DNA of 64,000 nucleotides, from assembly GCA_023957245.1 (NCBI GenBank), contig JAMLHJ010000001.1, positions 62,001 to 126,000 on the forward strand. Reading direction: 5' to 3'. The notes beneath the pieces are model-generated. The model did not search any database, had not been told where the DNA came from, and saw only the letters and a program-made list of their open reading frames with translations. This DNA comes from Chitinophagales bacterium (lineage in GTDB: Bacteria; Bacteroidota; Bacteroidia; Chitinophagales; JADIYW01). Positions 1 through 64,000 of the stretch are shown here, in pieces (the first letter of the stretch is position 1; each line of letters opens with the position of its first letter). The position numbers and the translations under genes were made by a program.

Positions 1-181
1 AAGATTCATGTTCCATAACATGACACCAATGGCATGCAGAATAGCCAATACTTATAATGACCAATTTGTTTTGCTCTTGGGCATCATCTAAAATAGACTT
101 AGACCATTCCTGCCAATGAACTGGATTATTAGCATGTTGCAATAAATATGGTGAACGAGAATGCGATAATTGATTTGTCAT
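1..181 (-). CDS. DUF255 / thioredoxin-fold protein (YyaL-like), N-terminal part
   Basis: Reading leftwards from the ATG at 181, the first 60 residues include [14 protein letters not shown] and, near the end, [17 protein letters not shown]. These are the hallmark N-terminal motifs of the DUF255 (YyaL, spermatogenesis-associated protein 20) family: a thioredoxin-like domain normally followed by a large alpha/alpha barrel. The CHWC motif sits where thioredoxin has its active-site CxxC. The window edge removes the remainder (family length is usually 600-700 residues). The cellular role of the family is not firmly established; a redox or nucleoside-sugar-related role is only suggested. Confidence 0.85.
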
Positions 182-262
182 CTTTAATAGAAATACATTT
201 TAAAAATGACATTTTAAATTGCAAAATGTTTATAAAATCATAAATCAAATACACTCACTATT

Positions 263-1021
263 TTATTCATCTAAATATTCAAAGCTTGTACCAGCTCCAT
301 TCTCATATATGGTTTCAACACGTCCATATTCATCCTTAACATACTTAAAATTGGTATAAAAGGCATTAGAACGAACCATAGATTTTGGCAAATATTTCTG
401 TGAAGGACCTATCGTATAAGGCAAATAAGTGATAATTCTATCAAATCTACCCAATACAGCATCTGTGTAAAATGTAGAAATATTAGAATTATATTCTTGA
501 TCTAAATAATAATCATAAGCCCTTTCTTCTCCTCTGAAATTACAAGATTTCAGTGTTCCATTGGCATTATAAACCATCTGATAACACAGAGAATCACCCT
601 GATATTTTCCACCATGATAATAACTACTGACTACTCTATTCATGCCATCACCAAAACGAACTGAATCATAAATAAAAGTTGCCACATACATTCCGTCATC
701 AAACTTCTGAATATATCCACTGACAGAATCTACCTCTAAAGTCACCCACCATTTTTCATTTGCAGTTCTATTGAAATAGTCGAGATAAACTCTATCCTTA
801 TCATAAATGACATCGCAAGTAATACTCTTATCCCTATCCTTGCCCTCAATATGACTGAGATATCCTTGCTCATTATAAGTGTATTTTAAAAATGAGCTAG
901 AACCTATAATTGTTTTAATATTATAATTAATAACAGCAGGTGGTTCATTTCTCTTTTCCTTCTTACATGATGAAAAGGAAATTAAGATGAGTAATAAATA
1001 GAATAATTGGCGCGTGTTCAT
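263..1021 (-). CDS. putative lipoprotein, YD-repeat-like
   Basis: 252 residues starting with a lipoprotein signal: Lys/Arg-poor n-region, hydrophobic stretch LFYLLLILISF, then lipobox FSSC with Cys19 as the predicted lipidated residue, followed by charged KKEKRNEP. The mature part has short motifs such as YTYNEQGYL, VYNANGTLKSC and VKDEYGRVETIY that resemble the degenerate YD-type repeats of Bacteroidota surface lipoproteins. It ends with YENGAGTSFEYLDE. It is monocistronic. No enzyme signature is visible, so the function is unknown; the protein is probably anchored in the outer membrane. Confidence 0.7.
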   Translation of the reverse strand: MNTRQLFYLLLILISFSSCKKEKRNEPPAVINYNIKTIIGSSSFLKYTYNEQGYLSHIEGKDRDKSITCDVIYDKDRVYLDYFNRTANEKWWVTLEVDSVSGYIQKFDDGMYVATFIYDSVRFGDGMNRVVSSYYHGGKYQGDSLCYQMVYNANGTLKSCNFRGEERAYDYYLDQEYNSNISTFYTDAVLGRFDRIITYLPYTIGPSQKYLPKSMVRSNAFYTNFKYVKDEYGRVETIYENGAGTSFEYLDE

Positions 1022-1320
1022 AAATAAAAATAGAGATTTTAAAATAATCTATCTTAAATATACATGTTAAGTTGAAAAACTCAATACTTGATAATCGATA
1101 AAGCTCAAAAATTTTAATATTCTGTTAAAAATTTTATTTAAAAATTTCAAGTTAAAACACAACTAATTAACTATCAATAAATTTAAAATACTTGTCTAAA
1201 ATTTTAGAATAAGAAATAATCATTTGACAAGTTAAAATAAATCCAATAAAAAAAATAAAATAGGCACTTGCGGAAATGATAAAGTATTATTCAATATTGA
1301 AATATCAAAATAGAACTAAT

Positions 1321-1583
1321 ATGAAAACAGTAACAAAACTATTGGTAATAGTCGCAATACTAGCAATATCCATTGGTTCATGTAAAAAAATGAAAATAAC
1401 GCTAGAGATTGTAGTGATGCAGCAAGAGACTATATAGCTGCAATTAACCAATTAACAGCAGACCCTGACAATGATGACCTTTGTAGAAGTGTTCAAAATG
1501 AAGTTAGAGCATTATACAAAGATTGCAAAGCCTATATGGGTGGAGGTATCACAGAAGATGATATTAATACAATGTGTGACTAG
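1321..1583 (+). pseudogene. small lipoprotein gene with a -1 frameshift in a poly-A run
   Basis: The ATG at 1321 opens a good lipoprotein signal (MKTVTKLLVIVAILAISIGS then Cys21, KK). After seven A residues at 1384-1390 the frame runs to a stop 16 codons later. Adding one A restores a longer frame, giving CKKNENNARDCSDAARDYI and continuing to the TAG at 1581-1583, about 87 residues in all. The restored protein has several Cys and an acidic C terminus. It is either a decayed gene, a contingency (phase-variable) locus controlled by the homopolymer, or a sequencing error. Function unknown. Confidence 0.55.
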
Positions 1584-1641
1584 ATGTTATAAAATCCCAC
1601 TACTCAACAAAACAATGATTAGCAGGTAATTGGACATTAAA

Positions 1642-1667
1642 AAAGGGAGATTTTACAATCTCCCTTT
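1642..1667 (-). terminator. bidirectional intrinsic terminator after atpC
   Basis: Perfect 9-bp stem AAAGGGAGA/TCTCCCTTT (1642-1650 with 1659-1667), 8-nt loop. On the minus strand it is followed by a run of T, placing it about 25 bases after the atpC stop. On the plus strand it is followed by an AT-rich TTTAAATTTTATTTT stretch, so it can also end transcripts of the small lipoprotein locus. Confidence 0.8.
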
Positions 1668-1691
1668 AAATTTTATTTTGAATAAGTGATT

Positions 1692-1934
1692 TTATGCAAC
1701 ACCTTCTGTCAAAACAGAAATTTTGTTCTTAAAAACTTCAACAATACCAGTTTTTATATTGAAAGTTTGTTTTTCGTTCTTAGTTTGAACTTTTACAACT
1801 CCTTCGCTTAACGCAGCAATAAGAGGAGCGTGATTGTTTAAAATTTGAAACAAACCGTCTAGTCCAGGCAACTGAACTGCATCAACTTCCCCACTATAAA
1901 CTTTTCCTGTCGGAGTTAAAATATCTAATAACAT
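1692..1934 (-). CDS. atpC: F1Fo ATP synthase epsilon subunit
   Basis: 80 residues; MLLDILTPTGKVYSGEVDAV and LPGLDGLFQILNNHAPLIAAL match the N-terminal beta-sandwich of the epsilon subunit, which sits on the central stalk and couples rotation to catalysis. The C-terminal helical hairpin of longer epsilon proteins is absent, as is usual for the short epsilon of Bacteroidota. It lies 7 bases downstream of atpD in the same operon and is followed by an intrinsic terminator. Other ATP synthase subunits are not in the window, consistent with the split atp loci common in this phylum. Confidence 0.95.
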   Translation of the reverse strand: MLLDILTPTGKVYSGEVDAVQLPGLDGLFQILNNHAPLIAALSEGVVKVQTKNEKQTFNIKTGIVEVFKNKISVLTEGVA

Positions 1935-1941
1935 TATTCAA

Positions 1942-3514
<1,573 letters not shown>

Positions 3515-3780
3515 AAAAAAATCTAAAACTTCTTCACATAGTCCACATTATACAACTAATTTAATATTGAGATAATGAAGCATTTGATGGTTTTAGTATG
3601 AAAGCATCCCATTTTTCAACCTTTGGAACTATTTAAAATTTTATTTTTCTCTCATTAAGAAAATTCTCAAACTCGCGATTTATTACATTGCTTCACTGAA
3701 CTCCGTGAGCTTTGTGGTTATTTTCAGAAGGCTCAGCCACCAGCATTCCCACATCTCCAAAGTACTTAATTAATCTGGAC

Positions 3781-3834
3781 TGCTTCGTGCCTCGCAGTGA
3801 CGTACTGAATTCCGTCATTGCAAGGAACGAAGCA
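3781..3834. repeat. long imperfect inverted repeat
   Basis: Arms 3781-3802 and 3813-3834 pair over 22 positions (19 Watson-Crick, one G-T, two mismatches) around a 10-nt loop. The arms begin TGCTTCGT and end ACGAAGCA and contain the TGACG/CGTCA core. This resembles the widespread bacterial repeat built around GTCATTGCGAGGAACGAAGCAA. It could fold as RNA or be the footprint of a REP/MITE-like element. Confidence 0.7.
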
Positions 3835-4145
3835 AACTATATATTACTTCAATATTTTTTCTTCATACTTTTCTTTAGAAGAAAAAGTATGCAAAAGAAT
3901 CGCACCGGATTTTTCGCTGACCCACTAAATACTTGAAAGCTATTTCTTCAAAACTCGACTTCGTCTCAAACAGTTGAAGAAATTACGCTTTCTTCGTATA
4001 GTGGGTACCCAGCTTCAAAATCTATGGTGCAGGGTGCATTCGCAACGTATAATTCTATCTATCACTCCGTGAACTTTGCGTAAAACTTAGTGCGCTTTGT
4101 GGTTAAATTTTGGACGATTATATTATTAAAATCTACAAAAGGGTA

Positions 4146-4207
4146 GCTCCTACGGAGCAATAGTATGTTGTTTGTTTATTTTTACCAAGTGGTAGCCTCT
4201 ACGAGGC
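4146..4207. repeat. pair of small palindromes with compensatory changes
   Basis: GCTCCTACGGAGC (4146-4158) and GCCTCTACGAGGC (4195-4207) are each a 5-bp stem with TAC loop, preceded by a similar GGTA context. The two stems differ at two positions on each arm yet both pair perfectly, so the hairpin rather than the primary sequence seems conserved. Confidence 0.6.
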
Positions 4208-4433
4208 AAACTCTAGCGATGCATTTTTTATTCGTACTTCGTACTTTTAATTTTTCACTCTTCTCCATGGTTTCGAGAACCTCAACCACCAGCAAATTTC
4301 ATCTTACATTTCACTTTTTACATTAATTCATTGAACTTCGAGAACTTTGCGTAAAACTTAGCATCCTCTGCGGTTAGTTTCAAGAACCTCAACCACCAGC
4401 ATTTCCACATCTTCAAATTTTCAAATCTCCTTA

Positions 4434-6086
4434 TTACTTCCTCATCAGATTTTTTGCATTCTCGATAGCAGCTTGAGTAGGAACAGCTCCGCTCAACATT
4501 TTGGCGATTTCCAATATTGCATTATCAGTATCTAAGGACTTGATATTTGTGATACTCTTATCTTCAAGATGTTCCTTATATACTAAGAAATGTTTCTTAC
4601 CAGCTGCAGCCACTTGAGGTAAGTGAGTAATCGTAATCACCTGATGATTTTGACTGATTTGTTTTAATAGCTCTCCCGTTTTAATAGCGACTTCACCAGA
4701 AGTACCCGTATCAATCTCATCAAAAACCATTGTAGGTAAAGAGGTCTCCTTTGCAATCAAAGATTTGATAGCTAGCATCAACCTGGATTTTTCACCACCT
4801 GAACCGACCTGATACAAAGTCTGAAATTGACTTCCTTTATTAGGTGCAAATAAAAAGGTTAATTTATCCCAGCCCAATTTGTCCGGTTCTTCTAATTGCT
4901 CAAATTGAAAATCAACTTTGGCAAACGGCATTCCTAAATCTTTCAAAACATCAGACACTGAAGCACTGAATACTATGGCTTGTTTTTTTCTGATATCAGT
5001 GATCTGAGCACCTAATTTGGATAATTGTTCAAGATAAATATCAATCTCTTCTTGCAATTCTCTAATCCTTTCATCTGAAAAGCTAAATTTTTCAAGTTTA
5101 GATTTTAATTCATTCTTCAATCCTATTAAATCTTTCACCTCTTTAAAATGATGCTTGAGCATCAATCTATTCACAGATGACTGATAATCCAATAGTTCAT
5201 TCAATCTATTTTCATCTGAACTGACTGAATTTTGTATCTGTTTAAAATCTCTTGAAATACTTCTCAATTTCAAAAATATTTCTTCAACATCATTATAAGC
5301 AGATTCTATTAATGAATTACAGTGCGTAATAGATGACAATTGTTTTTGAACTTCTATCAATAAATCTTCAATATTGATTTCATTTTCAGAAAGTAGGTCA
5401 TTTGACAATTGGAGTTGTCTGATAATAGATTCAGCATTAGAGAGAATTTTCAACTCATCTTCGACTTCATTCCAATACTCTTCGGAAAGCAGGATTTGGT
5501 CGAGTTCATCGTATTGATATTTCACAAAATCATATTCCTTTTGGAATGATATGGCTTCTTGCTGGAAATTACTTAATACTTTCTTAGCAGTAATATATTT
5601 CAAATATTCTGCTTCATACTGAGGTAGAAATGTATTGCCAACTATCTTATCTATTAGTCGAATAAAAAAATCTTCTTCCAACAATTGGCTACTCTCATGT
5701 TGAGCATGAATATCTATCAATTGGGAAGTCAATGATTTAAGCACATCTAATGTAACAGGAATATCATTTACAAAAGCTCTACTTTTACCTTTGGGATTAA
5801 TCTCTCTACGAATGATGCTTATATCTGAATAATCCAAATCTTGTTCTTCAAAAAAATGCTGAAGTTGGTAATCTTTCACTTGAAAATGTGCTTCTACGAT
5901 ACATTTCTCTTCTTTATCCATAAGCACTTGACTATCAGCTCTATTGCCTAAAACCAATGATACTGCTCCCATCAAAATTGATTTTCCAGCACCTGTCTCG
6001 CCAATTATGACATTCAAATGTGGGTCAAATTGAATTTGAGCCTTTTCGATAATAGCATAGTTTCTGATATAAATTTCCTGCAGCAT
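4434..6086 (-). CDS. recN: DNA repair protein RecN
   Basis: 550 residues with an SMC-like layout. The Walker A motif GETGAGKS is at 29-36, a long coiled coil occupies roughly 150-370, and the ABC signature SGGEKSR and Walker B VFDEIDTGTSGEVA lie near the C terminus, followed by TITHLPQVAAAGKKH. RecN is a cytoplasmic ATPase that tethers DNA ends during recombinational repair of double-strand breaks. Length and motif spacing match the family. It stands alone, preceded by the repeat-filled gap on its 3' side. Confidence 0.95.
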   Translation of the reverse strand: MLQEIYIRNYAIIEKAQIQFDPHLNVIIGETGAGKSILMGAVSLVLGNRADSQVLMDKEEKCIVEAHFQVKDYQLQHFFEEQDLDYSDISIIRREINPKGKSRAFVNDIPVTLDVLKSLTSQLIDIHAQHESSQLLEEDFFIRLIDKIVGNTFLPQYEAEYLKYITAKKVLSNFQQEAISFQKEYDFVKYQYDELDQILLSEEYWNEVEDELKILSNAESIIRQLQLSNDLLSENEINIEDLLIEVQKQLSSITHCNSLIESAYNDVEEIFLKLRSISRDFKQIQNSVSSDENRLNELLDYQSSVNRLMLKHHFKEVKDLIGLKNELKSKLEKFSFSDERIRELQEEIDIYLEQLSKLGAQITDIRKKQAIVFSASVSDVLKDLGMPFAKVDFQFEQLEEPDKLGWDKLTFLFAPNKGSQFQTLYQVGSGGEKSRLMLAIKSLIAKETSLPTMVFDEIDTGTSGEVAIKTGELLKQISQNHQVITITHLPQVAAAGKKHFLVYKEHLEDKSITNIKSLDTDNAILEIAKMLSGAVPTQAAIENAKNLMRK

Positions 6087-6207
6087 AATTTATCAACTGC
6101 TAAAGTAATTAAAGATTTTGTCCTTTAATATAGTCGCAAAAAATAGCCTCAATAATATGACAAGAGCATATCTCCAAACTTATATCATTGTGCGTTTATT
6201 AAAAAGT

Positions 6208-7068
6208 CTAATCAAAAAAATCCAATAAAAGTTCGGTTACCTTATCTGGTTGATCTATCTGTGTCCAATGGCTACAATTATCGAGATATATGACTTCATG
6301 AGGGGCATCTATTACCTTATTCAAATTGTCATTCAATTCTACACCTAATGCTTTATCATCTTTACCCCATATCACTCTTGTAGGCACTTTGACTTTTTTT
6401 CTTTTCAAATCATCTGCAATCCCATATCTGAGCCCCGCACGATAATAATTGATAGATGTCGTCAATGCATCTTTCTCTCTATATGCTTGAATATACAGAC
6501 GTAAATCGTCATCAGTCATATTCTGAGGTTGATGCATCCATCCTCTTACATTCATTTCATACACTTTCTCTAATGTCTGTCCTAAAATCAATTCAGGAAT
6601 CACAGGCACTTGAAAACTTATCATATACCAGCTCCTCAATAATTGCTTAGGATTGGTCAATAGATTTTCAATCAGCAATTGAGGGTGTGGGCAATTGAGT
6701 ATGGCCAATTTTTCTGTTACTTCAGGATAAGCAGTAGCAAAATGCCATGCAACAGCTCCTCCCCAATCGTGTCCTACTAAAAAACATTTTTCAAAGCCCA
6801 ATTGCTGAACTAGTTCATAAATATCTTTGATAACATACTTCGTTTGGTACTGGCTGGCTCCCTCTGGTTTGTCAGAAAGATTAAAACCTCTAAGGTCAGG
6901 AGCTACGACAGTATATTTTTCAGCTAATTCTGGAATCTGATATCTCCAACTATACCAAAATTCTGGCCATCCATGCAATAATACAACTAGTTCGCTACCA
7001 GTGCCTTGTATCACATAATGAAGATTAATTCCATTGACGTTCGCAAAACGATGTTCTAAATTTGACAT
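6208..7068 (-). CDS. alpha/beta hydrolase, epoxide-hydrolase-like
   Basis: 286 residues of the alpha/beta-hydrolase fold. HGWPEFWYSWR carries the HGxP oxyanion-hole motif, VAPDLRGFNLSDKP follows, and GHDWGG is the nucleophile elbow with Asp instead of Ser, as in epoxide hydrolases and haloalkane dehalogenases. The later acid is likely in VIWGKDDKALG and the base His in NCSHWTQIDQP. It would hydrolyse an epoxide or halide through an aspartyl-ester intermediate; the substrate cannot be told. There is no signal peptide, so it is cytoplasmic. Confidence 0.85.
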   Translation of the reverse strand: MSNLEHRFANVNGINLHYVIQGTGSELVVLLHGWPEFWYSWRYQIPELAEKYTVVAPDLRGFNLSDKPEGASQYQTKYVIKDIYELVQQLGFEKCFLVGHDWGGAVAWHFATAYPEVTEKLAILNCPHPQLLIENLLTNPKQLLRSWYMISFQVPVIPELILGQTLEKVYEMNVRGWMHQPQNMTDDDLRLYIQAYREKDALTTSINYYRAGLRYGIADDLKRKKVKVPTRVIWGKDDKALGVELNDNLNKVIDAPHEVIYLDNCSHWTQIDQPDKVTELLLDFFD

Positions 7069-7183
7069 GACTGATTACATTTTATATTAAGATACGCATC
7101 TATTTTGCTATTTGTAATCTTTTTGAAGGAAAATTATTATCGAAAACAGAAGTTGGTCGCAATGCGTGAAGGATAGAAGTGAA

Positions 7184-7234
7184 AAGACCTTTGAATCATC
7201 AAAGGTCTTGAAACGGATAGCCTGACCCGTCAGG
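7184..7234 (-). terminator. hairpins after the secA-SPOR operon
   Basis: An 11-bp perfect stem AAGACCTTTGA/TCAAAGGTCTT (7184-7194, 7199-7209) with ATCA loop, followed on the minus strand by TTTTC, lies about 50 bases after the SPOR gene stop. A second small palindrome CCTGACCCGTCAGG is at 7221-7234. Together they probably end the transcript from secA; the T-run is short, so confidence is moderate. Confidence 0.6.
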
Positions 7235-7261
7235 GGCACGCCCAAATATTTTTTAATACTA

Positions 7262-7657
7262 TTATTCTACAATAAAACTTGCAGGAAAAAACCTTCGGAC
7301 TTCTCTCAAAAAAGTCTGTGCATCATCTCTAGCGACAAAAGTCCCTACTCTAAGTTTAAAAACGGGTGAATCAAAACTAAGAAATACAGGTATGCCAGGA
7401 TACTTTGAAGAGAATTGAGATTTGATATCAGTTACTTCAGTTCTCGACTTAGATGCTGCTATTTGAATTCTATAAATTTTGGAAGCATCTGCTTTCAGCT
7501 TATTTTTTGCAGAATAAACTTTTTGTAAATAATCTATCCTCGGGTCTTTAAAAATCAAAACATGGTTTAAGGCTACACTATCCTTGGGAGTCTGTGCAAA
7601 CCCAATACTCATAAAAGAAAGAAATCCTAAGAATAAAATAAATCTACAATACTTCAT
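7262..7657 (-). CDS. SPOR-domain exported protein
   Basis: The chosen start at 7657 gives 131 residues with an N-terminal signal peptide (MKYCRFILFLGFLSFMSIGFAQ, cleavage after AQ). The ORF could extend 21 residues upstream into secA, but that part is not signal-like. Residues from about 60 to the end read IYRIQIAASKSRTEV, PVFLSFDSPVFKLRVGTFVARDDA and RRFFPASFIVE, a SPOR fold that binds denuded glycan strands of peptidoglycan. It is probably periplasmic. It lies 1 base after the secA stop, so it is co-transcribed with secA. Confidence 0.8.
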   Translation of the reverse strand: MKYCRFILFLGFLSFMSIGFAQTPKDSVALNHVLIFKDPRIDYLQKVYSAKNKLKADASKIYRIQIAASKSRTEVTDIKSQFSSKYPGIPVFLSFDSPVFKLRVGTFVARDDAQTFLREVRRFFPASFIVE

Positions 7658-7658
7658 A

Positions 7659-10600
7659 CTACATTCCTTGTCCATGACACTGTTTAAATTTCTTACCACT
7701 TCCACAAGGGCAAGGATCATTACGACCGATTTTTACTTCCTTTCTAACAGGCATTTGTTTCTCAGGGCGACTAACAGCTTCTCCTGCTTCCCTTGCAGCA
7801 TTATCATCATCACCTCTGCTTTCTTTTGTCTTTTCCACTTGTTGAGTTGATAATCTTGCTCTCTGCTGAGCCAATCGCAAATCCTCTTCATTCGGAGCAG
7901 GTAATTCACATTTGACAAGGAAAGAAATAATGTTTTCATGGATTTCTCTCAACATATCTTTAAAGAGCTTAAATGCTTCAAATTTATATATTAAGAGTGG
8001 GTCTTTCTGCTCATGGACAGCCATCTGAACCGATTGGCGCAATTCGTCCATTTTTCTAAGATGCTCTTTCCAAATCTGGTCAATAAAGGAAAGAATCATA
8101 TTTTGTTGCAAAATCTTAATTACTTCTCTACCTTCAGAATCGACAGATTTTTGCAAATTAGCTACCACATTTATTGTTTTCACGCCATCAGAGAATGGCA
8201 CAATAATATTTTGAATCTGACTACCTCTATTCGTTAAAATCTCTTTTAAAACTGGTAAACTTTGCAAGCGAATAGCCTCCATACGTCTATTATAAGCTGC
8301 TTCAGCAGTAGTATAAATATGATTGGCTAGTGTTTCGACACTCCATTTTTCCAATTGAGATTTTTCAAGTTGAATTTCAGTTCCTAAGAATTTATATCCA
8401 TCCAATTTAACTGCTTCGATATCATTAGATGATTTAGCTGCTTCTGCTACATCATAACACAATTCAAACAACATGCTATCAATATCATAAGCAATACGTT
8501 CTCCTTTTAAAGCATATTGGCGACGTTTGTAGATCACTTCTCTTTGTGAGTTCATCACATCGTCATATTCTAGTAATCGTTTACGAATACCGAAGTTGTT
8601 CTCTTCAACTTTTTTCTGTGCTCTCTCAATAGATTTGGTCACCATAGAATGTTGAATCACTTCTCCATCTTTATAGCCCATTCTATCCATGATTTTAGAT
8701 AATCTATCTGAGCCAAATAACCTCATCAAATCGTCTTCAAGAGAAACATAGAACTGAGAACTTCCTGGGTCACCTTGACGACCAGCACGACCTCTCAACT
8801 GTCTATCCACTCGCCTTGAATCATGTCTTTCTGAACCGATAATAGCCAGACCTCCTACTTCTTTGACCCCTTCACCGAGTTTGATATCCGTACCACGACC
8901 TGCCATATTGGTAGCTATGGTCACTTTACCCGGCAAACCAGCTTCAGCAACAATATCAGCTTCTCTTTGGTGTTGCTTAGCGTTCAATACGTTATGAGGA
9001 ATTTTTCTCAAAGTGAGTAATTTGCTCAATAATTCAGAAACCTCCACATTCGTTGTACCTACTAGTACAGGGCGATTGGCTTGACGAAGCACTTCAACTT
9101 CTTCAATAATCGCATTATATTTCTCACGCTTAGTTTTATAAACCAAATCTTGTCTATCATCTCTAACAATAGGTCTATTTGTAGGAATAATAACAGTATC
9201 TAATTTATATATTGTCCAAAACTCGCCAGCTTCTGTTTCAGCTGTACCTGTCATACCTGCAAGTTTGTGATACATTCTAAAGAAGTTCTGTAAGGTAATA
9301 GTTGCAAATGTTTGAGTTGCAGCTTCGATTTTCACATTTTCTTTAGCTTCAATCGCTTGGTGCAATCCGTCAGAATAACGTCTGCCATCCATGATACGAC
9401 CAGTCTGTTCATCGACAATCTTCACTTTATTGTCCAGAACTACATATTCAATATCTTTTTCAAAAAGGCAATACGCTTTTAGTAATTGATTGACAGTATG
9501 GAGCCTTTCAGATTTTACTGAAAAATCTCTAATGATTTCATCTTTCTTAGTTTGAGCTTCTTCTTGTGCTAAAGAAGATTTTTCAATATCAGCCAACAAT
9601 CCACCCAAATCAGGGAGTACAAAGAAATTATCCTCTTCCGAAGCCAAAGTTATCAAGTCAATCCCCTTTTCTGTGAGGTCAATTTGATTATTTTTCTCAT
9701 CTATAACAAAATACAATTCTTTATCGACCTTAGGCATTTCCTTATTTTGGTCTGCCATGTAGTGATTTTCTGTTCTTTGTAAAATCTGACGAACGCCAGA
9801 TTCACTTAAAAACTTAATAAGTGGTGTGTGTTTAGGAAAACCTCTATGAGCTCTCAACAATGCTAATCCACCTTCCCCTTCATTATATCCTGTTCTCCCG
9901 TCTTCAATTAATCTTTTTGCGTCTTGCAAAAATTTGGTTGTAGCCTTTTTTTGAGTTTCTACCAACTTCTCTATCCTAGGTTTTAAAAACTCAAATTCTT
10001 GCTCATCACCTTTTGGAATTGGTCCACTAATAATCAATGGAGTTCTCGCATCATCAATTAATACAGAGTCCACCTCATCGACCATCGCATAGTGATGTTT
10101 TCTTTGCACTTGTTCATCAGCAGTTCTAGACATATTATCTCTCAAATAGTCAAAACCAAACTCATTATTGGTACCGTAAGTAACGTCTGCTAAATAAGCA
10201 TTTTTTCTTGCGTCAGTATGAGGTTGATGCCTATCAATACAATCAATTCTCAAACCTAAGAAATTGAATATTGGGTTCATCCACTCAGAGTCACGTTTTG
10301 CCAAATAGTCATTGACTGTAACAATATGCACACCTAAGCCAGCGAGAGCATTGAGGTAAGAAGGCAAAGTAGCTACCAAAGTTTTACCTTCACCAGTTGC
10401 CATCTCTGATATTTTCCCATTATGCAAAATAATACCACCTATTAATTGCACATCATAATGTACCATTTCCCATTTCACTTCTGAACCTGCAACAGTCCAT
10501 GTAGTATTATAACGAACCTGATTACCTTCAATTTTCAGATAGTTGGCGGTCACAGATAAATCTTTATCCAAACTATTAGCTGTCGCTATTAAAGATTCAT

Positions 10601-10982
10601 TTTCTTTAAATCTTCGAGCAGTTTCCTTCATGACAGCAAAAGCTTCGGGCAAAATTTCTAATAAAATTTCTTCGATTGCTTTATCTCTATCTTTAATGAA
10701 TTGGTCAATATCTTTAAATAGCTTATCCTTTTCGTCAAAATCGGTATCGTCATTTTCAGCAATAGATTTGGATTCGGTGATTTTATTATTGATATCGGCA
10801 ATATGGTTTTGTATTCTCTCTTTGAATTCTTGAGTTTTGTTTCTCAACTGGTCATTTGACAAAGATTGGAATGATGCAAAATGCTCATTAATAGCATTCA
10901 CATAAGGCATTACCTCTTTAATATCTCTATTGGATTTGCTACCAAATAATTTAGCTAATCCTTTTGCAAATATATCTAACAT
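7659..10982 (-). CDS. secA: protein translocase ATPase SecA
   Basis: 1107 residues, long as in Bacteroidota. Walker A MATGEGKT is at 194-201, followed by NDYLAKRDSEWM, the DEVD box (VDEVDSVLIDDARTPL), the helicase motif NMAGRGTDIKLGEGV and RQLRGRAGRQGDPGSS. The C terminus carries the SEC-C zinc motif NDPCPCGSGKKFKQCHG. SecA drives preprotein export through SecYEG. It is the first gene of a pair with the SPOR gene and is divergent from purD. Confidence 0.98.
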   Translation of the reverse strand: MLDIFAKGLAKLFGSKSNRDIKEVMPYVNAINEHFASFQSLSNDQLRNKTQEFKERIQNHIADINNKITESKSIAENDDTDFDEKDKLFKDIDQFIKDRDKAIEEILLEILPEAFAVMKETARRFKENESLIATANSLDKDLSVTANYLKIEGNQVRYNTTWTVAGSEVKWEMVHYDVQLIGGIILHNGKISEMATGEGKTLVATLPSYLNALAGLGVHIVTVNDYLAKRDSEWMNPIFNFLGLRIDCIDRHQPHTDARKNAYLADVTYGTNNEFGFDYLRDNMSRTADEQVQRKHHYAMVDEVDSVLIDDARTPLIISGPIPKGDEQEFEFLKPRIEKLVETQKKATTKFLQDAKRLIEDGRTGYNEGEGGLALLRAHRGFPKHTPLIKFLSESGVRQILQRTENHYMADQNKEMPKVDKELYFVIDEKNNQIDLTEKGIDLITLASEEDNFFVLPDLGGLLADIEKSSLAQEEAQTKKDEIIRDFSVKSERLHTVNQLLKAYCLFEKDIEYVVLDNKVKIVDEQTGRIMDGRRYSDGLHQAIEAKENVKIEAATQTFATITLQNFFRMYHKLAGMTGTAETEAGEFWTIYKLDTVIIPTNRPIVRDDRQDLVYKTKREKYNAIIEEVEVLRQANRPVLVGTTNVEVSELLSKLLTLRKIPHNVLNAKQHQREADIVAEAGLPGKVTIATNMAGRGTDIKLGEGVKEVGGLAIIGSERHDSRRVDRQLRGRAGRQGDPGSSQFYVSLEDDLMRLFGSDRLSKIMDRMGYKDGEVIQHSMVTKSIERAQKKVEENNFGIRKRLLEYDDVMNSQREVIYKRRQYALKGERIAYDIDSMLFELCYDVAEAAKSSNDIEAVKLDGYKFLGTEIQLEKSQLEKWSVETLANHIYTTAEAAYNRRMEAIRLQSLPVLKEILTNRGSQIQNIIVPFSDGVKTINVVANLQKSVDSEGREVIKILQQNMILSFIDQIWKEHLRKMDELRQSVQMAVHEQKDPLLIYKFEAFKLFKDMLREIHENIISFLVKCELPAPNEEDLRLAQQRARLSTQQVEKTKESRGDDDNAAREAGEAVSRPEKQMPVRKEVKIGRNDPCPCGSGKKFKQCHGQGM

Positions 10983-11097
10983 TAAATAATTGCTTTTAAG
11001 CGGTGTAAAATTATAATTTATGCGGATTAATTTTAGTCAAAACCAATACCAAATGTATATTACTGACATTATTTCTTCATTATCTATAATAGCTTGT

Positions 11098-11105
11098 TAT
11101 TTTTG
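11098..11105 (+). promoter_or_regulatory. candidate -7 box upstream of purD
   Basis: TATTTTTG fits the Bacteroidota -7 consensus TAnnTTTG and lies 18 bases before the purD start codon. No good TTTG is present about 19 bases upstream, so the -33 element is weak or absent. Confidence 0.4.
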
Positions 11106-11123
11106 TACAAAAATCAGACAAAA

Positions 11124-12398
11124 ATGAATGTTTTACTTTTAGGTTCGGGAGGAAGGGAAAATGCATTTGCAAGACAAATCTCATTAAGTCAACGTTGTAA
11201 AAAATTATTTATAGCTCCTGGCAATCCTGGAACTGCTAATTATGGTCAAAACATTGCAATTGCTGCAACTGATTTTAAAGGTTTAAAACAATTTGTATTA
11301 GAAAATGCTATCAATATCGTCATAGTTGGACCTGAAGCTCCTTTAGTAGAAGGAATTTTTGATTATTTCATCAATGATGATACATTAAAATCTATTCCAG
11401 TTATTGGTCCTTCCCAATTGGGTGCTATGCTAGAAGGGAGCAAAGCATTTTCAAAAGCATTTATGATAAGACACCAGATCCCAACTGCTGCATATCAGGA
11501 ATTTACTGAAGAAAATATAGCCGAAGGTATTTCATATATTGCCAATCAGACACCTCCAATTGTTCTCAAGGCTGACGGGTTAGCAGCAGGGAAAGGCGTT
11601 TTGATATGTACAAGTATTGAAGAAGCCCAAATAGAATTCAGAAATATGCTTGGAGGAAAATTTGGTTCTGCTGGTAATAAAGTCGTTATAGAAGAATTTA
11701 TGTCAGGTATTGAATATTCTGTTTTTGTACTATCTGATGGTAATAATTATAAGATTCTACCTGTTGCAAAAGATTACAAGCGCATAGGCGAAGGAGATAC
11801 GGGACTTAATACAGGTGGTATGGGTGCTGTCTCTCCTCCACCCTTTGTAACGCCATCAATGATGGAAAGAGTAGAGCAAGAAGTGATTATCCCGACAATT
11901 GAAGGACTAAAAAAGGATAATATCACCTATAAAGGATTTATCTATATAGGGTTAATGAATACACCAGGAGATGTTCCAAAAGTTGTAGAGTACAATTGTC
12001 GGATGGGCGACCCAGAGACTCAAGTAGTTTTACCTAGAATAACATCAGATTTTTTAGATTTAATGGAGCATACTGCACAAGAAACGCTTGATAAAGCAGA
12101 ATTGACTATTTCTGAAGAAGCTGCTGTAACAGTCATTTTGGCATCTGGTGGGTATCCTGAAGAGTTTGAAAAAGGATATGAAATCTCAGGAATAGAAAAG
12201 ATAAAAGATGCTTTAGTCTTTCATGCTGGCACACAAATTAAAGAAGGTAAACTTGTCAATTCAGGAGGTAGAGTTCTAGCGGTAACAGCTCTCGACAAAG
12301 ACTGGCTCAAGGCATTGGAAAAAAGTAATGTTGCTGCTGAAACCATTCAATTTCAGCACAAGTACTATAGAAGAGACATTGGCTTTGACTTGAAATAA
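11124..12398 (+). CDS. purD: phosphoribosylamine-glycine ligase
   Basis: The start at 11124 gives 424 residues beginning MNVLLLGSGGRENAFARQ, the N-terminal nucleotide-fold signature; the ORF extends 10 codons upstream without conservation. The ATP-grasp region shows VLKADGLAAGKGV, EEFMSGIEYSVFVLSDG, NTGGMGAVSP and NCRMGDPETQVVLPR, the last being the PurD signature. It joins phosphoribosylamine and glycine to form GAR, the second step of purine synthesis, in the cytoplasm. Length is typical. Confidence 0.97.
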   Translation: MNVLLLGSGGRENAFARQISLSQRCKKLFIAPGNPGTANYGQNIAIAATDFKGLKQFVLENAINIVIVGPEAPLVEGIFDYFINDDTLKSIPVIGPSQLGAMLEGSKAFSKAFMIRHQIPTAAYQEFTEENIAEGISYIANQTPPIVLKADGLAAGKGVLICTSIEEAQIEFRNMLGGKFGSAGNKVVIEEFMSGIEYSVFVLSDGNNYKILPVAKDYKRIGEGDTGLNTGGMGAVSPPPFVTPSMMERVEQEVIIPTIEGLKKDNITYKGFIYIGLMNTPGDVPKVVEYNCRMGDPETQVVLPRITSDFLDLMEHTAQETLDKAELTISEEAAVTVILASGGYPEEFEKGYEISGIEKIKDALVFHAGTQIKEGKLVNSGGRVLAVTALDKDWLKALEKSNVAAETIQFQHKYYRRDIGFDLK

Positions 12399-12460
12399 GC
12401 ATTGAAATTATTTATGATATTCAATTTCCATAGTTCTAAAAAATAAAAAACCATAATGAA

Positions 12461-14227
12461 ATGTGTGGAATTAGTGGGAAAATTTCAAAAAATAATATCA
12501 TTCAAAGAAATGAGTTGGAGAAATCTGCTTTTTCACTTCAACATAGAGGTCCAGACGACCAAGGAATTTATATTTCAAATGATAAACATGTAGGACTTAC
12601 ACATAGAAGACTGTCTTTAATAGATTTAAGTCAAACAGGACATCAGCCTATGACTATCCAACACCTTACTATTGTTTATAATGGTGAAATTTACAATTTC
12701 CGAAAATTAAAAAGTGAACTAGAATGCTTAGGTGCTCACTTTAAAAGCAATTCTGACACAGAAGTGATTTTATGGGGGTATTATTATTGGAAAGAGAAAG
12801 TTTTAGACAGACTTAAAGGCATGTTTTCTTTTGCTATTTTAGACGAAAATGAAAGTAAATTATTTTTGGCAAGAGATAGATTTGGGATAAAGCCACTGTT
12901 CTATGCCTTTCAAAATAATACATTTTATTTTGGAAGTGAAATTAAAGCTATTCTTTCATTTGAAAGTTTTCATAAAAAAATTGAACCTTCCTCTATATCC
13001 TTATTTTTAGCCAATAGATATATTTCTGATAATCAGTCGATGTGGCAGGATGTTTTCAAGTTACCAGCAGGTCAATATATGTATATTGACACCCAAACTT
13101 TGATACATCATCAATCGACATATTGGGAATTGCCCGACAAAACCCTACCTATCAGTGATACAAAAGAAGTTCAAGAAAAATTTGAGAACTTATTGCTCAA
13201 TTCTCTCAAAGAACACTTAGTGAGTGATGTTCCAATAGGTGCTTTCTTGAGTGGCGGTTTAGATTCATCTACAACTGTCATGTTGATGCAAAAAGAACTT
13301 CAATATGATACAAAAGCTTTTTCTATTGGTTTTAATGGATGGAAAGAAAGCGAACATCAATATGCGCAAATGGTTGCAGATCATACAGGTGCAAAATTAA
13401 AAACTTTGCTTCTCGAAAAAATTGACTTTGAAGTCATGCCTAAGTTGATGTATCATTATGATGACCCCATTGCCGACATCTCTATTTTGCCTACTTATTT
13501 TGTCAGTCAAATGGCAAGTCAAGATGTTAAAGCTGTCGTTTCTGGAGAAGGTGCAGACGAATTTCTAGGCGGATATTGGTGGCACAAACCAGAGAGCTTT
13601 CATCAAAACAAAAATCTTTTTCACAGAATATTTTCCACTTCAAAGAAAAGCATCAAGCAACATTATATTCAAGCCAATAGCATGGGTTTATTTGATAATC
13701 ATGAATTGAGCCAATGTTTAAATGGAAAATATCTTTCATCAATGCCTAAAGACGTATTTGGTCATATCGACAAATTACTCCATCCTCAACTTTCAAAGCT
13801 CAAACAAATTCAATTATTGGATATGCATAGATTCATGGGTGAACTCGTCCTTGTAAAAGTAGATAGAGCATCTATGGCCAATAGTTTGGAAGTGAGAGTG
13901 CCTTTTTTGGATCATGAATTGGTAGAGTGGCTATTCAGTTTGCCTGAAGAAATCTATATGAAAAAAGGAATACAAAAACCATTACTGCAAAATCTTTTGA
14001 ACAATAGGTTGCCCGATAAAATACTTAAACGACCCAAACAAGGCTTTGTTGGGCCTGATATTTTTTACAAAGATTTTGAGCTTTATAAAAGAGAGCTATT
14101 AGATGGCAGAATAGTTAAAGATGGTGTTATCAGAAAAGAATATGTGCAACAATTATTAAAAGCTAAAGAACATTGGAAACTATGGAAACTTTTTGTCTTG
14201 GAGCATTGGTGGAGAGTGTGGGTATAG
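12461..14227 (+). CDS. asnB: glutamine-hydrolysing asparagine synthetase
   Basis: 588 residues. The N-terminal glutaminase begins MCGISGKIS with Cys2 as nucleophile after Met removal, and shows LQHRGPDDQG and NGEIYNF. The synthetase domain has the PP-loop SGGLDSS at 264-270 and VSGEGADEFLGGYWWH. It makes asparagine, or amidates a related carboxylate, from glutamine and ATP. AsnB paralogues are common in glycan loci of this phylum, and the gene is followed by a glycosyltransferase, so it may serve sugar or lipid amidation rather than housekeeping. The last 48 bases overlap the convergent gene. Confidence 0.9.
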   Translation: MCGISGKISKNNIIQRNELEKSAFSLQHRGPDDQGIYISNDKHVGLTHRRLSLIDLSQTGHQPMTIQHLTIVYNGEIYNFRKLKSELECLGAHFKSNSDTEVILWGYYYWKEKVLDRLKGMFSFAILDENESKLFLARDRFGIKPLFYAFQNNTFYFGSEIKAILSFESFHKKIEPSSISLFLANRYISDNQSMWQDVFKLPAGQYMYIDTQTLIHHQSTYWELPDKTLPISDTKEVQEKFENLLLNSLKEHLVSDVPIGAFLSGGLDSSTTVMLMQKELQYDTKAFSIGFNGWKESEHQYAQMVADHTGAKLKTLLLEKIDFEVMPKLMYHYDDPIADISILPTYFVSQMASQDVKAVVSGEGADEFLGGYWWHKPESFHQNKNLFHRIFSTSKKSIKQHYIQANSMGLFDNHELSQCLNGKYLSSMPKDVFGHIDKLLHPQLSKLKQIQLLDMHRFMGELVLVKVDRASMANSLEVRVPFLDHELVEWLFSLPEEIYMKKGIQKPLLQNLLNNRLPDKILKRPKQGFVGPDIFYKDFELYKRELLDGRIVKDGVIRKEYVQQLLKAKEHWKLWKLFVLEHWWRVWV

Positions 14228-15403
14228 ATGGGGTTGAAATTCTTTATAGATTAAATTCCAAAAATCCCATGATTCATCTCCAAAATGATGATACACATGA
14301 GCAAATTCAACTTGAGTATATATTTTCAAATCCTTAGTTATTGATTTATCTTCTTCTCTAAATTTCAGATTAGAGTTATTAAAATCACAAATAAAATTCC
14401 ATTTTTCGTCTAAAACTGGATGCTTTTCAAGTCCAAATTTCCATGCAGTAGCAACCAAAGTTCCTTGGTCTCTAGTTTTCCAATTTTCATTATTAAAAAT
14501 TTCCATAGTTGCCTCATGCCAAAAGTTTAAGAAATCATGTGACTGCTTATCAAAAATAAATACACCGCCATTCCAATGTTGCCAATCTTCTTTTTTCACT
14601 TTTACATGAAACTTATTCTCTATCTCTTTATGAAGATGATTACATCGACAAGCCCAAATAGGCTTACCTTTTTTATCCTTTATCTTCATTCTCAAATAGT
14701 CAAATTTTAAATCAAACTGAGATGCAATTTTAGACCAATTAATACGATACATAATAGGCTGACCTAGTGAATTATACCATAAATTATCTCTTTTATTGTA
14801 TTTAAAGTCATCATCAAAATGAAATATAGGCCAACTGAAAAAACTTTTAATCATCATTTTTAATAATAAAAATTTTTGACTAAATGTATATTCGATTCTT
14901 TGTTTCAGCAACTTTCTTTGAATTTGAATTTGTTCATCATTTATTTGACCATAAAAATCTAGTTGATTAATATGGTTTTGAATTTTTGCAATAAGCTGCT
15001 GATGTTCTTGTTTACAGTTACAATTTATAGCAGTAGGACTAAAATAAGGCAATAGACAATGGTCTGCTGCAAATCTTATAGGAGGTAAATATTCATCAAA
15101 TATTTCATCACAATGACCTCCAATTGCTAAAATATCACTATCCATATATACGTACCTACCGTCAATTGGAAGATATTTGTGTAAAGAAGTCTTTAAAAAT
15201 ATTGCAGCCTGATGATGATTTAACTTCTCAGGAGTATCAACATGAATAACATTGTCATGATTGACAGGAATTTTATTACGTCGAACATCAGTAACAACTA
15301 AAATTGGATACTTAGTATTTCGTTGAAAGGTCTTTAGAGCAGCATGCAATGTTTCGACATGCTCTGAATCTCCACAAACCACAAAAACATAAGCTCTATT
15401 CAT
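14180..15403 (-). CDS. glycosyltransferase, GT8-like
   Basis: 407 residues. The N terminus AYVFVVCGDSEHVETLHAAL and the metal-binding DXD-type motif YVYMDSDILAI near residue 110 point to a retaining nucleotide-sugar glycosyltransferase of the GT-A fold. WQHWNGGVFIFDKQSHDFLNFWHEAT and RDQGTLVATAWKFG later resemble the GT8 acceptor-side motifs. A Cys/His-rich insert (CNCKQEHQQ, CRCNHLHKE) is unusual. The final 48 bases overlap the end of asnB on the opposite strand. It is the last host gene before the prophage and presumably belongs to the glycan locus on the other side. Confidence 0.75.
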   Translation of the reverse strand: MNRAYVFVVCGDSEHVETLHAALKTFQRNTKYPILVVTDVRRNKIPVNHDNVIHVDTPEKLNHHQAAIFLKTSLHKYLPIDGRYVYMDSDILAIGGHCDEIFDEYLPPIRFAADHCLLPYFSPTAINCNCKQEHQQLIAKIQNHINQLDFYGQINDEQIQIQRKLLKQRIEYTFSQKFLLLKMMIKSFFSWPIFHFDDDFKYNKRDNLWYNSLGQPIMYRINWSKIASQFDLKFDYLRMKIKDKKGKPIWACRCNHLHKEIENKFHVKVKKEDWQHWNGGVFIFDKQSHDFLNFWHEATMEIFNNENWKTRDQGTLVATAWKFGLEKHPVLDEKWNFICDFNNSNLKFREEDKSITKDLKIYTQVEFAHVYHHFGDESWDFWNLIYKEFQPHLYPHSPPMLQDKKFP

Positions 15404-15597
15404 AATTTATGTAAATATATAACATGACTTTATTATTATGGCTAAAAGAATAATTATAATCTGATGAAATATAAAATCATAGTGTCTTGTCCATTAAAAA
15501 CACATCGAAAATTTCCTTAAACTTCATAAAAAAGAGTGATGAAAACAACAATTAGATTAGGAGTAGTTATATAATTACTAGCAAATTCTAAGGGGCT

Positions 15598-15615
15598 GAA
15601 AACGGAATGTATAAA
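15598..15615 (+). repeat. left-end transposase site L1
   Basis: GAAAACGGAATGTATAAA, preceded by T at 15597 so the end reads 5'-TGAAAACGG. It is the inverted equivalent of the three right-end sites and marks the left terminus of the prophage. Confidence 0.8.
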
Positions 15616-15685
15616 TGAAAAAAAATATTATCTAATACAACGTGAACAAAATCAGTAAGTTGTAAATAAAAGTGAAAAGATACTT

Positions 15686-15703
15686 GAAAACGGAATGTAT
15701 AAA
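15686..15703 (+). repeat. left-end transposase site L2
   Basis: Second exact copy of GAAAACGGAATGTATAAA, offset 88 bases from L1 in the same orientation. Internal left-end sites spaced away from the terminus are typical of Mu, whose L2 and L3 lie well inside. I see no third left copy. Confidence 0.8.
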
Positions 15704-15706
15704 ACA

Positions 15707-15738
15707 CTACCATTTGCTACCATTTTGCTACCATTTTG
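15707..15738 (+). repeat. three tandem 10/11-mers beside L2
   Basis: CTACCATTTG (15707-15716), CTACCATTTTG (15717-15727) and CTACCATTTTG (15728-15738) are directly repeated three bases after L2. An 11-base period is about one helical turn, which suits a protein-binding array, but no function can be assigned. Confidence 0.55.
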
Positions 15739-15871
15739 AATCAACTCTATATATCATCTCAAAACTCCCATACTGCCCTATATGTGGGCGTTGTAGCTAT
15801 ATAAGCTATAGATATCTTAACTATGATAATAACTAGATAAATACCATCTAAATACCGTTTAGGTCGACATT

Positions 15872-15963
15872 TAGCTCTACATTTTGGATAAATTAGCTCT
15901 ACATTTTTTGATGGTATTTTTATAACTATTCTCAAAAAGCCCTCAAAATTAGCTCTACATTTT
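15872..15963 (+). repeat. three direct repeats TAGCTCTACATTTT near the left end
   Basis: The 14-mer occurs at 15872-15885, 15894-15907 and 15950-15963, each followed by (TT)TG or TTGATG. Offsets are 22 and 56 bases. The spacing pattern is close to that of the right-end transposase sites (24 and 56), hinting at a multimeric protein-binding site, though the sequence is unrelated. Confidence 0.6.
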
Positions 15964-15982
15964 TTGATGAAAAAAAGCATAA

Positions 15983-16009
15983 AAAAAGGAGCTACTAAAG
16001 CTCCTTTTT
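15983..16009 (-). terminator. terminator of the prophage early operon
   Basis: An 11-bp perfect stem AAAAAGGAGCT/AGCTCCTTTTT (15983-15993, 15999-16009) with loop ACTAA, followed by T-runs on either strand. It lies 24 bases past the last early gene stop and shields the left end. Confidence 0.8.
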
Positions 16010-16032
16010 ACGATATATGGTATGGTACTATA

Positions 16033-16497
16033 TTACTTTTTGTCTTTGTAAAAATGGGGTATCCAGTCTCTTTTCAAAACTGCGATAATGGTGCTTAGTT
16101 CTGCTTCTGTGAACTCGTTGATGTCTTTCTTCCAATTGCTCAATAGCGTTGCTTTAATGCGTGGCATGTCTGCGACTCCTGTAGGTGTGTGATAGTTCAT
16201 TTCACGGAATAAGGAGATAATTTTTTTGCGGAGTTTGTCTTCCTTTCTCTGATCACGGACGGCAGACGACAGAGCACTATTATTGCTGTAAATAGTCTTG
16301 ACTCTTGATTTTTGACTCTTGATTATATTGTTAAGATATCCGATAAGATAGTCCATTTCGATAGTTGTCATCTCACTTGACTTGGTGGTTCTACCATTAG
16401 TGTATTGATAGACTAGGTCGTTCTTAGTATCCGCATCCATATTGAGCGATTGTATGAGGCTGTAGAAGCGTGCATTTTGAGATTTGGAACGTATCAT
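16033..16497 (-). CDS. Mu gp16/GemA-like protein (DUF1018)
   Basis: 154 residues. The C-terminal part NYHTPTGVADMPRIKATLLSNWKKDI and FTEAELSTIIAVLKRDW match the DUF1018/GemA pattern of Mu-like early operons; in Mu it belongs to the middle or early regulatory region and is thought to influence host DNA supercoiling and gene expression. The segment IIKSQKSRVKTIY is encoded by heptamer tandem repeats (16296-16325) like those between neighbouring genes, suggesting repeat expansion inside the coding region. It is the last gene of the leftward early operon, just before the terminator. Confidence 0.65.
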   Translation of the reverse strand: MIRSKSQNARFYSLIQSLNMDADTKNDLVYQYTNGRTTKSSEMTTIEMDYLIGYLNNIIKSQKSRVKTIYSNNSALSSAVRDQRKEDKLRKKIISLFREMNYHTPTGVADMPRIKATLLSNWKKDINEFTEAELSTIIAVLKRDWIPHFYKDKK

Positions 16498-16642
16498 ACT
16501 TTAGTTTTGAGTAGTGAGTAGTGAGTATTAGGTAGTGAGTAGTGAGATAGCAAAAACATTTCGGACATATATCTGATACTCTTCTGTCATAGCTTTCAAA
16601 GCATTTCGGGCAAATGCGCCATATCTCGTGATTACTTTCCAT
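16424..16642 (-). CDS. small zinc-ribbon protein with repeat-derived tail
   Basis: The start ATG at 16642 overlaps the end of the upstream gene (ATGGAAAGTAA), a coupling overlap. The first 34 residues contain RICPKCFESYDRR and DICPKCFCYL, two CPxC knuckles of a zinc ribbon. The following residues THYLILTTHYSKL are encoded by the GAGTAGT heptamer block, after which the frame runs on over the start of the GemA-like gene for 74 bases. I infer that the original stop was lost by repeat insertion and that the tail is accidental. Function unknown, possibly nucleic-acid binding. Confidence 0.5.
   Translation of the reverse strand: MESNHEIWRICPKCFESYDRRVSDICPKCFCYLTTHYLILTTHYSKLKYDTFQISKCTLLQPHTIAQYGCGY
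16504..16543. repeat. heptamer tandem repeats, block D
   Basis: Degenerate GAGTAGT/GAGTATT heptamers (GAGTAGTGAGTAGTGAGTAT and onward), about six copies, in the leader of the GemA-like gene. They are related in style and position to the larger blocks at 17.97, 19.37 and 19.84 kb. Confidence 0.65.
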
Positions 16643-17186
16643 GGCTATCTTTTTTATGTTGTTCATTAAAATATTGGGACTGAAAGGCATTGAAGGCATT
16701 GTCATTGACTGCATTCTGCATACTCTTTCTATCTTCATTATACTTGGTATTAAGATGTGCATTGTAGTTCATTTGCATAATGAGCTGAGTACGCTCCTCC
16801 AGATGCTGTTCTACGGCTTTAAGAATCACTGGTACTTTGAGTTTGTAGGTGTGGGAGCGTTTGAGCTGAGAGCATATCAGATACAAGTCTTCTAATGAGA
16901 GATTGCAACTGATACCGTTTTGTATCTCACAGACAGCTTCTATGATTTCATCTTTGCTCATATCACCACCAAATGATGTGTTGAGGTCGGAGACTAAGAC
17001 TGCCATCACCTTGCGCACCTGCTCTTTGCCTTGTGAGCGTGTGAGAGCGCCTATACTGGTATAGTTAGCTTGGACAATATCCGAAAGTGTGAGCTTGGAA
17101 TACTGTTCTATCAAGTCGTATTTAGATGCTCCTTCTAAAATCATCTGATAGACTGTTGGCTTTGCTTTTACTATCTGATTGTCCAT
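16632..17186 (-). CDS. phage early protein of unknown function
   Basis: 184 residues, mostly helical: IGALTRSQGKEQVRKVMAVL, then DMSKDEIIEAVCEIQNG and LSLEDLYLICSQLKRSH. The layout and operon position recall uncharacterised proteins of Bacteroidota Mu-like phages located between the replication and GemA genes. I see no catalytic motif. It overlaps the upstream gene by 65 bases and the zinc-ribbon gene by 11 bases. A role in replicative transposition is possible from context only. Confidence 0.6.
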   Translation of the reverse strand: MDNQIVKAKPTVYQMILEGASKYDLIEQYSKLTLSDIVQANYTSIGALTRSQGKEQVRKVMAVLVSDLNTSFGGDMSKDEIIEAVCEIQNGISCNLSLEDLYLICSQLKRSHTYKLKVPVILKAVEQHLEERTQLIMQMNYNAHLNTKYNEDRKSMQNAVNDNAFNAFQSQYFNEQHKKDSHGK

Positions 17187-17673
17187 TTTTGAGAAAATTT
17201 AAGATGATATTGAGGTTAGAGTTGATTTGTCTGAGTTCTGTCTGTGCCTGATAAAAGTCCGGGAGCTTATCCCAACTGTTTAAAATGCTTTCAAAAACTA
17301 ACTGCACTTCCGTAGCTTCGACCGACTGTTTTTGTAGATAGGCGATGATTTGATTGAGATGCATACCTGTAGTGCCATTGATGCGTGGAGAAATACCTGT
17401 ATGCGACTGATACCAAGTGCTGTAAATTTCCATCAAGTTAGTAAATAGTGATTTTTGCCTGTCGTCTTCTTTGAGATATCGTACACGTTTATACCGAGAG
17501 ATATAGATGTCTATTTTATCTGGACTGGATGGCACGACTTGCATCAGTGCGTCCCACTGTTTGTCGTTGAGCGTACCTCGTTTGCGCTCTAATCGTTTGA
17601 GTAGCTTGCCTTGATAGGTGGCTATAAATACAGCATCAGAGCCTTTACTTGCGATATGGATGGTGAGTTTCAT
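17122..17673 (-). CDS. phage early protein of unknown function
   Basis: 183 residues starting MKLTIHIASKGSDAVFIATY. The centre is basic (KLLKRLERKRG, SRYKRVRYLKEDDRQK) and the C terminus is helical (SWDKLPDFYQAQTELRQINSNLNIILNF). No known domain recognised. Overlap with the next gene by 65 bases and a 2-base gap to the preceding one indicate one transcript. Basic patches make nucleic-acid binding conceivable, not shown. Confidence 0.6.
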   Translation of the reverse strand: MKLTIHIASKGSDAVFIATYQGKLLKRLERKRGTLNDKQWDALMQVVPSSPDKIDIYISRYKRVRYLKEDDRQKSLFTNLMEIYSTWYQSHTGISPRINGTTGMHLNQIIAYLQKQSVEATEVQLVFESILNSWDKLPDFYQAQTELRQINSNLNIILNFLKNGQSDSKSKANSLSDDFRRSI

Positions 17674-17675
17674 AA

Positions 17676-17951
17676 TTATGGTATAAACTGAGGTGGCGTA
17701 GAACTATCTTCACACATTTGGGTGCGTGCAGCTTCAAGAGCTTCACACCATTTGGCTTTGCCGTAAGATTTCCCAACTTCAAAAAATAACTTAAACATAA
17801 ATCCATCTCCATCTTTATCAGCGATGATATCTTCATAAGTTATATCTTCAAGTCCTTCTAATAAGTTTAAAAACTCTTCTTTCCAATTTACTGGCTTATA
17901 TAAGTTTTCGATGGTTGAAATTTCTTTGAAAAAACATTCTTTTAGTGTCAT
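17676..17951 (-). CDS. hypothetical acidic phage protein
   Basis: 91 residues: MTLKECFFKEISTIENLYKP, then EDIIADKDGDGFMFKLFFEVGKSYGKAKWCEALEAARTQ. No family recognised. Its start lies immediately next to heptamer block A through the leader AAAAAAAACAACCATG, a layout shared by two other genes of this operon, so its translation initiation region is embedded in the repeats. Confidence 0.5.
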   Translation of the reverse strand: MTLKECFFKEISTIENLYKPVNWKEEFLNLLEGLEDITYEDIIADKDGDGFMFKLFFEVGKSYGKAKWCEALEAARTQMCEDSSTPPQFIP

Positions 17952-17965
17952 GGTTGTTTTTTTTA

Positions 17966-18169
17966 GTATTGAGTATTGGGTATTGAGTATTGGGTATTGA
18001 GTATTGGGTATTGAGTATTGGGTATTGGGTATTGGGTATTGGGTATTGGGTATTGAGAATCAAGAGTCAAGAGACAAGAACCAAGAGACAAGAACCAAGA
18101 GACAAGATTCAAAACTTTTCGTCCATTGTCCATTGTCCATCGTCTATCGTCCATCATAATTCTCAATTA
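17966..18169. repeat. composite heptamer repeat block A
   Basis: Three successive 7-base arrays in one block: (TATTGGG/TATTGAG)n at about 17966-18055, (AATCAAG/AGACAAG/AACCAAG)n at about 18058-18110, a linker AAAACTTTTC (18111-18120), then five GTCCATY units at 18121-18155, closing with ATAATTCTCAATTA. All three have period seven, like the short tandemly repeated sequences described in some cyanobacteria. The block separates two genes and recurs as block B. Confidence 0.85.
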
Positions 18170-18350
18170 CAAACCTCTCATAGGCCGTTTGATACTTAAA
18201 TGGATCTTCGTGGATAGATACTTGAAGGCGATTGCCTTTACTATCCAACACATAACCAAATATCCGATTGTGAGCCAAGTGGGTGACGTGCATCGTCTTT
18301 GCTCTCCACTTGATTCGAGTTCCTACTTTTATAGTATCCAATGGTCTCAT
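18144..18350 (-). CDS. small hypothetical protein
   Basis: 68 residues, MRPLDTIKVGTRIKWRAKTMHV and FGYVLDSKGNRLQVSIHEDPF; this looks like a small all-beta (SH3-like) protein but no family is certain. Its last codons (ENYDGR, stop) are contributed by the end of heptamer block A, so the block supplies the stop codon. Starts 6 bases past the stop of the cargo gene. Confidence 0.5.
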   Translation of the reverse strand: MRPLDTIKVGTRIKWRAKTMHVTHLAHNRIFGYVLDSKGNRLQVSIHEDPFKYQTAYERFVIENYDGR

Positions 18351-18356
18351 AGCTGA

Positions 18357-19358
18357 TTATTTTACAAATGAGAAGTGTGCGCCTCTGACAGTATATAGAC
18401 TATGATAATAAGTGGCTTGTACATTGTACTGAGCGAGCAGTTCATTGACCCTATCGATATATTCCAATGCCTCGGTCTGATTGCAATTGCCAACTTCACT
18501 ATCTGCATTATACTCTGTCACTCGCATGGGAAGATTGACATCTACACCTTCTGTCTGATAGATAAATTCTTCCATAATGCTACCAGCTCCATATCCTTGG
18601 GTATATAAGTGAGGAACTAGAAATACATTATATCCTTTAGCAGTCAGTCTGCGATATAGTTCTGCTACTTGGCTATTCCAATACTTGAACTTACTTATTC
18701 TATTATCACAGATAGAGATACCCAATGGCATAGTCTTGCCTACGACAGCCACCACCGATGGAACTACCTTGTTTTCTAAATACTGGATATATCTGTCTAT
18801 CATTGGGATATAGTCTTTGGCGTTATTAGAGCCTGTGATATGGTCAGCGAAATAGCTTTCATTTTCCAGCTCTATGCTGATAAGATTAGTATTTTTGGCT
18901 ACAAACTTTAAAGATTCTAAAGACTGACCAAGTGAGCAATGACCGATAAATGGCATGTGAGAGTTGAAGGTAAAGGCAAATGTGCGACCTCCTGTCCGTC
19001 TATATATCTCAACTGCATCATAGAGATATGACCTTGGTGATATGTTGTCAAATTGTTTGAAAATCCAATTGCGATTTTTTCTTAATACATTGAATGTAAA
19101 TGCCAACTGCTTGAAGATATTATTGTGCTTGGAATAGAGCTGTGTCCAATCTGAGATAGTATGGTCATGCTCACCATAGCCTCGCTCGTGTAGATTCATA
19201 TAGTTGGACATTGTCCCTGACTGTCTATGGTGCTGTAATAGCCTAAATGGCGTATTGTTGAGTATCTCTTGTAGTATCCCTGAAGGTAATCCTACTATAT
19301 TGCCAGCTTGCATGTGCATATAATGCGATATCTGACCTAAATTAAATCCTGTTATCAT
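18357..19358 (-). CDS. TIM-barrel glycoside-hydrolase-like cargo protein
   Basis: The start at 19358 gives 333 residues (an upstream extension reads only through repeats). The features resemble a clan GH-A (beta/alpha)8 hydrolase: SIELENESYF places an Asn-Glu pair at 166-167 where the acid/base sits, and MRVTEYNADSE places Glu282 where the nucleophile sits, 115 residues later; GGRTFAFTFNSHMPF and GYNVFLVPHLY fit barrel strands. There is no signal peptide. It lies inside the phage early operon between heptamer blocks A and B and has no counterpart in Mu, so it is best seen as a cargo gene. Substrate unknown; the fold assignment is by eye. Confidence 0.5.
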   Translation of the reverse strand: MITGFNLGQISHYMHMQAGNIVGLPSGILQEILNNTPFRLLQHHRQSGTMSNYMNLHERGYGEHDHTISDWTQLYSKHNNIFKQLAFTFNVLRKNRNWIFKQFDNISPRSYLYDAVEIYRRTGGRTFAFTFNSHMPFIGHCSLGQSLESLKFVAKNTNLISIELENESYFADHITGSNNAKDYIPMIDRYIQYLENKVVPSVVAVVGKTMPLGISICDNRISKFKYWNSQVAELYRRLTAKGYNVFLVPHLYTQGYGAGSIMEEFIYQTEGVDVNLPMRVTEYNADSEVGNCNQTEALEYIDRVNELLAQYNVQATYYHSLYTVRGAHFSFVK

Positions 19359-19370
19359 GGTGTTTTTTTT

Positions 19371-19572
19371 AGTATTGAGTAATGGGTATTGAGTATTGGG
19401 TATTGGGTATTGGGTATTGGGTATTGAGTATTGAGAATCAAGAGTCAAGAATCAAGAATCAAGAACCAAGAGACAAGATTCAAAACTTTTCGTCCATTGT
19501 CCATCGTCCATCGTCCATCGTCCATCATCCATCATCCATCATCCATCGTCCATCGTCCGTCATAATTCTCAA
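19371..19572. repeat. composite heptamer repeat block B
   Basis: Same three-part structure and orientation as block A: TATTGGG/TATTGAG array 19371-19434, CAAGA-type array to 19480, linker AAAACTTTTC, then ten GTCCATC-type units at 19492-19561 (block A has five), ending ATAATTCTCAATTA. The left side joins the cargo gene start by GTTTTTTTTAGTATTGAGTA, shared with block C. Copy-number differences imply active slippage or duplication. Confidence 0.85.
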
Positions 19573-19829
19573 TTATTAATGATTTTATCCAGTTGCCTCA
19601 GCTCTGTAAGGCTCAAATCTTCTTTGAGTGGCATAAATCCATATTCTTTATGAGCGAGCCCTGCTTCTGCTACTGTTGTAGGTGTATATTGAAGAGTAAC
19701 TTCAAGACATCCCTTCGACCAAACTTCATAGTGTAGCTCAACATCATCACCAGGAATATCTAGTGAATCTAATATCATCTCAAAGCCCATGTCTTCAATC
19801 TGACTGCGTAATTTATTAGTGTATATCAT
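19569..19829 (-). CDS. small acidic hypothetical protein
   Basis: 86 residues, MIYTNKLRSQIEDMGFEMIL, with DDVELHYEVWSKGCLEVTLQYTP and an acidic C terminus ending DKIINN. It looks like a compact alpha/beta protein; similar short proteins occur in Bacteroidota phages but I cannot name the family. Its 3' end abuts block B and its start abuts block C. Confidence 0.5.
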   Translation of the reverse strand: MIYTNKLRSQIEDMGFEMILDSLDIPGDDVELHYEVWSKGCLEVTLQYTPTTVAEAGLAHKEYGFMPLKEDLSLTELRQLDKIINN

Positions 19830-19841
19830 GGTGTTTTTTTT

Positions 19842-19899
19842 AGTATTGAGTAATGGGTATTGGGTATTGAGTATTGGGTATTGAGTAATGAGTATTGGG
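19842..19899. repeat. heptamer tandem repeats, block C
   Basis: TATTGAG/TAATGGG/TATTGGG units only, lacking the other two arrays. It fills the gap between the DUF3164 gene stop (19902) and the next start, and shares GTTTTTTTTAGTATTGAGTA with block B. Confidence 0.75.
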
Positions 19900-19901
19900 A
19901 A

Positions 19902-20558
19902 TCATAAACTGGCAAATGTCAAAATGATAGGTTGGTCTTTGCCTAGCTCATCTTTCTCGTAAAAAGCAACATTGTATGACACTTCTCGCTCTCTGTAAGA
20001 TTCCTCCAGGAGTGTCATAGCTTTGACCCATCTTTCATCGGAGTAGTTGTTTTTGATAGACAAAAAGGAAGCTACACGCTCGGGTTTGAGGTCTCCAGAT
20101 TTGTTGCGTTCAATCAATTTACTGATGAGCCTATAAGTCGAGATATCTTTCTTCTTGATAGTGCTTTCCAAAAACTCTTTGATAAGCCCTAGAGCTAGGT
20201 CTGCACGCTCATCATATTCATGTATGACATTGCGTTCTAGGCGTGCCATCATCTTGCCATCACTGGTGCGTAAGGAGAAGCCACCTTTGGAATGAGAGCG
20301 AATGTCACCATACTCCAAACTCCTGTCTCTGAAATCATCAAAAGTGTCATGGCATGATTTTTTAAAATCTGCCAACTGCTCCTGCACGCCTTTGGCTGTC
20401 TCTACTAAGAATTTTACAATACGGTCTCTTTCTGACTCATATTGTGTTTTTGCCTCTTGACGGCGTTCAGCTTCTTCGAGTTTGCGCTGTTGAAGCAATT
20501 GTTCAAGTTCTACACTTGACATATTAGTCAAGTCGATAGATGTGTTTGCTGTTGTCAT
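19902..20558 (-). CDS. DUF3164 family Mu-like phage protein
   Basis: 218 residues. A charged coiled-coil N terminus (LEQLLQQRKLEEAERRQEAK) is followed by KGGFSLRTSDGKMMARLERNVIHEYDERADLALGLIKEFL, the core pattern of DUF3164. This family is found in early operons of Mu-like phages after the B gene; its role is unknown. It follows the DnaA-like gene by 12 bases on the same transcript. Length is normal for the family. Confidence 0.8.
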   Translation of the reverse strand: MTTANTSIDLTNMSSVELEQLLQQRKLEEAERRQEAKTQYESERDRIVKFLVETAKGVQEQLADFKKSCHDTFDDFRDRSLEYGDIRSHSKGGFSLRTSDGKMMARLERNVIHEYDERADLALGLIKEFLESTIKKKDISTYRLISKLIERNKSGDLKPERVASFLSIKNNYSDERWVKAMTLLEESYREREVSYNVAFYEKDELGKDQPIILTFASL

Positions 20559-20570
20559 TTTGAAATTGTT

Positions 20571-20888
20571 TTAGGGTTGAAAAATGTTTTGAAAAAATAA
20601 TTGAATGGATAGGTATATCTGTCGTGCTTGTGGGTCTGTCTCTAGTATGCCACGTATATTTTTGATACCTGAGTGAATGGCAGGATGTGACCTATAGAAA
20701 TACAATCCTATCTGTCTATATGACCATCCTTGCTCTAGCAGTATGAGCCACATCATCTCTCTAGTTTCGTTGGCTTTTTCATTATTACTTTTCCCGATAA
20801 TCAGACCTCTATGAATATTCATATAGGTGCATGTAGTGCTTATCCACTGACTGACTAGGAGGCTAATTTGAATGTTTATCTCTGGCAT
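20571..20888 (-). CDS. small DnaA domain IV-like DNA-binding protein
   Basis: 105 residues. The segment ETREMMWLILLEQGWSYRQI then GLYFYRSHPAIHSGIKNI has the layout of the C-terminal DnaA domain: a helix, a helix-turn-helix with SYxxIGxxFxRxHxxxxxGI, and a closing helix. There is no AAA+ domain. This implies sequence-specific DNA binding without ATPase function, perhaps to guide the phage or host replication machinery after transposition or to act as a regulator. It overlaps the upstream gene by 26 bases. Confidence 0.6.
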   Translation of the reverse strand: MPEINIQISLLVSQWISTTCTYMNIHRGLIIGKSNNEKANETREMMWLILLEQGWSYRQIGLYFYRSHPAIHSGIKNIRGILETDPQARQIYLSIQLFFQNIFQP

Positions 20889-21189
20889 GATTCAATATAT
20901 TATGGATGACATAATCTGAAGGAGTAACACAGTTGTATTGTGGGCTATGTATTGTGAACCATAGCTCTCTGAGCTCACTGATAGATAGCTGTGTATCTGT
21001 AGTAGATACAAATAAGTTATTTTTGGCTTCAAACTGGGTAGTGAACCACTTCCAGAAGATAGCACATCTTAATGCCTCACCAGAATAGCTATATAGGTAG
21101 GTATCTGCGTATAAGACTGCCATGTCAAATAGATAAACATTATAATCCGACTCAGACAGGTTCAGTAGGGTCAATAGTTGATTATTCAT
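20863..21189 (-). CDS. hypothetical phage protein
   Basis: Taking the ATG at 21189, which overlaps the end of the upstream ATPase gene by 8 bases, gives 108 residues rich in aromatic amino acids (DYNVYLFDMAVLYADTYLYSYSGEALRC, FWKWFTTQFEAK). No family recognised. An ORF start 19 codons further up is possible but would overlap more. Its tight coupling with the ATPase and DnaA-like genes suggests a shared role in transposition or replication. Confidence 0.5.
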   Translation of the reverse strand: MNNQLLTLLNLSESDYNVYLFDMAVLYADTYLYSYSGEALRCAIFWKWFTTQFEAKNNLFVSTTDTQLSISELRELWFTIHSPQYNCVTPSDYVIHNILNHARDKHSN

Positions 21190-21817
21190 AAGCGGAAAAC
21201 AGTCCTCCCAACCTGCGTTTGCGTGTAGGTTTGTCTTTCCACACATCGTATTTCAATTGAGCACCAAATCTGCCATTAGTAGTCGCTATATGATCGCTCA
21301 CATGAGTGACCATGTCCACCATAAATTCAATGTCTTTGGCATACTTTCCAAGTGGCTTGCCAGACTGCTCCCAGCACACGATGATGAATGATTTTTTGGG
21401 AAACAATGTGACCAGTTTTTTATACTGATCGGTAGAGAGCTTCATGTAGTCTCTACTATCGATGACAACTATCTTGGCTTTGTTTTTACGAAGTTTTTCT
21501 ATCATCTCTTGATATGAATCTCTATCCCCAAGAATAAATCGGCTAGCATTGGCCTGAGTAAATCCAGCTCTAATAACAGCCTCCTGCATCGTCTTGCTAT
21601 CACCTTCTTCTGAGCTATTATAATAGACTTTATAGTTCAGCGACATCGCCTGGCAGAATTTGAGCAAGAAAGTCGTCTTGCCATTTTTGGGCAATCCAAA
21701 TACTAACCATTTGAAAGGATCAGATATTTGACCTAGTGCATCTTCCCATTCTTGAGGCAAGTCCATAGAATGATATTGTTTTTGCAGCATCGCCATAATA
21801 CCAATATTCTTACCCAT
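21182..21817 (-). CDS. P-loop ATPase (RecA/RadA-like)
   Basis: The start at 21817 overlaps the MuB-like gene end (ATGGGTAA), giving 211 residues; the longer ORF start lies in the B gene. Walker A is GLPKNGKTT and a hydrophobic Walker B-like strand is KIVVIDSRDY, with KSFIIVCWEQSGKP following. The C terminus is basic (KPTRKRRLGG). The core resembles RecA-type ATPases of phage recombination and replication modules. It may act with the MuB-like ATPase in target choice or as a helper of strand exchange; this is inferred. Confidence 0.65.
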   Translation of the reverse strand: MGKNIGIMAMLQKQYHSMDLPQEWEDALGQISDPFKWLVFGLPKNGKTTFLLKFCQAMSLNYKVYYNSSEEGDSKTMQEAVIRAGFTQANASRFILGDRDSYQEMIEKLRKNKAKIVVIDSRDYMKLSTDQYKKLVTLFPKKSFIIVCWEQSGKPLGKYAKDIEFMVDMVTHVSDHIATTNGRFGAQLKYDVWKDKPTRKRRLGGLFSAYE

Positions 21818-22673
21818 GAGCTGCCATTTTATATTTGTGAACCAATTTTTTGACACGTCTTAAATCAGATTCAGCATCTTCAATAATGGTTTTGATGATT
21901 GCTTTATCTTCAATACCATTTGCACGGCAGATCAGTGCAATATCAATAGAAGCTGGCTCAGGTAGTTCTATGAACTTGCGGCCAAGACGGCTATAGATTT
22001 CTTTGTATCCTTTGCGGTTGAGTCGAAGTCCTTTCTTGATTCTTTTCTCTAAAAAATCAGTAGCACACAGGATGATGCCACATTGCCCTTGAAGACGGTT
22101 GTATAGACTGATAAAAAAGTATAGGACTTCATCTTTGAGCTTATCTACTTCATCTAGTATAATGACTGGGCTATCTAATTTGGTGACATGGTTCTTTAAC
22201 TCCACCATCATCTCGTAAGCGGTCATGCCGTCAGAATTGCGACCCATGGATTGTAAGAGTTCAGATAGAAATTGTTTTTTATTCCAGAATTCATCACACT
22301 CCAGCCAGTAGCTATTAGGTGTATTAGAAGTATAAAAATTGGCAGTAGCAGACTTGCCTAGTCCAGCTGTGCCTATGATGGCATATACATTAGCATTATA
22401 TTGAGCGTCCTGAATGAGTTCTGTAAAATCTCTAAAGGCGGCTGTTTCTGCCAGTTGCCAGCTCTCATCAGAGTAGCCACATGCAGCTGCCAGCTTGCGC
22501 CACATATCATCAGATATGGTTTCCCATTTTTCTTTCATAAAATTGGACATGGTAGCTTCGCTGATGGCTTTGCTGCGAGCGTACTTGTTTTGGCTCCCTT
22601 CGACCTTGATGCGCTCGGTGGTCAATCTTAGGATTTCTTTTTTTGAATTTTCTGTGATAATTTTGTTACTCAT
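21810..22673 (-). CDS. MuB-like AAA ATPase, transposition target protein
   Basis: 287 residues from the ATG at 22673; a further upstream extension overlaps the transposase gene and is not conserved in character. The N terminus carries a helix-turn-helix-like segment (KYARSKAISEATMSNFMKEKW) as in MuB, Walker A is GTAGLGKSATA, Walker B is PVIILDEVDK, and RLGRKFIELPEPA is sensor-like. MuB-type ATPases bind target DNA and activate the transposase. It sits directly after the transposase gene as in Mu. Confidence 0.88.
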   Translation of the reverse strand: MSNKIITENSKKEILRLTTERIKVEGSQNKYARSKAISEATMSNFMKEKWETISDDMWRKLAAACGYSDESWQLAETAAFRDFTELIQDAQYNANVYAIIGTAGLGKSATANFYTSNTPNSYWLECDEFWNKKQFLSELLQSMGRNSDGMTAYEMMVELKNHVTKLDSPVIILDEVDKLKDEVLYFFISLYNRLQGQCGIILCATDFLEKRIKKGLRLNRKGYKEIYSRLGRKFIELPEPASIDIALICRANGIEDKAIIKTIIEDAESDLRRVKKLVHKYKMAAHG

Positions 22674-22718
22674 AGGGTTTAATTTATTTTGTTTGTGATT
22701 AGATAGATTCGAATCGGA

Positions 22719-22751
22719 ACGCTCAGGGATTGCAACTCTGGGCGTTTTTTT
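22719..22751 (+). terminator. hairpin between transposase and B genes, plus-strand terminator-like
   Basis: Arms ACGCTCAGGG (22719-22728) and CTCTGGGCGT (22736-22745) pair over 10 positions with two wobbles, loop ATTGCAA, then a T-run to 22751. The T-run is on the plus strand, antisense to the operon, so it would stop rightward antisense transcription into the transposase gene. On the minus strand it lacks a U-tract and may only stabilise or process the mRNA. Confidence 0.55.
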
Positions 22752-24645
22752 ATATTCTGTTGAGAGCAGATTGACGACCAGGTGGAGAGTCTCCCGATAA
22801 AAGTTCATCGTCCCAATCTTGATTAGATAATTGCTTTTGATATTTACCCAAAGAATCGATTTGATTTAAGAGGTCTTTTGCTCTTATCCCTGTGCGCTCT
22901 TCACGGTCCCTAGTCTGAAGTCTGCGTTGTTTGTTTTCATCTGCTCTAACACCGAGTAGGCTTCTTATCATCTGAGCATCTCCTGGCTGATAGTCTTGCA
23001 TAGCACGAGGGACTACAAGTCGTGGTTCTGCGATGGTGACAAACTGTAGTCCTTTATCAGTCTGTAGATATAGGCGGACATGATCCATATTGTCAGGGTC
23101 ATGCTTGACGATAAACTTCTGACCGATATACTGTCTTCTGAATTCACTATCAGGCATACCCTCTTTGAGTATTTCATATTCGTACTTGGTCTTGCCGATT
23201 TCGATAGTGATACCGTGATTGTAATAAGTAATAGGCTTAGGAGAATCCAGCCAGAATAGCTCTACCATATCTAGATAATCCACCTTTTCGGTTTTGGGAT
23301 TGTAACTATTCAGATACAATTCAAAGCGTGTTTTGTCGGCTTTGGGATGTTTGGCATTATTCCACTTGCTACGATACTCGGCATATATCTGCTTGATTTG
23401 ATCCTGAGTAGGCAGATGCATTATATTGGCGATGATAAATTCCATATTGGCACGACTGTCTAGTTTTTTTGCTGTAATATTCTGACCCGTATAAAACCAT
23501 AGCTCAGACATGAATCCCTGCTGGAATCTTCCAAATGCAGATTCAATGGTTTTGGACTTGCCGTTATATGCCTGTGTGCGGATATTGTGGTGAGCGAGCT
23601 TGTCCATGAATGAGCCTATCTTCTTGTGTCCAGATTGGTTGTCAGTACGAGTTTCATGAGGTTTGAATCCAGATGTCTGAAATGCCATTTTGTATGAATG
23701 ATATTGTGCTATATGGTCTTCTGACTTAGAGATATGGTATCCGAGAAATACCTCGCTATATACATCCATCACCTCATAAACCATATATGAAGCCTTCAGC
23801 TTGCCAGTGGAATCGAAAAAATTCAGCTTAGTGCCATCACTATACCAAAGTGCATCACGCAGCGTAGGAAGCTTGGTACGGAGCGTATATCCATATCGCT
23901 CATCTGCTTCACGATGGCCATGTCTTGCACCGAACCATAGTTGTACAACATCTTTGCGATATAGAAACTTATAGATAGTAGAAGCGTCTTTGATAGCCTT
24001 CCAGCCTTTGGCTGTAGCTTCTATATTGTAGTGGTGGAGGATATACTCTATATTGGGCTTATTGGGCAGACTATACTGAGCTACAAGCCAATCTGCTACT
24101 TCATCATTGATTTTAGTAGCGTTGGAACTGCTAAAATTATGAGACTTGATGACGGTTGCATAGTTTTTGATGCCATAATCTCTTATTTTTTTAGAGAGTC
24201 TTGAATAGTTGGAAGGTAGCCTTATGCCTTCTTTATCTATCATGGTACATACAGTATCCCAAAACTGAGTTACAGTACAGTTGTTAGCTTTTAATAGTGA
24301 TTTGCTTTTTGATAGTTTTGCTATCATATTGAGCCAAAGTACTGCGGTGTAGTAGCTCTCTTGATCCTCTATGGATAGATGTTGGCCATAGACTTGATGA
24401 GTAGTGAAAAAACGTCTGGCATAAGCATCAGGAGTGATATATGACTTGATCCAGGATTTGCGATAGTAAGTGTGTGGACATTCGCCTAGCCATAGCTGTG
24501 CCTTCTCTTTTAAAGAGGGCTTGAGTGAATCATACTCAACTAATATCCTGCGTTTGTCTTCAGGATCTTTGATAACGATAAAAGATTTAGAACCTCTCCA
24601 TAAGGCTTGTTCAAGTGTTCTTTTATACATACCTATTTTTTCCAT
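22750..24645 (-). CDS. MuA-like DDE transposase
   Basis: 631 residues, close to MuA length. An N-terminal DNA-binding region is followed by an RNase H-like core: ALWYSDGTKLNFFDSTG supplies the first Asp, HETRTDNQSGHKK the second and KTIESAFGRFQQGF the Glu. A C-terminal basic tail (RADENKQRRLQTRDREER) probably contacts the B ATPase. It should cut and join phage ends at the 18-base sites listed at both borders. An alternative start lies 15 bases downstream (MYKRTLEQALW). Confidence 0.92.
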   Translation of the reverse strand: MEKIGMYKRTLEQALWRGSKSFIVIKDPEDKRRILVEYDSLKPSLKEKAQLWLGECPHTYYRKSWIKSYITPDAYARRFFTTHQVYGQHLSIEDQESYYTAVLWLNMIAKLSKSKSLLKANNCTVTQFWDTVCTMIDKEGIRLPSNYSRLSKKIRDYGIKNYATVIKSHNFSSSNATKINDEVADWLVAQYSLPNKPNIEYILHHYNIEATAKGWKAIKDASTIYKFLYRKDVVQLWFGARHGHREADERYGYTLRTKLPTLRDALWYSDGTKLNFFDSTGKLKASYMVYEVMDVYSEVFLGYHISKSEDHIAQYHSYKMAFQTSGFKPHETRTDNQSGHKKIGSFMDKLAHHNIRTQAYNGKSKTIESAFGRFQQGFMSELWFYTGQNITAKKLDSRANMEFIIANIMHLPTQDQIKQIYAEYRSKWNNAKHPKADKTRFELYLNSYNPKTEKVDYLDMVELFWLDSPKPITYYNHGITIEIGKTKYEYEILKEGMPDSEFRRQYIGQKFIVKHDPDNMDHVRLYLQTDKGLQFVTIAEPRLVVPRAMQDYQPGDAQMIRSLLGVRADENKQRRLQTRDREERTGIRAKDLLNQIDSLGKYQKQLSNQDWDDELLSGDSPPGRQSALNRI

Positions 24646-24728
24646 GTCGGAAGTATCAAAGTATAATATGTTAGCTATGTATTTCAGGGTGTTGAGTTTT
24701 TGTGGATTAAAATAAGATGGATAAATGA

Positions 24729-24791
24729 CCCTCAGTATTTGACCGCTGAGGGCTTTTGAGTAAGTTTATACCGCCAAGAAAAAAACTTACT
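24729..24791. promoter_or_regulatory. two tandem inverted repeats upstream of the transposase
   Basis: CCCTCAG (24729-24735)/CTGAGGG (24746-24752) and AGTAAGTTT (24759-24767)/AAACTTACT (24783-24791) are perfect inverted repeats side by side in the transposase leader. On the plus strand the first is followed by CTTTT. They could be attenuator structures, operator sites, or end and start signals of the plus-strand ORF that begins 3 bases later. Confidence 0.45.
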
Positions 24792-24793
24792 TT

Positions 24794-25114
24794 ATGGATT
24801 TGAGTGTATGGTATAAATACCACGTTAATATTGTTGTGAGGTCTGTCAGTCATGATATATGCCTTGATTTTACTAAGAGAATAAAGTCCTATGTTCATGC
24901 TTGGTTTTTTCTTATTAAAAAGTTGGAAGAGAGAAAAAGCGCACGCAAAGGCGAAATTCTTAGCAGAGATCTTTTTATAGTTGTAGAGGGTTCTGCAAGT
25001 GAGATACTTGTTTTTCAAGAAGCTCTGCGCTGTATTAGTCATCATCTTTCTTCTTTATATCCAGGATCAGGAGTTGAATTCGGAATTACTATGATTGCGC
25101 CCCAATACGATTGA
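24794..25114 (+). CDS. possible antisense-oriented cargo gene, unknown function
   Basis: 106 residues, MDLSVWYKYHVNIVVRSVSH, with KLEERKSARKGEI, DLFIVVEGSASEILVFQEAL and SSLYPGSGVEFGITMIAP. The composition looks protein-like, while the opposite-strand reading here (24707-25045) does not. It is the only plus-strand gene in the early operon and overlaps the 3' end of the next minus-strand gene tail to tail by 48 bases. No family recognised. It may be a moron-like insert, or this may be simply a leader region. Confidence 0.4.
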   Translation: MDLSVWYKYHVNIVVRSVSHDICLDFTKRIKSYVHAWFFLIKKLEERKSARKGEILSRDLFIVVEGSASEILVFQEALRCISHHLSSLYPGSGVEFGITMIAPQYD

Positions 25115-25399
25115 TTCTATTAATGCTGTTTGCTTATCCATTTCTTCTATGGCTAAGTCAGAAATAACAATACTATTAGGAGCTGGAGTATTTAATTCAT
25201 CAATCACTGCTTGAGATAATGATTTGATTTTCTCCATAACCTCCTTAAGTCCCTTATAATCTTTTTGAGATTTAGAGATAATACCATTAATAGCTTTGGA
25301 AGCTAATGATTGAATCTTTTCAGAGGGTAGGTTTCCTACTTGAATGGTTGGATTCTTAAAAAGACATTCGATATTGATTGTAACATTTTGCTTTTTCAT
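25067..25399 (-). CDS. hypothetical early phage protein
   Basis: 110 residues: MKKQNVTINIECLFKNPTIQ, then helical (LPSEKIQSLASKAINGIISKSQKDYKGLKEVMEKI). No family recognised. It follows the Ner-like gene by 5 bases, so it is the second gene of the leftward early transcript. Confidence 0.5.
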   Translation of the reverse strand: MKKQNVTINIECLFKNPTIQVGNLPSEKIQSLASKAINGIISKSQKDYKGLKEVMEKIKSLSQAVIDELNTPAPNSIVISDLAIEEMDKQTALIESIVLGRNHSNSEFNS

Positions 25400-25404
25400 A
25401 GCTT

Positions 25405-25626
25405 CTAATTTTGTGATTGTAATATTTGTACTGCCGATCTCATTTCAGCTTTTTGAGTGTCTATCTTATGAGCAGTGTCTTTTATTATTTGTGCTTGTGC
25501 ACCATTGTAAGTAGCAGGATTCCTCAGCACTTTACTGACATAATACTGGTCACTACCTACAATATCTGCAATCTGCTTGCAGTAACCGTAAGGTTTTTTT
25601 TTCACCTGTTTAATATCCGTTTTCAT
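25405..25626 (-). CDS. Ner/Cro-like small DNA-binding regulator
   Basis: 73 residues. QIADIVGSDQYYVSKVLRNP reads as a helix-turn-helix with the recognition helix YYVSKVL, similar to LacI- or Cro-type small regulators. It is the first gene of the leftward early operon, divergent from the repressor, the same position that Ner holds in Mu. It probably limits early and repressor transcription by binding the palindromes in the 57-base intergenic region. Confidence 0.6.
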   Translation of the reverse strand: MKTDIKQVKKKPYGYCKQIADIVGSDQYYVSKVLRNPATYNGAQAQIIKDTAHKIDTQKAEMRSAVQILQSQN

Positions 25627-25648
25627 ATCTTTAACTTAGATTGTAGTG

Positions 25649-25679
25649 CAATACTATACAGAATATTCTGAATAAACAA
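25649..25679 (-). promoter_or_regulatory. candidate early promoter containing an operator
   Basis: On the minus strand TTG (25679-25677), 20 bases, then TAGTATTG (25656-25649) resembles the Bacteroidota promoter with one mismatch in the -7 box. The perfect palindrome at 25659-25670 fills the spacer, so a bound repressor would occlude polymerase. Confidence 0.5.
25659..25670. promoter_or_regulatory. operator palindrome O1
   Basis: CAGAATATTCTG, a perfect 12-bp palindrome midway between the divergent regulators. Two related sites occur within 200 bases. Confidence 0.6.
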
Positions 25680-25683
25680 GCGT

Positions 25684-26082
25684 ATGAAAGAAAAATATAC
25701 AGAAATATCTGAAAGATTAAATTTGCTATTAAAAGCATTAAATGAAAATCCTAATTCTTTTTCCAAAGCTCTAGGCTATGGGAGAAGCCAAGTTATTTAT
25801 GATTTATTGAGTAAAAAGGCAGCGCCGAGCTTTGATTTTTTTTATAAAATATATAATTCAGAATTTTCTGAAACAATTAATATTCGTTGGATAATCACAG
25901 GTCGAGGAGAAATGTTATTATCTTCTGAAAGTTCCACTCATTCCCCGTCTTCTGCAGAATTCAGTCTATCAGATAGATATGTGCTTGTCCTGGAAGAGTT
26001 GAATGAGTGTAGGAAGACGTTAGATGAGTTGCGAGTGGAGAATCAGGAATTGAAGGAGCGGCTATCACGTAGTGAGAAGTGA
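25684..26082 (+). CDS. phage repressor, XRE-like helix-turn-helix with coiled coil
   Basis: 132 residues. NPNSFSKALGYGRSQVIYDLLSKK is an XRE-like helix-turn-helix, and the central INIRWIITGRGEMLL is a motif very common after the HTH in Bacteroidota phage regulators. The C terminus VLEELNECRKTLDELRVENQ is a leucine-rich coiled coil for dimerisation. There is no peptidase domain, so induction would not be by LexA-type self-cleavage. It faces away from the early operon and is the likely lysogeny repressor acting at the CAGAnnnnTCTG palindromes. Confidence 0.75.
   Translation: MKEKYTEISERLNLLLKALNENPNSFSKALGYGRSQVIYDLLSKKAAPSFDFFYKIYNSEFSETINIRWIITGRGEMLLSSESSTHSPSSAEFSLSDRYVLVLEELNECRKTLDELRVENQELKERLSRSEK
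25700..25711. promoter_or_regulatory. operator-like palindrome O2
   Basis: CAGAAATATCTG, same half-sites (CAGA/TCTG) as O1, 41 bases downstream (about four helical turns), inside the first codons of the repressor gene. Confidence 0.5.
25859..25870. promoter_or_regulatory. operator-like palindrome O3
   Basis: CAGAATTTTCTG, matching O1 except at one position, exactly 200 bases from O1, within the repressor coding region. It could permit looping, or be chance in AT-rich coding DNA. Confidence 0.35.
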
Positions 26083-26284
26083 GGAGACAAAGAATAAATC
26101 GGATTCAAGAGCCAATATAATTGACTCTAAAAATGGCAAAGGCTTACAAGTTGTTCATTCAGAAGAGCATGATGACACGCCTCTTCCATCTCCTCAAGAT
26201 TTGCAAGAGTATCATTTTTATTTAAGTGAATTTAAAGGCATCTATAACCATGCCTCTCATATCTTAGTGATAAACTCTAAATAA
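26072..26284 (+). CDS. small hypothetical protein, GTG start
   Basis: 70 residues from a GTG that overlaps the repressor stop by 11 bases; polar and acidic (HSEEHDDTPLPSPQDLQEYHFYL). No family recognised. It may be translated by coupling with the repressor, but coding evidence is weak. Confidence 0.35.
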   Translation: MRSEETKNKSDSRANIIDSKNGKGLQVVHSEEHDDTPLPSPQDLQEYHFYLSEFKGIYNHASHILVINSK

Positions 26285-26419
26285 TCAAAATTTCAGCCTT
26301 TTAAACGGTATTTGAATGGTGTTAAATCACTATTTAGACCATCATATTGTGATAGTAGGTTTTGGAGGTGTTCAATATGTGGAAGAAAATATCTCAAGGA
26401 TATGTATTTATTTTGTGGA

Positions 26420-26728
26420 ATGGCACGAGGTAGAAAAATATTATATCCATCATCTTCAGTAGTTAAAGACAAGGCAGGGGGTCGTCCTCGCAACCGCTTA
26501 ATGCCAGATAGGAATGAATGCTTATCACATCGCTATTATTATTATGCCTATCTTCTCAAGCTCAGCTATGAGGATTGTCTCCAACAGCTTGAGCAAGATT
26601 TTTTTATTTGCGAACAAACTATTATCAATATATTGACTAAGCAGCATAGTGCCAATGGCCTTTTGTCCTCACTATCGCTATCTAAGAAAGAGCTAGCCTT
26701 GAAGTATCCTCAGTTTTCTTGGAAGTAA
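26420..26728 (+). CDS. phage protein with putative helix-turn-helix
   Basis: Starting at MARGRKILYPSSS gives 102 residues; the ORF can extend 36 codons upstream. GGRPRNRLMPDRNECLSHRY, YYYAYLLKLSYEDCLQQLEQ and FFICEQTIINILTK follow the pattern of short Bacteroidota phage proteins with RYYYY, a YExxLxxLxxxFF helix and a recognition-like helix. Probably DNA-binding; the role is unknown. It is convergent with and overlaps the tail gene at 26710 by 19 bases. Confidence 0.6.
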   Translation: MARGRKILYPSSSVVKDKAGGRPRNRLMPDRNECLSHRYYYYAYLLKLSYEDCLQQLEQDFFICEQTIINILTKQHSANGLLSSLSLSKKELALKYPQFSWK

Positions 26729-27195
26729 ATAGTATTTTGAACAGGCCTGGCCCCATAGTCCTCAAATTCCAATCTGTATCTAAAGGTTCTAATTCTAAGT
26801 GCTGGTCTATTTTCTTTGTCGGCATGGGTGCGTGTCAATGTCCCAGTATTGTCAGTAGGTGACCATCCATGAAGAAACTGATTGAGCTTACATTCTATTT
26901 CGTAATACTCTAATGCTATTTTGCGCCAATATTCTTCGGTGAGGTTATCTTCATCTGCCACTTGAGCAAAAGCTAACTTAATGACTACATCTCCTTCAGC
27001 AATCTGTACTGCATCAGACATGTTGCTAAATGTCCATGTTTGAAAATCAATCAATACACATGGAAAGGCTAGGCTAGGTCTTCGAACATAACCTTCTAGC
27101 TGTCCATGATCCTGAGCTACGTGGACGATTTCAGGGATTTCAGTTTCTATCCTTTTCATGATGGATAGATAGATATTAGCAAAAGGACTATTCAT
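26710..27195 (-). CDS. putative minor tail or tail-completion protein
   Basis: 161 residues: SIMKRIETEIPEIVHVAQDHGQLEGY, then FPCVLIDFQTWTFSNMSDAVQIAEGDVVIKLAF and RTFRYRLEFEDYGARPV. The alternating strand pattern is that of small tail-terminator or neck proteins, and it follows the gpG-like gene by a 4-base overlap, as joining proteins do in other phages. Family not named with certainty. It is the last gene of the leftward late operon. Confidence 0.5.
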   Translation of the reverse strand: MNSPFANIYLSIMKRIETEIPEIVHVAQDHGQLEGYVRRPSLAFPCVLIDFQTWTFSNMSDAVQIAEGDVVIKLAFAQVADEDNLTEEYWRKIALEYYEIECKLNQFLHGWSPTDNTGTLTRTHADKENRPALRIRTFRYRLEFEDYGARPVQNTIYFQEN

Positions 27196-27695
27196 GAGAA
27201 TATTTTTTTGATGTTATGATCAATAATGATTTTTACAGTATGATTGAGCGTATCACTTTCATTGCCTTGATAGGGTGCAAACTGTCTTTTTTTGATGTTC
27301 ATTTTTCTGCTATGGGCTTTGACTTTGTGTGTAGCAGTAATTTTTCGTTTACTTTTTTTGCCTGAATACTGTCCACGTGTATGAGCTTTGACCTGTACAG
27401 TTTCGTTGAAGCCCTCGTTATGCACTTTGGCATAAGGCATATCATTGATAACCTTGACTTGTCCAGGAGTGCGCTCAGAAGTGAAGCCACGTTTTAATGC
27501 TCCTGAAGCTACTAGGATGGTATTGCCTTCGCCAGACTTTTCCCATCGGACTCCTTCCCATGCTTGGTTGCGAAAATTGTCATCTACAAACCTGAGTGCA
27601 GCTGCTTCAATTTCGGGTGCAGCACTGCGGTCTAAAAAACTTGAAGACTCCCTAGCTGCTTCTTGTAAAACTTTATTAAACTCTTCAAAGGTCAT
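27192..27695 (-). CDS. virion morphogenesis protein (Mu gpG-like)
   Basis: 167 residues. FVDDNFRNQAWEGVRWEKSG, ILVASGALKRGFTSERTPGQ and MPYAKVHNEGFNETVQVKAH match the phage virion morphogenesis / tail-completion family (Mu gpG, P2 gpS), which finishes tails for head joining. An inserted basic stretch (GQYSGKKSKRKITATHKVKAH) and a C-terminal basic helix are present. Stop and start overlap by 1 base with the spike gene. Confidence 0.75.
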   Translation of the reverse strand: MTFEEFNKVLQEAARESSSFLDRSAAPEIEAAALRFVDDNFRNQAWEGVRWEKSGEGNTILVASGALKRGFTSERTPGQVKVINDMPYAKVHNEGFNETVQVKAHTRGQYSGKKSKRKITATHKVKAHSRKMNIKKRQFAPYQGNESDTLNHTVKIIIDHNIKKIFS

Positions 27696-28234
27696 TATTG
27701 TTTAATTTTTGGGTTTTCTAAATCTGCAATAGTCGTATTGGTTAAAGTGCCTACCACAGGAGGAGCTGTGCCAGCTCCCGAGCCGCTATGAAGATGGGTG
27801 CCCGTCCAAGCTACGATTTGATTGACTTTGTTTTCTAAAGTATTCAACTGCTGTACAAGTTCTGTTATTTTGACTAACCCTTTGAGTTGACCATCATTAA
27901 AAGCAAAGCCATCTTTAGTAACTTCTAAGGTCACTTCTTGGATGCGAATAATAAATTTGTCTATTTGAGAACTTGCAATTAAAATATAGTCTTGTCCCAT
28001 TTCAATTTTGGCTATAGTGCAAATACTATCTTTTGCAGGGATAACATAAATACCTGTATTGTCTGATATCACAGCTCTCAGTCTCACATCAAAAATCACA
28101 ACCCCAGCTTGAATCTCTATGTCAACAGTTAAGTTTTGTATGTCAATAGCTTTGACCTTGCCTTCCAAGATTTCGTACTGAGCTCCACCACCAAGTTCTT
28201 TTATACCTTCTTTGATTTTATTATAATTTTTCAT
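27695..28234 (-). CDS. baseplate spike protein (gpV-like)
   Basis: 179 residues. The N-terminal OB-like part (YEILEGKVKAIDIQNLTVDI, FDVRLRAVISDNTGIYVIPA) is followed by a repetitive beta strand region and GTHLHSGSGAGTAPP, which has an HxH motif like the iron-binding tip of P2 gpV-type spikes. The spike punctures the outer membrane during contraction. It overlaps the hub gene by 4 bases. Confidence 0.7.
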   Translation of the reverse strand: MKNYNKIKEGIKELGGGAQYEILEGKVKAIDIQNLTVDIEIQAGVVIFDVRLRAVISDNTGIYVIPAKDSICTIAKIEMGQDYILIASSQIDKFIIRIQEVTLEVTKDGFAFNDGQLKGLVKITELVQQLNTLENKVNQIVAWTGTHLHSGSGAGTAPPVVGTLTNTTIADLENPKIKQ

Positions 28235-29217
28235 GATAGCTTGATTCCTAATTCAATGGTTCTTGTTCCGCCGTTTTCACCAAAGGTGGTAGTAACGCTT
28301 TCTATAAAATAGTTTCCTGACCTTTCGGGAAATAACCGATCCTCAAGTTCAGCTCTCCAGCCATGTTGTACAAAAGGTATTAGTTTAGTATCAAAACTCC
28401 CTTCGTATCCATCAAAAGCTTCTTGCTTGAGCTTAGCTTCAGCAATCTCTTTCAGTGTTTTTTCATCAGATACAGCAGTTATGGTATCTGTTCTCACTAT
28501 TCCACCTGGTGTCCCTGTTTTGGTGGTAATCTGTGAGCCGTCAGATTTTTTAAAGTTCAATTCTATTTGCACCTGTACATCATCAGCTCTTTTGAATTTC
28601 AATGAATCTCCATCGATGGTATTCCATCTGAGGCGATACTTGACGGTTTTGATTGCTAAATCAATGTATGTCAAACCCATATATAGGGTATCGTCTATAA
28701 AATATGCAGTCAATGTACCTTTGAATAGGCCTTTGATATACTCAATGACCTGAGTGCCAGAAGCGTTATTGATGACAATATTTCTAAGTGATACATTGGG
28801 AATATCTTTATGGAGCTTGATTTCAGTTCCTTTAACGACCTCTTTGAGAACTTCTATAAGAGTAGTATTTTTCCAAGATGTGGTGATATTCTTTTTATTT
28901 CTAAGTATCCAACTATAACCTTCACACTCTATCTCGCAGGGTGTAGTGGGGTTAATTTGTTTAATAAATCCTACAAATTCTTCTTTCTTTTTTCCATTGT
29001 AGCCCAGCAAAATATTGACTTTATCTCCTACTTTAAATCGATGAGCGGTCTGTACACTTTCAGTAGTAATATTTTTATGTTTGATTACGCTACTGGTAGG
29101 AAGTGCTATGACAGCCCTATCGGCATACTCATGGATACTTTTCTCAATTTTGAGATTATGGACTCCTTTGAACCTAAAGTTTCCAATTTGTATTAGGCTA
29201 TTTAAAACAAAGTGCAT
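28231..29217 (-). CDS. baseplate hub protein (gpD/gp44-like)
   Basis: 328 residues. KIEKSIHEYADRAVIALPTS, FKVGDKVNILLGYNGKKKEEF, CEIECEGYSWILRNKK and GEGNYFIE-like ends follow the tail hub fold (late control protein D / Mu gp44): an OB-type barrel followed by an alpha/beta domain. The trimeric hub holds the spike. A 2-base gap separates it from the upstream DUF6046-like gene. Confidence 0.75.
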   Translation of the reverse strand: MHFVLNSLIQIGNFRFKGVHNLKIEKSIHEYADRAVIALPTSSVIKHKNITTESVQTAHRFKVGDKVNILLGYNGKKKEEFVGFIKQINPTTPCEIECEGYSWILRNKKNITTSWKNTTLIEVLKEVVKGTEIKLHKDIPNVSLRNIVINNASGTQVIEYIKGLFKGTLTAYFIDDTLYMGLTYIDLAIKTVKYRLRWNTIDGDSLKFKRADDVQVQIELNFKKSDGSQITTKTGTPGGIVRTDTITAVSDEKTLKEIAEAKLKQEAFDGYEGSFDTKLIPFVQHGWRAELEDRLFPERSGNYFIESVTTTFGENGGTRTIELGIKLS

Positions 29218-29219
29218 GA

Positions 29220-29837
29220 TTATAATATTTCAAGTTCAAACTCTTGGTCTGTTACTAAATTGAATTCATAGGCTCTTATATGTTCTACTCCAGGATTTTC
29301 GTTAAAAGAAAAATCAGAAATGACTACTTTGTCTTGACCTCCATTCTCACCAGTGAGCAAAAAGATATCCGTGAGTATGGAATTAATTTCTAAAGCTTCA
29401 TTGCGTTCATAGAGTGTTTTCAGAGCTTCCGCATCTTTTTCAGGAAAAGTTCCATCATGCCCTATAATAAAGCCTTTGACATTGATATTATAATCTTCCA
29501 TACTGATATGCTCCTTGACCGTGCCTCTACGCTCAGTCATAGAAGTTTCAACTATTCGTTTAGCTCCAGTGATGCTTAGCCATGAGTAAGGCAGAAACAA
29601 ACCACCGATAGTGATAGGCATGAAGATAGTGCGACCTAGCGCATCACTAGCATAATAGCTCCCATAGTTACCTTGTTGAGATTTCTTACTGATGATGTTT
29701 TCAATCTTTAGGTCACCATTATTGCTAAAAGACTTGTAATTTTTGCTTCCATCAGGATCAGTGATATTGTAGTCCGCTGGACGATATTTGAATTGTTTTT
29801 GAAACAAATCTTGTAAATTATATTGAAGTATTGTCAT
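29220..29837 (-). CDS. DUF6046-like phage tail protein
   Basis: 205 residues. LPYSWLSITGAKRIVETSMTERRGTVKEHIS and EDYNINVKGFIIGHDGTFPEKD are typical of a Bacteroidota phage family placed beside tail hub genes (DUF6046, from memory). The position suggests a Mu gp43/gpU-like baseplate role. No enzymatic motif. A 97-base gap separates it from the MuF gene. Confidence 0.6.
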   Translation of the reverse strand: MTILQYNLQDLFQKQFKYRPADYNITDPDGSKNYKSFSNNGDLKIENIISKKSQQGNYGSYYASDALGRTIFMPITIGGLFLPYSWLSITGAKRIVETSMTERRGTVKEHISMEDYNINVKGFIIGHDGTFPEKDAEALKTLYERNEALEINSILTDIFLLTGENGGQDKVVISDFSFNENPGVEHIRAYEFNLVTDQEFELEIL

Positions 29838-29934
29838 ATTGATTAGGTTTTTGTATATTTGTGATTGAACGCCTATTTGCCCTATTGGTACTTCTTTGTA
29901 AGTATGTCTTTAGATTGCGATGATGGCGTTCATT

Positions 29935-31125
29935 TTATTTTCTATGTATAAGAATTCCTCGTCTGGTTTTCTCTCTTAATTTACTATATGAATTTTCCTT
30001 GTCCGCATCATAAACAGTCCATCTTTCAGGGTTTTTAATATTGTAGCTAAATACTAATGGATTGCCTTTATAATATTTGATATACCTTTTAAAGATTTTA
30101 TTATCATCTTCTACAATCCATACTTCATCTGCATTTTGTATGATATCTGTTGCATGATTAATAAATTTCCATCGTTCTTCATTTTTATGTTCCTCCTCTA
30201 CATGTTGCCACTGGTCATTAAGTTCCCATTCTAAGCCGTCAGCTGTTTTGATTTTTTTATCAAGTTCCTGCCAAAGCTTTTTAGCAGTCTCTTTATCTTT
30301 AGGAGTCCTGACCTCTGGAAGTTCATCATTTTTAAGTATTTGTTTCACAGAGCGCATTCCGTAGTTTTCTTCAGCCATAAATTGATGAGTTTTGTTATTT
30401 TTCAAATCTGCTGGGAGCCTTATAAAATATGGGTGATCTTCATTAAATATCACTTGTTCTGTGCCTACGTTTCTTTTGAAATAAGGTTTAATGTTTTGCT
30501 TTGAAAACAAGTCGCCTTCTTCTCTTTTATTTTTTTTGGCACCTGGTACAGGCAGTACAGTACATCTGCACCCCCAATCGTTAGGTGGGTATATTTTAGA
30601 CCATAGAGGATCATCAGGTGGCAAGCGTAGTCCATCTAAATCCTTGTGGCTTTTTCTCACTCTATTATCTCCCACTGTTCTATACTCCAGCATGTCGAAT
30701 TCTTTAAGCTTATCCCATTTGTTTGCCATTTGAGCCATAGATACAGCTGAGTTATATTCAGTACGCAGGTAATTATCATTAAATTCTTTATCAATTGGTA
30801 TGACCTCCTGTCTAAATCTACCATAAGACACTAGCTCACCGTTTTGGTCTGTGAGTTTCTTTTTAAACTCCTGTAGCTGAGTGAGTGACTTTGCCGCTGA
30901 AAAGGCAAAGATGTTGGCATTGAGCTTTTCAAATAGCTTGGTTTCAGGTTTTGTAGGATCAAGAGCACCATCATAATTCATTCCTTTTTTGACGGCTTCT
31001 TGTAGCTTTTTGGCAACACTAAAATAGTATTTGGGTTCTATTTCATCTGCTTTTAACGTACCATTGAATAGCTTTTCAATCATATCATCAGAGGCACTGG
31101 CATTAATGTCTGATAGAGTTATCAT
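29935..31125 (-). CDS. MuF head-morphogenesis protein with nuclease-like C-terminal domain
   Basis: 396 residues. Residues up to about 215 are MuF (Mu gp30, SPP1 gp7): DNYLRTEYNSAVSMAQMANKW, RKSHKDLDGLRLPPDDPLWS and PPNDWGCRCTVLPVPGA. The last 120 or so (ELNDQWQHVEEEHKNEERWKF, ADEVWIVEDDNKIFKRYIKYY, RRGILIHRK) do not belong to MuF. They look like the barnase/EndoU/ColicinE5-D/RelE-like (PBECR) toxin domains found fused to MuF proteins. MuF is packaged in the head and can be injected with DNA. No immunity gene is evident next door. Confidence 0.75.
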   Translation of the reverse strand: MITLSDINASASDDMIEKLFNGTLKADEIEPKYYFSVAKKLQEAVKKGMNYDGALDPTKPETKLFEKLNANIFAFSAAKSLTQLQEFKKKLTDQNGELVSYGRFRQEVIPIDKEFNDNYLRTEYNSAVSMAQMANKWDKLKEFDMLEYRTVGDNRVRKSHKDLDGLRLPPDDPLWSKIYPPNDWGCRCTVLPVPGAKKNKREEGDLFSKQNIKPYFKRNVGTEQVIFNEDHPYFIRLPADLKNNKTHQFMAEENYGMRSVKQILKNDELPEVRTPKDKETAKKLWQELDKKIKTADGLEWELNDQWQHVEEEHKNEERWKFINHATDIIQNADEVWIVEDDNKIFKRYIKYYKGNPLVFSYNIKNPERWTVYDADKENSYSKLREKTRRGILIHRK

Positions 31126-31202
31126 CTGATGTTGATAATTACAACAATTATCTGACTTGTAGAATTCTTTGAGAGTAATGTGTGCCCCACTACCAAGTGG
31201 GG

Positions 31203-32495
31203 CTATACGAAAAAACCATCATCTCTAAGTTTTAGAACATCTGACATTGACAAAGAGTATCCTCCATTTGGAGGCATTTGCTGATTTTTAGCATTTTCTA
31301 TGAGTATTGCTTTTTGTGATTCATAATCCTTAGGCTTTTCAATACCAAAGGTTTCATATATAGTATCATCGCATATTGGTAGCTGTGCTTCGTTTTTCAG
31401 TCTTATATAGATATTTAGCCAGTCATTTTTGGAAATTCTTTCTTCTACATTTTTTACATGAAAATAACCGTCTTTTATGTCGATACCATTTGCTTTCAAT
31501 ATCTCACAGAACCTTCTATTGAGTATTCTCCTTACAAATTTTATGTCAGATATATTAATATCATTTTCGGTGTCTGCATGTACTGATGCTTGAGCATATC
31601 CACTAGAATCACTGCTTTCAGTTGTTTCTGTTTGACCTAATATTAGCTTACTGATTTGAGTGTCGCAAGCCTTAATGAGATTATTATACAGGTCACCTGT
31701 AGGATTATTAGTACCACCTTGTACAAATTCAACTGTCGTACCAGCAGGTCTAACTAACTGTCCCCCTCCTCCCATTGTTTCAAGAGCTTCAAGGAGTTTC
31801 ATTCTTTGTGTTTCATCATAGCCATCCCAAACTGCATCAATAAGAGGCATACCAAATATTTCTGTAAACTGAGCCCAGTCACCAAAGTTTCCTCTCTTGT
31901 AAATAACATATTGACATGCAGACAACAGTTTTCCTAAGTCTTTGGGCTTGCCAGCTTCAAGGACAGTATTGGCGTACCATCCTTCTCTGATATTGATAGC
32001 GCCAGTATTTGTTGTTTGCTCTTTGCATACTATGCCAAGTTCAGGACGAATGTGCTTCCTTGGAATATCAAAAACACCAAATGTATTATCAGGATAGAAA
32101 TCAATTTCAAGCATGGTATATCCCCACAGTTTGGATTTTAATAATTCTTCAACCATCAGCTCAAAGTCTGGAGTATCAATCCATTCTTTCATTAACTTAA
32201 CTTCCTTGCCCTCATTGTCCAAAAACTGCCAATCAGCATTTGTTACTGCCAATATTCTTTTTTCTACAACAGAAGATAGATGGCCATCGAGCATAATATC
32301 TTCATAGAGGTCATATAACTCCGTTCGTCTAGGGACTGTTGATTCGGCAGCACGCATAGCATTGCGCCAATTGTCAATATCTTGCGTCTTACGATGTATA
32401 GGACGTATGGTTAGGTTTTGGATAAGCACGGGAGTATCTCTTCCTTCTGCATCTATTTTAGCTTTTGTATTAAAGCCTATATTGTTAGTATTCAT
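31203..32495 (-). CDS. portal protein (Mu gp29-like, DUF935)
   Basis: 430 residues. IRPIHRKTQDIDNWRNAMRA, LYDLYEDIMLDGHLSSVVEK and LGQTETTESSDSSGYAQASV match DUF935 portal proteins, which form the dodecameric DNA gate at one capsid vertex. Its 5' end shares one base with the DUF1320 stop, so the genes are coupled. Length is typical. Confidence 0.88.
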   Translation of the reverse strand: MNTNNIGFNTKAKIDAEGRDTPVLIQNLTIRPIHRKTQDIDNWRNAMRAAESTVPRRTELYDLYEDIMLDGHLSSVVEKRILAVTNADWQFLDNEGKEVKLMKEWIDTPDFELMVEELLKSKLWGYTMLEIDFYPDNTFGVFDIPRKHIRPELGIVCKEQTTNTGAINIREGWYANTVLEAGKPKDLGKLLSACQYVIYKRGNFGDWAQFTEIFGMPLIDAVWDGYDETQRMKLLEALETMGGGGQLVRPAGTTVEFVQGGTNNPTGDLYNNLIKACDTQISKLILGQTETTESSDSSGYAQASVHADTENDINISDIKFVRRILNRRFCEILKANGIDIKDGYFHVKNVEERISKNDWLNIYIRLKNEAQLPICDDTIYETFGIEKPKDYESQKAILIENAKNQQMPPNGGYSLSMSDVLKLRDDGFFV

Positions 32496-32920
32496 TAGTA
32501 ATGGTTTCTTCGTTTAGGATTAGATGAAAAATGAAAGAAGCTAGAATTCTCTTCAGGTGTTACTGGTGGCCAATTGACAGGGACTATTTTTCCTGACTGT
32601 ATTCCAGCTAGCCATTTTACAGCTTGGTTGTACCTGATTTCTGCATCTTCTAAATCAATATTAGCATTGCCAAGAATGGTAAAATGCCACTTTGCAATGT
32701 TTTTTACATACATCATTAGGATTGGGTCAGGATTCCATGTAGGTTCATTATCTATATTGTCAAACAACTGTTCTACTCTATATCTGCTCAAATATCCTTT
32801 GGCTTCAGTAATAGCAGCATTAATTGCATCTTGCATTACGGCGACATTGCCTTTGCTTATAACATTGGACACTGTGCCGTAAATGTGTGTCTGCATTTGA
32901 ATTGGTGTAAGAAATGCCAT
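32495..32920 (-). CDS. DUF1320 (Mu gp36-like) head-tail protein
   Basis: 141 residues. MAFLTPIQMQTHIYGTVSNV, AAITEAKGYLSRYRVEQLFD and LMMYVKNIAKWHFTI fit DUF1320, small helical proteins that bridge portal and tail in Mu-like phages. It is coupled by a 1-base overlap to both neighbours. Confidence 0.82.
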   Translation of the reverse strand: MAFLTPIQMQTHIYGTVSNVISKGNVAVMQDAINAAITEAKGYLSRYRVEQLFDNIDNEPTWNPDPILMMYVKNIAKWHFTILGNANIDLEDAEIRYNQAVKWLAGIQSGKIVPVNWPPVTPEENSSFFHFSSNPKRRNHY

Positions 32921-34470
32921 TAGAATCTCTTTTTATTAATTAAAGAATGTGGTTTAATATGTAAATGACCAGTATTATTGGTTTTAACTTTTTCATCAAT
33001 TTTAAAAACGGCACCTTCGACTGCATCAGGACCATCCATTGTTTTAGAATTTGGCTTTACTGATTTGAACTGAGCATCCAGCCGTTTCATGTGAGGGTCA
33101 TTTTTCTCTTGTTCATTAAGTATTAAATAGCCGTTTCTGTTAAGAGGTTCTAAAGTGCCTTCAATTCTCATAAATTTGTCAGGTTTTTTTCTTTCATCAG
33201 TTCCTACTGGCAACAATACTCCAGTAGTCTTGGACTTATCTGCTATGAGAGGTTTTAGGACTTGTTGATAAAAGGGGTCTTGAAGCGTATTATTTTCTAT
33301 ATAAATAAACTGTTGTTTAGCTTTGGCAGCATATTGTTGAGCAGCAAATAACCAATCAATGAAGTCAGCATTCTTAACATGATTTACAAATACCTTATAG
33401 ATATACCTATATAAGCCTCTATGCCCTACAATGACTACTGCCTTACAGCTATTGTTTTTAGCAGATTTTACTGTAGGCTTATCTTTGTTAGAGGGTGAGG
33501 GGTCTGCATATATGACTACAAAGGGTAGCGTATGAAGAGGAGGGCATTTTCCATAGGAGAGTTCAGGAAAGGTTTTTCCTTGGGAAAATGGGTTGTTAAA
33601 ATACTCCTTTTGGCCTGATTCGTAGCTCATTAACTCTAAAGCATCATCAATATCTTGCTCTGTATTTTTCTCTATCCATGTCGAACGACCATTCTCGTCT
33701 CTAATATTAACTGTTTCATCTAAGGTTGCTAATGAGGCAAACTTTGTAGCGATTGAGTTTTCTGCTATAATATTATTGTCACAACTGATCCAATAGGGTT
33801 TGCTAATTTCAATCGTTGGAATGACAGCTTCTTGAATCCATTTCCAACGAGCTTCTAATCTATCTTCATTTCGACAAACCTCATCGTCATCAATATCATC
33901 GAATATTATGAAATTTATCCGCATTTCATCTAGTCTAGCACCTCTGGGGTTTTGACCTGCCCCTACAGCTCTAAATGATGAACCTCTCTTGGTTATAAAC
34001 TCTTCTGCCGTCCATCTTCCAATATTATTTTGTTGAATACCATAGTCATGAATCAACCTTTGATTACTTTCTAAGTTAGCTTTATAAGGAGCTAATAGAC
34101 GAGAGGCATTATCTTCTGACTTGCTTATCATCAACAGGTTAGCTCTAATTTTTTGAGCATAAACTTTAAAAAAAACTTCTAACATTCGCCTCGTTGATTT
34201 TGATAAACCACGAGCCCATTTTCTACTATGGACGATTCTTTCGGAATAAATATATTTTCGAGAGCTAGCGATATGGAACTTTGCAGGTTTTGCAAAACAA
34301 AATCTAGGGAAATAGTACTCAAACCATGCTTCAGGATCTTTTTCTAAAGCAAGCATTCTAATGTGCTTTTGAGCTGGAGTCTCAAATAAGTTTATACTAG
34401 TACTATCATAGATAGACTTTTTGAGAGCTTCCCATTCATTATATATTTTTCTTTCATTTAAGTTGCTCAT
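32920..34470 (-). CDS. terminase large subunit (Mu gp28-like)
   Basis: 516 residues from the ATG at 34470; the longer ORF adds 11 residues. Walker A is the deviant ARGLSKST at 86-93, Walker B NFIIFDDIDDDE, and the nuclease domain begins VIYADPSPSNKD, with KDPFYQ-type helix and DGPDAVEGA late. It packages DNA into the prohead in a headful fashion, cutting host DNA next to the inserted phage. It overlaps the small subunit gene by 4 bases. Confidence 0.9.
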   Translation of the reverse strand: MSNLNERKIYNEWEALKKSIYDSTSINLFETPAQKHIRMLALEKDPEAWFEYYFPRFCFAKPAKFHIASSRKYIYSERIVHSRKWARGLSKSTRRMLEVFFKVYAQKIRANLLMISKSEDNASRLLAPYKANLESNQRLIHDYGIQQNNIGRWTAEEFITKRGSSFRAVGAGQNPRGARLDEMRINFIIFDDIDDDEVCRNEDRLEARWKWIQEAVIPTIEISKPYWISCDNNIIAENSIATKFASLATLDETVNIRDENGRSTWIEKNTEQDIDDALELMSYESGQKEYFNNPFSQGKTFPELSYGKCPPLHTLPFVVIYADPSPSNKDKPTVKSAKNNSCKAVVIVGHRGLYRYIYKVFVNHVKNADFIDWLFAAQQYAAKAKQQFIYIENNTLQDPFYQQVLKPLIADKSKTTGVLLPVGTDERKKPDKFMRIEGTLEPLNRNGYLILNEQEKNDPHMKRLDAQFKSVKPNSKTMDGPDAVEGAVFKIDEKVKTNNTGHLHIKPHSLINKKRF

Positions 34471-34916
34471 TGTAGGATTGTTGAAATAAGGTGATCGAAG
34501 CATTCAGTCAAGAGCTTTGTTTTTTCGATATCGATTGTCCTCCAATGCTCTAGCATTTTTCTTGCTACGTTATAGACATCATTGAGGCTAGTTTCTTGCT
34601 CAAGAGATTCAATATCTTTTATAAGCTTTCTTCTAGCATCTGCTTCTTTGGCATCCGCAAATCTTTTGCCTTCAGGTTTTGTTTGGATATGATTATTTAC
34701 TTGCTCCAACTCATTATATAGTGCAGCCAGTTGCTCTTGTCTAGTGAGCAACAAGCTTTTTTTAAGTGTTTTCCAATTACCATCAGCAACCCATTTGCCC
34801 ATTGTTTTTTCAGTAACTCCTACTCTTGTAGCTAATTCCTTCACCACGCTAACGCCCTCTTTAGTGTAGAGTATCTTAGCCCATTGCTTCTTTTGTTCAA
34901 TTGATAAAACTTTCAT
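34467..34916 (-). CDS. terminase small subunit-like HTH protein
   Basis: 149 residues from the ATG at 34916 (another ATG 15 bases upstream is possible). GVSVVKELATRVGVTEKTMGKWVADGNW is a helix-turn-helix of the type found in phage terminase small subunits, followed by coiled-coil segments (LAALYNELEQVNNHIQ, LIKDIESLEQETS). It binds pac-like DNA and hands it to the large subunit. First gene of the leftward late operon. Confidence 0.75.
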   Translation of the reverse strand: MKVLSIEQKKQWAKILYTKEGVSVVKELATRVGVTEKTMGKWVADGNWKTLKKSLLLTRQEQLAALYNELEQVNNHIQTKPEGKRFADAKEADARRKLIKDIESLEQETSLNDVYNVARKMLEHWRTIDIEKTKLLTECFDHLISTILQ

Positions 34917-34951
34917 ACGTACAAATTTCATATCTATATCTAACTGCCAAA

Positions 34952-35059
34952 TGATTTAAAATCAATATAGCGTTGTATATGTATCATTATAGTTTATAAG
35001 ATGTATCAAGAATATTTATAACTATTTGTATGTTTTTTTTGTATTGCAATTTTGTATCA
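34952..35059. promoter_or_regulatory. divergent late control region with palindrome and TGTATCA repeats
   Basis: This lies between the two divergent late operons. TGATTTAAAATCA (34952-34964) is a palindrome. TGTATCA recurs at 34980-34986, 35002-35008 and 35053-35059 (offsets 22 and 51). No strong Bacteroidota promoter is visible, as expected if late transcription needs a phage activator. Confidence 0.45.
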
Positions 35060-35061
35060 CA

Positions 35062-36099
35062 ATGCCTAAGTCAAGTAAGAGATTCACCATATCCGATAGC
35101 GGTTTAAATGCACAGGGTTTCCGTATGCTTACGGAAGGTGCAATACTGGATGATTTTAGACTCAATCCAGTGATGCTATTCAATCACCAACGCCCAGATG
35201 GTAATAGCAAAGACCAAATATTGCCCATCGGATATTGGGAGGATTTAGAAATAGAGGGGGATAAGATTACTGGAGTGCCTTTTTTCGATGATGAAGATCG
35301 TTTTGCTATGTCTATATATAGCAAAGTTGAAAATGGAGTACTCAGAATGTGTTCTGCTGGTGCAGAGCCAAAAGAAACAAGTAGCGATCCTTCGTTAATC
35401 ATTGCTGGTCAAACAAAAGAAACGGTGACTAAATGGGTCTTAAAAGAAGCTTCTATCTGTGATATAGGTGCAAACCCAAATAGTCTTGCCTTTGTCGCAT
35501 TATATAGTCAAGCAGGCAGTTCAATACAATTGTCCGCTAATTTATCCAATCAAATTCCTGAATTAAAACATTTAACCATGCCAAAACCACCAATTCAACT
35601 CTCAGATGAGGAGTTAGAGAAACAAAAATTGAATGCTGGCGATCCAGCAAAATCGTTGTCCGATGAAGATAAAGATGCATTAATCTTAAAACTTCAATCG
35701 GAAATAGAGACAATGAAAGAAGAGCTTCGACTAGCTTCTGAGCAATTGCGATTAAGTGAAGAAGAGAAAGAAACTGAAAAAGTAGAAAACCTTGTCAATA
35801 AAGCTATTGGTCTAAAACAGATTACTTTATCTCAAAAACCTTATTTCGTCAAGTTAGCAAGACAAGATTATGATGCAACATCAAAATTATTGTCAACTAT
35901 GAAAGCTGCAGTTACAATAAAAGAGACATTGTCAGATATAGCTAAAGATCATGAGGATAGCAAAATATTAGAATTGTCTAAAAAAAGCTATGATGAGCTA
36001 TTTAAAAATGGGGGATTAGCATATTTAAAATTACATGCTGAAGATGTGTATAAAGAAAAGTACAAATCAAAATTTGGTCAATATCCTAAAAATATTTAA
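35062..36099 (+). CDS. prohead protease fused to scaffold (Mu I/Z-like)
   Basis: 345 residues from the ATG at 35062. The N terminus (AQGFRMLTEGAILDDFRLNP, VMLFNHQ) and LRMCSAGAEPKE fit an S78-type prohead protease with candidate His in FNHQ and Ser in CSAG. From about residue 175 the sequence is low-complexity and coiled coil (LSDEELEKQKLNAGDPAK, IETMKEELRLASEQLRLSEE), typical of a scaffold. The whole would form and then clear the prohead interior. First gene of the rightward late operon. Confidence 0.75.
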   Translation: MPKSSKRFTISDSGLNAQGFRMLTEGAILDDFRLNPVMLFNHQRPDGNSKDQILPIGYWEDLEIEGDKITGVPFFDDEDRFAMSIYSKVENGVLRMCSAGAEPKETSSDPSLIIAGQTKETVTKWVLKEASICDIGANPNSLAFVALYSQAGSSIQLSANLSNQIPELKHLTMPKPPIQLSDEELEKQKLNAGDPAKSLSDEDKDALILKLQSEIETMKEELRLASEQLRLSEEEKETEKVENLVNKAIGLKQITLSQKPYFVKLARQDYDATSKLLSTMKAAVTIKETLSDIAKDHEDSKILELSKKSYDELFKNGGLAYLKLHAEDVYKEKYKSKFGQYPKNI

Positions 36100-36100
36100 C

Positions 36101-37198
36101 ATGAAAAACAAAAAAACATTTCTAGGGCTTGCAGTTGCCCTTATGGCTATAATGCTATTTACTGCACCTGTGTTTACAGCTATCATCGAAATGACTGATA
36201 GTTTTTTATTGTCTTCAATTATAATGACTGGCATTATCACCTTTAGTGCATTATATGCCACTAGTGGTAATCATCAAATCTTCAAAAATGGTGTTGAAGT
36301 GGAAGTGTGGGCCAACTACATCATGGAGCGACTTTGGAAAAATAATCAGTTTTTACAACATGCATTTTCAGATGATGACAAGGTGATAGGAGGCAAAATA
36401 GTACATATCCCACAACCAGGAGCAAAGCCCCTTATAACTAAAAATCGTTCTGTTTATCCTGCTACAGCTGTAAGACGAACGGATACAGACATACTATATG
36501 CGCTGGACGAATATACCGCAGATCCAACTCATATACCTAATGCCGACAAAGTGGAACTTTCTTACGATAAGATTGATAGTGTATATGGAGATCATGCTGG
36601 TCAAATTTCTCAAGATGTTGCAGATGATGCAATTATCAAATGGTTGACGGGATTGGCAGCTAATAAATTTATTAGAACAACAGGAGCCAATACTTCAGAG
36701 ATATTAGAAGGAGCTACAGGAACTAGAAAAGTTTTTGTTCACGGCGATTTGAGAAAATGTCAAAAAACCTTAGACAAACAGAATATCCCTGAAGAAGATA
36801 GATTTGCACTATTATCAGCTGATATGGCTGACCAACTTTTTGAATCTTTAAGCAATACTCAGTATAGGGATTTTTCACAATATGCTGACGCTAAAGAGGG
36901 TATTGTTGGAAGACTATATGGTTTTAATATTATGAAAAGGAGTAGTGTAGCTGTAGCATCTTCTAGTTTAACTATCAATCCTTGGGGAGCTGCTATTACA
37001 GCTACAGACTTGGATGTAAGTTTTGTGTGGCAAAAAAATGCAGTAGCTAGAGCTTTAGGTGAAGTAAAATTCTTTGAAAACCCTGATAGAGCAGAATACT
37101 ATGGTGATGTATATTCTTCTTTATTGAGATTTGGTGGACGTAGAAGAAGAGCTGATGACTTTGGCATTCTTGCAATAGCTCAAGCTGATGGAGCATAA
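36101..37198 (+). CDS. major capsid protein with hydrophobic N terminus
   Basis: 365 residues from ATG 36101, one base after the protease stop. The body (FKNGVEVEVWANYIMERLWK, KIVHIPQPGAKPL, VFVHGDLRKCQKTLDKQNIP, DRFALLSADMADQLF) matches HK97-fold coat proteins of Bacteroidota phages. Residues 7-30 (FLGLAVALMAIMLFTAPVF) and 36-54 (FLLSSIIMTGIITFSALYA) are strongly hydrophobic, which is odd for a coat. They may be a cleaved delta-type region, a membrane assembly anchor, or upstream reading with a true start at an internal Met. Confidence 0.8.
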   Translation: MKNKKTFLGLAVALMAIMLFTAPVFTAIIEMTDSFLLSSIIMTGIITFSALYATSGNHQIFKNGVEVEVWANYIMERLWKNNQFLQHAFSDDDKVIGGKIVHIPQPGAKPLITKNRSVYPATAVRRTDTDILYALDEYTADPTHIPNADKVELSYDKIDSVYGDHAGQISQDVADDAIIKWLTGLAANKFIRTTGANTSEILEGATGTRKVFVHGDLRKCQKTLDKQNIPEEDRFALLSADMADQLFESLSNTQYRDFSQYADAKEGIVGRLYGFNIMKRSSVAVASSSLTINPWGAAITATDLDVSFVWQKNAVARALGEVKFFENPDRAEYYGDVYSSLLRFGGRRRRADDFGILAIAQADGA

Positions 37199-37207
37199 TC
37201 TTTTGAG

Positions 37208-37456
37208 ATGACTGATTTACAAGATAATATTATAAACTACATACTAGCTCCTATAGCTGCAGCATTTGGGGGCTGGTTTTTTGGTCGCAGGAAGTTGTCA
37301 GCTGAAGCTAGTACAACTGAGATTGAAAATGTAGAAAAGTCATTAGCTATCTATAGAGGGATTATCACTGACATGGAAAGTCAAATAAAATCTTTAAAAA
37401 GTCAAATAACAGAACTGGAAACACAACTCAATTTATTTAAAGCTAAGCGTCCATGA
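37208..37456 (+). CDS. putative holin-like membrane protein
   Basis: 82 residues: one transmembrane helix at about 8-25 (IINYILAPIAAAFGGWFF) followed by GRRK and a coiled coil (MESQIKSLKSQITELETQLN). It lies just before, and overlaps by 4 bases, the endolysin gene, the usual holin place. One-helix holins (class III) are known, but the family is not certain. Confidence 0.5.
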   Translation: MTDLQDNIINYILAPIAAAFGGWFFGRRKLSAEASTTEIENVEKSLAIYRGIITDMESQIKSLKSQITELETQLNLFKAKRP

Positions 37457-38379
37457 GATTGATTAAAGGAATAACGATTCATTGTACTGCTGGTTATGGT
37501 GATGTAGAATCTATCAAAGAGTTTTGGAAAAAAAAACTTGGGTGGAAAGTGGTTGGATATCACTTCTTTATTTATGAAGATGGTAGAGTTGTTCAATTAG
37601 CGCCATTGAGTACCGTTACTAATGGAGTGAAAGGCTATAATTCGGATAGAGTTCATATAGCATATCAAGGTGGTGTTGAAAAAGGCAATGTCAAAAAAGC
37701 CAAAGACACTAGAACCATAGCACAAAAACTTGCAATAGAATCAACTATTGAGAATGTAATACGAGAACTACATGAGCATCAAGATGTTTCCAAATTAGAA
37801 ATAAAAGGTCATCGAGATTTTTCTCCAGACCAAAACAAAAATGGTATTATTGATCCCTGGGAAAGAATCAAAGAGTGTCCATCATTCGATGCATTATCTG
37901 AATATAGAGCTTTGTTAAGAAAGTTTATTTCAGTCTTATTAGCCGTTTTATTGATAGGTTTTACTGGATGTAAGAGTTCAAAAATAAGCACTGAAAGAAT
38001 AGTAACAGACTCTACAACAGTAACTAATACCATTATAGAACGAGACACTATCATTGTGACTAATAGTGATACAATTTCTATAATGTTGGACTGCAAAACC
38101 ACTAAGCCTGCCACACTAAAAGGATCAAAGAATGCAATGATTAAAACTACCCCTCTAGGTGAAAAGACATTAGTAAAATGCACTTGTGATACTATGCAAA
38201 TCATGGCGAAACTCAAGGAACTAATTTCTAATAAAGAAAGGGTAACAAAGGAAATAGTCTATAAAACTACGACCAACAAACCTTCTATTTTCAATAGATA
38301 CATTACTTTTTTGGGGTGGCTTTTTATCGTACTCTTTGTATTTACTCTTATTATTCAAATTATAAAAATCTTTCGATAA
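37453..38379 (+). CDS. N-acetylmuramoyl-L-alanine amidase fused to u-spanin-like segment
   Basis: 308 residues. Residues 1-150 are an Amidase_2/PGRP domain: H10 (ITIHCTA), H120 (KGHRDFSPD) and C142 (ECPSFD) are the zinc ligands. Beyond it, residues 154-172 (LLRKFISVLLAVLLIGFTG) form a lipoprotein signal ending with Cys173, then a periplasmic linker of Thr/Ser-rich strands, and residues 281-307 a C-terminal transmembrane helix. A lipobox plus C-terminal TM is the layout of a unimolecular spanin. Leu154 is a TTG, a possible internal start for a separate spanin. Confidence 0.75.
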   Translation: MRLIKGITIHCTAGYGDVESIKEFWKKKLGWKVVGYHFFIYEDGRVVQLAPLSTVTNGVKGYNSDRVHIAYQGGVEKGNVKKAKDTRTIAQKLAIESTIENVIRELHEHQDVSKLEIKGHRDFSPDQNKNGIIDPWERIKECPSFDALSEYRALLRKFISVLLAVLLIGFTGCKSSKISTERIVTDSTTVTNTIIERDTIIVTNSDTISIMLDCKTTKPATLKGSKNAMIKTTPLGEKTLVKCTCDTMQIMAKLKELISNKERVTKEIVYKTTTNKPSIFNRYITFLGWLFIVLFVFTLIIQIIKIFR

Positions 38380-38594
38380 TGAAAAAAATATTCGAATTAC
38401 ATCCTGACAGAGATGTTGTATATCAAACATCAGATGGCTATCAGTTTTGGGAATTATCCAAAGCCGAAGCTCATTCAGGAAATCTATTAGATAAGTCTAT
38501 TAAGACTATTCATAAAGCTGATGAAGAAGTTCCAGTTGAACAAACTATTCAACCTGAAAAATCTAAACCAAGTAAAAAAATAAAGGAGGATTAA
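38379..38594 (+). CDS. small hypothetical phage protein
   Basis: 71 residues from the ATG that shares one base with the previous stop; a longer ORF reads back over the spanin end. MKKIFELHPDRDVVYQTSDG, QFWELSKAEAHSG, then a Lys/Pro-rich tail KPSKKIKED. It looks like a small soluble accessory protein; no family recognised. Translationally coupled to the lysis gene and followed by the sheath gene. Confidence 0.5.
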   Translation: MKKIFELHPDRDVVYQTSDGYQFWELSKAEAHSGNLLDKSIKTIHKADEEVPVEQTIQPEKSKPSKKIKED

Positions 38595-38595
38595 C

Positions 38596-39765
38596 ATGTT
38601 ACCTGATGTAAAAATATCTCTACAAAACGGACAGTTAGGCGGAGTCTTATCACTTGCTGATGGTGTTTGTGCCTTGATTGTAACAGGTGAATCAGTATCA
38701 ACAAAAATACAAATCGGAGAGCCACAGCTCGTTTTTAGCTTAAAAGATGCTGAACAAATCGGTCTGACAGAAAACGACAATCCATTTGCTCATCATCAAA
38801 TTAAAGAATTTTACTCTACGGCTGGTGCAGGAGCAGAGTTATATGTGATGATTGTGCCTAATACAGAGACGCAGACTAGCATGATGGATATTAACAATGA
38901 TAATGGAGCGAAAAAGTTATTAGACTTTGCTGGAGGAAGAGTACGTTTGTTATTTTCAGCATTTAACCCAGATGAACTGTATGATCTTGTACTAACTAAT
39001 GGGATAGATGCAGATGTATATTCTGCTATCATTAAAGCGCAGGAGCTAGCAGAACTTTATGCAGAAAATCAAGCTCCTATCAGAGTTATCTTAGAAGGTC
39101 GAAAATTTAATGGCAATGCAGCCAACCTTACTGATTTAAAGACAATGACAAATAACAGAGTTTGTGTAGTTGTCGGAAGCAGTTCTAATAATGGAGTGGC
39201 TTCAGTAGGTCTGTTCGTTGGGAGGTGTGCATCTAATCCTGTGCAAAGAAAAGCTAGTAGAGTGAAAGACGGCAACCTTCCTATCATTGCAGGATATGTT
39301 GGGAATCAGCTAGTTGATTCATACAATGGACTAGCACTTATGCATGACAAAGGGTTTGTAGTATTAAGAACCTTCTCAGGAATGTCAGGCTATTTCTTTT
39401 CTGACGATCCTACTGCTACATCATCAACTGATGATTATGCTTTTTTAGCTAGAGGTCGAGTGATAGACAAAGCACAAATAATAGCATATCTAACTTTTAT
39501 TGAGGAGTTGCACGATGAAATACCTGTGAATGAAAGTGGAAGACTTGAAGCAGGAGTAGTCAAATACTTAGAAGCAAAAGTCGAAAATCAGATTAAGCAA
39601 ATCATGTTATCTAATCGAGAAATCAGTAATGTTGAATGCTACATTAATCCCGAGCAAAATATTTTGTCCACCAATAAAACAGAAGTGGTTTTAAGGGTTA
39701 CACCAGTTGGGTATAATTCTGCTATCGAAGTTCTGTTAGGATTTTATAACCCATCTAATAATTAA
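38596..39765 (+). CDS. contractile tail sheath protein (DUF2586-like)
   Basis: 389 residues. VKISLQNGQLGGVLSLADGV, FSLKDAEQIGLTENDNPFAH, RVCVVVGSSSNNGVASVGLF and DDYAFLARGRVIDKAQIIAY, EIPVNESGRL fit the Bacteroidota DUF2586 sheath proteins, which contract on infection. It is followed 3 bases later by the tube gene, the standard order. Confidence 0.8.
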   Translation: MLPDVKISLQNGQLGGVLSLADGVCALIVTGESVSTKIQIGEPQLVFSLKDAEQIGLTENDNPFAHHQIKEFYSTAGAGAELYVMIVPNTETQTSMMDINNDNGAKKLLDFAGGRVRLLFSAFNPDELYDLVLTNGIDADVYSAIIKAQELAELYAENQAPIRVILEGRKFNGNAANLTDLKTMTNNRVCVVVGSSSNNGVASVGLFVGRCASNPVQRKASRVKDGNLPIIAGYVGNQLVDSYNGLALMHDKGFVVLRTFSGMSGYFFSDDPTATSSTDDYAFLARGRVIDKAQIIAYLTFIEELHDEIPVNESGRLEAGVVKYLEAKVENQIKQIMLSNREISNVECYINPEQNILSTNKTEVVLRVTPVGYNSAIEVLLGFYNPSNN

Positions 39766-39768
39766 ACT

Positions 39769-40191
39769 ATGAACTTCTTTGATACAAAAGAATGCGAATG
39801 GAGTGACTTGGAACTTTTTTTAAATGGAGCTAAGGTCACCAAAATACAATCTGCAAAGTATAAAAAATCAGTAGAGAAAGAACATTTATATGCTGCAGGT
39901 AGCAATCCAATATCTATACAGAGAGGAAACAAATCCTATACTGGTAGTTTTAGATTATTGAAAGGAGCTGTAGATGATATAAACAGAGCTGTAAAAGCTG
40001 CAGGAGGAGAAGACCTCTTAGATGCTTCTTTTACTTGTGTAATCAACTACAAGAAAAAAGGCAATAGATTATTACAAATTGACACACTTATTGGATTAGA
40101 GTTTACAGAATACGAGAGAGGTATGGAACAAAATGCTAAGTCTATGCCGATTGAATTACCTATTCTCTTTTTAGAATTAAAATCTGTTTAA
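39769..40191 (+). CDS. tail tube protein
   Basis: 140 residues. ECEWSDLELFLNGAKVTKIQ, SIQRGNKSYTGSFRLLKGAV and a C-terminal beta hairpin (IDTLIGLEFTEYER) are typical of the small tube proteins that stack as rings inside the sheath (Mu gpM, P2 FII). Its position after the sheath gene supports this. Confidence 0.78.
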   Translation: MNFFDTKECEWSDLELFLNGAKVTKIQSAKYKKSVEKEHLYAAGSNPISIQRGNKSYTGSFRLLKGAVDDINRAVKAAGGEDLLDASFTCVINYKKKGNRLLQIDTLIGLEFTEYERGMEQNAKSMPIELPILFLELKSV

Positions 40192-40192
40192 T

Positions 40193-40477
40193 ATGAATAA
40201 GTCGCAAATACAAGAATGGAAAACCAAGCATGGTGAAATATTTGAGCTTGAAGTTGATGGGAAGAAAGCATGGTTAAAAAAACCTGATAGAAAACTCATC
40301 GCTATGGCTCAAAGCTTAGGAGGTGAAAGTCAAGTATCTATTGGAGAAGTATTACTTGATGCCTGTTGGCTTGGAGGTGATGAAGAAATCAAAACTAATG
40401 ATGATCTATTCCTCTCCATTTTACCAACCCTCAATCAGTTGATTGAAATTAAACAGGCTGTTCTAAAAAAAATTTAG
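40193..40477 (+). CDS. tail assembly chaperone, short form
   Basis: 94 residues; HGEIFELEVDGKKAWLKKPD and LLDACWLGGDEEIKTND match the first half of Mu gp41-type assembly chaperones. The frame ends CTA AAA AAA ATT TAG, giving the short product. It lies between tube and tape measure genes, the usual place of the frameshifted chaperone pair. Confidence 0.8.
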   Translation: MNKSQIQEWKTKHGEIFELEVDGKKAWLKKPDRKLIAMAQSLGGESQVSIGEVLLDACWLGGDEEIKTNDDLFLSILPTLNQLIEIKQAVLKKI

Positions 40478-40632
40478 AACAGTTTTTAGTTCGTGAAGAT
40501 GGAGATCTTATCAGAAAAATCAATGCTCAGATTAGATACTATCTTCATTTAGACCCTGATAGCATGACCGATGAACAATGGGCTATGGCTTGGAATGATT
40601 TGTTATGGATAAGAAAAGAAGAAGCAAAATAA
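40193..40632 (+). CDS. tail assembly chaperone, -1 frameshifted long form
   Basis: The eight A residues at 40465-40472 form an A AAA AAA slippery site just before the stop of the short form. Slipping back one base joins to a second frame (KNLEQFLVREDGDLIRKINA, then RYYLHLDPDSMTDEQW, ending WIRKEEAK) that stops at 40632, total about 146 residues. The second frame has no start codon of its own near its beginning. This is the programmed frameshift conserved in most long-tailed phages. Confidence 0.75.
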
Positions 40633-40639
40633 ACTAGCA

Positions 40640-42574
40640 ATGGGAGGAGTAGTCGAATTTATAATCAAGATGCAAGATGGGATTACTTCCCCTCTGCAAA
40701 AGATGAGTAGCAATTCCAATACTGCTAATCAGTCATTGCTAAAACTTACCGCATCTAACAAACAACTTATTGGAATGATATCAGGCACTTCCTCCAGCGT
40801 AAGCACTTTGACTGGTAGAATTGAAAAGCTGAAGGCATTAAGAGATATTCTACCTTCCTCTTCAGAAGAAAGAATTAAGTCTGTCAATAAGGAAATCTCT
40901 ACACTTAATAAAGAAATGGAACGTCTCCAAAATATTGGAACTGGAGGAGGACTTAAAAAGACACTTAGCGATGCCTTTAATAGCTTACCTGAGTTTTTTA
41001 AAAACCCATTGGTTCTAGCAGGTGCAGGATTAACATCTGCTATCAACTCAGGTTTAAAGAATAGCACAGATAAATTAGATTACCAACTTCTGTTAGGCAA
41101 TGATGCTGGTCAAGCACTGTACAAATCTATAAAAAATACTGCTCCAGCAAGTATGAGAGATAGTTTTCTACAAGGTGGAAAATCATTAGTCTCGTCTGGC
41201 CATGATCCCAACAAAACCAATAAAATGCTTTCTCAAATCGGGGATGTTTCTTTAGGCAAAGAGGATCGATTTAATGGATTGTTATCAGCATTTACAAATG
41301 TTCAAAAAGAAGGTAAGCTTACAGAAGGCTCCCTACAGCAATTAAACGATGCTGGATTTAAGCCTTTAGTTTCTTTGAATCATGCAACTGGCGAAAGCAT
41401 GGATAGCCTTCAGAAACGTTTTGAGCAAGGGAAAATATCAATTTTAGATTTAGAAAAAGCATTTGAATCAGCTACTGGACCTGGAGGAGAGTTTGAAGAT
41501 AAATTGAAAGCTATCGCCGAAAGCCCTATGGATAAATGGGATTTGTTTAAAACAAAGATATTTGAATTATCATCTGCATTTGGTGAAGTATTAATGCCTG
41601 TGTTTAGTAAAGGCATAGACTTGTTAAATATTGGGTTTGATTGGTTAAGCACTGGCATAGATTGGACAGTAAACGTATTATCAAATCTGGCCACCTGGGT
41701 AGATAAAAATAGTGTGTTGGTGTATAGTCTAGCTGGTGCAGTTCTAGGAGGCGTAGTAGCATATAAAGCCTATCAGGCAGTATCTATGCTTGTTTATTTG
41801 TGGCAGATGCGTGACCTTGTTGGCACTAGTTTATTGGCAACCGCCAAAGGAGCACTAACTGTTGTTACTAGCGGTTTAACTATTGCACAAAATGCATTGA
41901 GTGCAGCATTTTTAAAAAGCCCAATAGGGTGGGTTGTTCTTGGACTTGGCGCATTAGCAGGAGGTGTTATTTACGCATGGAATAAATTTGAGGGGTTTAG
42001 AAAAATTGTTTTTGGTCTATGGGAAGCTTTTAAAGAAGTGTTTAACAGTATAGGAAGATTGTTTAAGCAAATATTTAATCCAATTTTTGATGCTATATCA
42101 GCAATAAAGGAAGGGAGGTGGATGGATGCAGCGAAGGCAACGGGAAACCTCTTGTATAATCTGACTCCAGTAGGAATAGCAGAAGCTACATATGACTTTA
42201 CAAAATCTGGAGGATTTAATAGTATTTCTGAAGCTTTTGGGAAAGGAGCAGAAAAGGGTGCTAAGTCATGGAAAGAAGCAAAAAATGAGGAAGAATCAAA
42301 GGAAGATAATTTTGAAACACCTGAAGCAAAGCTTTTGGATTATCTCAAAAAATCAGACTTGTCAAAAAACAATAAGGAGAATAAGACAACTACTAACGAA
42401 GGATTAAATGCAGTATCTGGTGGTGGCACAAAAAACATATCTATTGTTATACACAAAATGTTGGACAATACAAGCATTATAGTTCAAAATGGCACCCAAC
42501 AGCTAGGGAGGGATATACAAAGAGTAGTTGAAGAAAGTCTAATTAGAGCAGTTGCATCAGGATCAGGGAGGTAA
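40640..42574 (+). CDS. tail tape measure protein
   Basis: 644 residues. MGGVVEFIIKMQDGITSPLQ, then repeated coiled coil, then a membrane-like central part (SLAGAVLGGVVAYKAYQAVS, PIGWVVLGLGALAGGVIYAW) and a C-terminal low-complexity region. It sets tail length and may reach the inner membrane during injection. Length suggests a tail of modest size. It follows the chaperone gene as in other phages. Confidence 0.85.
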   Translation: MGGVVEFIIKMQDGITSPLQKMSSNSNTANQSLLKLTASNKQLIGMISGTSSSVSTLTGRIEKLKALRDILPSSSEERIKSVNKEISTLNKEMERLQNIGTGGGLKKTLSDAFNSLPEFFKNPLVLAGAGLTSAINSGLKNSTDKLDYQLLLGNDAGQALYKSIKNTAPASMRDSFLQGGKSLVSSGHDPNKTNKMLSQIGDVSLGKEDRFNGLLSAFTNVQKEGKLTEGSLQQLNDAGFKPLVSLNHATGESMDSLQKRFEQGKISILDLEKAFESATGPGGEFEDKLKAIAESPMDKWDLFKTKIFELSSAFGEVLMPVFSKGIDLLNIGFDWLSTGIDWTVNVLSNLATWVDKNSVLVYSLAGAVLGGVVAYKAYQAVSMLVYLWQMRDLVGTSLLATAKGALTVVTSGLTIAQNALSAAFLKSPIGWVVLGLGALAGGVIYAWNKFEGFRKIVFGLWEAFKEVFNSIGRLFKQIFNPIFDAISAIKEGRWMDAAKATGNLLYNLTPVGIAEATYDFTKSGGFNSISEAFGKGAEKGAKSWKEAKNEEESKEDNFETPEAKLLDYLKKSDLSKNNKENKTTTNEGLNAVSGGGTKNISIVIHKMLDNTSIIVQNGTQQLGRDIQRVVEESLIRAVASGSGR

Positions 42575-42576
42575 TT

Positions 42577-42861
42577 ATGAAAGATGTATTATTCAACGAT
42601 ATAGGTGATTTAGATGTTTTTGATGGGGATTTCAATATAGGAGATTCTACTGTTCAAAATCAATCATTATTACTTCAGTCGCAAAAAGGAGAGCTGAAGC
42701 AATATCCAATTACAGGGGTGGGGATCAATAACTTTTTGCTAGATGAAAATAAGAATGACTTATACAGAGAAATTAGACGAGAATTTGTAAGAGATGGAAT
42801 AAAATTAAACTCAATCACTATTGATAAAGAATCTATTCTAATTGATGCTCATTATGAATAA
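42577..42861 (+). CDS. baseplate protein, Mu gp46/gpW-like
   Basis: 94 residues: DIGDLDVFDGDFNIGDSTVQ, QKGELKQYPITGVGINNFLL and LYREIRREFVRDGIKLNS fit the gp25/gpW-like (T4 gp25, Mu gp46) wedge proteins. The next gene starts 8 bases before its end. Normal length for the family. Confidence 0.75.
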   Translation: MKDVLFNDIGDLDVFDGDFNIGDSTVQNQSLLLQSQKGELKQYPITGVGINNFLLDENKNDLYREIRREFVRDGIKLNSITIDKESILIDAHYE

Positions 42862-43147
42862 GGTAACTATACTCAACAGACAAAGCCTCCTTGACATAGC
42901 TCTGCAAGAGACTGGCATAATCGAAGCTGCATTTGATATTGCAATAGCAAATGGATTATCTGTAACTGATTATGCTCCTGGAGCTATATTGATGATACCA
43001 AACAACATAGTTGTCAATGAACAAATTTTAAAATACTATAAATCCAATAAAATTCAACCAGCAACATTTATGGGCGAGTTGATTATCTCTTCCAATCTCT
43101 ATGTTGATGAAGACTACTGGGATGAAGACTATACAAACGAAAATTAA
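42854..43147 (+). CDS. LysM-like tail protein
   Basis: 97 residues from the ATG at 42854. NRQSLLDIALQETGIIEAAF, IAIANGLSVTDYAPGAILMI and acidic tail DEDYWDEDYTNEN suggest a LysM-like module (YxLxDIAxxxGxxxxxI...L..G..L) as in tail protein X, which helps peptidoglycan contact. The fold call is by pattern only. Confidence 0.55.
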   Translation: MNKVTILNRQSLLDIALQETGIIEAAFDIAIANGLSVTDYAPGAILMIPNNIVVNEQILKYYKSNKIQPATFMGELIISSNLYVDEDYWDEDYTNEN

Positions 43148-43152
43148 GAATC

Positions 43153-44595
43153 ATGGCATTGAATAAAAGAAACGAGAAAGGCAGACCGCTGTCACATGCA
43201 GAAATGGATGCTAACTGGGCACAGATTGAAAACTGGTTAGCTCAAAAGGCAGCTAGCTCACATACTCATAATATTAATCAGATTACAGGGCTAGTGGCGG
43301 CACTATCAAGTAAAATGGAAAGTGCTCAACGAGGGGTTGCTAATGGTGTCGCTTCATTGGGGAATGACGGTAAAGTGCCATTGTCGCAATTGCCAGCTAT
43401 TCAAGCAAGTACAGGAATGTACTTTCCTCATGATTCATTAACGATAAGTGATATTGGTAAGGTGGCAATATGGAAAGATGGTAAAGCACAACTTCCTGTC
43501 TTTGAGATGATGAATCTCAGGTTTCCCAAATATGCATATGAGTTAAACCTTAGCTCATTTACTACATTTGCTAGTCCAATAGCTACAATTACATTTTCTT
43601 CTAATCCAGTGGATGGTGATATGTTGGGAAATTATAGGTTTAAAACAACTCCTTCAACTCCTAATGAATCTCAGATATATCCAACGCTACCTGATACTAT
43701 TAATGCATTAATCGAAACAATAAGAAATAAAGAAGGTGTTGCTGCCGCATTTTTATTTGATGTCGATAAGGTAAAAATTGTTTCGTTTTCAGACGGCAAG
43801 CAAGCTGGCTTTTCATTTCAAGAGGATGTGTTGTCCCAATACGTTGACACATCATTTTGTACTGTATCCAAAACTACAACTACAGCTGTTGATAGGTTGG
43901 GACACTCATTAGTACCTTTTTTGTTCTTGTGGAGTATAGGCATTTTTGGCGATCAAGATAAAGATACTGCTTATCAAATTTTTTATACGCAAAACTCAAG
44001 TTTTAGTAATGAAATTATGTGTGGCACTACATATCCTGGTAACTATCCACTAACATTGGATGAGTTGAAAGCAGGCATTACAGAAGCATTAGAGCATCAT
44101 GAAGATATTTATAGCCATAAATGGAACGATAATGTATTAACAATTAAACCTATTATTCCTCTTTCAACAGCTATATCTGTCGATTCGGGAGATGAAGATT
44201 TTTGGTACAATGCATTTAGTGATGGAACTATTTCTGATGATGACTATTTACCAGTATGCCACTATTCAATTTTAGGTGTAATAAAATCTGTAGGTGATAT
44301 GGAAGTCGAGATTGCTAGTGAACCTATAGTGAATTGTATGTCTTCATATAATGAAGACGTAGTGTGTAATGGCCAACTTGATAATAACAGAATATTCATC
44401 TTAGATGCAAATGATCCAGGTAAATTATATCCTTTTCCAAAAATTGCAATAGAAAACATGAGTATGATTTTCATGTTAATAGCTCCAGGGTATTATATTA
44501 CAAAGGATGACTTAATAGCTGCTAATTCTGTTTTCAAAGGCGAAAAATTAAATGACTTTTTTTCTATTCAAATTTTTAATATGATTTTTAATTAA
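43153..44595 (+). CDS. tail fibre-like protein
   Basis: 480 residues. The N terminus (RNEKGRPLSHAEMDANW, AQIENWL) is a baseplate-attachment domain common in Bacteroidota phage fibres; HTHNINQITGLVAALSSK and GVASLGNDGKVPLSQLPA are short fibre repeats. The remainder is beta-rich and probably binds the receptor. The order (fibre before gpJ) is unusual compared with Mu. Confidence 0.65.
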   Translation: MALNKRNEKGRPLSHAEMDANWAQIENWLAQKAASSHTHNINQITGLVAALSSKMESAQRGVANGVASLGNDGKVPLSQLPAIQASTGMYFPHDSLTISDIGKVAIWKDGKAQLPVFEMMNLRFPKYAYELNLSSFTTFASPIATITFSSNPVDGDMLGNYRFKTTPSTPNESQIYPTLPDTINALIETIRNKEGVAAAFLFDVDKVKIVSFSDGKQAGFSFQEDVLSQYVDTSFCTVSKTTTTAVDRLGHSLVPFLFLWSIGIFGDQDKDTAYQIFYTQNSSFSNEIMCGTTYPGNYPLTLDELKAGITEALEHHEDIYSHKWNDNVLTIKPIIPLSTAISVDSGDEDFWYNAFSDGTISDDDYLPVCHYSILGVIKSVGDMEVEIASEPIVNCMSSYNEDVVCNGQLDNNRIFILDANDPGKLYPFPKIAIENMSMIFMLIAPGYYITKDDLIAANSVFKGEKLNDFFSIQIFNMIFN

Positions 44596-44610
44596 CGGTA
44601 ATATATATAC

Positions 44611-45483
44611 ATGAGCAGGTCAATTAAGGAGATATATAACGCAATTGTCAACGAAAAGCAAACGTTCAGCGAGCTAAATAGTTTACTACCTGATTATCCA
44701 TCAGATACAGCCTTTGGTTCATTATTAGCTGATTTATCTAGCAATAGCAAAGTGGCGATATGGAGGCTATGGGTATTTATAACGGCTGTTGCCATATATT
44801 ATCACGAACGAATTTTTGACAAACATAAAGAAGAAGTACAAGATATTGCTAACTCAATGCAAGTAGGTAAGCTAGAGTGGTATGCCTCCGAAAGTAGAAA
44901 GTTTCAACTAGGATTTCCACTAGCCTTTAATAACACTACTTTCCGCTATTATTATTTAGATAGTACTTCTGAAGATGCTGTTAATGCTCGCATCATTAAT
45001 AGGGTAAGTGCTAGGGAGGTGTTTTCTACTAACTTTACTGGTATTCGCATTAAAGTAGCCAAATCTATAGGTGTAGATCTTAATGCAATATCTGAAGATG
45101 AGCTAGAAGCATTTAAGTTTTATATTCAAAGAATTGCATTTGCTGGTATCCCAGTAGATGTATGGTCTAAAGAAGCTGATAAGCTAAAGTATAATATTCG
45201 CATTTGGTTTGATGGGGTCCTGCCAGAAAATGATATTTTAACAGCTATTCAACAGGCAATCAATAGCTATTTAATAGCTATTCCGTTCGATGGTATGTTG
45301 TATAGAAACAAACTCATCGATACCTTACAGGAACTTACACCAGTGAGGGATGTTGAAATAGTCAGTCTGCAAAGTCAGAGAGCAAATTCTGTACTTTGGA
45401 TAGATGCTGGCAGGTTTATAGAACCAGAGTCTGGATACTTTAAAACTGACCCTACTTCAATCATTCAATTAATAGCTGAATAA
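44611..45483 (+). CDS. baseplate J-like protein (Mu gp47-like)
   Basis: 290 residues. YNAIVNEKQTFSELNSLLPD, KEEVQDIANSMQVGKLEWYA and VARIINRVSAREV-like segments, with RIKVAKSIGVDLNAISEDEL, fit the baseplate J / gp47 wedge protein. ASGIP-type IPVDVWSKEAD is followed by a wing domain. It precedes a gpI-like gene by an overlap of 1 base. Confidence 0.7.
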   Translation: MSRSIKEIYNAIVNEKQTFSELNSLLPDYPSDTAFGSLLADLSSNSKVAIWRLWVFITAVAIYYHERIFDKHKEEVQDIANSMQVGKLEWYASESRKFQLGFPLAFNNTTFRYYYLDSTSEDAVNARIINRVSAREVFSTNFTGIRIKVAKSIGVDLNAISEDELEAFKFYIQRIAFAGIPVDVWSKEADKLKYNIRIWFDGVLPENDILTAIQQAINSYLIAIPFDGMLYRNKLIDTLQELTPVRDVEIVSLQSQRANSVLWIDAGRFIEPESGYFKTDPTSIIQLIAE

Positions 45484-45989
45484 TGTGGTACTCTATAGAT
45501 TTTAATAGGCTTATCAAAATGTTGTTGCCTTCTATACTTCAACAGGCAAAACATTATTCATGGTTGAGAGCTCAATTGTTTCCTCTAATAGAGATACATG
45601 AAGATTTTAAAGATTTCAGATTGAAATTCAATCGAGAGCTGAGATATAATGGACAGGTAATAATACTTGAAAACTTACTCAATAATGAGTTTGATATTGA
45701 CAATAGAGGTATTGTGGTAAAGACCAACCCATCAGGAATGAGCCAAGTATTTGTCTTCCAAAATGAAGAAACAGAGCCACCTGTAAATATATATCAAAAA
45801 CAAGAAGGGCAACCAATATATATCTTTCAAAAGTCGGAAGAATTAGAAAGGTTCTTTGATTTTGAAGTAATTGTACCTGTGGGAATACTTACTCCAGGAG
45901 AGGAAAGACAACTTAAATCGCTTACTCTAAGATACAAATTAGATGGTAAACGACCAAGATTTATTTATCAAAACGACCAAATATTTTAA
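45483..45989 (+). CDS. baseplate protein gpI/gp48-like (tentative)
   Basis: 168 residues. DFNRLIKMLLPSILQQAKHY and SWLRAQLFPLIEIHEDFKDF are an early helical part like that of gpI proteins; a beta-rich C terminus follows (VFVFQNEETEPPVNIYQKQ). Assignment rests on position between gpJ-like and fibre genes. Confidence 0.5.
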   Translation: MWYSIDFNRLIKMLLPSILQQAKHYSWLRAQLFPLIEIHEDFKDFRLKFNRELRYNGQVIILENLLNNEFDIDNRGIVVKTNPSGMSQVFVFQNEETEPPVNIYQKQEGQPIYIFQKSEELERFFDFEVIVPVGILTPGEERQLKSLTLRYKLDGKRPRFIYQNDQIF

Positions 45990-45992
45990 AAC

Positions 45993-46868
45993 ATGAATAC
46001 TTTAGATACAAGTAAATTAGGCGGACATCCGTTATACCTTCAGGATGTTGGTTTTGTTCAAAATGCCTATAAGGAGGCGATAGATGGCATTACAAGTTCT
46101 CTTGGCGCAGATTGCTATATCTTGACTGGTTGTGTTAAATCTCTTCAATCTGCTGGTGTGTGGGCTATTTCAGAGGGCTATGTAGTATTGGATAAAGAAG
46201 TATTTAAAGTATCCGCACATACGGTATCCTTTTTATCTGAAAGCGATCCATTGTTCTGGTCTATTCATCAGCAATATATCGAGCCTTCCCCAGTGCTCTA
46301 CAAAGAATCTGGAAGCCAAAATGTACACATTCAAAGACGAGCTATTGTAAGTGTAGAAGTGAGTGATTTTGTATATGAATTGCCGACAGTATCAATATTA
46401 GCTGATAGACTATCTAGGAACGAGTTTATAGATATAAACACATTGAATAGTTGGAGTGGTACTCTTGAATATCGTACAGCTCATGGAATGTTACATTTGA
46501 ATGGTCTAGTATATGTAGCTTCTCCAGATATTAATGATCAGGGTCTATTTATATGCGAAATTCCATTAAAATATCTTCCATATTTTTATAATGATGTTAC
46601 TTATGGAAGTGCACCACCTAGCATACTTAGTTATAACTTTGTAAATGAATATGGCGCACACCAATTTGTTATCAACAGGATTGTGAGACGAGTAGGATAT
46701 AACGATATTATAGAACCTGTGGTGGCTGAGTTATATGCCAACTTAAGTGAACCAGTTAATACAAGAAAAGGATATTTGTTGATTAAATCACCAGGTGTTT
46801 GGCCAGCAGGTACAGAGTTTGTAGTGTATAAATTTTCAGGCGTCAGTTGGTTAATAGCACCTCAGTAA
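45993..46868 (+). CDS. terminal tail fibre or receptor-binding protein
   Basis: 291 residues. GGHPLYLQDVGFVQNAYKEA, GVWAISEGYVVLDKEVFKVS and a beta-rich second half (YGSAPPSILSYNFVNEYGAHQF) resemble Bacteroidota phage fibre ends. It is the last phage gene, only 14 bases before right-end site R3, a common place for exchangeable host-range genes. Confidence 0.55.
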   Translation: MNTLDTSKLGGHPLYLQDVGFVQNAYKEAIDGITSSLGADCYILTGCVKSLQSAGVWAISEGYVVLDKEVFKVSAHTVSFLSESDPLFWSIHQQYIEPSPVLYKESGSQNVHIQRRAIVSVEVSDFVYELPTVSILADRLSRNEFIDINTLNSWSGTLEYRTAHGMLHLNGLVYVASPDINDQGLFICEIPLKYLPYFYNDVTYGSAPPSILSYNFVNEYGAHQFVINRIVRRVGYNDIIEPVVAELYANLSEPVNTRKGYLLIKSPGVWPAGTEFVVYKFSGVSWLIAPQ

Positions 46869-46882
46869 TCAGTGTTTAAAAA

Positions 46883-46900
46883 TTTATACATTCCGTTTTC
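46883..46900 (-). repeat. right-end transposase site R3
   Basis: Plus strand TTTATACATTCCGTTTTC, exact inverted copy of L1 and L2. It is 56 bases inside R2. Confidence 0.8.
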
Positions 46901-46938
46901 CGAATAAGATAATTTTTCATCAATAGGAGCATTGGAAA

Positions 46939-46956
46939 TTTATACATTCCGTTTCC
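46939..46956 (-). repeat. right-end transposase site R2
   Basis: TTTATACATTCCGTTTCC, one mismatch from the consensus, 24 bases from R1, the same close R1-R2 packing as in Mu. Confidence 0.8.
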
Positions 46957-46962
46957 CAAAAA

Positions 46963-46980
46963 TTTATACATTCCGTTTTC
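46963..46980 (-). repeat. right-end transposase site R1
   Basis: TTTATACATTCCGTTTTC, outermost copy. It is followed by a perfect palindrome CGAATTATAATTCG (46981-46994). Whether this is phage or host DNA is unclear. Confidence 0.8.
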
Positions 46981-47060
46981 CGAATTATAATTCGATAGCT
47001 AATTCATTACTAAATAGTAGATATTCAAGCTATTTCATTATATTAGTTATTCATTCTAAA

Positions 47061-48155
47061 ATGAGACAGTTTTTTTCTGCAATAAGAATTAAAGATTGGT
47101 GGAGTTCAATACTAATTCCAGTGGTTTCCTTTTATTTTATTGGGCTTCTGTACACAAAAAACACTCTAGTTGATCAATATTTAAAAAACACTATCTGGTT
47201 GTTATTATTATCTATTACTACTGCTTCATTTGGTTTTTATCTTAATGAATATACAGATATTAAGGATGATTTAAAAGCTGGGAAGGAGAATGCAGTTTCT
47301 TTACTTTCAAAGCCAAAAGCAATTACATTTCTTCTGTTTATCATCTGCATGATGACTCTCAGCTCCTTACCTTTTTGGAAGAATGAAAAAATTATCTTCC
47401 TATTTTTAATACAAATATTATTGTTTATAGTTTATAGTTGCCCTCCAATTCGATTGAAAAGAAACCCATATATTGCTGTATTACTTGACAGTTTATATAG
47501 TGGCACTTTATTTTTTATCATTGCTCTGATTTATTCAAATGCTAAAGTTACTTGGTCAATACTTGGTCTCACCATAGCATTTGGTGTTTTTAGAGGAATA
47601 AGAAATATCTTATACCATGTTACAAAAGATATTGAAATAGACAAGAAAGCAGGACAGAATACAGTTGCTCATATTGCTCGCAGTCAGACATTATTGAACC
47701 TACAAGCAATTTTCTTTTTTATTGAAATTTCATTTCTATTATATTTCATATTTCAGGTCTCATACATCACCTTTTTAATAACAATATTTGGTGTAATAAT
47801 TCTTCTAATAAAAAGAAATTACTATACTCATTATGAATTGGAAAAATCAGGAAAAAAAAGATGGTTATCAGAAATCAATACAATATATGAAGTTTGGTTA
47901 CCTATTGCAGCATTAACTGGAGTTTTCGCTATCCGTGAGTGGAAGACCTATTTTTTGAGTTTATTAATCCTTTTTCTTGTTTTTCCGAGTGTATTAAGGT
48001 TTCTGCACGAAATTTATATCATACTATCTAATTTTTATTACTTAGGATATAAACTGTTTTATCTAATTTCAGATATTTATTTTATAAAAATCAAACCACA
48101 TTTTGATATAGGCAAAAAGTGGAAACAACTAATAAGAAAGAGTGGAAATATCTAA
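47061..48155 (+). CDS. UbiA-family prenyltransferase or phosphoribosyltransferase
   Basis: 364 residues from ATG 47061; an ORF extension upstream runs through the phage end and is rejected. About eight transmembrane helices. The two Asp-rich motifs are LNEYTDIKDDLKAGK (Nxx-D-xxx-D) and TKDIEIDKKAGQN, diagnostic of the UbiA superfamily, which transfers prenyl groups or, in DprE-type relatives, phosphoribose to polyprenyl phosphate. In a glycan locus the second use would fit, but this is not decided. First gene of the rightward glycan operon; it starts only 80 bases after R1. Confidence 0.8.
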   Translation: MRQFFSAIRIKDWWSSILIPVVSFYFIGLLYTKNTLVDQYLKNTIWLLLLSITTASFGFYLNEYTDIKDDLKAGKENAVSLLSKPKAITFLLFIICMMTLSSLPFWKNEKIIFLFLIQILLFIVYSCPPIRLKRNPYIAVLLDSLYSGTLFFIIALIYSNAKVTWSILGLTIAFGVFRGIRNILYHVTKDIEIDKKAGQNTVAHIARSQTLLNLQAIFFFIEISFLLYFIFQVSYITFLITIFGVIILLIKRNYYTHYELEKSGKKRWLSEINTIYEVWLPIAALTGVFAIREWKTYFLSLLILFLVFPSVLRFLHEIYIILSNFYYLGYKLFYLISDIYFIKIKPHFDIGKKWKQLIRKSGNI

Positions 48156-49092
48156 TCAGATAAATGGATTATGGATTAAAGGACGGTTATCTTCTTTAGA
48201 GAATCTGACTATTTTATCTTTTTTAGAACAAAAATACGAATTTACATTATGGACTTATGACAATTTTGAATTATACTCAGATATAAAAGGATTAATTGTC
48301 AAAGATGCTCGCACAATTATACCTGAAGATGAAGTTTTTTGTTATTCTAATACCAATCAATTTGGTCATGGGAAGGGTAGCTTTGCTGGCTTTTCAGACA
48401 TCTTTAGATATAAATTATTATATCTATTCGGAGGCTGGTGGGTGGACATGGATGTTACTTGCTTGAAGCGTTTTGACTTTGACACCCCTTATGTATTTAG
48501 GAAAAGTAAATTAGATAGTGATTATATTGTAGGGAATATCATGCATGTACCAAAAGGTACGACGTTAATGAAAAAATGTTATGAAGAAGCTAAAGAAGCT
48601 GTGCATGCAGAAAGTAATGACTGGATGTTGCCAATCAATATTTTAAATCAGAACATTAAAGAAGAACAGCTTACACAATATGTTTATTCATTTTCCAATG
48701 AAGACAGTTGGATTACTGTTAGCTCTTTGCTAATATATCCTAAATATCCTCAATCATGGCATGCAATACATTGGATGAATGAAGAGTTTAGAAGAATTAA
48801 AATTTCTAAAGAAATCTATCTACAATCAAGTGTACTGGGAAATCATTATGAAAAGTACAACTTGGGGATTCCTATTAAAACTAAACTTGGGAAGTTGCAA
48901 TACACATTCAATGCAAGTAAAGTATATTATGCAATGATACATTTCAGAAGAGAGACGTTTTTCTCTAGCATGTATTACTTGATGTATAATCTATTTTATC
49001 TTTTCTCAGATTTTTACTTTTTGAAGATTAGACCGAGATTTGATTTGGTATATTATTTAAAAAGGTTGGTAGGAATTAAAAGAGTTCGTTAA
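48142..49092 (+). CDS. DXD glycosyltransferase, GT32-like
   Basis: 316 residues from a GTG start overlapping the UbiA gene by 14 bases. NQINGLWIKGRLSSLENLTI, FSDIFRYKLLYLFGGWWVDMDVTCLK holds the DXD-type motif typical of capsular glycosyltransferases of the GT32 type. It transfers a sugar from a nucleotide donor in the cytoplasm. The C terminus is hydrophobic, with a pattern (MYNLFYLFSDFYFLKIRPRFD) matching the C terminus of the UbiA protein, which may be a shared membrane anchor. Confidence 0.78.
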   Translation: MEISNQINGLWIKGRLSSLENLTILSFLEQKYEFTLWTYDNFELYSDIKGLIVKDARTIIPEDEVFCYSNTNQFGHGKGSFAGFSDIFRYKLLYLFGGWWVDMDVTCLKRFDFDTPYVFRKSKLDSDYIVGNIMHVPKGTTLMKKCYEEAKEAVHAESNDWMLPINILNQNIKEEQLTQYVYSFSNEDSWITVSSLLIYPKYPQSWHAIHWMNEEFRRIKISKEIYLQSSVLGNHYEKYNLGIPIKTKLGKLQYTFNASKVYYAMIHFRRETFFSSMYYLMYNLFYLFSDFYFLKIRPRFDLVYYLKRLVGIKRVR

Positions 49093-49102
49093 TAATAGTA
49101 CA

Positions 49103-49930
49103 ATGGCAAAAAACAAATCGGTTCAAATCATCTCTGCCCAACCAGAAACAATATTAGATTATATAAAAAAGGTATGGAATGCTAGATTGTTAATTGTTTC
49201 ATTTTCAAAAAGAGACATCCAAACCAAATATGCTCAGACTTTATTAGGAATTGCTTGGACTTTATTGCAACCAATTACTGGGATAATCATATTTACATTT
49301 TTTTTTCAATACATTTTAAAAATCAAACTTGAAGAAGCTCCATATCCAGTATTTGCTCTTATAGGATTCACTGCTTGGAATCTTTGGTCAAGTACTTTCC
49401 AACAAGGTAGCTTATCTATTTTTGAACAAAGAGGATTATTATCAAAGGTATATTTTCCAAAAATCATTCTCCCTTTATCAAAAGCATTGACTGGGACTTT
49501 TGACTTCATTATTGCGCTGACTTTACTAATTATATTGATTCCATTTTACAAAATCCATGTTTCATGGAGGCTTATTATCATACCTTTATTCTATTTAATA
49601 CAAATAATATTCTCAGTATCATTTGCAATAATTTTAGCAGTTTCTAGTGTCAAAAGAAGAGATTTATTTCATTTTGTCCCCTACATTCTCAACTTTGGAA
49701 TATGGGCAAGTCCAGTATTCTACGCTATCACTTTATTTCCAGAAAAATGGCAATTTATTTTTAATTACAACCCCATCGCTCTATGCATTGAAGGTTATAG
49801 ATGGTGTATTTTCAACAATTATCCTTTCAGAATAGAATTACTCTATAGCCTTCCAATTGTATTCACCTTTTCAATTATAGCACTCGTCATGATGAAAAAA
49901 AATGATGACCACTTTACCGACCATATTTAA
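49103..49930 (+). CDS. ABC-2 type permease, Wzm-like glycan exporter
   Basis: 275 residues, six transmembrane helices expected; FSKRDIQTKYAQTLLGIAW, PITGIIIFTFFFQYIL, SLSIFEQRGLLSKVYFPK and FNYNPIALCIEGYRW match the polysaccharide/polyol-phosphate export permease family. It pairs with an ATPase; the partner here lies 6.7 kb downstream, separated by dioxygenase genes. It is convergent with the first dioxygenase gene. Confidence 0.88.
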   Translation: MAKNKSVQIISAQPETILDYIKKVWNARLLIVSFSKRDIQTKYAQTLLGIAWTLLQPITGIIIFTFFFQYILKIKLEEAPYPVFALIGFTAWNLWSSTFQQGSLSIFEQRGLLSKVYFPKIILPLSKALTGTFDFIIALTLLIILIPFYKIHVSWRLIIIPLFYLIQIIFSVSFAIILAVSSVKRRDLFHFVPYILNFGIWASPVFYAITLFPEKWQFIFNYNPIALCIEGYRWCIFNNYPFRIELLYSLPIVFTFSIIALVMMKKNDDHFTDHI

Positions 49931-49931
49931 T

Positions 49932-50855
49932 TTATATAAAACCAGCCCCTATTCGACACCAAGCTTCTACTTTCTGAGAATTAAGTTTTAAGTTTTTAAA
50001 AACTTCTTCACCTTTTTTGGGATATTCCTCAGTAGGCCGCTTTTCAAATTCTTTGTCATAAAAAAATGACATATCGACTAGGAATTTTTCCACTTTACCT
50101 TTTGATGTTTCATCACCTACATAATAATGCAAAAAATCAGCTTTTTTCTGTTTAATAAAAAAATTCACTGCAATTCTATATTGTTCTGAAAAATTTGCTG
50201 GGGAGCAATGAATAGTTGCACTATCAAAGAACACAACCTCACCAGCTTTCATTTCAACTGGAATTGAATATTTCCAAAGCAAATCTAGATATGAATCAAA
50301 TTGCCAAGGAACATTTAATGAGCGCTGAGTATTACCAAATCTATGACTTCCAGGAACAACATGTAATGCTCCATTATTGACTGTAACATCTTGAAGTGGG
50401 CACCATGCATATACAGACATGTATTGGTCTTCTTCAACGTGGGAGCTATCCTGATGTGGATTCAATTCACTTTTATCTGTAGGTGGTTTTACAACAAACA
50501 CACCTCCCATCAAATCAGCTTGATCTGGCAGAAAAAATTGTTCCAAATAGGGTCTTACATATTTATAAACACTCTCTTTTGCCATATTCCTCACTACTAC
50601 ACTAGAAGGGCGACCACTGTTCCAAAATAAATCTTTAATTTCACTATCTTCTCTTTTCAAGATTTCAAAAAAATCTGTCTTGAGATTGTCTATTTGTTCG
50701 ATTTGCAGTAGATTCCTTACTGCATATCCCTTTTGTTTCAATTCATCTTGAATAGATTTGTCTAAAAAGAAATCCTGATTGTACTTCACTAATTCACCAT
50801 CACTGATGGGAAGCTCAAAACCAATCTTCAAAATATTTCTAAATGTGGCTAACAT
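49932..50855 (-). CDS. PhyH-family Fe(II)/2-oxoglutarate dioxygenase 1
   Basis: 307 residues; the longest stand-alone member here and the only one on the minus strand. Iron ligands H134 and D136 (NPHQDSSHVE), distal H216 (TIHCSPANF) and 2OG-binding R227 (QYRIAV) are all present; NGALHVVPGSHR is the family loop. It hydroxylates an unknown substrate. An N-terminal extension (30 residues) sets it apart. It is divergent from the other six by a 65-base gap. Confidence 0.85.
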   Translation of the reverse strand: MLATFRNILKIGFELPISDGELVKYNQDFFLDKSIQDELKQKGYAVRNLLQIEQIDNLKTDFFEILKREDSEIKDLFWNSGRPSSVVVRNMAKESVYKYVRPYLEQFFLPDQADLMGGVFVVKPPTDKSELNPHQDSSHVEEDQYMSVYAWCPLQDVTVNNGALHVVPGSHRFGNTQRSLNVPWQFDSYLDLLWKYSIPVEMKAGEVVFFDSATIHCSPANFSEQYRIAVNFFIKQKKADFLHYYVGDETSKGKVEKFLVDMSFFYDKEFEKRPTEEYPKKGEEVFKNLKLNSQKVEAWCRIGAGFI

Positions 50856-50920
50856 ATGATTTGAGTCATATTAACTTATAATAATTAATCTTACCTTTAG
50901 TAGCAGATAGTATAAATATA

Positions 50921-51781
50921 ATGCAAATTTTGAAAAACGATGAAGCTCAAAAGGAAATTTCTGAAAAGGGATTTACAATTTTTGATATTCTAGAAGCTAG
51001 TATTACTGAAAGACTATCTAGTCACTACCATTCTTTGAGCTCACCTTTTCAAACTGGATTTCATCCTAGTATGTTTTGGCAAAATACTCAAACAAAATTT
51101 GAAATCAGCCAATTAATATGCAAAGAACTGGAACCTTGGGTAGAAGAGCATTTTATAGGATATCGCCTTTTGTATGGCAATTTTATGGTCAAAGAACCAG
51201 GAAAGGAAAGTATCATGAAACTTCATCAAGATTGGTCTTATGTAGATGAAGAGTTTGAGCAATCTTTTGCTATTTGGTTTCCTTTACAAGACTTGACAGA
51301 CAGCAATGGTGCCTTATCCATGATACCTAGAAGCCATTTTTCCAAAAACCATCATCGTGGTCCAGGAACGCATTGCCCCTTTCTTGAAAATGAAGATTAT
51401 ATAATCGAAAATTTTGGGCAAGCATTATATCTAAAAAAAGGACAACCCGTCGTATGGGAGCATCATCTTTTACATTATAGTCCACCAAACTTATCAACCT
51501 CACCGAGAATTGCAGTTACTGCTATTATTGTTCCTAAAGACCAACCTATTTATCATTATTTTCAACAAGATTCAGATGCTGATATTGAGCAATATCAAAT
51601 AGAACCTCAATTTTACTTCAATTATAATATAGGTAAAAGACCAAAATATCATTCTCAATTAGTTCAAAACTTTTCTCCAATAAAACAAACTTATTCCATT
51701 AAAGAAATCAATCAACTCTTAGGAAAAGCTGAAAATAAAAAATTTAATTATATACAAAAACTTAAAAAAATATTCTCATGA
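50921..51781 (+). CDS. PhyH-family Fe(II)/2-oxoglutarate dioxygenase 2
   Basis: 286 residues. H102 and D104 (LHQDWSYVDE), H185 (LLHYSPPN) and R196 (SPRIAV) complete the facial triad and 2OG site; SNGALSMIPRSHF is the loop. It opens the rightward run of dioxygenases; its stop overlaps the next start (ATGA). About 25-30 percent identity by eye to its neighbours in the core only. No signal peptide, so it acts in the cytoplasm, before export. Confidence 0.88.
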   Translation: MQILKNDEAQKEISEKGFTIFDILEASITERLSSHYHSLSSPFQTGFHPSMFWQNTQTKFEISQLICKELEPWVEEHFIGYRLLYGNFMVKEPGKESIMKLHQDWSYVDEEFEQSFAIWFPLQDLTDSNGALSMIPRSHFSKNHHRGPGTHCPFLENEDYIIENFGQALYLKKGQPVVWEHHLLHYSPPNLSTSPRIAVTAIIVPKDQPIYHYFQQDSDADIEQYQIEPQFYFNYNIGKRPKYHSQLVQNFSPIKQTYSIKEINQLLGKAENKKFNYIQKLKKIFS

Positions 51782-52671
51782 GACAGGTACTCAATCACTC
51801 TGAACAAGAAACAAAATTTCATAAAGATGGATTTATTACTTTAAATCTTTTAAGTGAAAATCAATTTAAAGAGCTTACAAGAATAGTAAATGACCTGAAT
51901 TCTTCTCATCTAGAATATTCTGTAGAAGCTAATTCAGAATATAAGTTGAGTTATTTTAATGGTGATTTAGAATTTAAAAAACGTGTTTACAATACATTAT
52001 CAGAATTTTTTCAGCCTATTATTGATTTGCATCTAAAAAATTACAAACCTTTAATTATTAATATTTTCGATAAAGAACCTGGAGGAGGAGAAGTACCTAT
52101 GCACCAAAATTGGACTTTTGTTGACGAAAGCCAATATACATCTGTATCTGTATGGATTCCTCTTGTTAATGTATCTAGAAAGAATGGGGCATTAGAAACA
52201 CTCAAAGGAAGCCACAAAGTACTATGCCAATATAGAAGCCCTAGCCTACAATGGGTTTTTGATGAGTTAAATGATATTTTGAAGGAGAAATACATGGAAC
52301 CTTTTGAATTAGTCAAAGGTCAAGCGGCTATTCTAGATGACGGTATCTTACATTATTCTTCAGATAATGACACAGACGTTACTCGTACAACCGTACAACT
52401 TATTATGGTACCAGATGATGCTACCCCAATCCATTATGTAAAAAATGGAGACACAGTAGATATCTATAAAGTAGATTCCGAATTCTTTATGAAATACGAT
52501 ATGAAAAACCTTCCTGAAGGATATTCAGTGATTGGCAATCAACCAATAAGTTTAAAAAAATTAAATGAAGAAGAGATGGTAAAAATTGTAGCACAAAATG
52601 ACCCAACAATAGTAGAAAAATTTCAACCTAAAAGAAAACTTTCATTTTTAGAGAAAATTTTTGGAAATTAA
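51778..52671 (+). CDS. PhyH-family protein 3 with HxN instead of HxD
   Basis: 297 residues. The usual HxD is H109-Q-N111 (VPMHQNWTFVDE, codon AAT at 52108-52110), so one iron ligand is lost, while H192 (ILHYSSDN) and R203 (VTRTTV) are kept. The rest of the fold (SVSVWIPLV, KNGALETLKGSHK) is intact. It may be inactive, a partner for another dioxygenase, or have halogenase-like altered chemistry; Asn is not the Gly/Ala of halogenases. Stop and next start share one base. Confidence 0.82.
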   Translation: MRQVLNHSEQETKFHKDGFITLNLLSENQFKELTRIVNDLNSSHLEYSVEANSEYKLSYFNGDLEFKKRVYNTLSEFFQPIIDLHLKNYKPLIINIFDKEPGGGEVPMHQNWTFVDESQYTSVSVWIPLVNVSRKNGALETLKGSHKVLCQYRSPSLQWVFDELNDILKEKYMEPFELVKGQAAILDDGILHYSSDNDTDVTRTTVQLIMVPDDATPIHYVKNGDTVDIYKVDSEFFMKYDMKNLPEGYSVIGNQPISLKKLNEEEMVKIVAQNDPTIVEKFQPKRKLSFLEKIFGN

Positions 52672-54254
52672 TGTCCAATTCTGTTTCAAATATTCTTTCA
52701 CACCTACCCCTATCTCTTCATGATAATTTGGAAAGGGATGGATATGTTGTTATTGAAGGGATTGACCTATCTATTATCAAACAATTAAAATCAATATTCT
52801 ATAGTAAATTTCATCAAGGAGAGAATATTGGATTTCAAAGCACAATGAAAAATGTCAATGAATCCAACACAAGAAGAGAAATTTTTGAAGATATTGAAAG
52901 TTTGAGCACGACACTAATTGATACATATTTACCTGAATATCAAATTCACCTAGCCAATTTCCTATATAAATCTCCTCGTTCAACATCTGCAGAAGTGGGT
53001 GTACATAGAGATTGGTCTTATGTAGAACATAAGCTAGATAATGCATACAACTTTTGGATACCTCTAGATGATATTAATGATAGTAATGGGAATTTTTACA
53101 TCGTACCACAAAGCCATAAAATAATTCATGGTCCAAGGCTCACTCCTTTTCAGGATGAACTCGCTCCATTAAAAGATAAAATTCAAGCTTGGGGTAAGGC
53201 AATATCCTTAAAAGTGGGACAAGCATTAATTTACCATCCTGGATTAATACATTACTCCTTCCCCAATAACAGCCAACTAGGGAGATTGGTTGTAGGTATG
53301 GTCTGCAAGCCTCAAAATGCACATAGTTATCATTATTATCTAGATGATGATAAAAAATGTAGAAGATATGATGTAAACAAGGAATTTTATTTCGATTTCA
53401 ACCCCAACTTAATTCCCAAAGCAGAATACTCATATTCCTATTATAATGGTATTTTAGGAGAACCTGAAATAAAAAATTGGCTTGCATTAATGGAAGAAAA
53501 ACATGGATATTTACCTGATAGAGTTGCAAAATACTATGATAGTACAACTGATGATTATCTCGCTACTTATGGTTCAACAATACAAGCATTTCGTCCTAAA
53601 AACGAAGACGATTTACATCAATATATCATTAAAAGCGCTCAATTAGAAAAGCACCAGATGATTCTTGATGCAGGATGTGGGGTAGGAAGTCCAGCAATAT
53701 TTTTTGCCAAAAAAATCAATCTGAATATTATAGGAATATCAATAAGTCCACATCAAATTAATCTGGCCAATCAATTTGCTAAAGGCAAATGGCTGAAAGG
53801 GAAGGTTCAATTTCAAGTGGGAGATTACCACAAACTGTCAGAGATCGTACCCGAATCTCATTTTGACAGAGTTATATTCTTAGAGTCACTTGGACACTCC
53901 TATCGTCCAGAACGAGTAATACAAGAAGCTTTTAAAATATTGAAACCAGGAGGAGCAATCTATATTAAAGATTTCTTTCCTTATGAATTTGATGATGAAA
54001 TCACGCAAAGCAAGTATAAAAAGGTAGTAAAAAATATCAATGAAGCTTATTGTTATAATGTATTAGATTTAAATACTACAATTAGTCAATTAAGGAGAAG
54101 TGGATTTGAAGTAGGTTATATTAAAAAATTTGACTTTGTAGATGATATAGAAAAAAGAGCTGCTTTTGAAACTAGATTAGGCATTGATTTGTTTGGAGAT
54201 TTACCTGAGTTTAGAGTTGCAGAATGGTTGGAGTTGTATTTTGTTAAGCCATGA
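52671..54254 (+). CDS. PhyH dioxygenase 4 fused to SAM methyltransferase
   Basis: 527 residues. Residues 1-260 are a PhyH domain with H112 and D114 (VHRDWSYVEH), H194 (LIHYSFPN) and R205. Residues about 300-527 are a class I methyltransferase: motif I ILDAGCGVGSP at 331-341, ISISPHQINLANQFA, FDRVIFLESLGHSYRP and LKPGGAIYIKDFF. A hydroxylated position might be O-methylated by the same protein. The fusion is continuous without a weak linker or internal start signal. It overlaps the next gene by 4 bases. Confidence 0.88.
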   Translation: MSNSVSNILSHLPLSLHDNLERDGYVVIEGIDLSIIKQLKSIFYSKFHQGENIGFQSTMKNVNESNTRREIFEDIESLSTTLIDTYLPEYQIHLANFLYKSPRSTSAEVGVHRDWSYVEHKLDNAYNFWIPLDDINDSNGNFYIVPQSHKIIHGPRLTPFQDELAPLKDKIQAWGKAISLKVGQALIYHPGLIHYSFPNNSQLGRLVVGMVCKPQNAHSYHYYLDDDKKCRRYDVNKEFYFDFNPNLIPKAEYSYSYYNGILGEPEIKNWLALMEEKHGYLPDRVAKYYDSTTDDYLATYGSTIQAFRPKNEDDLHQYIIKSAQLEKHQMILDAGCGVGSPAIFFAKKINLNIIGISISPHQINLANQFAKGKWLKGKVQFQVGDYHKLSEIVPESHFDRVIFLESLGHSYRPERVIQEAFKILKPGGAIYIKDFFPYEFDDEITQSKYKKVVKNINEAYCYNVLDLNTTISQLRRSGFEVGYIKKFDFVDDIEKRAAFETRLGIDLFGDLPEFRVAEWLELYFVKP

Positions 54255-55072
54255 GTTTACAAGAACAAATAGAAGATAAAAAATTTGAGAAAAGTGGTTA
54301 TTTTAATTACCCTCAACTTCTTTCATTAGAAGGAATAAATAAGCTTTTGGAATATCAACAACTAGAACAGCAAAAAAAGCAATCTGGATTTTATAGTAGT
54401 ATTTGGGAAGAAGATGTTGCAAAAAGGCAACGGGATTTTGAAGTCATCAAAAATATAGCATGGGCAGAAATCTCTCATAAACTACCTGGCTATAAGCTCA
54501 TTATGGCCAATTTTATGATTAAAAAAAATGAGCAAGAAAGTGCTTTAGGTTTACATCAGGATTGGACTTTTACTGATGAAGAACAACATCGAACAACCAA
54601 TATTTGGATTCCTTTAATGGATATGACTAAAGAGAATGGTCCTATGAACTTTATCTTAGGTTCACATAGAATCCATCATCCTATTCGCGGAAAAAATATT
54701 GAACAAATGTTTGAAAAGGGGAGCCCATTTTTACAAAAATATTTCAACAGACACTTTCTTACAAAAAAAGGTGATGCTATTGTTTTTGATGTAAGAATGA
54801 TTCATTATTCCCCAGCCAATATTTCAAACAATATTAGAATGGCTATTTCAATGGTTATTGCACCTATTGGTACCCAATTAGTGCATTATTATAGAACTGA
54901 CAGATTCTCTCCTATTGTTCAAAAAATCCACATAGATTATACTTATTTTTACGAATACCATTTAACAGACATTCCACTTCAAATTAAAACCATATCTAGC
55001 AATAAATATCAAAAAGTCACATTTTGGAAACAGTTAAAAGCTATTATAAATATCATTTGGGCTAATCTATAA
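54251..55072 (+). CDS. PhyH-family Fe(II)/2-oxoglutarate dioxygenase 5
   Basis: 273 residues. H102 and D104 (LHQDWTFTDE), H185 (MIHYSPAN) and R196 (NIRMAIS) are present; ENGPMNFILGSHR is the loop. Closest by eye to member 2 in the motif spacing. A 5-base gap to the next gene keeps it in the operon. The N terminus is Lys/Glu-rich (EQIEDKKFEKSGY). Confidence 0.87.
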   Translation: MSLQEQIEDKKFEKSGYFNYPQLLSLEGINKLLEYQQLEQQKKQSGFYSSIWEEDVAKRQRDFEVIKNIAWAEISHKLPGYKLIMANFMIKKNEQESALGLHQDWTFTDEEQHRTTNIWIPLMDMTKENGPMNFILGSHRIHHPIRGKNIEQMFEKGSPFLQKYFNRHFLTKKGDAIVFDVRMIHYSPANISNNIRMAISMVIAPIGTQLVHYYRTDRFSPIVQKIHIDYTYFYEYHLTDIPLQIKTISSNKYQKVTFWKQLKAIINIIWANL

Positions 55073-55077
55073 ATTTC

Positions 55078-55851
55078 ATGAGACAGATATTCTTCAATAA
55101 AGATTTAGACATTCTTTTCAAAGAAAATGGGTATGTTGTTATTCCACAGTTAGTTGAATTTGAATGTAGAAATAAAATTTTATCATATTTCAAAAAATGC
55201 AATATTGAAAAAAGCAATACAATACAACTAACAGGTTCAATAAAGGATTTCTCATTAAAATCTAACATACATGCGTATATCAGCTCAACTATTGCACCCC
55301 TGACTCAAGAAATTTTGATAAACTATGAACCTGTACAAGGAATATTCTCTAATAAACCTCCTCATCCTGACTCTACTATGTGTATTCATAGAGATTGGAA
55401 TCTAGTAGATGAAGCTCAATTTACATCATTGAGTGTATGGACACTTATCGATGGTGATTCAAATCAACACGGTCATTTAGATGTCTGGCCCAAATCCCAT
55501 TTAGAACACTATTCAGTAAGAGGGCGTAATTTTGACTTTGAAATTCTTCCAGAAAAGTTTGAACATTCAAGAAAGACCATATACCTAAAAGCAGGAGATG
55601 CAATCATCTTTGACCATAGATTGGTTCATGCTTCAGGAGCAAATCTTTCCGATACAGATAGGCTAGCAGCAGTGTTAGCATTTTTACCTAAAGAAGCTCC
55701 TTTATTGCATTATTATAAAGATATGGCACATCATGAATTAAAAGTGTTGGAATTAGAGAAAAGTCAATTTCATCTACTTGACTTTACGCTTTCAGATTTA
55801 CCACCATATAAGCAAATTGTTAAAACTACAATATTACCCTATGAAAAATGA
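55078..55851 (+). CDS. PhyH-family Fe(II)/2-oxoglutarate dioxygenase 6
   Basis: 257 residues. H104 and D106 (CIHRDWNLVDE), H184 (LVHASGAN) and R195 (DTDRLAAV) are present; the loop is changed to NQHGHLDVWPKSH. Shorter than the others. It overlaps the next gene by 11 bases, coupling translation. Substrate unknown. Confidence 0.87.
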   Translation: MRQIFFNKDLDILFKENGYVVIPQLVEFECRNKILSYFKKCNIEKSNTIQLTGSIKDFSLKSNIHAYISSTIAPLTQEILINYEPVQGIFSNKPPHPDSTMCIHRDWNLVDEAQFTSLSVWTLIDGDSNQHGHLDVWPKSHLEHYSVRGRNFDFEILPEKFEHSRKTIYLKAGDAIIFDHRLVHASGANLSDTDRLAAVLAFLPKEAPLLHYYKDMAHHELKVLELEKSQFHLLDFTLSDLPPYKQIVKTTILPYEK

Positions 55852-56665
55852 AATTTTCCACCTAAAGCAACATGCAGAAGATTTTCAAAGAGACGGTTAT
55901 ATAGTAGTCAATCTTTTGACAGATCAAGAGATTGATTTTTTATTAGAAAAATATAATTTAATTGAGAAAAAATCATTGAATGGAGTTACCCAAAACAGGT
56001 ATAATACATTAGAAATTGAAGACTATAATTATAGATCTAGTGTATATCACCATTTGTCTCCATTCTTAGCTGAGCGGATCAAAAAGTTCGTAAAAGGCTA
56101 TCAAATTATAGGTATTAATTTTGCTGTAAAAAAACCATTTGGAGAAGAATTTCCTCCACATGTAGATGACTCTCATACTGATAGCGAACTATTGGGGATT
56201 AATGTCTGGATTCCTCTGACCGACGTAACACCTCAAAACGGAGGTTTATATATGTTTAAAGGCACCCATCAAATCAATATCCCAATGCGTGGAATTGGGT
56301 TACCCTTTCCTTATCCTCAACATTTAGAAACCATCAGAAAATATGCACGGCCACTATCTTTAAAGCTTGGGCAAGCTATTATTTTTAATGATAAAATTAT
56401 TCATGGTTCAGGGAAAAACAATAGCCAAGTTGAAAGGCCAGCGATTATTACTGGGATGATTCCAGAAGATGCTACAGCAAAAGTTTTTGTAAGTTATGAT
56501 AGCATAGGTAATAATAAAGCGGAACTCTTTGAAATATCGACAGATTTTTTTCTCACATTTTCTTTCAAGGGGCGCCCAAATGGTTTTAAGAGTTTAGGGA
56601 TTTTTGACTATATTCCACCACAAATAGATGATAAGTCATTTCAAGAATTGATTACCTCTTCATAA
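55841..56665 (+). CDS. PhyH-family Fe(II)/2-oxoglutarate dioxygenase 7
   Basis: 274 residues from ATG 55841; an in-frame extension 21 codons upstream overlaps member 6 and lacks support. H107 and D109 (PPHVDDSHTD), H188 (IIHGSGKN) and R199 (VERPAI). It has PHxDDSH instead of HQDW, like member 1 (PHQDSSH), so members 1 and 7 may share a substrate type. The gene ends 1 base before the ATPase gene. Confidence 0.87.
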   Translation: MKNEIFHLKQHAEDFQRDGYIVVNLLTDQEIDFLLEKYNLIEKKSLNGVTQNRYNTLEIEDYNYRSSVYHHLSPFLAERIKKFVKGYQIIGINFAVKKPFGEEFPPHVDDSHTDSELLGINVWIPLTDVTPQNGGLYMFKGTHQINIPMRGIGLPFPYPQHLETIRKYARPLSLKLGQAIIFNDKIIHGSGKNNSQVERPAIITGMIPEDATAKVFVSYDSIGNNKAELFEISTDFFLTFSFKGRPNGFKSLGIFDYIPPQIDDKSFQELITSS

Positions 56666-56666
56666 C

Positions 56667-57887
56667 ATGGATGCACAATATGCGATAATCGCAGAAAATC
56701 TTTCGAAAGAATATACTATTAACCTTTCACGAATTGAAGAAGTTTTTTTAAAAACGGTTTCAAAAGGTCAAAAAATTGAAGTGCTAAAAAACTTCAATTT
56801 TAAAATAAAAAAAGGAAGTGTTACAGGTATTATTGGAGTCAATGGAAGTGGGAAAAGTACATTGTTGAAAATTTTGGGTCAAATCTTAAAACCTGATCAT
56901 GGCAAAATATTTATCAATGGAACAGTTGGAGCCATTATTGAGTTGGGAGCAGGTTTTCATCCTGACCTAAGTGGGTATGACAATATATTTTTCAATGCAA
57001 CATTACATGGCTTTGCAAAAAAAGACATTCAAATATTTATAGATGACATCATAGATTTCAGTGAGTTACATGAATTTATTCACGAACCTATTAAGCATTA
57101 TAGTAGTGGAATGTTAATGAGATTGGCATTTTCCATAATTATATATCTTCCATTTGATATTTTATTGCTAGATGAAATATTTGCAGTAGGAGATCAAAGT
57201 TTCAAATTGAAATGCATGCAGAAAATTAAAGAATTGTCATATTCCGAAAAAACAATCTTAATAGTCAGCCATGATTTTATTCAATTAAAAAATATTTGTA
57301 GTGAATTGATATTTATACACAATCACCAAGTCAAAATGCATGGAGATATCAACGATGTAATAGAATCATATATAGTTAATACAAATTTCTTAAGTTCTTC
57401 ATTTTCTTTTACTGAAGGAGAATATGATTGGCAAAATCCCAATAAAAATCAAGAAATTGAACATTTATCTTTTTACACAACTTCACACAAATATCAGTTT
57501 TTAAATTCTGAACAAATTGAACTGAACTTTAAATTCAAAAAAAAATCAGATTCAAAAATTAATATTGCAGTAGTCTTTAATAGTGGAATTGAACAGCCCT
57601 TTATGGCATATAGCACAACTAATAAAATCAATGGTGATTTTGAAATATATTCAAAAGGAAAATACCATTTACAAACAATATTACCAGCCAACTTTCTCAA
57701 TGAGGGGCTTATACTAATAGATGTACATTTTATCGATAAAGAGGCAACAGATATCTGCCAAATAAAATCATTAGCTCAATTACAGATAAAAAAAGATACT
57801 TCTGATAAAGATATTTTCTTAAAAGAAAAGAATTTTATTGGCCCCATATTTCCTTTAAGTCAATGGAAAATAACAAGCAATGAATAA
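56667..57887 (+). CDS. ABC transporter ATPase, Wzt-like with C-terminal domain
   Basis: 406 residues. Walker A GVNGSGKST at 57-65, signature HYSSGM near 143, Walker B DILLLDEIFAVGD, and H-loop VSHD. Residues about 250-400 form an additional beta-rich domain (LNSEQIELNFKFKKKSDSKI) as in Wzt proteins that recognise the modified end of a glycan. It powers the Wzm-like permease upstream of the dioxygenase run. The C-terminal domain may read the marks added by the PhyH/methyltransferase proteins. The next start overlaps by 8 bases. Confidence 0.88.
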   Translation: MDAQYAIIAENLSKEYTINLSRIEEVFLKTVSKGQKIEVLKNFNFKIKKGSVTGIIGVNGSGKSTLLKILGQILKPDHGKIFINGTVGAIIELGAGFHPDLSGYDNIFFNATLHGFAKKDIQIFIDDIIDFSELHEFIHEPIKHYSSGMLMRLAFSIIIYLPFDILLLDEIFAVGDQSFKLKCMQKIKELSYSEKTILIVSHDFIQLKNICSELIFIHNHQVKMHGDINDVIESYIVNTNFLSSSFSFTEGEYDWQNPNKNQEIEHLSFYTTSHKYQFLNSEQIELNFKFKKKSDSKINIAVVFNSGIEQPFMAYSTTNKINGDFEIYSKGKYHLQTILPANFLNEGLILIDVHFIDKEATDICQIKSLAQLQIKKDTSDKDIFLKEKNFIGPIFPLSQWKITSNE

Positions 57888-59550
57888 GTTTGTTCATTTT
57901 TTAAGTAATCACCCTAGTCTTGTTTATACCTTATTGTTTTTGGGAATATTCATACAATATCCCCTTTCTGGATCATTACCTGGACATTCAGATACACTAT
58001 TAAATCTCTCTATCTTTAATGACACTTTAAATAGGATATCTGCATTTATTCATCATGAGGCAATAGGTAGGGCCTATTATCCAGAGCTATATTATGAAGC
58101 ATTCACAGAATTGTATTGGGGACATATTCTGATATTTATTCCATTCAAATTAATTCATCTATCTGATATTTGGGCTTATTATTTTTTTATAAGCATCATA
58201 TATATTCTCAATGCTTATGCTGCTTTTTATTTTTTCAAATATTTTAATTTTTCAAAAGAAAGTAGTTTGCTAGGTGGACTCCTTTTTTCAGCCAATGCAT
58301 TTGCATTTAGTCAGATAGAATTTCTTAATGGCATACCTTATTTCTTTTTCTTCTCTGCGCTGATAATGTATTTCAAATATATCCAAAGTAAGCAATTTAA
58401 ATATCTTGCTTTTTCATCTATTTTAATAGCAGTGGAGTTTTACTTTTCCATATATATTACAATCTATTTTGTTGTAATTTGTTCTAGTATTTTCATTGTA
58501 CATTTTTTCCAAAAGAAAGGTATATTAATCTCTATACAGGATTTAATAAAAGCAATTATTATTGGGCTTATACTCATCTCCCCATACATCTATATCATGA
58601 TAAAATATGGATTCTTAACTGGAGGATATAGTGTTATAGATGTTAATAACATAGAAAAATTTTCTCTTCATTTAACAGATTTGATTAGACCACTTCCCAA
58701 TCATCAATTTTACAAAGATTGGTTTCCTCAAAATGACAATGATTCCTTTAGAATGGTGAATTATGGTTTTTTGGGTATTAGTTTCATTCTATTTTCGATA
58801 TTAGGTTTCAAAAAAATTAATAAATATTTTAAACCAATATTTTATATTTTTCTTTTTTCAGGTATAATACTTTCTGTAGGTCCCTATTTTTATAATGGCA
58901 ACTTCAGAATTCCAGCTCCATTATATCCATTGTATAAAAATCTTGGATTTTCAGGTGCATTAAGGATTCCAGGTCGAGCATATTCTTTAATCATCATCGC
59001 TGCTATTTTTTCAATACTTTCATTTTTGGACAAAATGGACACCAAGGGTATAAAAAATATCACCATTATCTTATTTGCTATTGTTTTTTATTTTGAAAAC
59101 ATTCCACACAGATTTGTTCATAATGAATATGAAAAGCAGCTTACAATGCCTACTTTTCCTAAAGTATATTTAGATAATCTTCCCAATGATGAGGTAATTC
59201 TTACTCTTCCCAGTTCTTTATTCACGGGTAAAAAATTTAGAAAAGATGGACTAAGTGAACATTCAAGAGAAGAGCTCTATTTACTTTGGCAAACTCAACA
59301 CAAAAAAAATACAGTCAATGGCATAGGTTCGTATATGTCATTTCATAGAAAAGATGTAGATAGTTTAATTCATGCAAATAAATGGGATGCACTATACCTC
59401 AATTATCAGATATCGAAAATAGTTTATTTCAAAGATTATGTAATTGACAATACTGACATAAATCAATTAGAAAATCTAAAAAAATCTACCCTTTTTAAGG
59501 AAATAAAATCTACTGACAAAATCATTATTTTTGAAGCTAAGCAGAAATAA
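57880..59550 (+). CDS. polytopic membrane protein, GT-C/YfhO-like
   Basis: 556 residues with roughly ten to eleven transmembrane helices. SGSLPGHSDTLLNLSIFNDT contains an acidic residue in the first extracytoplasmic loop as in GT-C glycosyltransferases, and the C-terminal soluble part (VYLDNLPNDEVILTLPSSLF) is like YfhO-type proteins. It would transfer a sugar from a lipid carrier on the periplasmic side. Last gene of the rightward operon; the convergent GT2 gene begins 3 bases beyond. Confidence 0.65.
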   Translation: MNKFVHFLSNHPSLVYTLLFLGIFIQYPLSGSLPGHSDTLLNLSIFNDTLNRISAFIHHEAIGRAYYPELYYEAFTELYWGHILIFIPFKLIHLSDIWAYYFFISIIYILNAYAAFYFFKYFNFSKESSLLGGLLFSANAFAFSQIEFLNGIPYFFFFSALIMYFKYIQSKQFKYLAFSSILIAVEFYFSIYITIYFVVICSSIFIVHFFQKKGILISIQDLIKAIIIGLILISPYIYIMIKYGFLTGGYSVIDVNNIEKFSLHLTDLIRPLPNHQFYKDWFPQNDNDSFRMVNYGFLGISFILFSILGFKKINKYFKPIFYIFLFSGIILSVGPYFYNGNFRIPAPLYPLYKNLGFSGALRIPGRAYSLIIIAAIFSILSFLDKMDTKGIKNITIILFAIVFYFENIPHRFVHNEYEKQLTMPTFPKVYLDNLPNDEVILTLPSSLFTGKKFRKDGLSEHSREELYLLWQTQHKKNTVNGIGSYMSFHRKDVDSLIHANKWDALYLNYQISKIVYFKDYVIDNTDINQLENLKKSTLFKEIKSTDKIIIFEAKQK

Positions 59551-59553
59551 TAA

Positions 59554-60267
59554 TCATCGAAACAATCCATATTTTAGGATATAAAAGATAGCTTTTACTC
59601 CATCTTTCCAATTAATTTTTTTACCCTCTTCATAAGTTCTTCCATAATAAGAAATACCTACTTCGTAAAATCTCACCTTTGGAATTCTAGACAATTTAAT
59701 AGTAATTTCTGGTTCAAATCCAAATCTCTTTTCATGCAAATATAGACTTTTAGCCATCTTCGTATTGATAAGCTTATAACATGTTTCCATATCCGTCAGA
59801 TTGAGATTGGAAAAGATATTACATAATTTAGTTAAAAATTTGTTTCCCAAATCGTGATAAAAATACAAGACCCTATGTGGCTTGCTTCCTATAAATCTTG
59901 AACCATATACTACATCTGCCAATCCCAATAAAACTGGATATAATAAGTCATGGTAATCATTAGGATCATACTCCAAATCAGCATCTTGAATAATTAAATA
60001 TTCTCCTGTTGCAAGGCTTATCCCTTTATGAATAGCCGCTCCTTTTCCTTGATTAATTTGTTGCGAGAATAATTGAATACTATCTGCTGAATGACTATCA
60101 ATATAGTTTTGAACAATCAAAGCACTGTCGTCAGTAGAAGCATCATCAACCACAATTATCTCCTTCTTAATTTCATCTAATTGGACTGATAAAATCTTAT
60201 CTAGTATTACAGTAATAGTACTTTCTTCATTATACAATGGTATTATTATAGAAAGTGTCTTCAGCAT
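59554..60267 (-). CDS. GT2 glycosyltransferase, dolichyl/polyprenyl-phosphate type
   Basis: 237 residues. SIIIPLYNEESTITVILDKI, EIIVVDDASTDDS, GKGAAIHKGISLATGEYLII and QDADLEYDPNDY are the GT2/DPM1 signatures (nucleotide binding and DXD-type). It makes polyprenyl-phosphate sugars, a donor for GT-C enzymes such as the adjacent gene product. No C-terminal transmembrane anchor, but FYILKYGLFR is hydrophobic. Convergent with that gene, with a 3-base gap and no terminator. Confidence 0.85.
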   Translation of the reverse strand: MLKTLSIIIPLYNEESTITVILDKILSVQLDEIKKEIIVVDDASTDDSALIVQNYIDSHSADSIQLFSQQINQGKGAAIHKGISLATGEYLIIQDADLEYDPNDYHDLLYPVLLGLADVVYGSRFIGSKPHRVLYFYHDLGNKFLTKLCNIFSNLNLTDMETCYKLINTKMAKSLYLHEKRFGFEPEITIKLSRIPKVRFYEVGISYYGRTYEEGKKINWKDGVKAIFYILKYGLFR

Positions 60268-60401
60268 GAATTGTTAATTGGCTTGTAAATATATCTTTAT
60301 TCTCTATCATAATAAAATAAACCTCTAAATCAAAAAAAATGAATATCCTCAATTAGATTTGCCACTACTAAAAAAAGGAAACATACACACTCATTTCAGA
60401 T

Positions 60402-61634
60402 TTAACGTTCAACATCATATATACTATCCTCTTTTTTTATAACGAATGGAGTCACAATTTTCTCCAAACTATGTGCCATCATGCTATAACCTTTTGCATT
60501 ATGATGGCTATCCTTGGGCCAATAATAATCTTGGAACTTTGCTTTATGAGTAATCATATATTCATCATAACAAGGTTTCAGACTATAATACTTTAGATGA
60601 GCCTTAGAAAATTTTTCTGCCATTTCAATATAAACCTTATTTATTTCAGGTGTATAATAGTGTTGACTAAAAGGAATATCAAAGATAATTAAACCTATAT
60701 CTCTGTCTTTGGCGTACTGATGATATTCTTTAAAAAGCTCAACAGATTCAAACTTCATCTTTTCTAACAAATCAGGATAGATCCCTTTTTTAACCAAAAA
60801 CTTGTCGTAGTCGCCCAATACTTGAATAAATACTCTAGCGGTATAGCTGAATACATATATGGGCGTCCACCAAAAGTCATAAGATTTTTTTAGATTACCT
60901 TCCTTATCAAAACGTTCTTTACCACCTCTCATAATGAAGTCTGAAAATAAATCATTATATGAAAATGATTGTAGGATAATATCTGGTTGGTATTTAATCA
61001 AGGTTTTCTTTAAAAAATCAAAATCAAAGAACGGGTCTGAACCCAATCTCCCAGCATTAATCAACTCAATATTCTTATATTTCTTTTGTAAAGATCTATC
61101 TAAAAATCTCACATAAGAAGAATCCTGATGTGCACCATCCCCTTCAGTAAAAGAGTCTCCCATACATAAAATTCTTAAAATATGTTCTGGTTTTGGAGTC
61201 ATATACTCTTTATCTGTTAAGCCAACACTATTGTGATTTCTTGAATACATAAACTCCTCTTTCTTTATATCATACTTATCAAATGGCTTCCTCAAATAAT
61301 AGTTCGCTGCATGGTTCTTATCAAGCGGCAATAAATAACCATTAAACATCATTGGGTCATATATGCTATTAGGTTGGATAAGAACTAATATTAGCTCAAT
61401 AGAAAAATATATTTTAAGAAAATATGTCAATTTACTTTTGATGCTGACACTTAAAAATCTTAATCTATATATGAATTGGACAAAAAGGATAAGATAAATA
61501 GGAATTGAAAGATTGATGAATTGGCTGACATAAGTTCCTTTCTTAATCAGAAAATAAAAGAAAACAAAAGGGAAAACCAGCAGAAAGAGATGGAGTAAAA
61601 ATTTTACAAGTTTATATTGAGATAGAATTTTCAT
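60402..61634 (-). CDS. membrane-anchored SGNH hydrolase 1
   Basis: 410 residues. Two or three hydrophobic helices in the first 90 residues, then SGNH blocks: CMGDSFTEGDG (Ser nucleophile), LGSDPFFDFDF (block II Gly), SYNDLF (Asn) and KDSHHNAKGYSMM (Asp-His). Such proteins (AlgX/DltD-like or acetylesterase) add or remove acyl groups on exported glycans. It overlaps its paralogue by 4 bases. The 134 bases upstream of the GT2 gene hold nothing notable. Confidence 0.82.
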   Translation of the reverse strand: MKILSQYKLVKFLLHLFLLVFPFVFFYFLIKKGTYVSQFINLSIPIYLILFVQFIYRLRFLSVSIKSKLTYFLKIYFSIELILVLIQPNSIYDPMMFNGYLLPLDKNHAANYYLRKPFDKYDIKKEEFMYSRNHNSVGLTDKEYMTPKPEHILRILCMGDSFTEGDGAHQDSSYVRFLDRSLQKKYKNIELINAGRLGSDPFFDFDFLKKTLIKYQPDIILQSFSYNDLFSDFIMRGGKERFDKEGNLKKSYDFWWTPIYVFSYTARVFIQVLGDYDKFLVKKGIYPDLLEKMKFESVELFKEYHQYAKDRDIGLIIFDIPFSQHYYTPEINKVYIEMAEKFSKAHLKYYSLKPCYDEYMITHKAKFQDYYWPKDSHHNAKGYSMMAHSLEKIVTPFVIKKEDSIYDVER

Positions 61635-62890
61635 TGCTCATTAATATTTATCTGTGGCTCAATAATCTCTTGAATACAATGTGCCATCATCTCATAGCCC
61701 TTAACATTGTGATGACCGTCCTTTACCCAAAAATAATTTTTATAGCTCGTTTTAGTACTCTTAAAATATTCATCATAACAAGGTTGAATATTATAAAAAG
61801 GGAGTCCTATTTGTTCAAAATCAATTTTAAGATTTTTAAAAAAGATGTTATTAGTTGGTTTATTGACTCCCAAGTTATTTGAATAGTCAAAGCGAAAAGG
61901 CATTGTAAAAATAATAAGTTTAAAATGGTTGCTTTTAGAAAGCTTCTGATATTCTTTAAATAGCTGGATAGTTTTCTTATACATATCATCCATAATAGCA
62001 GGATAATCTCTTTTATTAATTAAAAAGCCATCATACCCGCCGATTGCCCGAATCAATATCCTTGCAGTAAAGCTAGATGCATATATAGATTCCCACCAAT
62101 AATGATTTCTAAATTTGACAGTACTATCATTGACAAATCTTTCATTGCCACCTCTTAAAGCAAAATCAAAATAATAATCATTGGTGGTAAAAGATTGAAT
62201 AACCATATCTGGTTGATATTCAATAAGGACCTTGCTTAAATGATTAAAATTAAAGAATGGATCAGAACCTCTTTTACCTGCATTGAGTACTTCTATATTT
62301 TTATACTTTTCATTCAGTAACCTTTGTAAAACCTGTGGATATGAGTCTTCGTAATCGACTCCATCTCCTTCAGTGAAAGAATCGCCTATGCAGATAATTC
62401 TATAAGTTTTCTCATCTTTTTCTTTTGTCCATTCTTTATCAGAAAGTCCAAGTGCATTGGTTTGTCTTTTGAAAACAAACTGACCAGTATTTGTATTTAG
62501 TCGTTCGTAAGGCTTACTTGTATGATAAATATTTTCATCTCGAGAATCATTAAAACTGACATATTGCCCATAAAGAGTATTATTGTTTAAAAAGAAAACA
62601 TTGATAAGTACAAGGATAGCTTCTACAATGAAATAAATAGTAGAAAAAAATTTTCCTTTTGAAAATATTCGAGATAGCTTTGTTGTTTTTTTTGAAAGAA
62701 AATCAAATATAACGATAAAGTAAATTGGTATAATTAAATTAGTATGATATCCAATAGCCAATGTTTCGATATATCTATACCAATAAAAAAATACAAACAA
62801 ATACGCTATAAGAAAGATGATTAATAAGAATTTTAAAATTTTATTATTAATAATATATTGAAAAATCTGATTAAATAGTCTGATGAGCAT
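61631..62890 (-). CDS. membrane-anchored SGNH hydrolase 2
   Basis: 419 residues; paralogue of the previous gene with the same layout: helices in the first 90 residues (FLLIIFLIAYLFVFFYWY, NLIIPIYFIVIFDF), CIGDSFTEGDGVDYEDSYP, RGSDPFFNFNH, TNDYYF and KDGHHNVKGYEMM. Tandem duplication is likely. It probably works in the periplasm on the same glycan with a different acyl or site preference. Confidence 0.82.
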   Translation of the reverse strand: MLIRLFNQIFQYIINNKILKFLLIIFLIAYLFVFFYWYRYIETLAIGYHTNLIIPIYFIVIFDFLSKKTTKLSRIFSKGKFFSTIYFIVEAILVLINVFFLNNNTLYGQYVSFNDSRDENIYHTSKPYERLNTNTGQFVFKRQTNALGLSDKEWTKEKDEKTYRIICIGDSFTEGDGVDYEDSYPQVLQRLLNEKYKNIEVLNAGKRGSDPFFNFNHLSKVLIEYQPDMVIQSFTTNDYYFDFALRGGNERFVNDSTVKFRNHYWWESIYASSFTARILIRAIGGYDGFLINKRDYPAIMDDMYKKTIQLFKEYQKLSKSNHFKLIIFTMPFRFDYSNNLGVNKPTNNIFFKNLKIDFEQIGLPFYNIQPCYDEYFKSTKTSYKNYFWVKDGHHNVKGYEMMAHCIQEIIEPQININEQ

Positions 62891-62937
62891 AGTTTATAAA
62901 AACTTATTAGAGATAAAAAATAAATATCTTAGTTTCT

Positions 62938-64000
62938 TCATTTGGAAAGGTGATTCAAAAATAATTGATACATTTCGGAGACTGTCAACTGTTCTATTTT
63001 GGCTTCTATGTCTTGGTCATTAGACTGTATGATACTTTCTACAAAATTAATTTGTAGTGATTTCGTATCTAGCAATGAAATTGTATCTTCAATCTTCTTG
63101 ACAAGGCTTTCCTTTTGAATTTTTTCTTTTAAAATATCTAATACGGTTTCGATAGTTTTATTTGCTTCAATGATTTTATTTTCTTCCCTCTTTAGTGCTT
63201 CAGAACACCAAGTCTTTATTTGCTGATTGACAAAGTTCTTATATGTTCTAATATTGTATTTCTGTATAGCAGTCTTTAGCAAACGATAGGACTCAAATGG
63301 ATAATCGGATAGCTGTTGATAAATTTGCTGTAAATCCTTTGATGGTAAACTCCAAAGTGCCAGATGTGCCGGCTTCTCAATAGTGTTGAACCAAATATGA
63401 ACATCGTGCTGGTTGCAAAACTCTATAAATTCGGGCATCTCTTGCCAATTGTTTCTCATAGGGTTGACCATGATGCACAGCGTTCTTTTATGTGTTGCAC
63501 AATATTCATGAAAGTATTTAAAATTTTCCATCACTTTATCAAACTCTCCACGCACTCTGATATTTTCGTATGTGTCTGCATGAATACCATCAATAGAAAG
63601 GTTGATATGAAAATTACCTTTTGAAAGATAGCTTTTGATTTTGTCATTTAAGACCGTTCCATTGGTGGCAATGACTATCTTGAGTTGTGGGTTGAGCTCA
63701 AATATCAAATCCCATATTTTGTAATAGATTTTTATTAAAAAGGGTTCTCCGCCATTAAATCTAATTTCCTTTAAATGTGGTAAAAAAGGTCTTAAATCTT
63801 CAACAAATTTATCTCCATACGGACTTTGAAGTGGTGACAATCCTTCTCTATCTCGTCTGATTGTTGAGCTTAAATGTCCATTGCACATTACACAAGCAAG
63901 ATTACAGCGATTACTGAGTTCCAACTCAATGATGCTTGGCATATCTTCATTGATTTCCTCTAAGTCGTAAGCTTTAGATAGGACATTGACAAAATTGCCT
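62938..64000 (-). CDS. radical SAM enzyme, N terminus cut by the window edge
   Basis: An internal ATG at 63942 exists, but the frame stays open to 64000 (GNFVNVLSKAYDLEEINEDM before MPSIIELELSNRC), so the gene starts beyond the window. NRCNLACVMC is the CX3CX2C [4Fe-4S]/SAM motif, followed by GGEPFL, IATNGTVL and LSIDGI, typical of twitch/SPASM-type radical SAM proteins. The C terminus (LKREENKIIEANKTIETVLD) is helical; no clear SPASM cysteines are visible. It may modify a sugar or peptide in the locus. 47 bases separate it from SGNH 2. Confidence 0.85.
   Translation of the reverse strand, partial: GNFVNVLSKAYDLEEINEDMPSIIELELSNRCNLACVMCNGHLSSTIRRDREGLSPLQSPYGDKFVEDLRPFLPHLKEIRFNGGEPFLIKIYYKIWDLIFELNPQLKIVIATNGTVLNDKIKSYLSKGNFHINLSIDGIHADTYENIRVRGEFDKVMENFKYFHEYCATHKRTLCIMVNPMRNNWQEMPEFIEFCNQHDVHIWFNTIEKPAHLALWSLPSKDLQQIYQQLSDYPFESYRLLKTAIQKYNIRTYKNFVNQQIKTWCSEALKREENKIIEANKTIETVLDILKEKIQKESLVKKIEDTISLLDTKSLQINFVESIIQSNDQDIEAKIEQLTVSEMYQLFLNHLSK

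Follow-up and report, generated by a model that had tools for sequence, protein, structure and literature searches.

Organisation of the locus

The window, that is the whole stretch of 64,000 nucleotides that was analysed, originates from the 3.1-Mb genome of an uncultured Bacteroidota bacterium. It contains seven divergent PhyH (Fe/2OG dioxygenase) genes, designated w1 to w7, between the genes for a Wzm-like permease of the ABC-2 polysaccharide exporter type (49103–49930, + strand) and a Wzt-like ATPase (56667–57887, + strand). The first copy, w1 (49932–50855), is located on the - strand between wzm and an operon of six genes on the + strand, which consists of w2 (50921–51781), w3 (51778–52671), w4 (52671–54254), w5 (54251–55072), w6 (55078–55851) and w7 (55841–56665). 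These six genes are arranged head to tail with junctions of -4, -1, -4, +5 and -11 bp, and the last of them ends 1 bp before wzt. Thus, the array of seven PhyH genes, six of them in a tight operon and all of them enclosed by wzm and wzt, is present as described in an earlier note on this DNA.

Upstream of wzm, there are genes for a UbiA-family prenyltransferase (46932–48155, + strand; PF01040), a family that is recurrent near such arrays, and for a DXD-motif glycosyltransferase (48142–49092, + strand; Gly_transf_sug, PF04488) with relatives at other array loci. The wzt gene is followed by a gene for a multi-spanning membrane protein (57880–59550, + strand) that resembles YfhO/GT-C enzymes in its sequence and matched no Pfam family, and by genes on the - strand for a family 2 glycosyltransferase (59554–60267; PF00535, 106 bits), two SGNH/GDSL-type membrane proteins (60402–62890; PF13472 for 61631–62890, with 60402–61634 being homologous) and a radical SAM protein (62938–63942; PF04055). 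The glycan context that had been proposed for the array is supported. A Mu-like prophage adjoins the locus.

The PhyH enzymes and the methyltransferase partner

All seven proteins score far above the curated cut-off of 22 bits for the Pfam family PhyH (PF05721), with 54–78 bits and E-values of 3e-14 to 2e-21 (w1, 77.5; w2, 63.6; w3, 54.2; w4, 62.8; w5, 73.9; w6, 58.0; w7, 65.8 bits), and a profile search of the 3.1-Mb genome revealed that they are its only PhyH genes. The copies share pairwise identities of 21–28% and group with proteins from other genomes and not with each other. For instance, w1 and w2 have orthologues and w7 has relatives in genome G011 and at locus L074, and the orthologue of w6 is one half of a fused protein at the latter locus. 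Recent tandem duplication in one lineage, which the earlier note had suggested to examine with a tree of the seven copies, could therefore be ruled out. A plasmid- or virus-borne array was likewise rejected, as a search of viral contigs with w7 gave no match and a search of plasmids with w5 retrieved four plasmids with no more than distant PhyH genes.

The HxD metal site is present in w1 (HQD...H...R), w2 (HQDWSYVDE), w4 (HRD), w5 (HQDWTFTDE), w6 (HRDWNLVDE) and w7 (HVDDSHTDS). The w3 enzyme (HQNWTFVDE), a member of the widespread orthogroup A (clade support 98), and its orthologues have HQN instead. The second histidine and the downstream arginine, which binds 2-oxoglutarate, are conserved in all seven copies including w3, and none of the seven has the HxG or HxA site of Fe/2OG halogenases. 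One PhyH orthogroup in genome G011 carries an HxG/HxA-type site. The PhyH profile and the structural model of w3 (pLDDT 91.8) are closest to MysH, SnoK, SnoN, EvdO2, AviO1, HygX and EvdMO1 as well as to human PHYH. These solved relatives, among which are an epimerase, a carbocyclase and orthosomycin oxygenases, are mostly sugar- or cyclitol-tailoring enzymes, the homology being remote throughout.

The 527-aa protein encoded by w4 is a fusion of an N-terminal PhyH domain and a C-terminal SAM methyltransferase domain (PF13847/PF08241), the nearest solved relatives of which are sugar O-methyltransferases. Since no kinase domain was matched by Pfam in w4, the protein is not WbdD-like. Neither this fusion nor the HxN site of w3 had been recognised in the earlier note.

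The exporter and its carbohydrate-binding domain

The permease exceeds the cut-off of ABC2_membrane (PF01061, 49.9 bits), gives weak NCBIfam matches of the KpsM/Wzm type and is homologous to the Wzm proteins beside other arrays. The ATPase exceeds the cut-off of ABC_tran (PF00005, 67 bits), and its best NCBIfam matches are TagH and the galactan Wzt, both below the equivalog cut-offs. The C-terminal part of the ATPase (about residues 245–406) was modelled as a jelly roll (pLDDT 79) with the Wzt carbohydrate-binding domains (CBDs) 6o14, 8dky and 2r5o as the top Foldseek matches, and a profile match (E 4e-4) points in the same direction. Judged by profile and fold, it is thus predicted to be a CBD of the type recognising modified O-antigen caps, in line with the role that the earlier note had tentatively suggested for this domain. 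A Wzt CBD of this kind has been shown to recognise a methylated terminal sugar (PMC9445017).

Recurrence of the array in other genomes

Contrary to the initial impression that the array is unlike any other, strong homologues were found in 55 of the 299 genomes of the order. A census of loci, for which the HxN enzyme of orthogroup A alone served as the query, yielded 60 named loci, 53 of which contain at least three PhyH domains. Multi-PhyH arrays are widespread, and the view that PhyH proteins occur only singly in glycan loci has to be abandoned. A wzm or wzt gene is located at most two genes away in 41 of these 53 arrays, so that the homologues are not scattered apart from ABC exporter genes, the outcome that would have spoken against the link to the exporter; in the other 12 arrays, some of which stop at contig ends, no wzm or wzt gene was found this close. 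Moreover, in 22 of the 53 arrays, Wzm and Wzt lie on either side of three or more PhyH domains, and the two exporter genes are direct neighbours in only two. The separation of wzm and wzt by seven PhyH genes in the window thus recurs in most array loci holding both genes; adjacency is usual in such exporters but not essential. Given zero to four Wzm genes of this type per genome in the genomes checked, chance placement of the arrays beside ABC genes was rejected (rough chance estimate <1e-50).

The arrangement, for which a search in other Bacteroidota had been proposed, indeed recurs in many of them, often with a fixed gene order, and the Bacteroidota origin of the DNA is supported. Five or six core orthogroups are found in a fixed order across families, commonly as Wzm-A(HxN)-B1/B2-C-D-E-methyltransferase-Wzt. 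The array in the window represents a divergent second type with orthologues in another family. The number of PhyH copies varies even among relatives of the same genus (7, 18 and 16), and array content also differs between loci. PhyH-PhyH and PhyH-methyltransferase fusions as well as overlapping ORFs occur among the arrays, the latter fusions in three arrangements (w4; L079; L102/L121/L122/L126/L133). The census of the HxN site is partly circular where orthogroup A is concerned, because HQN is part of one of the two patterns with which it was searched; the loci L065–L084, which were found with a broad profile, provide an independent check and agree with it.

The distribution of the system is patchy, its carriers being mostly members of this order and Flavobacteriales-type MAGs. 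In a broad sample of the phylum, the HxN-family profile matched only two of 395 mostly complete genomes, one of which is the window genome. An array is also present in a GC-rich Lysobacterales contig. Among the neighbours of the arrays, glycosyltransferases and radical SAM proteins prevail. Homologues of WelO5-type (HxG) halogenases occur in 26 of the 55 array-bearing genomes versus none of the 244 others. WelO5-family genes with the HxG site adjoin related arrays, and the window genome has none. No published description of such PhyH arrays was found in open-licence PMC papers.

Comparison with known systems

The locus shares Wzm, a Wzt with a CBD and a co-encoded methyltransferase with the capped ABC-dependent O-antigen export systems of E. 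coli O9a and Aquifex aeolicus (PMC9445017). However, the known caps consist of methylation, phosphorylation or Kdo, whereas up to seven Fe/2OG dioxygenase domains are encoded between wzm and wzt here. Moreover, a WbdD-type terminator combines a methyltransferase with a kinase, whereas w4 combines it with a PhyH domain. In the pathways of the orthosomycins avilamycin and everninomicin, one oligosaccharide is modified by several Fe/2OG enzymes of the PhyH fold (AviO1, EvdO2 and EvdMO1), and a protein joining a methyltransferase and a PhyH-type domain, as in w4, is among them. However, their similarity to the window enzymes in sequence and fold is only remote, and the orthoester chemistry is a feature of the orthosomycins. 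The latter are secreted actinobacterial antibiotics made with fewer oxygenase copies, and their clusters are not known to be sandwiched between Wzm and Wzt. The "sporadic carbohydrate cluster" 2OG-Fe(II) oxygenases (TIGR04324) are PhyH-type enzymes from carbohydrate clusters as well; most of the seven match this family weakly, and membership was rejected (at most 32.9 bits versus a cut-off of 150). The WelO5-type enzymes beside related arrays belong to the carrier-independent Fe/2OG halogenases; WelO5 itself acts on indole alkaloids. Finally, Xanthomonas citri has a PhyH gene, XAC3597, that shares an LPS cluster with wzt and wzm, and an insertion mutant was recovered from a biofilm screen (PMC3130047). 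That cluster has one PhyH copy and no array, in contrast to the seven copies in the window.

Proposed function and alternative explanations

The seven PhyH domains and the methyltransferase of the window are encoded with and between Wzm and Wzt, an association that has been preserved across Bacteroidota. The arrangement points to a heavily oxidised, methylated and so far undescribed surface glycan, and the array is probably the oxidative tailoring module of this ABC-transporter-dependent glycan. ABC-exported glycans are completed in the cytosol, and thus the cytoplasm is where tailoring enzymes could reach them. The soluble enzymes would act there in sequence on the lipid-linked glycan before export, presumably using Fe(II), O2 and 2-oxoglutarate. 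Some of them may act as hydroxylases or may instead oxidise or rearrange positions of the sugars. The methyltransferase domain of w4 could cap a freshly made hydroxyl. The HxN enzyme (w3) might catalyse a related but altered reaction or serve as a non-catalytic partner.

If this holds true, many uncultured Bacteroidota devote a whole operon of O2-dependent enzymes to one exported glycan, and oxidative, perhaps halogenating, chemistry would join the known ways of finishing or licensing ABC-exported polysaccharides. The arrays would also supply families of Fe/2OG enzymes ready for study, with glycans as their likely substrates, and the HxN site would serve as a naturally conserved case for testing a metal site that lacks the carboxylate. 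Because the gene set is small and forms a single operon in several genomes, the proposal is directly testable.

We tentatively consider it possible that the modified residue or residues form a non-reducing-end cap, which is read by the Wzt CBD as an export licence. CBD divergence weakly tracks array composition beyond the divergence of the NBD (partial r 0.24, permutation p 0.002), which lends weak support to a cap. Seven enzymes are many for one single cap. Moreover, the CBDs share a mean identity of only about 20% across arrays and the core PhyH members are far less divergent, which would be surprising for a core that produces one and the same cap throughout. In its most specific and rather speculative form, which we regard as unlikely, an ordered line of Fe/2OG oxygenases, which includes the invariant HxN enzyme and is joined by a sugar O-methyltransferase and, in many relatives, by a WelO5-type halogenase, would furnish the surface glycan with a terminal element that is oxidised, methylated and in some cases also halogenated and that the CBD reads before export; this would be an undescribed export-licensing chemistry.

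The PhyH enzymes could instead modify internal sugars of the repeat unit or nucleotide-activated precursors, with array content setting a serotype-like diversity. The variation of PhyH number within one genus and between loci, the wide divergence of the CBDs and the arrays that are not beside Wzt fit this explanation. However, five or six orthogroups in a fixed order across families are unlike typical variable O-antigen genes, and the slot between Wzm and Wzt is a frequent site of cap terminators, which in capped systems are often encoded there. We consider this explanation rather unlikely.

Genes of the UbiA family, which occur at 29 of the loci in the clustering of array neighbourhoods and also next to the array of the window, allow for an isoprenoid or lipid as the substrate. 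Instead of a polysaccharide, the exported molecule might then be a lipid or natural product that is prenylated or glycosylated, with UbiA making its isoprenoid part and the PhyH enzymes oxidising the latter. Other lipid-linked molecules can also be the cargo of Wzm/Wzt-like exporters, and the substrate of human PHYH is a branched isoprenoid acyl chain. Yet most loci lack UbiA, the Wzt protein ends in a CBD, the methyltransferase is closest to sugar O-methyltransferases and the neighbours are rich in glycosyltransferases, which makes such cargo improbable. Finally, a horizontally mobile surface-glycan island that passively gathers oxygenases with unrelated substrates would agree with the patchy distribution, the adjoining Mu-like prophage and single PhyH genes in other glycan loci such as XAC3597 near wzt/wzm in Xanthomonas (PMC3130047), but it is very improbable, since the conserved gene order, the overlapping ORFs, the PhyH-PhyH and PhyH-methyltransferase fusions and the recurrence in the GC-rich Lysobacterales contig argue for selection as one unit.

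Distribution and exporter linkage of PhyH arrays

The PhyH array is a widespread system and not a local oddity of the window genome. A scan of 84,980 genomes for the HxN orthogroup, whose metal site carries HxN instead of HxD, yielded 60 loci, which come from MAGs labelled Chitinophagales, Saprospiraceae, Sediminibacterium, Fluviicola and other Flavobacteriales, from one Lysobacterales MAG and from Sphingomonas deserti. At least three PhyH domains are present in 53 of these loci, so the window array is not unique; the open-licence papers searched do not describe PhyH arrays of this kind. Moreover, PhyH clusters are present in most genomes of the window's family, with a maximum of 18 copies and with two PhyH domains each in some proteins. 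Among the 299 genomes of the order, 55 gave strong matches to the array PhyH profile (E < 1e-60), whereas the others matched it weakly (E of about 1e-23 at best) or not at all.

The suggested link between PhyH genes and an exporter is well supported. The Wzm permease gene directly adjoins the array in 37 of the 53 loci, Wzm or Wzt lies within two genes in 41, and at least three PhyH domains separate Wzm from Wzt in 22; the two exporter genes are neighbours in only two arrays. Since exporter proximity is expected by chance in at most 2% of the loci (an upper-bound estimate), 41 linked arrays are far beyond chance, even if shared ancestry is allowed for. The genomes checked carry zero to four Wzm genes of the array-linked kind, and Wzm is absent from a small control of seven weak or isolated PhyH loci (L058-L064). 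The search for the same gene order in other Bacteroidota uncovered a recurrent arrangement, usually Wzm, the PhyH orthogroups A (HQN/HEN), B1/B2 (often fused), C, D and E, a methyltransferase and Wzt.

In addition to Wzm-Wzt, the proteobacterial contig of the Lysobacterales MAG (L131) harbours UbiA, a methyltransferase and a large part of the core PhyH set. Its GC content is uniform at about 62% (61.6%) vs 32% in the window array, which fits a real transfer across phyla better than mis-binning. In S. deserti, a single HxN PhyH relative (L143:10001-10930) occurs without exporter or array.

The window array represents a second array type

In the window, Wzm (49103-49930, plus strand) is followed by w1 (49932-50855, minus strand) and, on the plus strand, by w2 (50921-51781), w3 (51778-52671), w4 (52671-54254), w5 (54251-55072), w6 (55078-55851), w7 (55841-56665) and Wzt (56667-57887). 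All seven copies score above the Pfam PhyH cut-off and lie between the exporter genes, as the earlier note observed, and a whole-genome search detected no further PhyH gene in this genome. Because the junctions of the head-to-tail run from w2 to Wzt overlap (4, 1, 4 and 11 bp) or leave tiny gaps (5 and 1 bp), these genes look like one transcription unit. The array is surrounded by genes for a UbiA prenyltransferase, a DXD glycosyltransferase, a GT2 enzyme, GDSL-type proteins and a radical SAM protein.

The copies share only 21-28% pairwise identity. A quick tree (SH-aLRT support only) placed w3 in orthogroup A (support 98) and the other six copies outside B-E, grouping window copies with relatives in the same-genus genome G011 and in L074, a locus from another family, f22 (support 82-99). 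L074 has a Wzm of its own, next to relatives of w1, w2, w3, w4, w6 and w7. Thus, the recent tandem duplication considered in the earlier note was not borne out, and the tree indicates that the window array is a second array type, whose genes were passed on or transferred together instead of arising by duplication on the spot. G011 contains two similar w1-w2-w3 segments with Wzt, on contigs C30 (L036/L086), which terminates inside the array, and C52 (L040/L085), which is very short.

Several minor features were observed around the array. The UbiA prenyltransferase and the adjacent glycosyltransferase have a common C-terminal tail, FYLxSDxYFxKIxPxFD (encoded at 48057-48155 and 48994-49092, respectively), found elsewhere only in the glycosyltransferase of G011. 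A Mu-like prophage (22000-46900) with a Mu portal, a Mu F-like protein, a tape measure and an integrase-core transposase candidate ends just ahead of the glycan locus. Radical SAM/SPASM genes are numerous around array loci (window 62938-63942, L057, L038, L048, L051).

Predicted function of the array

The array probably serves the cytoplasmic oxidative tailoring and O-methylation of an ABC-exported glycan. PhyH and methyltransferase domains are fused in three different ways, namely in w4 (fused to a SAM methyltransferase), MT-PhyH-PhyH (L079) and E-MT (L102, L121, L122, L126, L133), which argues for coupled hydroxylation and methylation. The nearest relatives of the w4 methyltransferase are 6uv6, a D-glucose O-methyltransferase, and further methyltransferases that act on small molecules. 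Both the PhyH profile and the w3 model (pLDDT 91.8) are closest to MysH, SnoN, SnoK, AviO1/EvdO2, HygX and EvdMO1. These enzymes mostly tailor sugars or cyclitols, with epimerisation, ring closure and the formation of orthoesters among their reactions; therefore, hydroxylation is not the sole possibility for the array enzymes.

The C-terminal domain of the window Wzt matches Wzt carbohydrate-binding domains by both profile and fold; one of the domains matched is that of A. aeolicus in complex with 3-O-methyl-mannose. Array composition is tracked somewhat more by divergence of the carbohydrate-binding domains than by that of the NBD, a weak trend without tree correction (partial r 0.24, permutation p 0.002). 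In the published mechanism, a cap marks the finished polymer as ready for export (PMC9445017). The cap is a tentative candidate for the site of modification.

The metal site is HxD...H in six of the seven window copies; in w3 the motif reads HxN, while the second His and the Arg that binds 2OG are conserved. A tally over the examined loci, about a dozen of which are duplicates, gave 372 HxD, 77 HxN and two HxG sites. The HxN cases, nearly all in orthogroup A and usually first in the array, come partly from the 60-locus set, which is partly circular because one of its two search patterns contains HQN; the same HxN was found in 20 loci recovered with a broad profile (L065-L084). The HxN protein may act as an altered enzyme or may instead serve as a structural partner. 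Its orthogroup (window 51778-52671; A in L065-L144) is kept across families.

Several arrays are adjoined by genes of the WelO5 family (E 2e-70 to Pfam PF22814; E 2e-32 to the solved halogenase) that carry the halogenase-type HxG site and lie next to Wzt or Wzm-Wzt (L120:15807-16715; L128:15779-17579; L099:10670-11557; L151:6351-8965), and in L151 three of them directly follow Wzm-Wzt. None was found in the window genome. WelO5-family genes occur in 26 of the 299 genomes of the order, and each of these 26 also belongs to the 55 that carry arrays (Fisher p 2e-22); this confinement suggests that halogenation may be part of the wider array system. In one G011 array PhyH (L086:13093, i.e. C30:27837, and L040:240 on C52), HQD is replaced by HQG, the triad characteristic of Fe/2OG halogenases.
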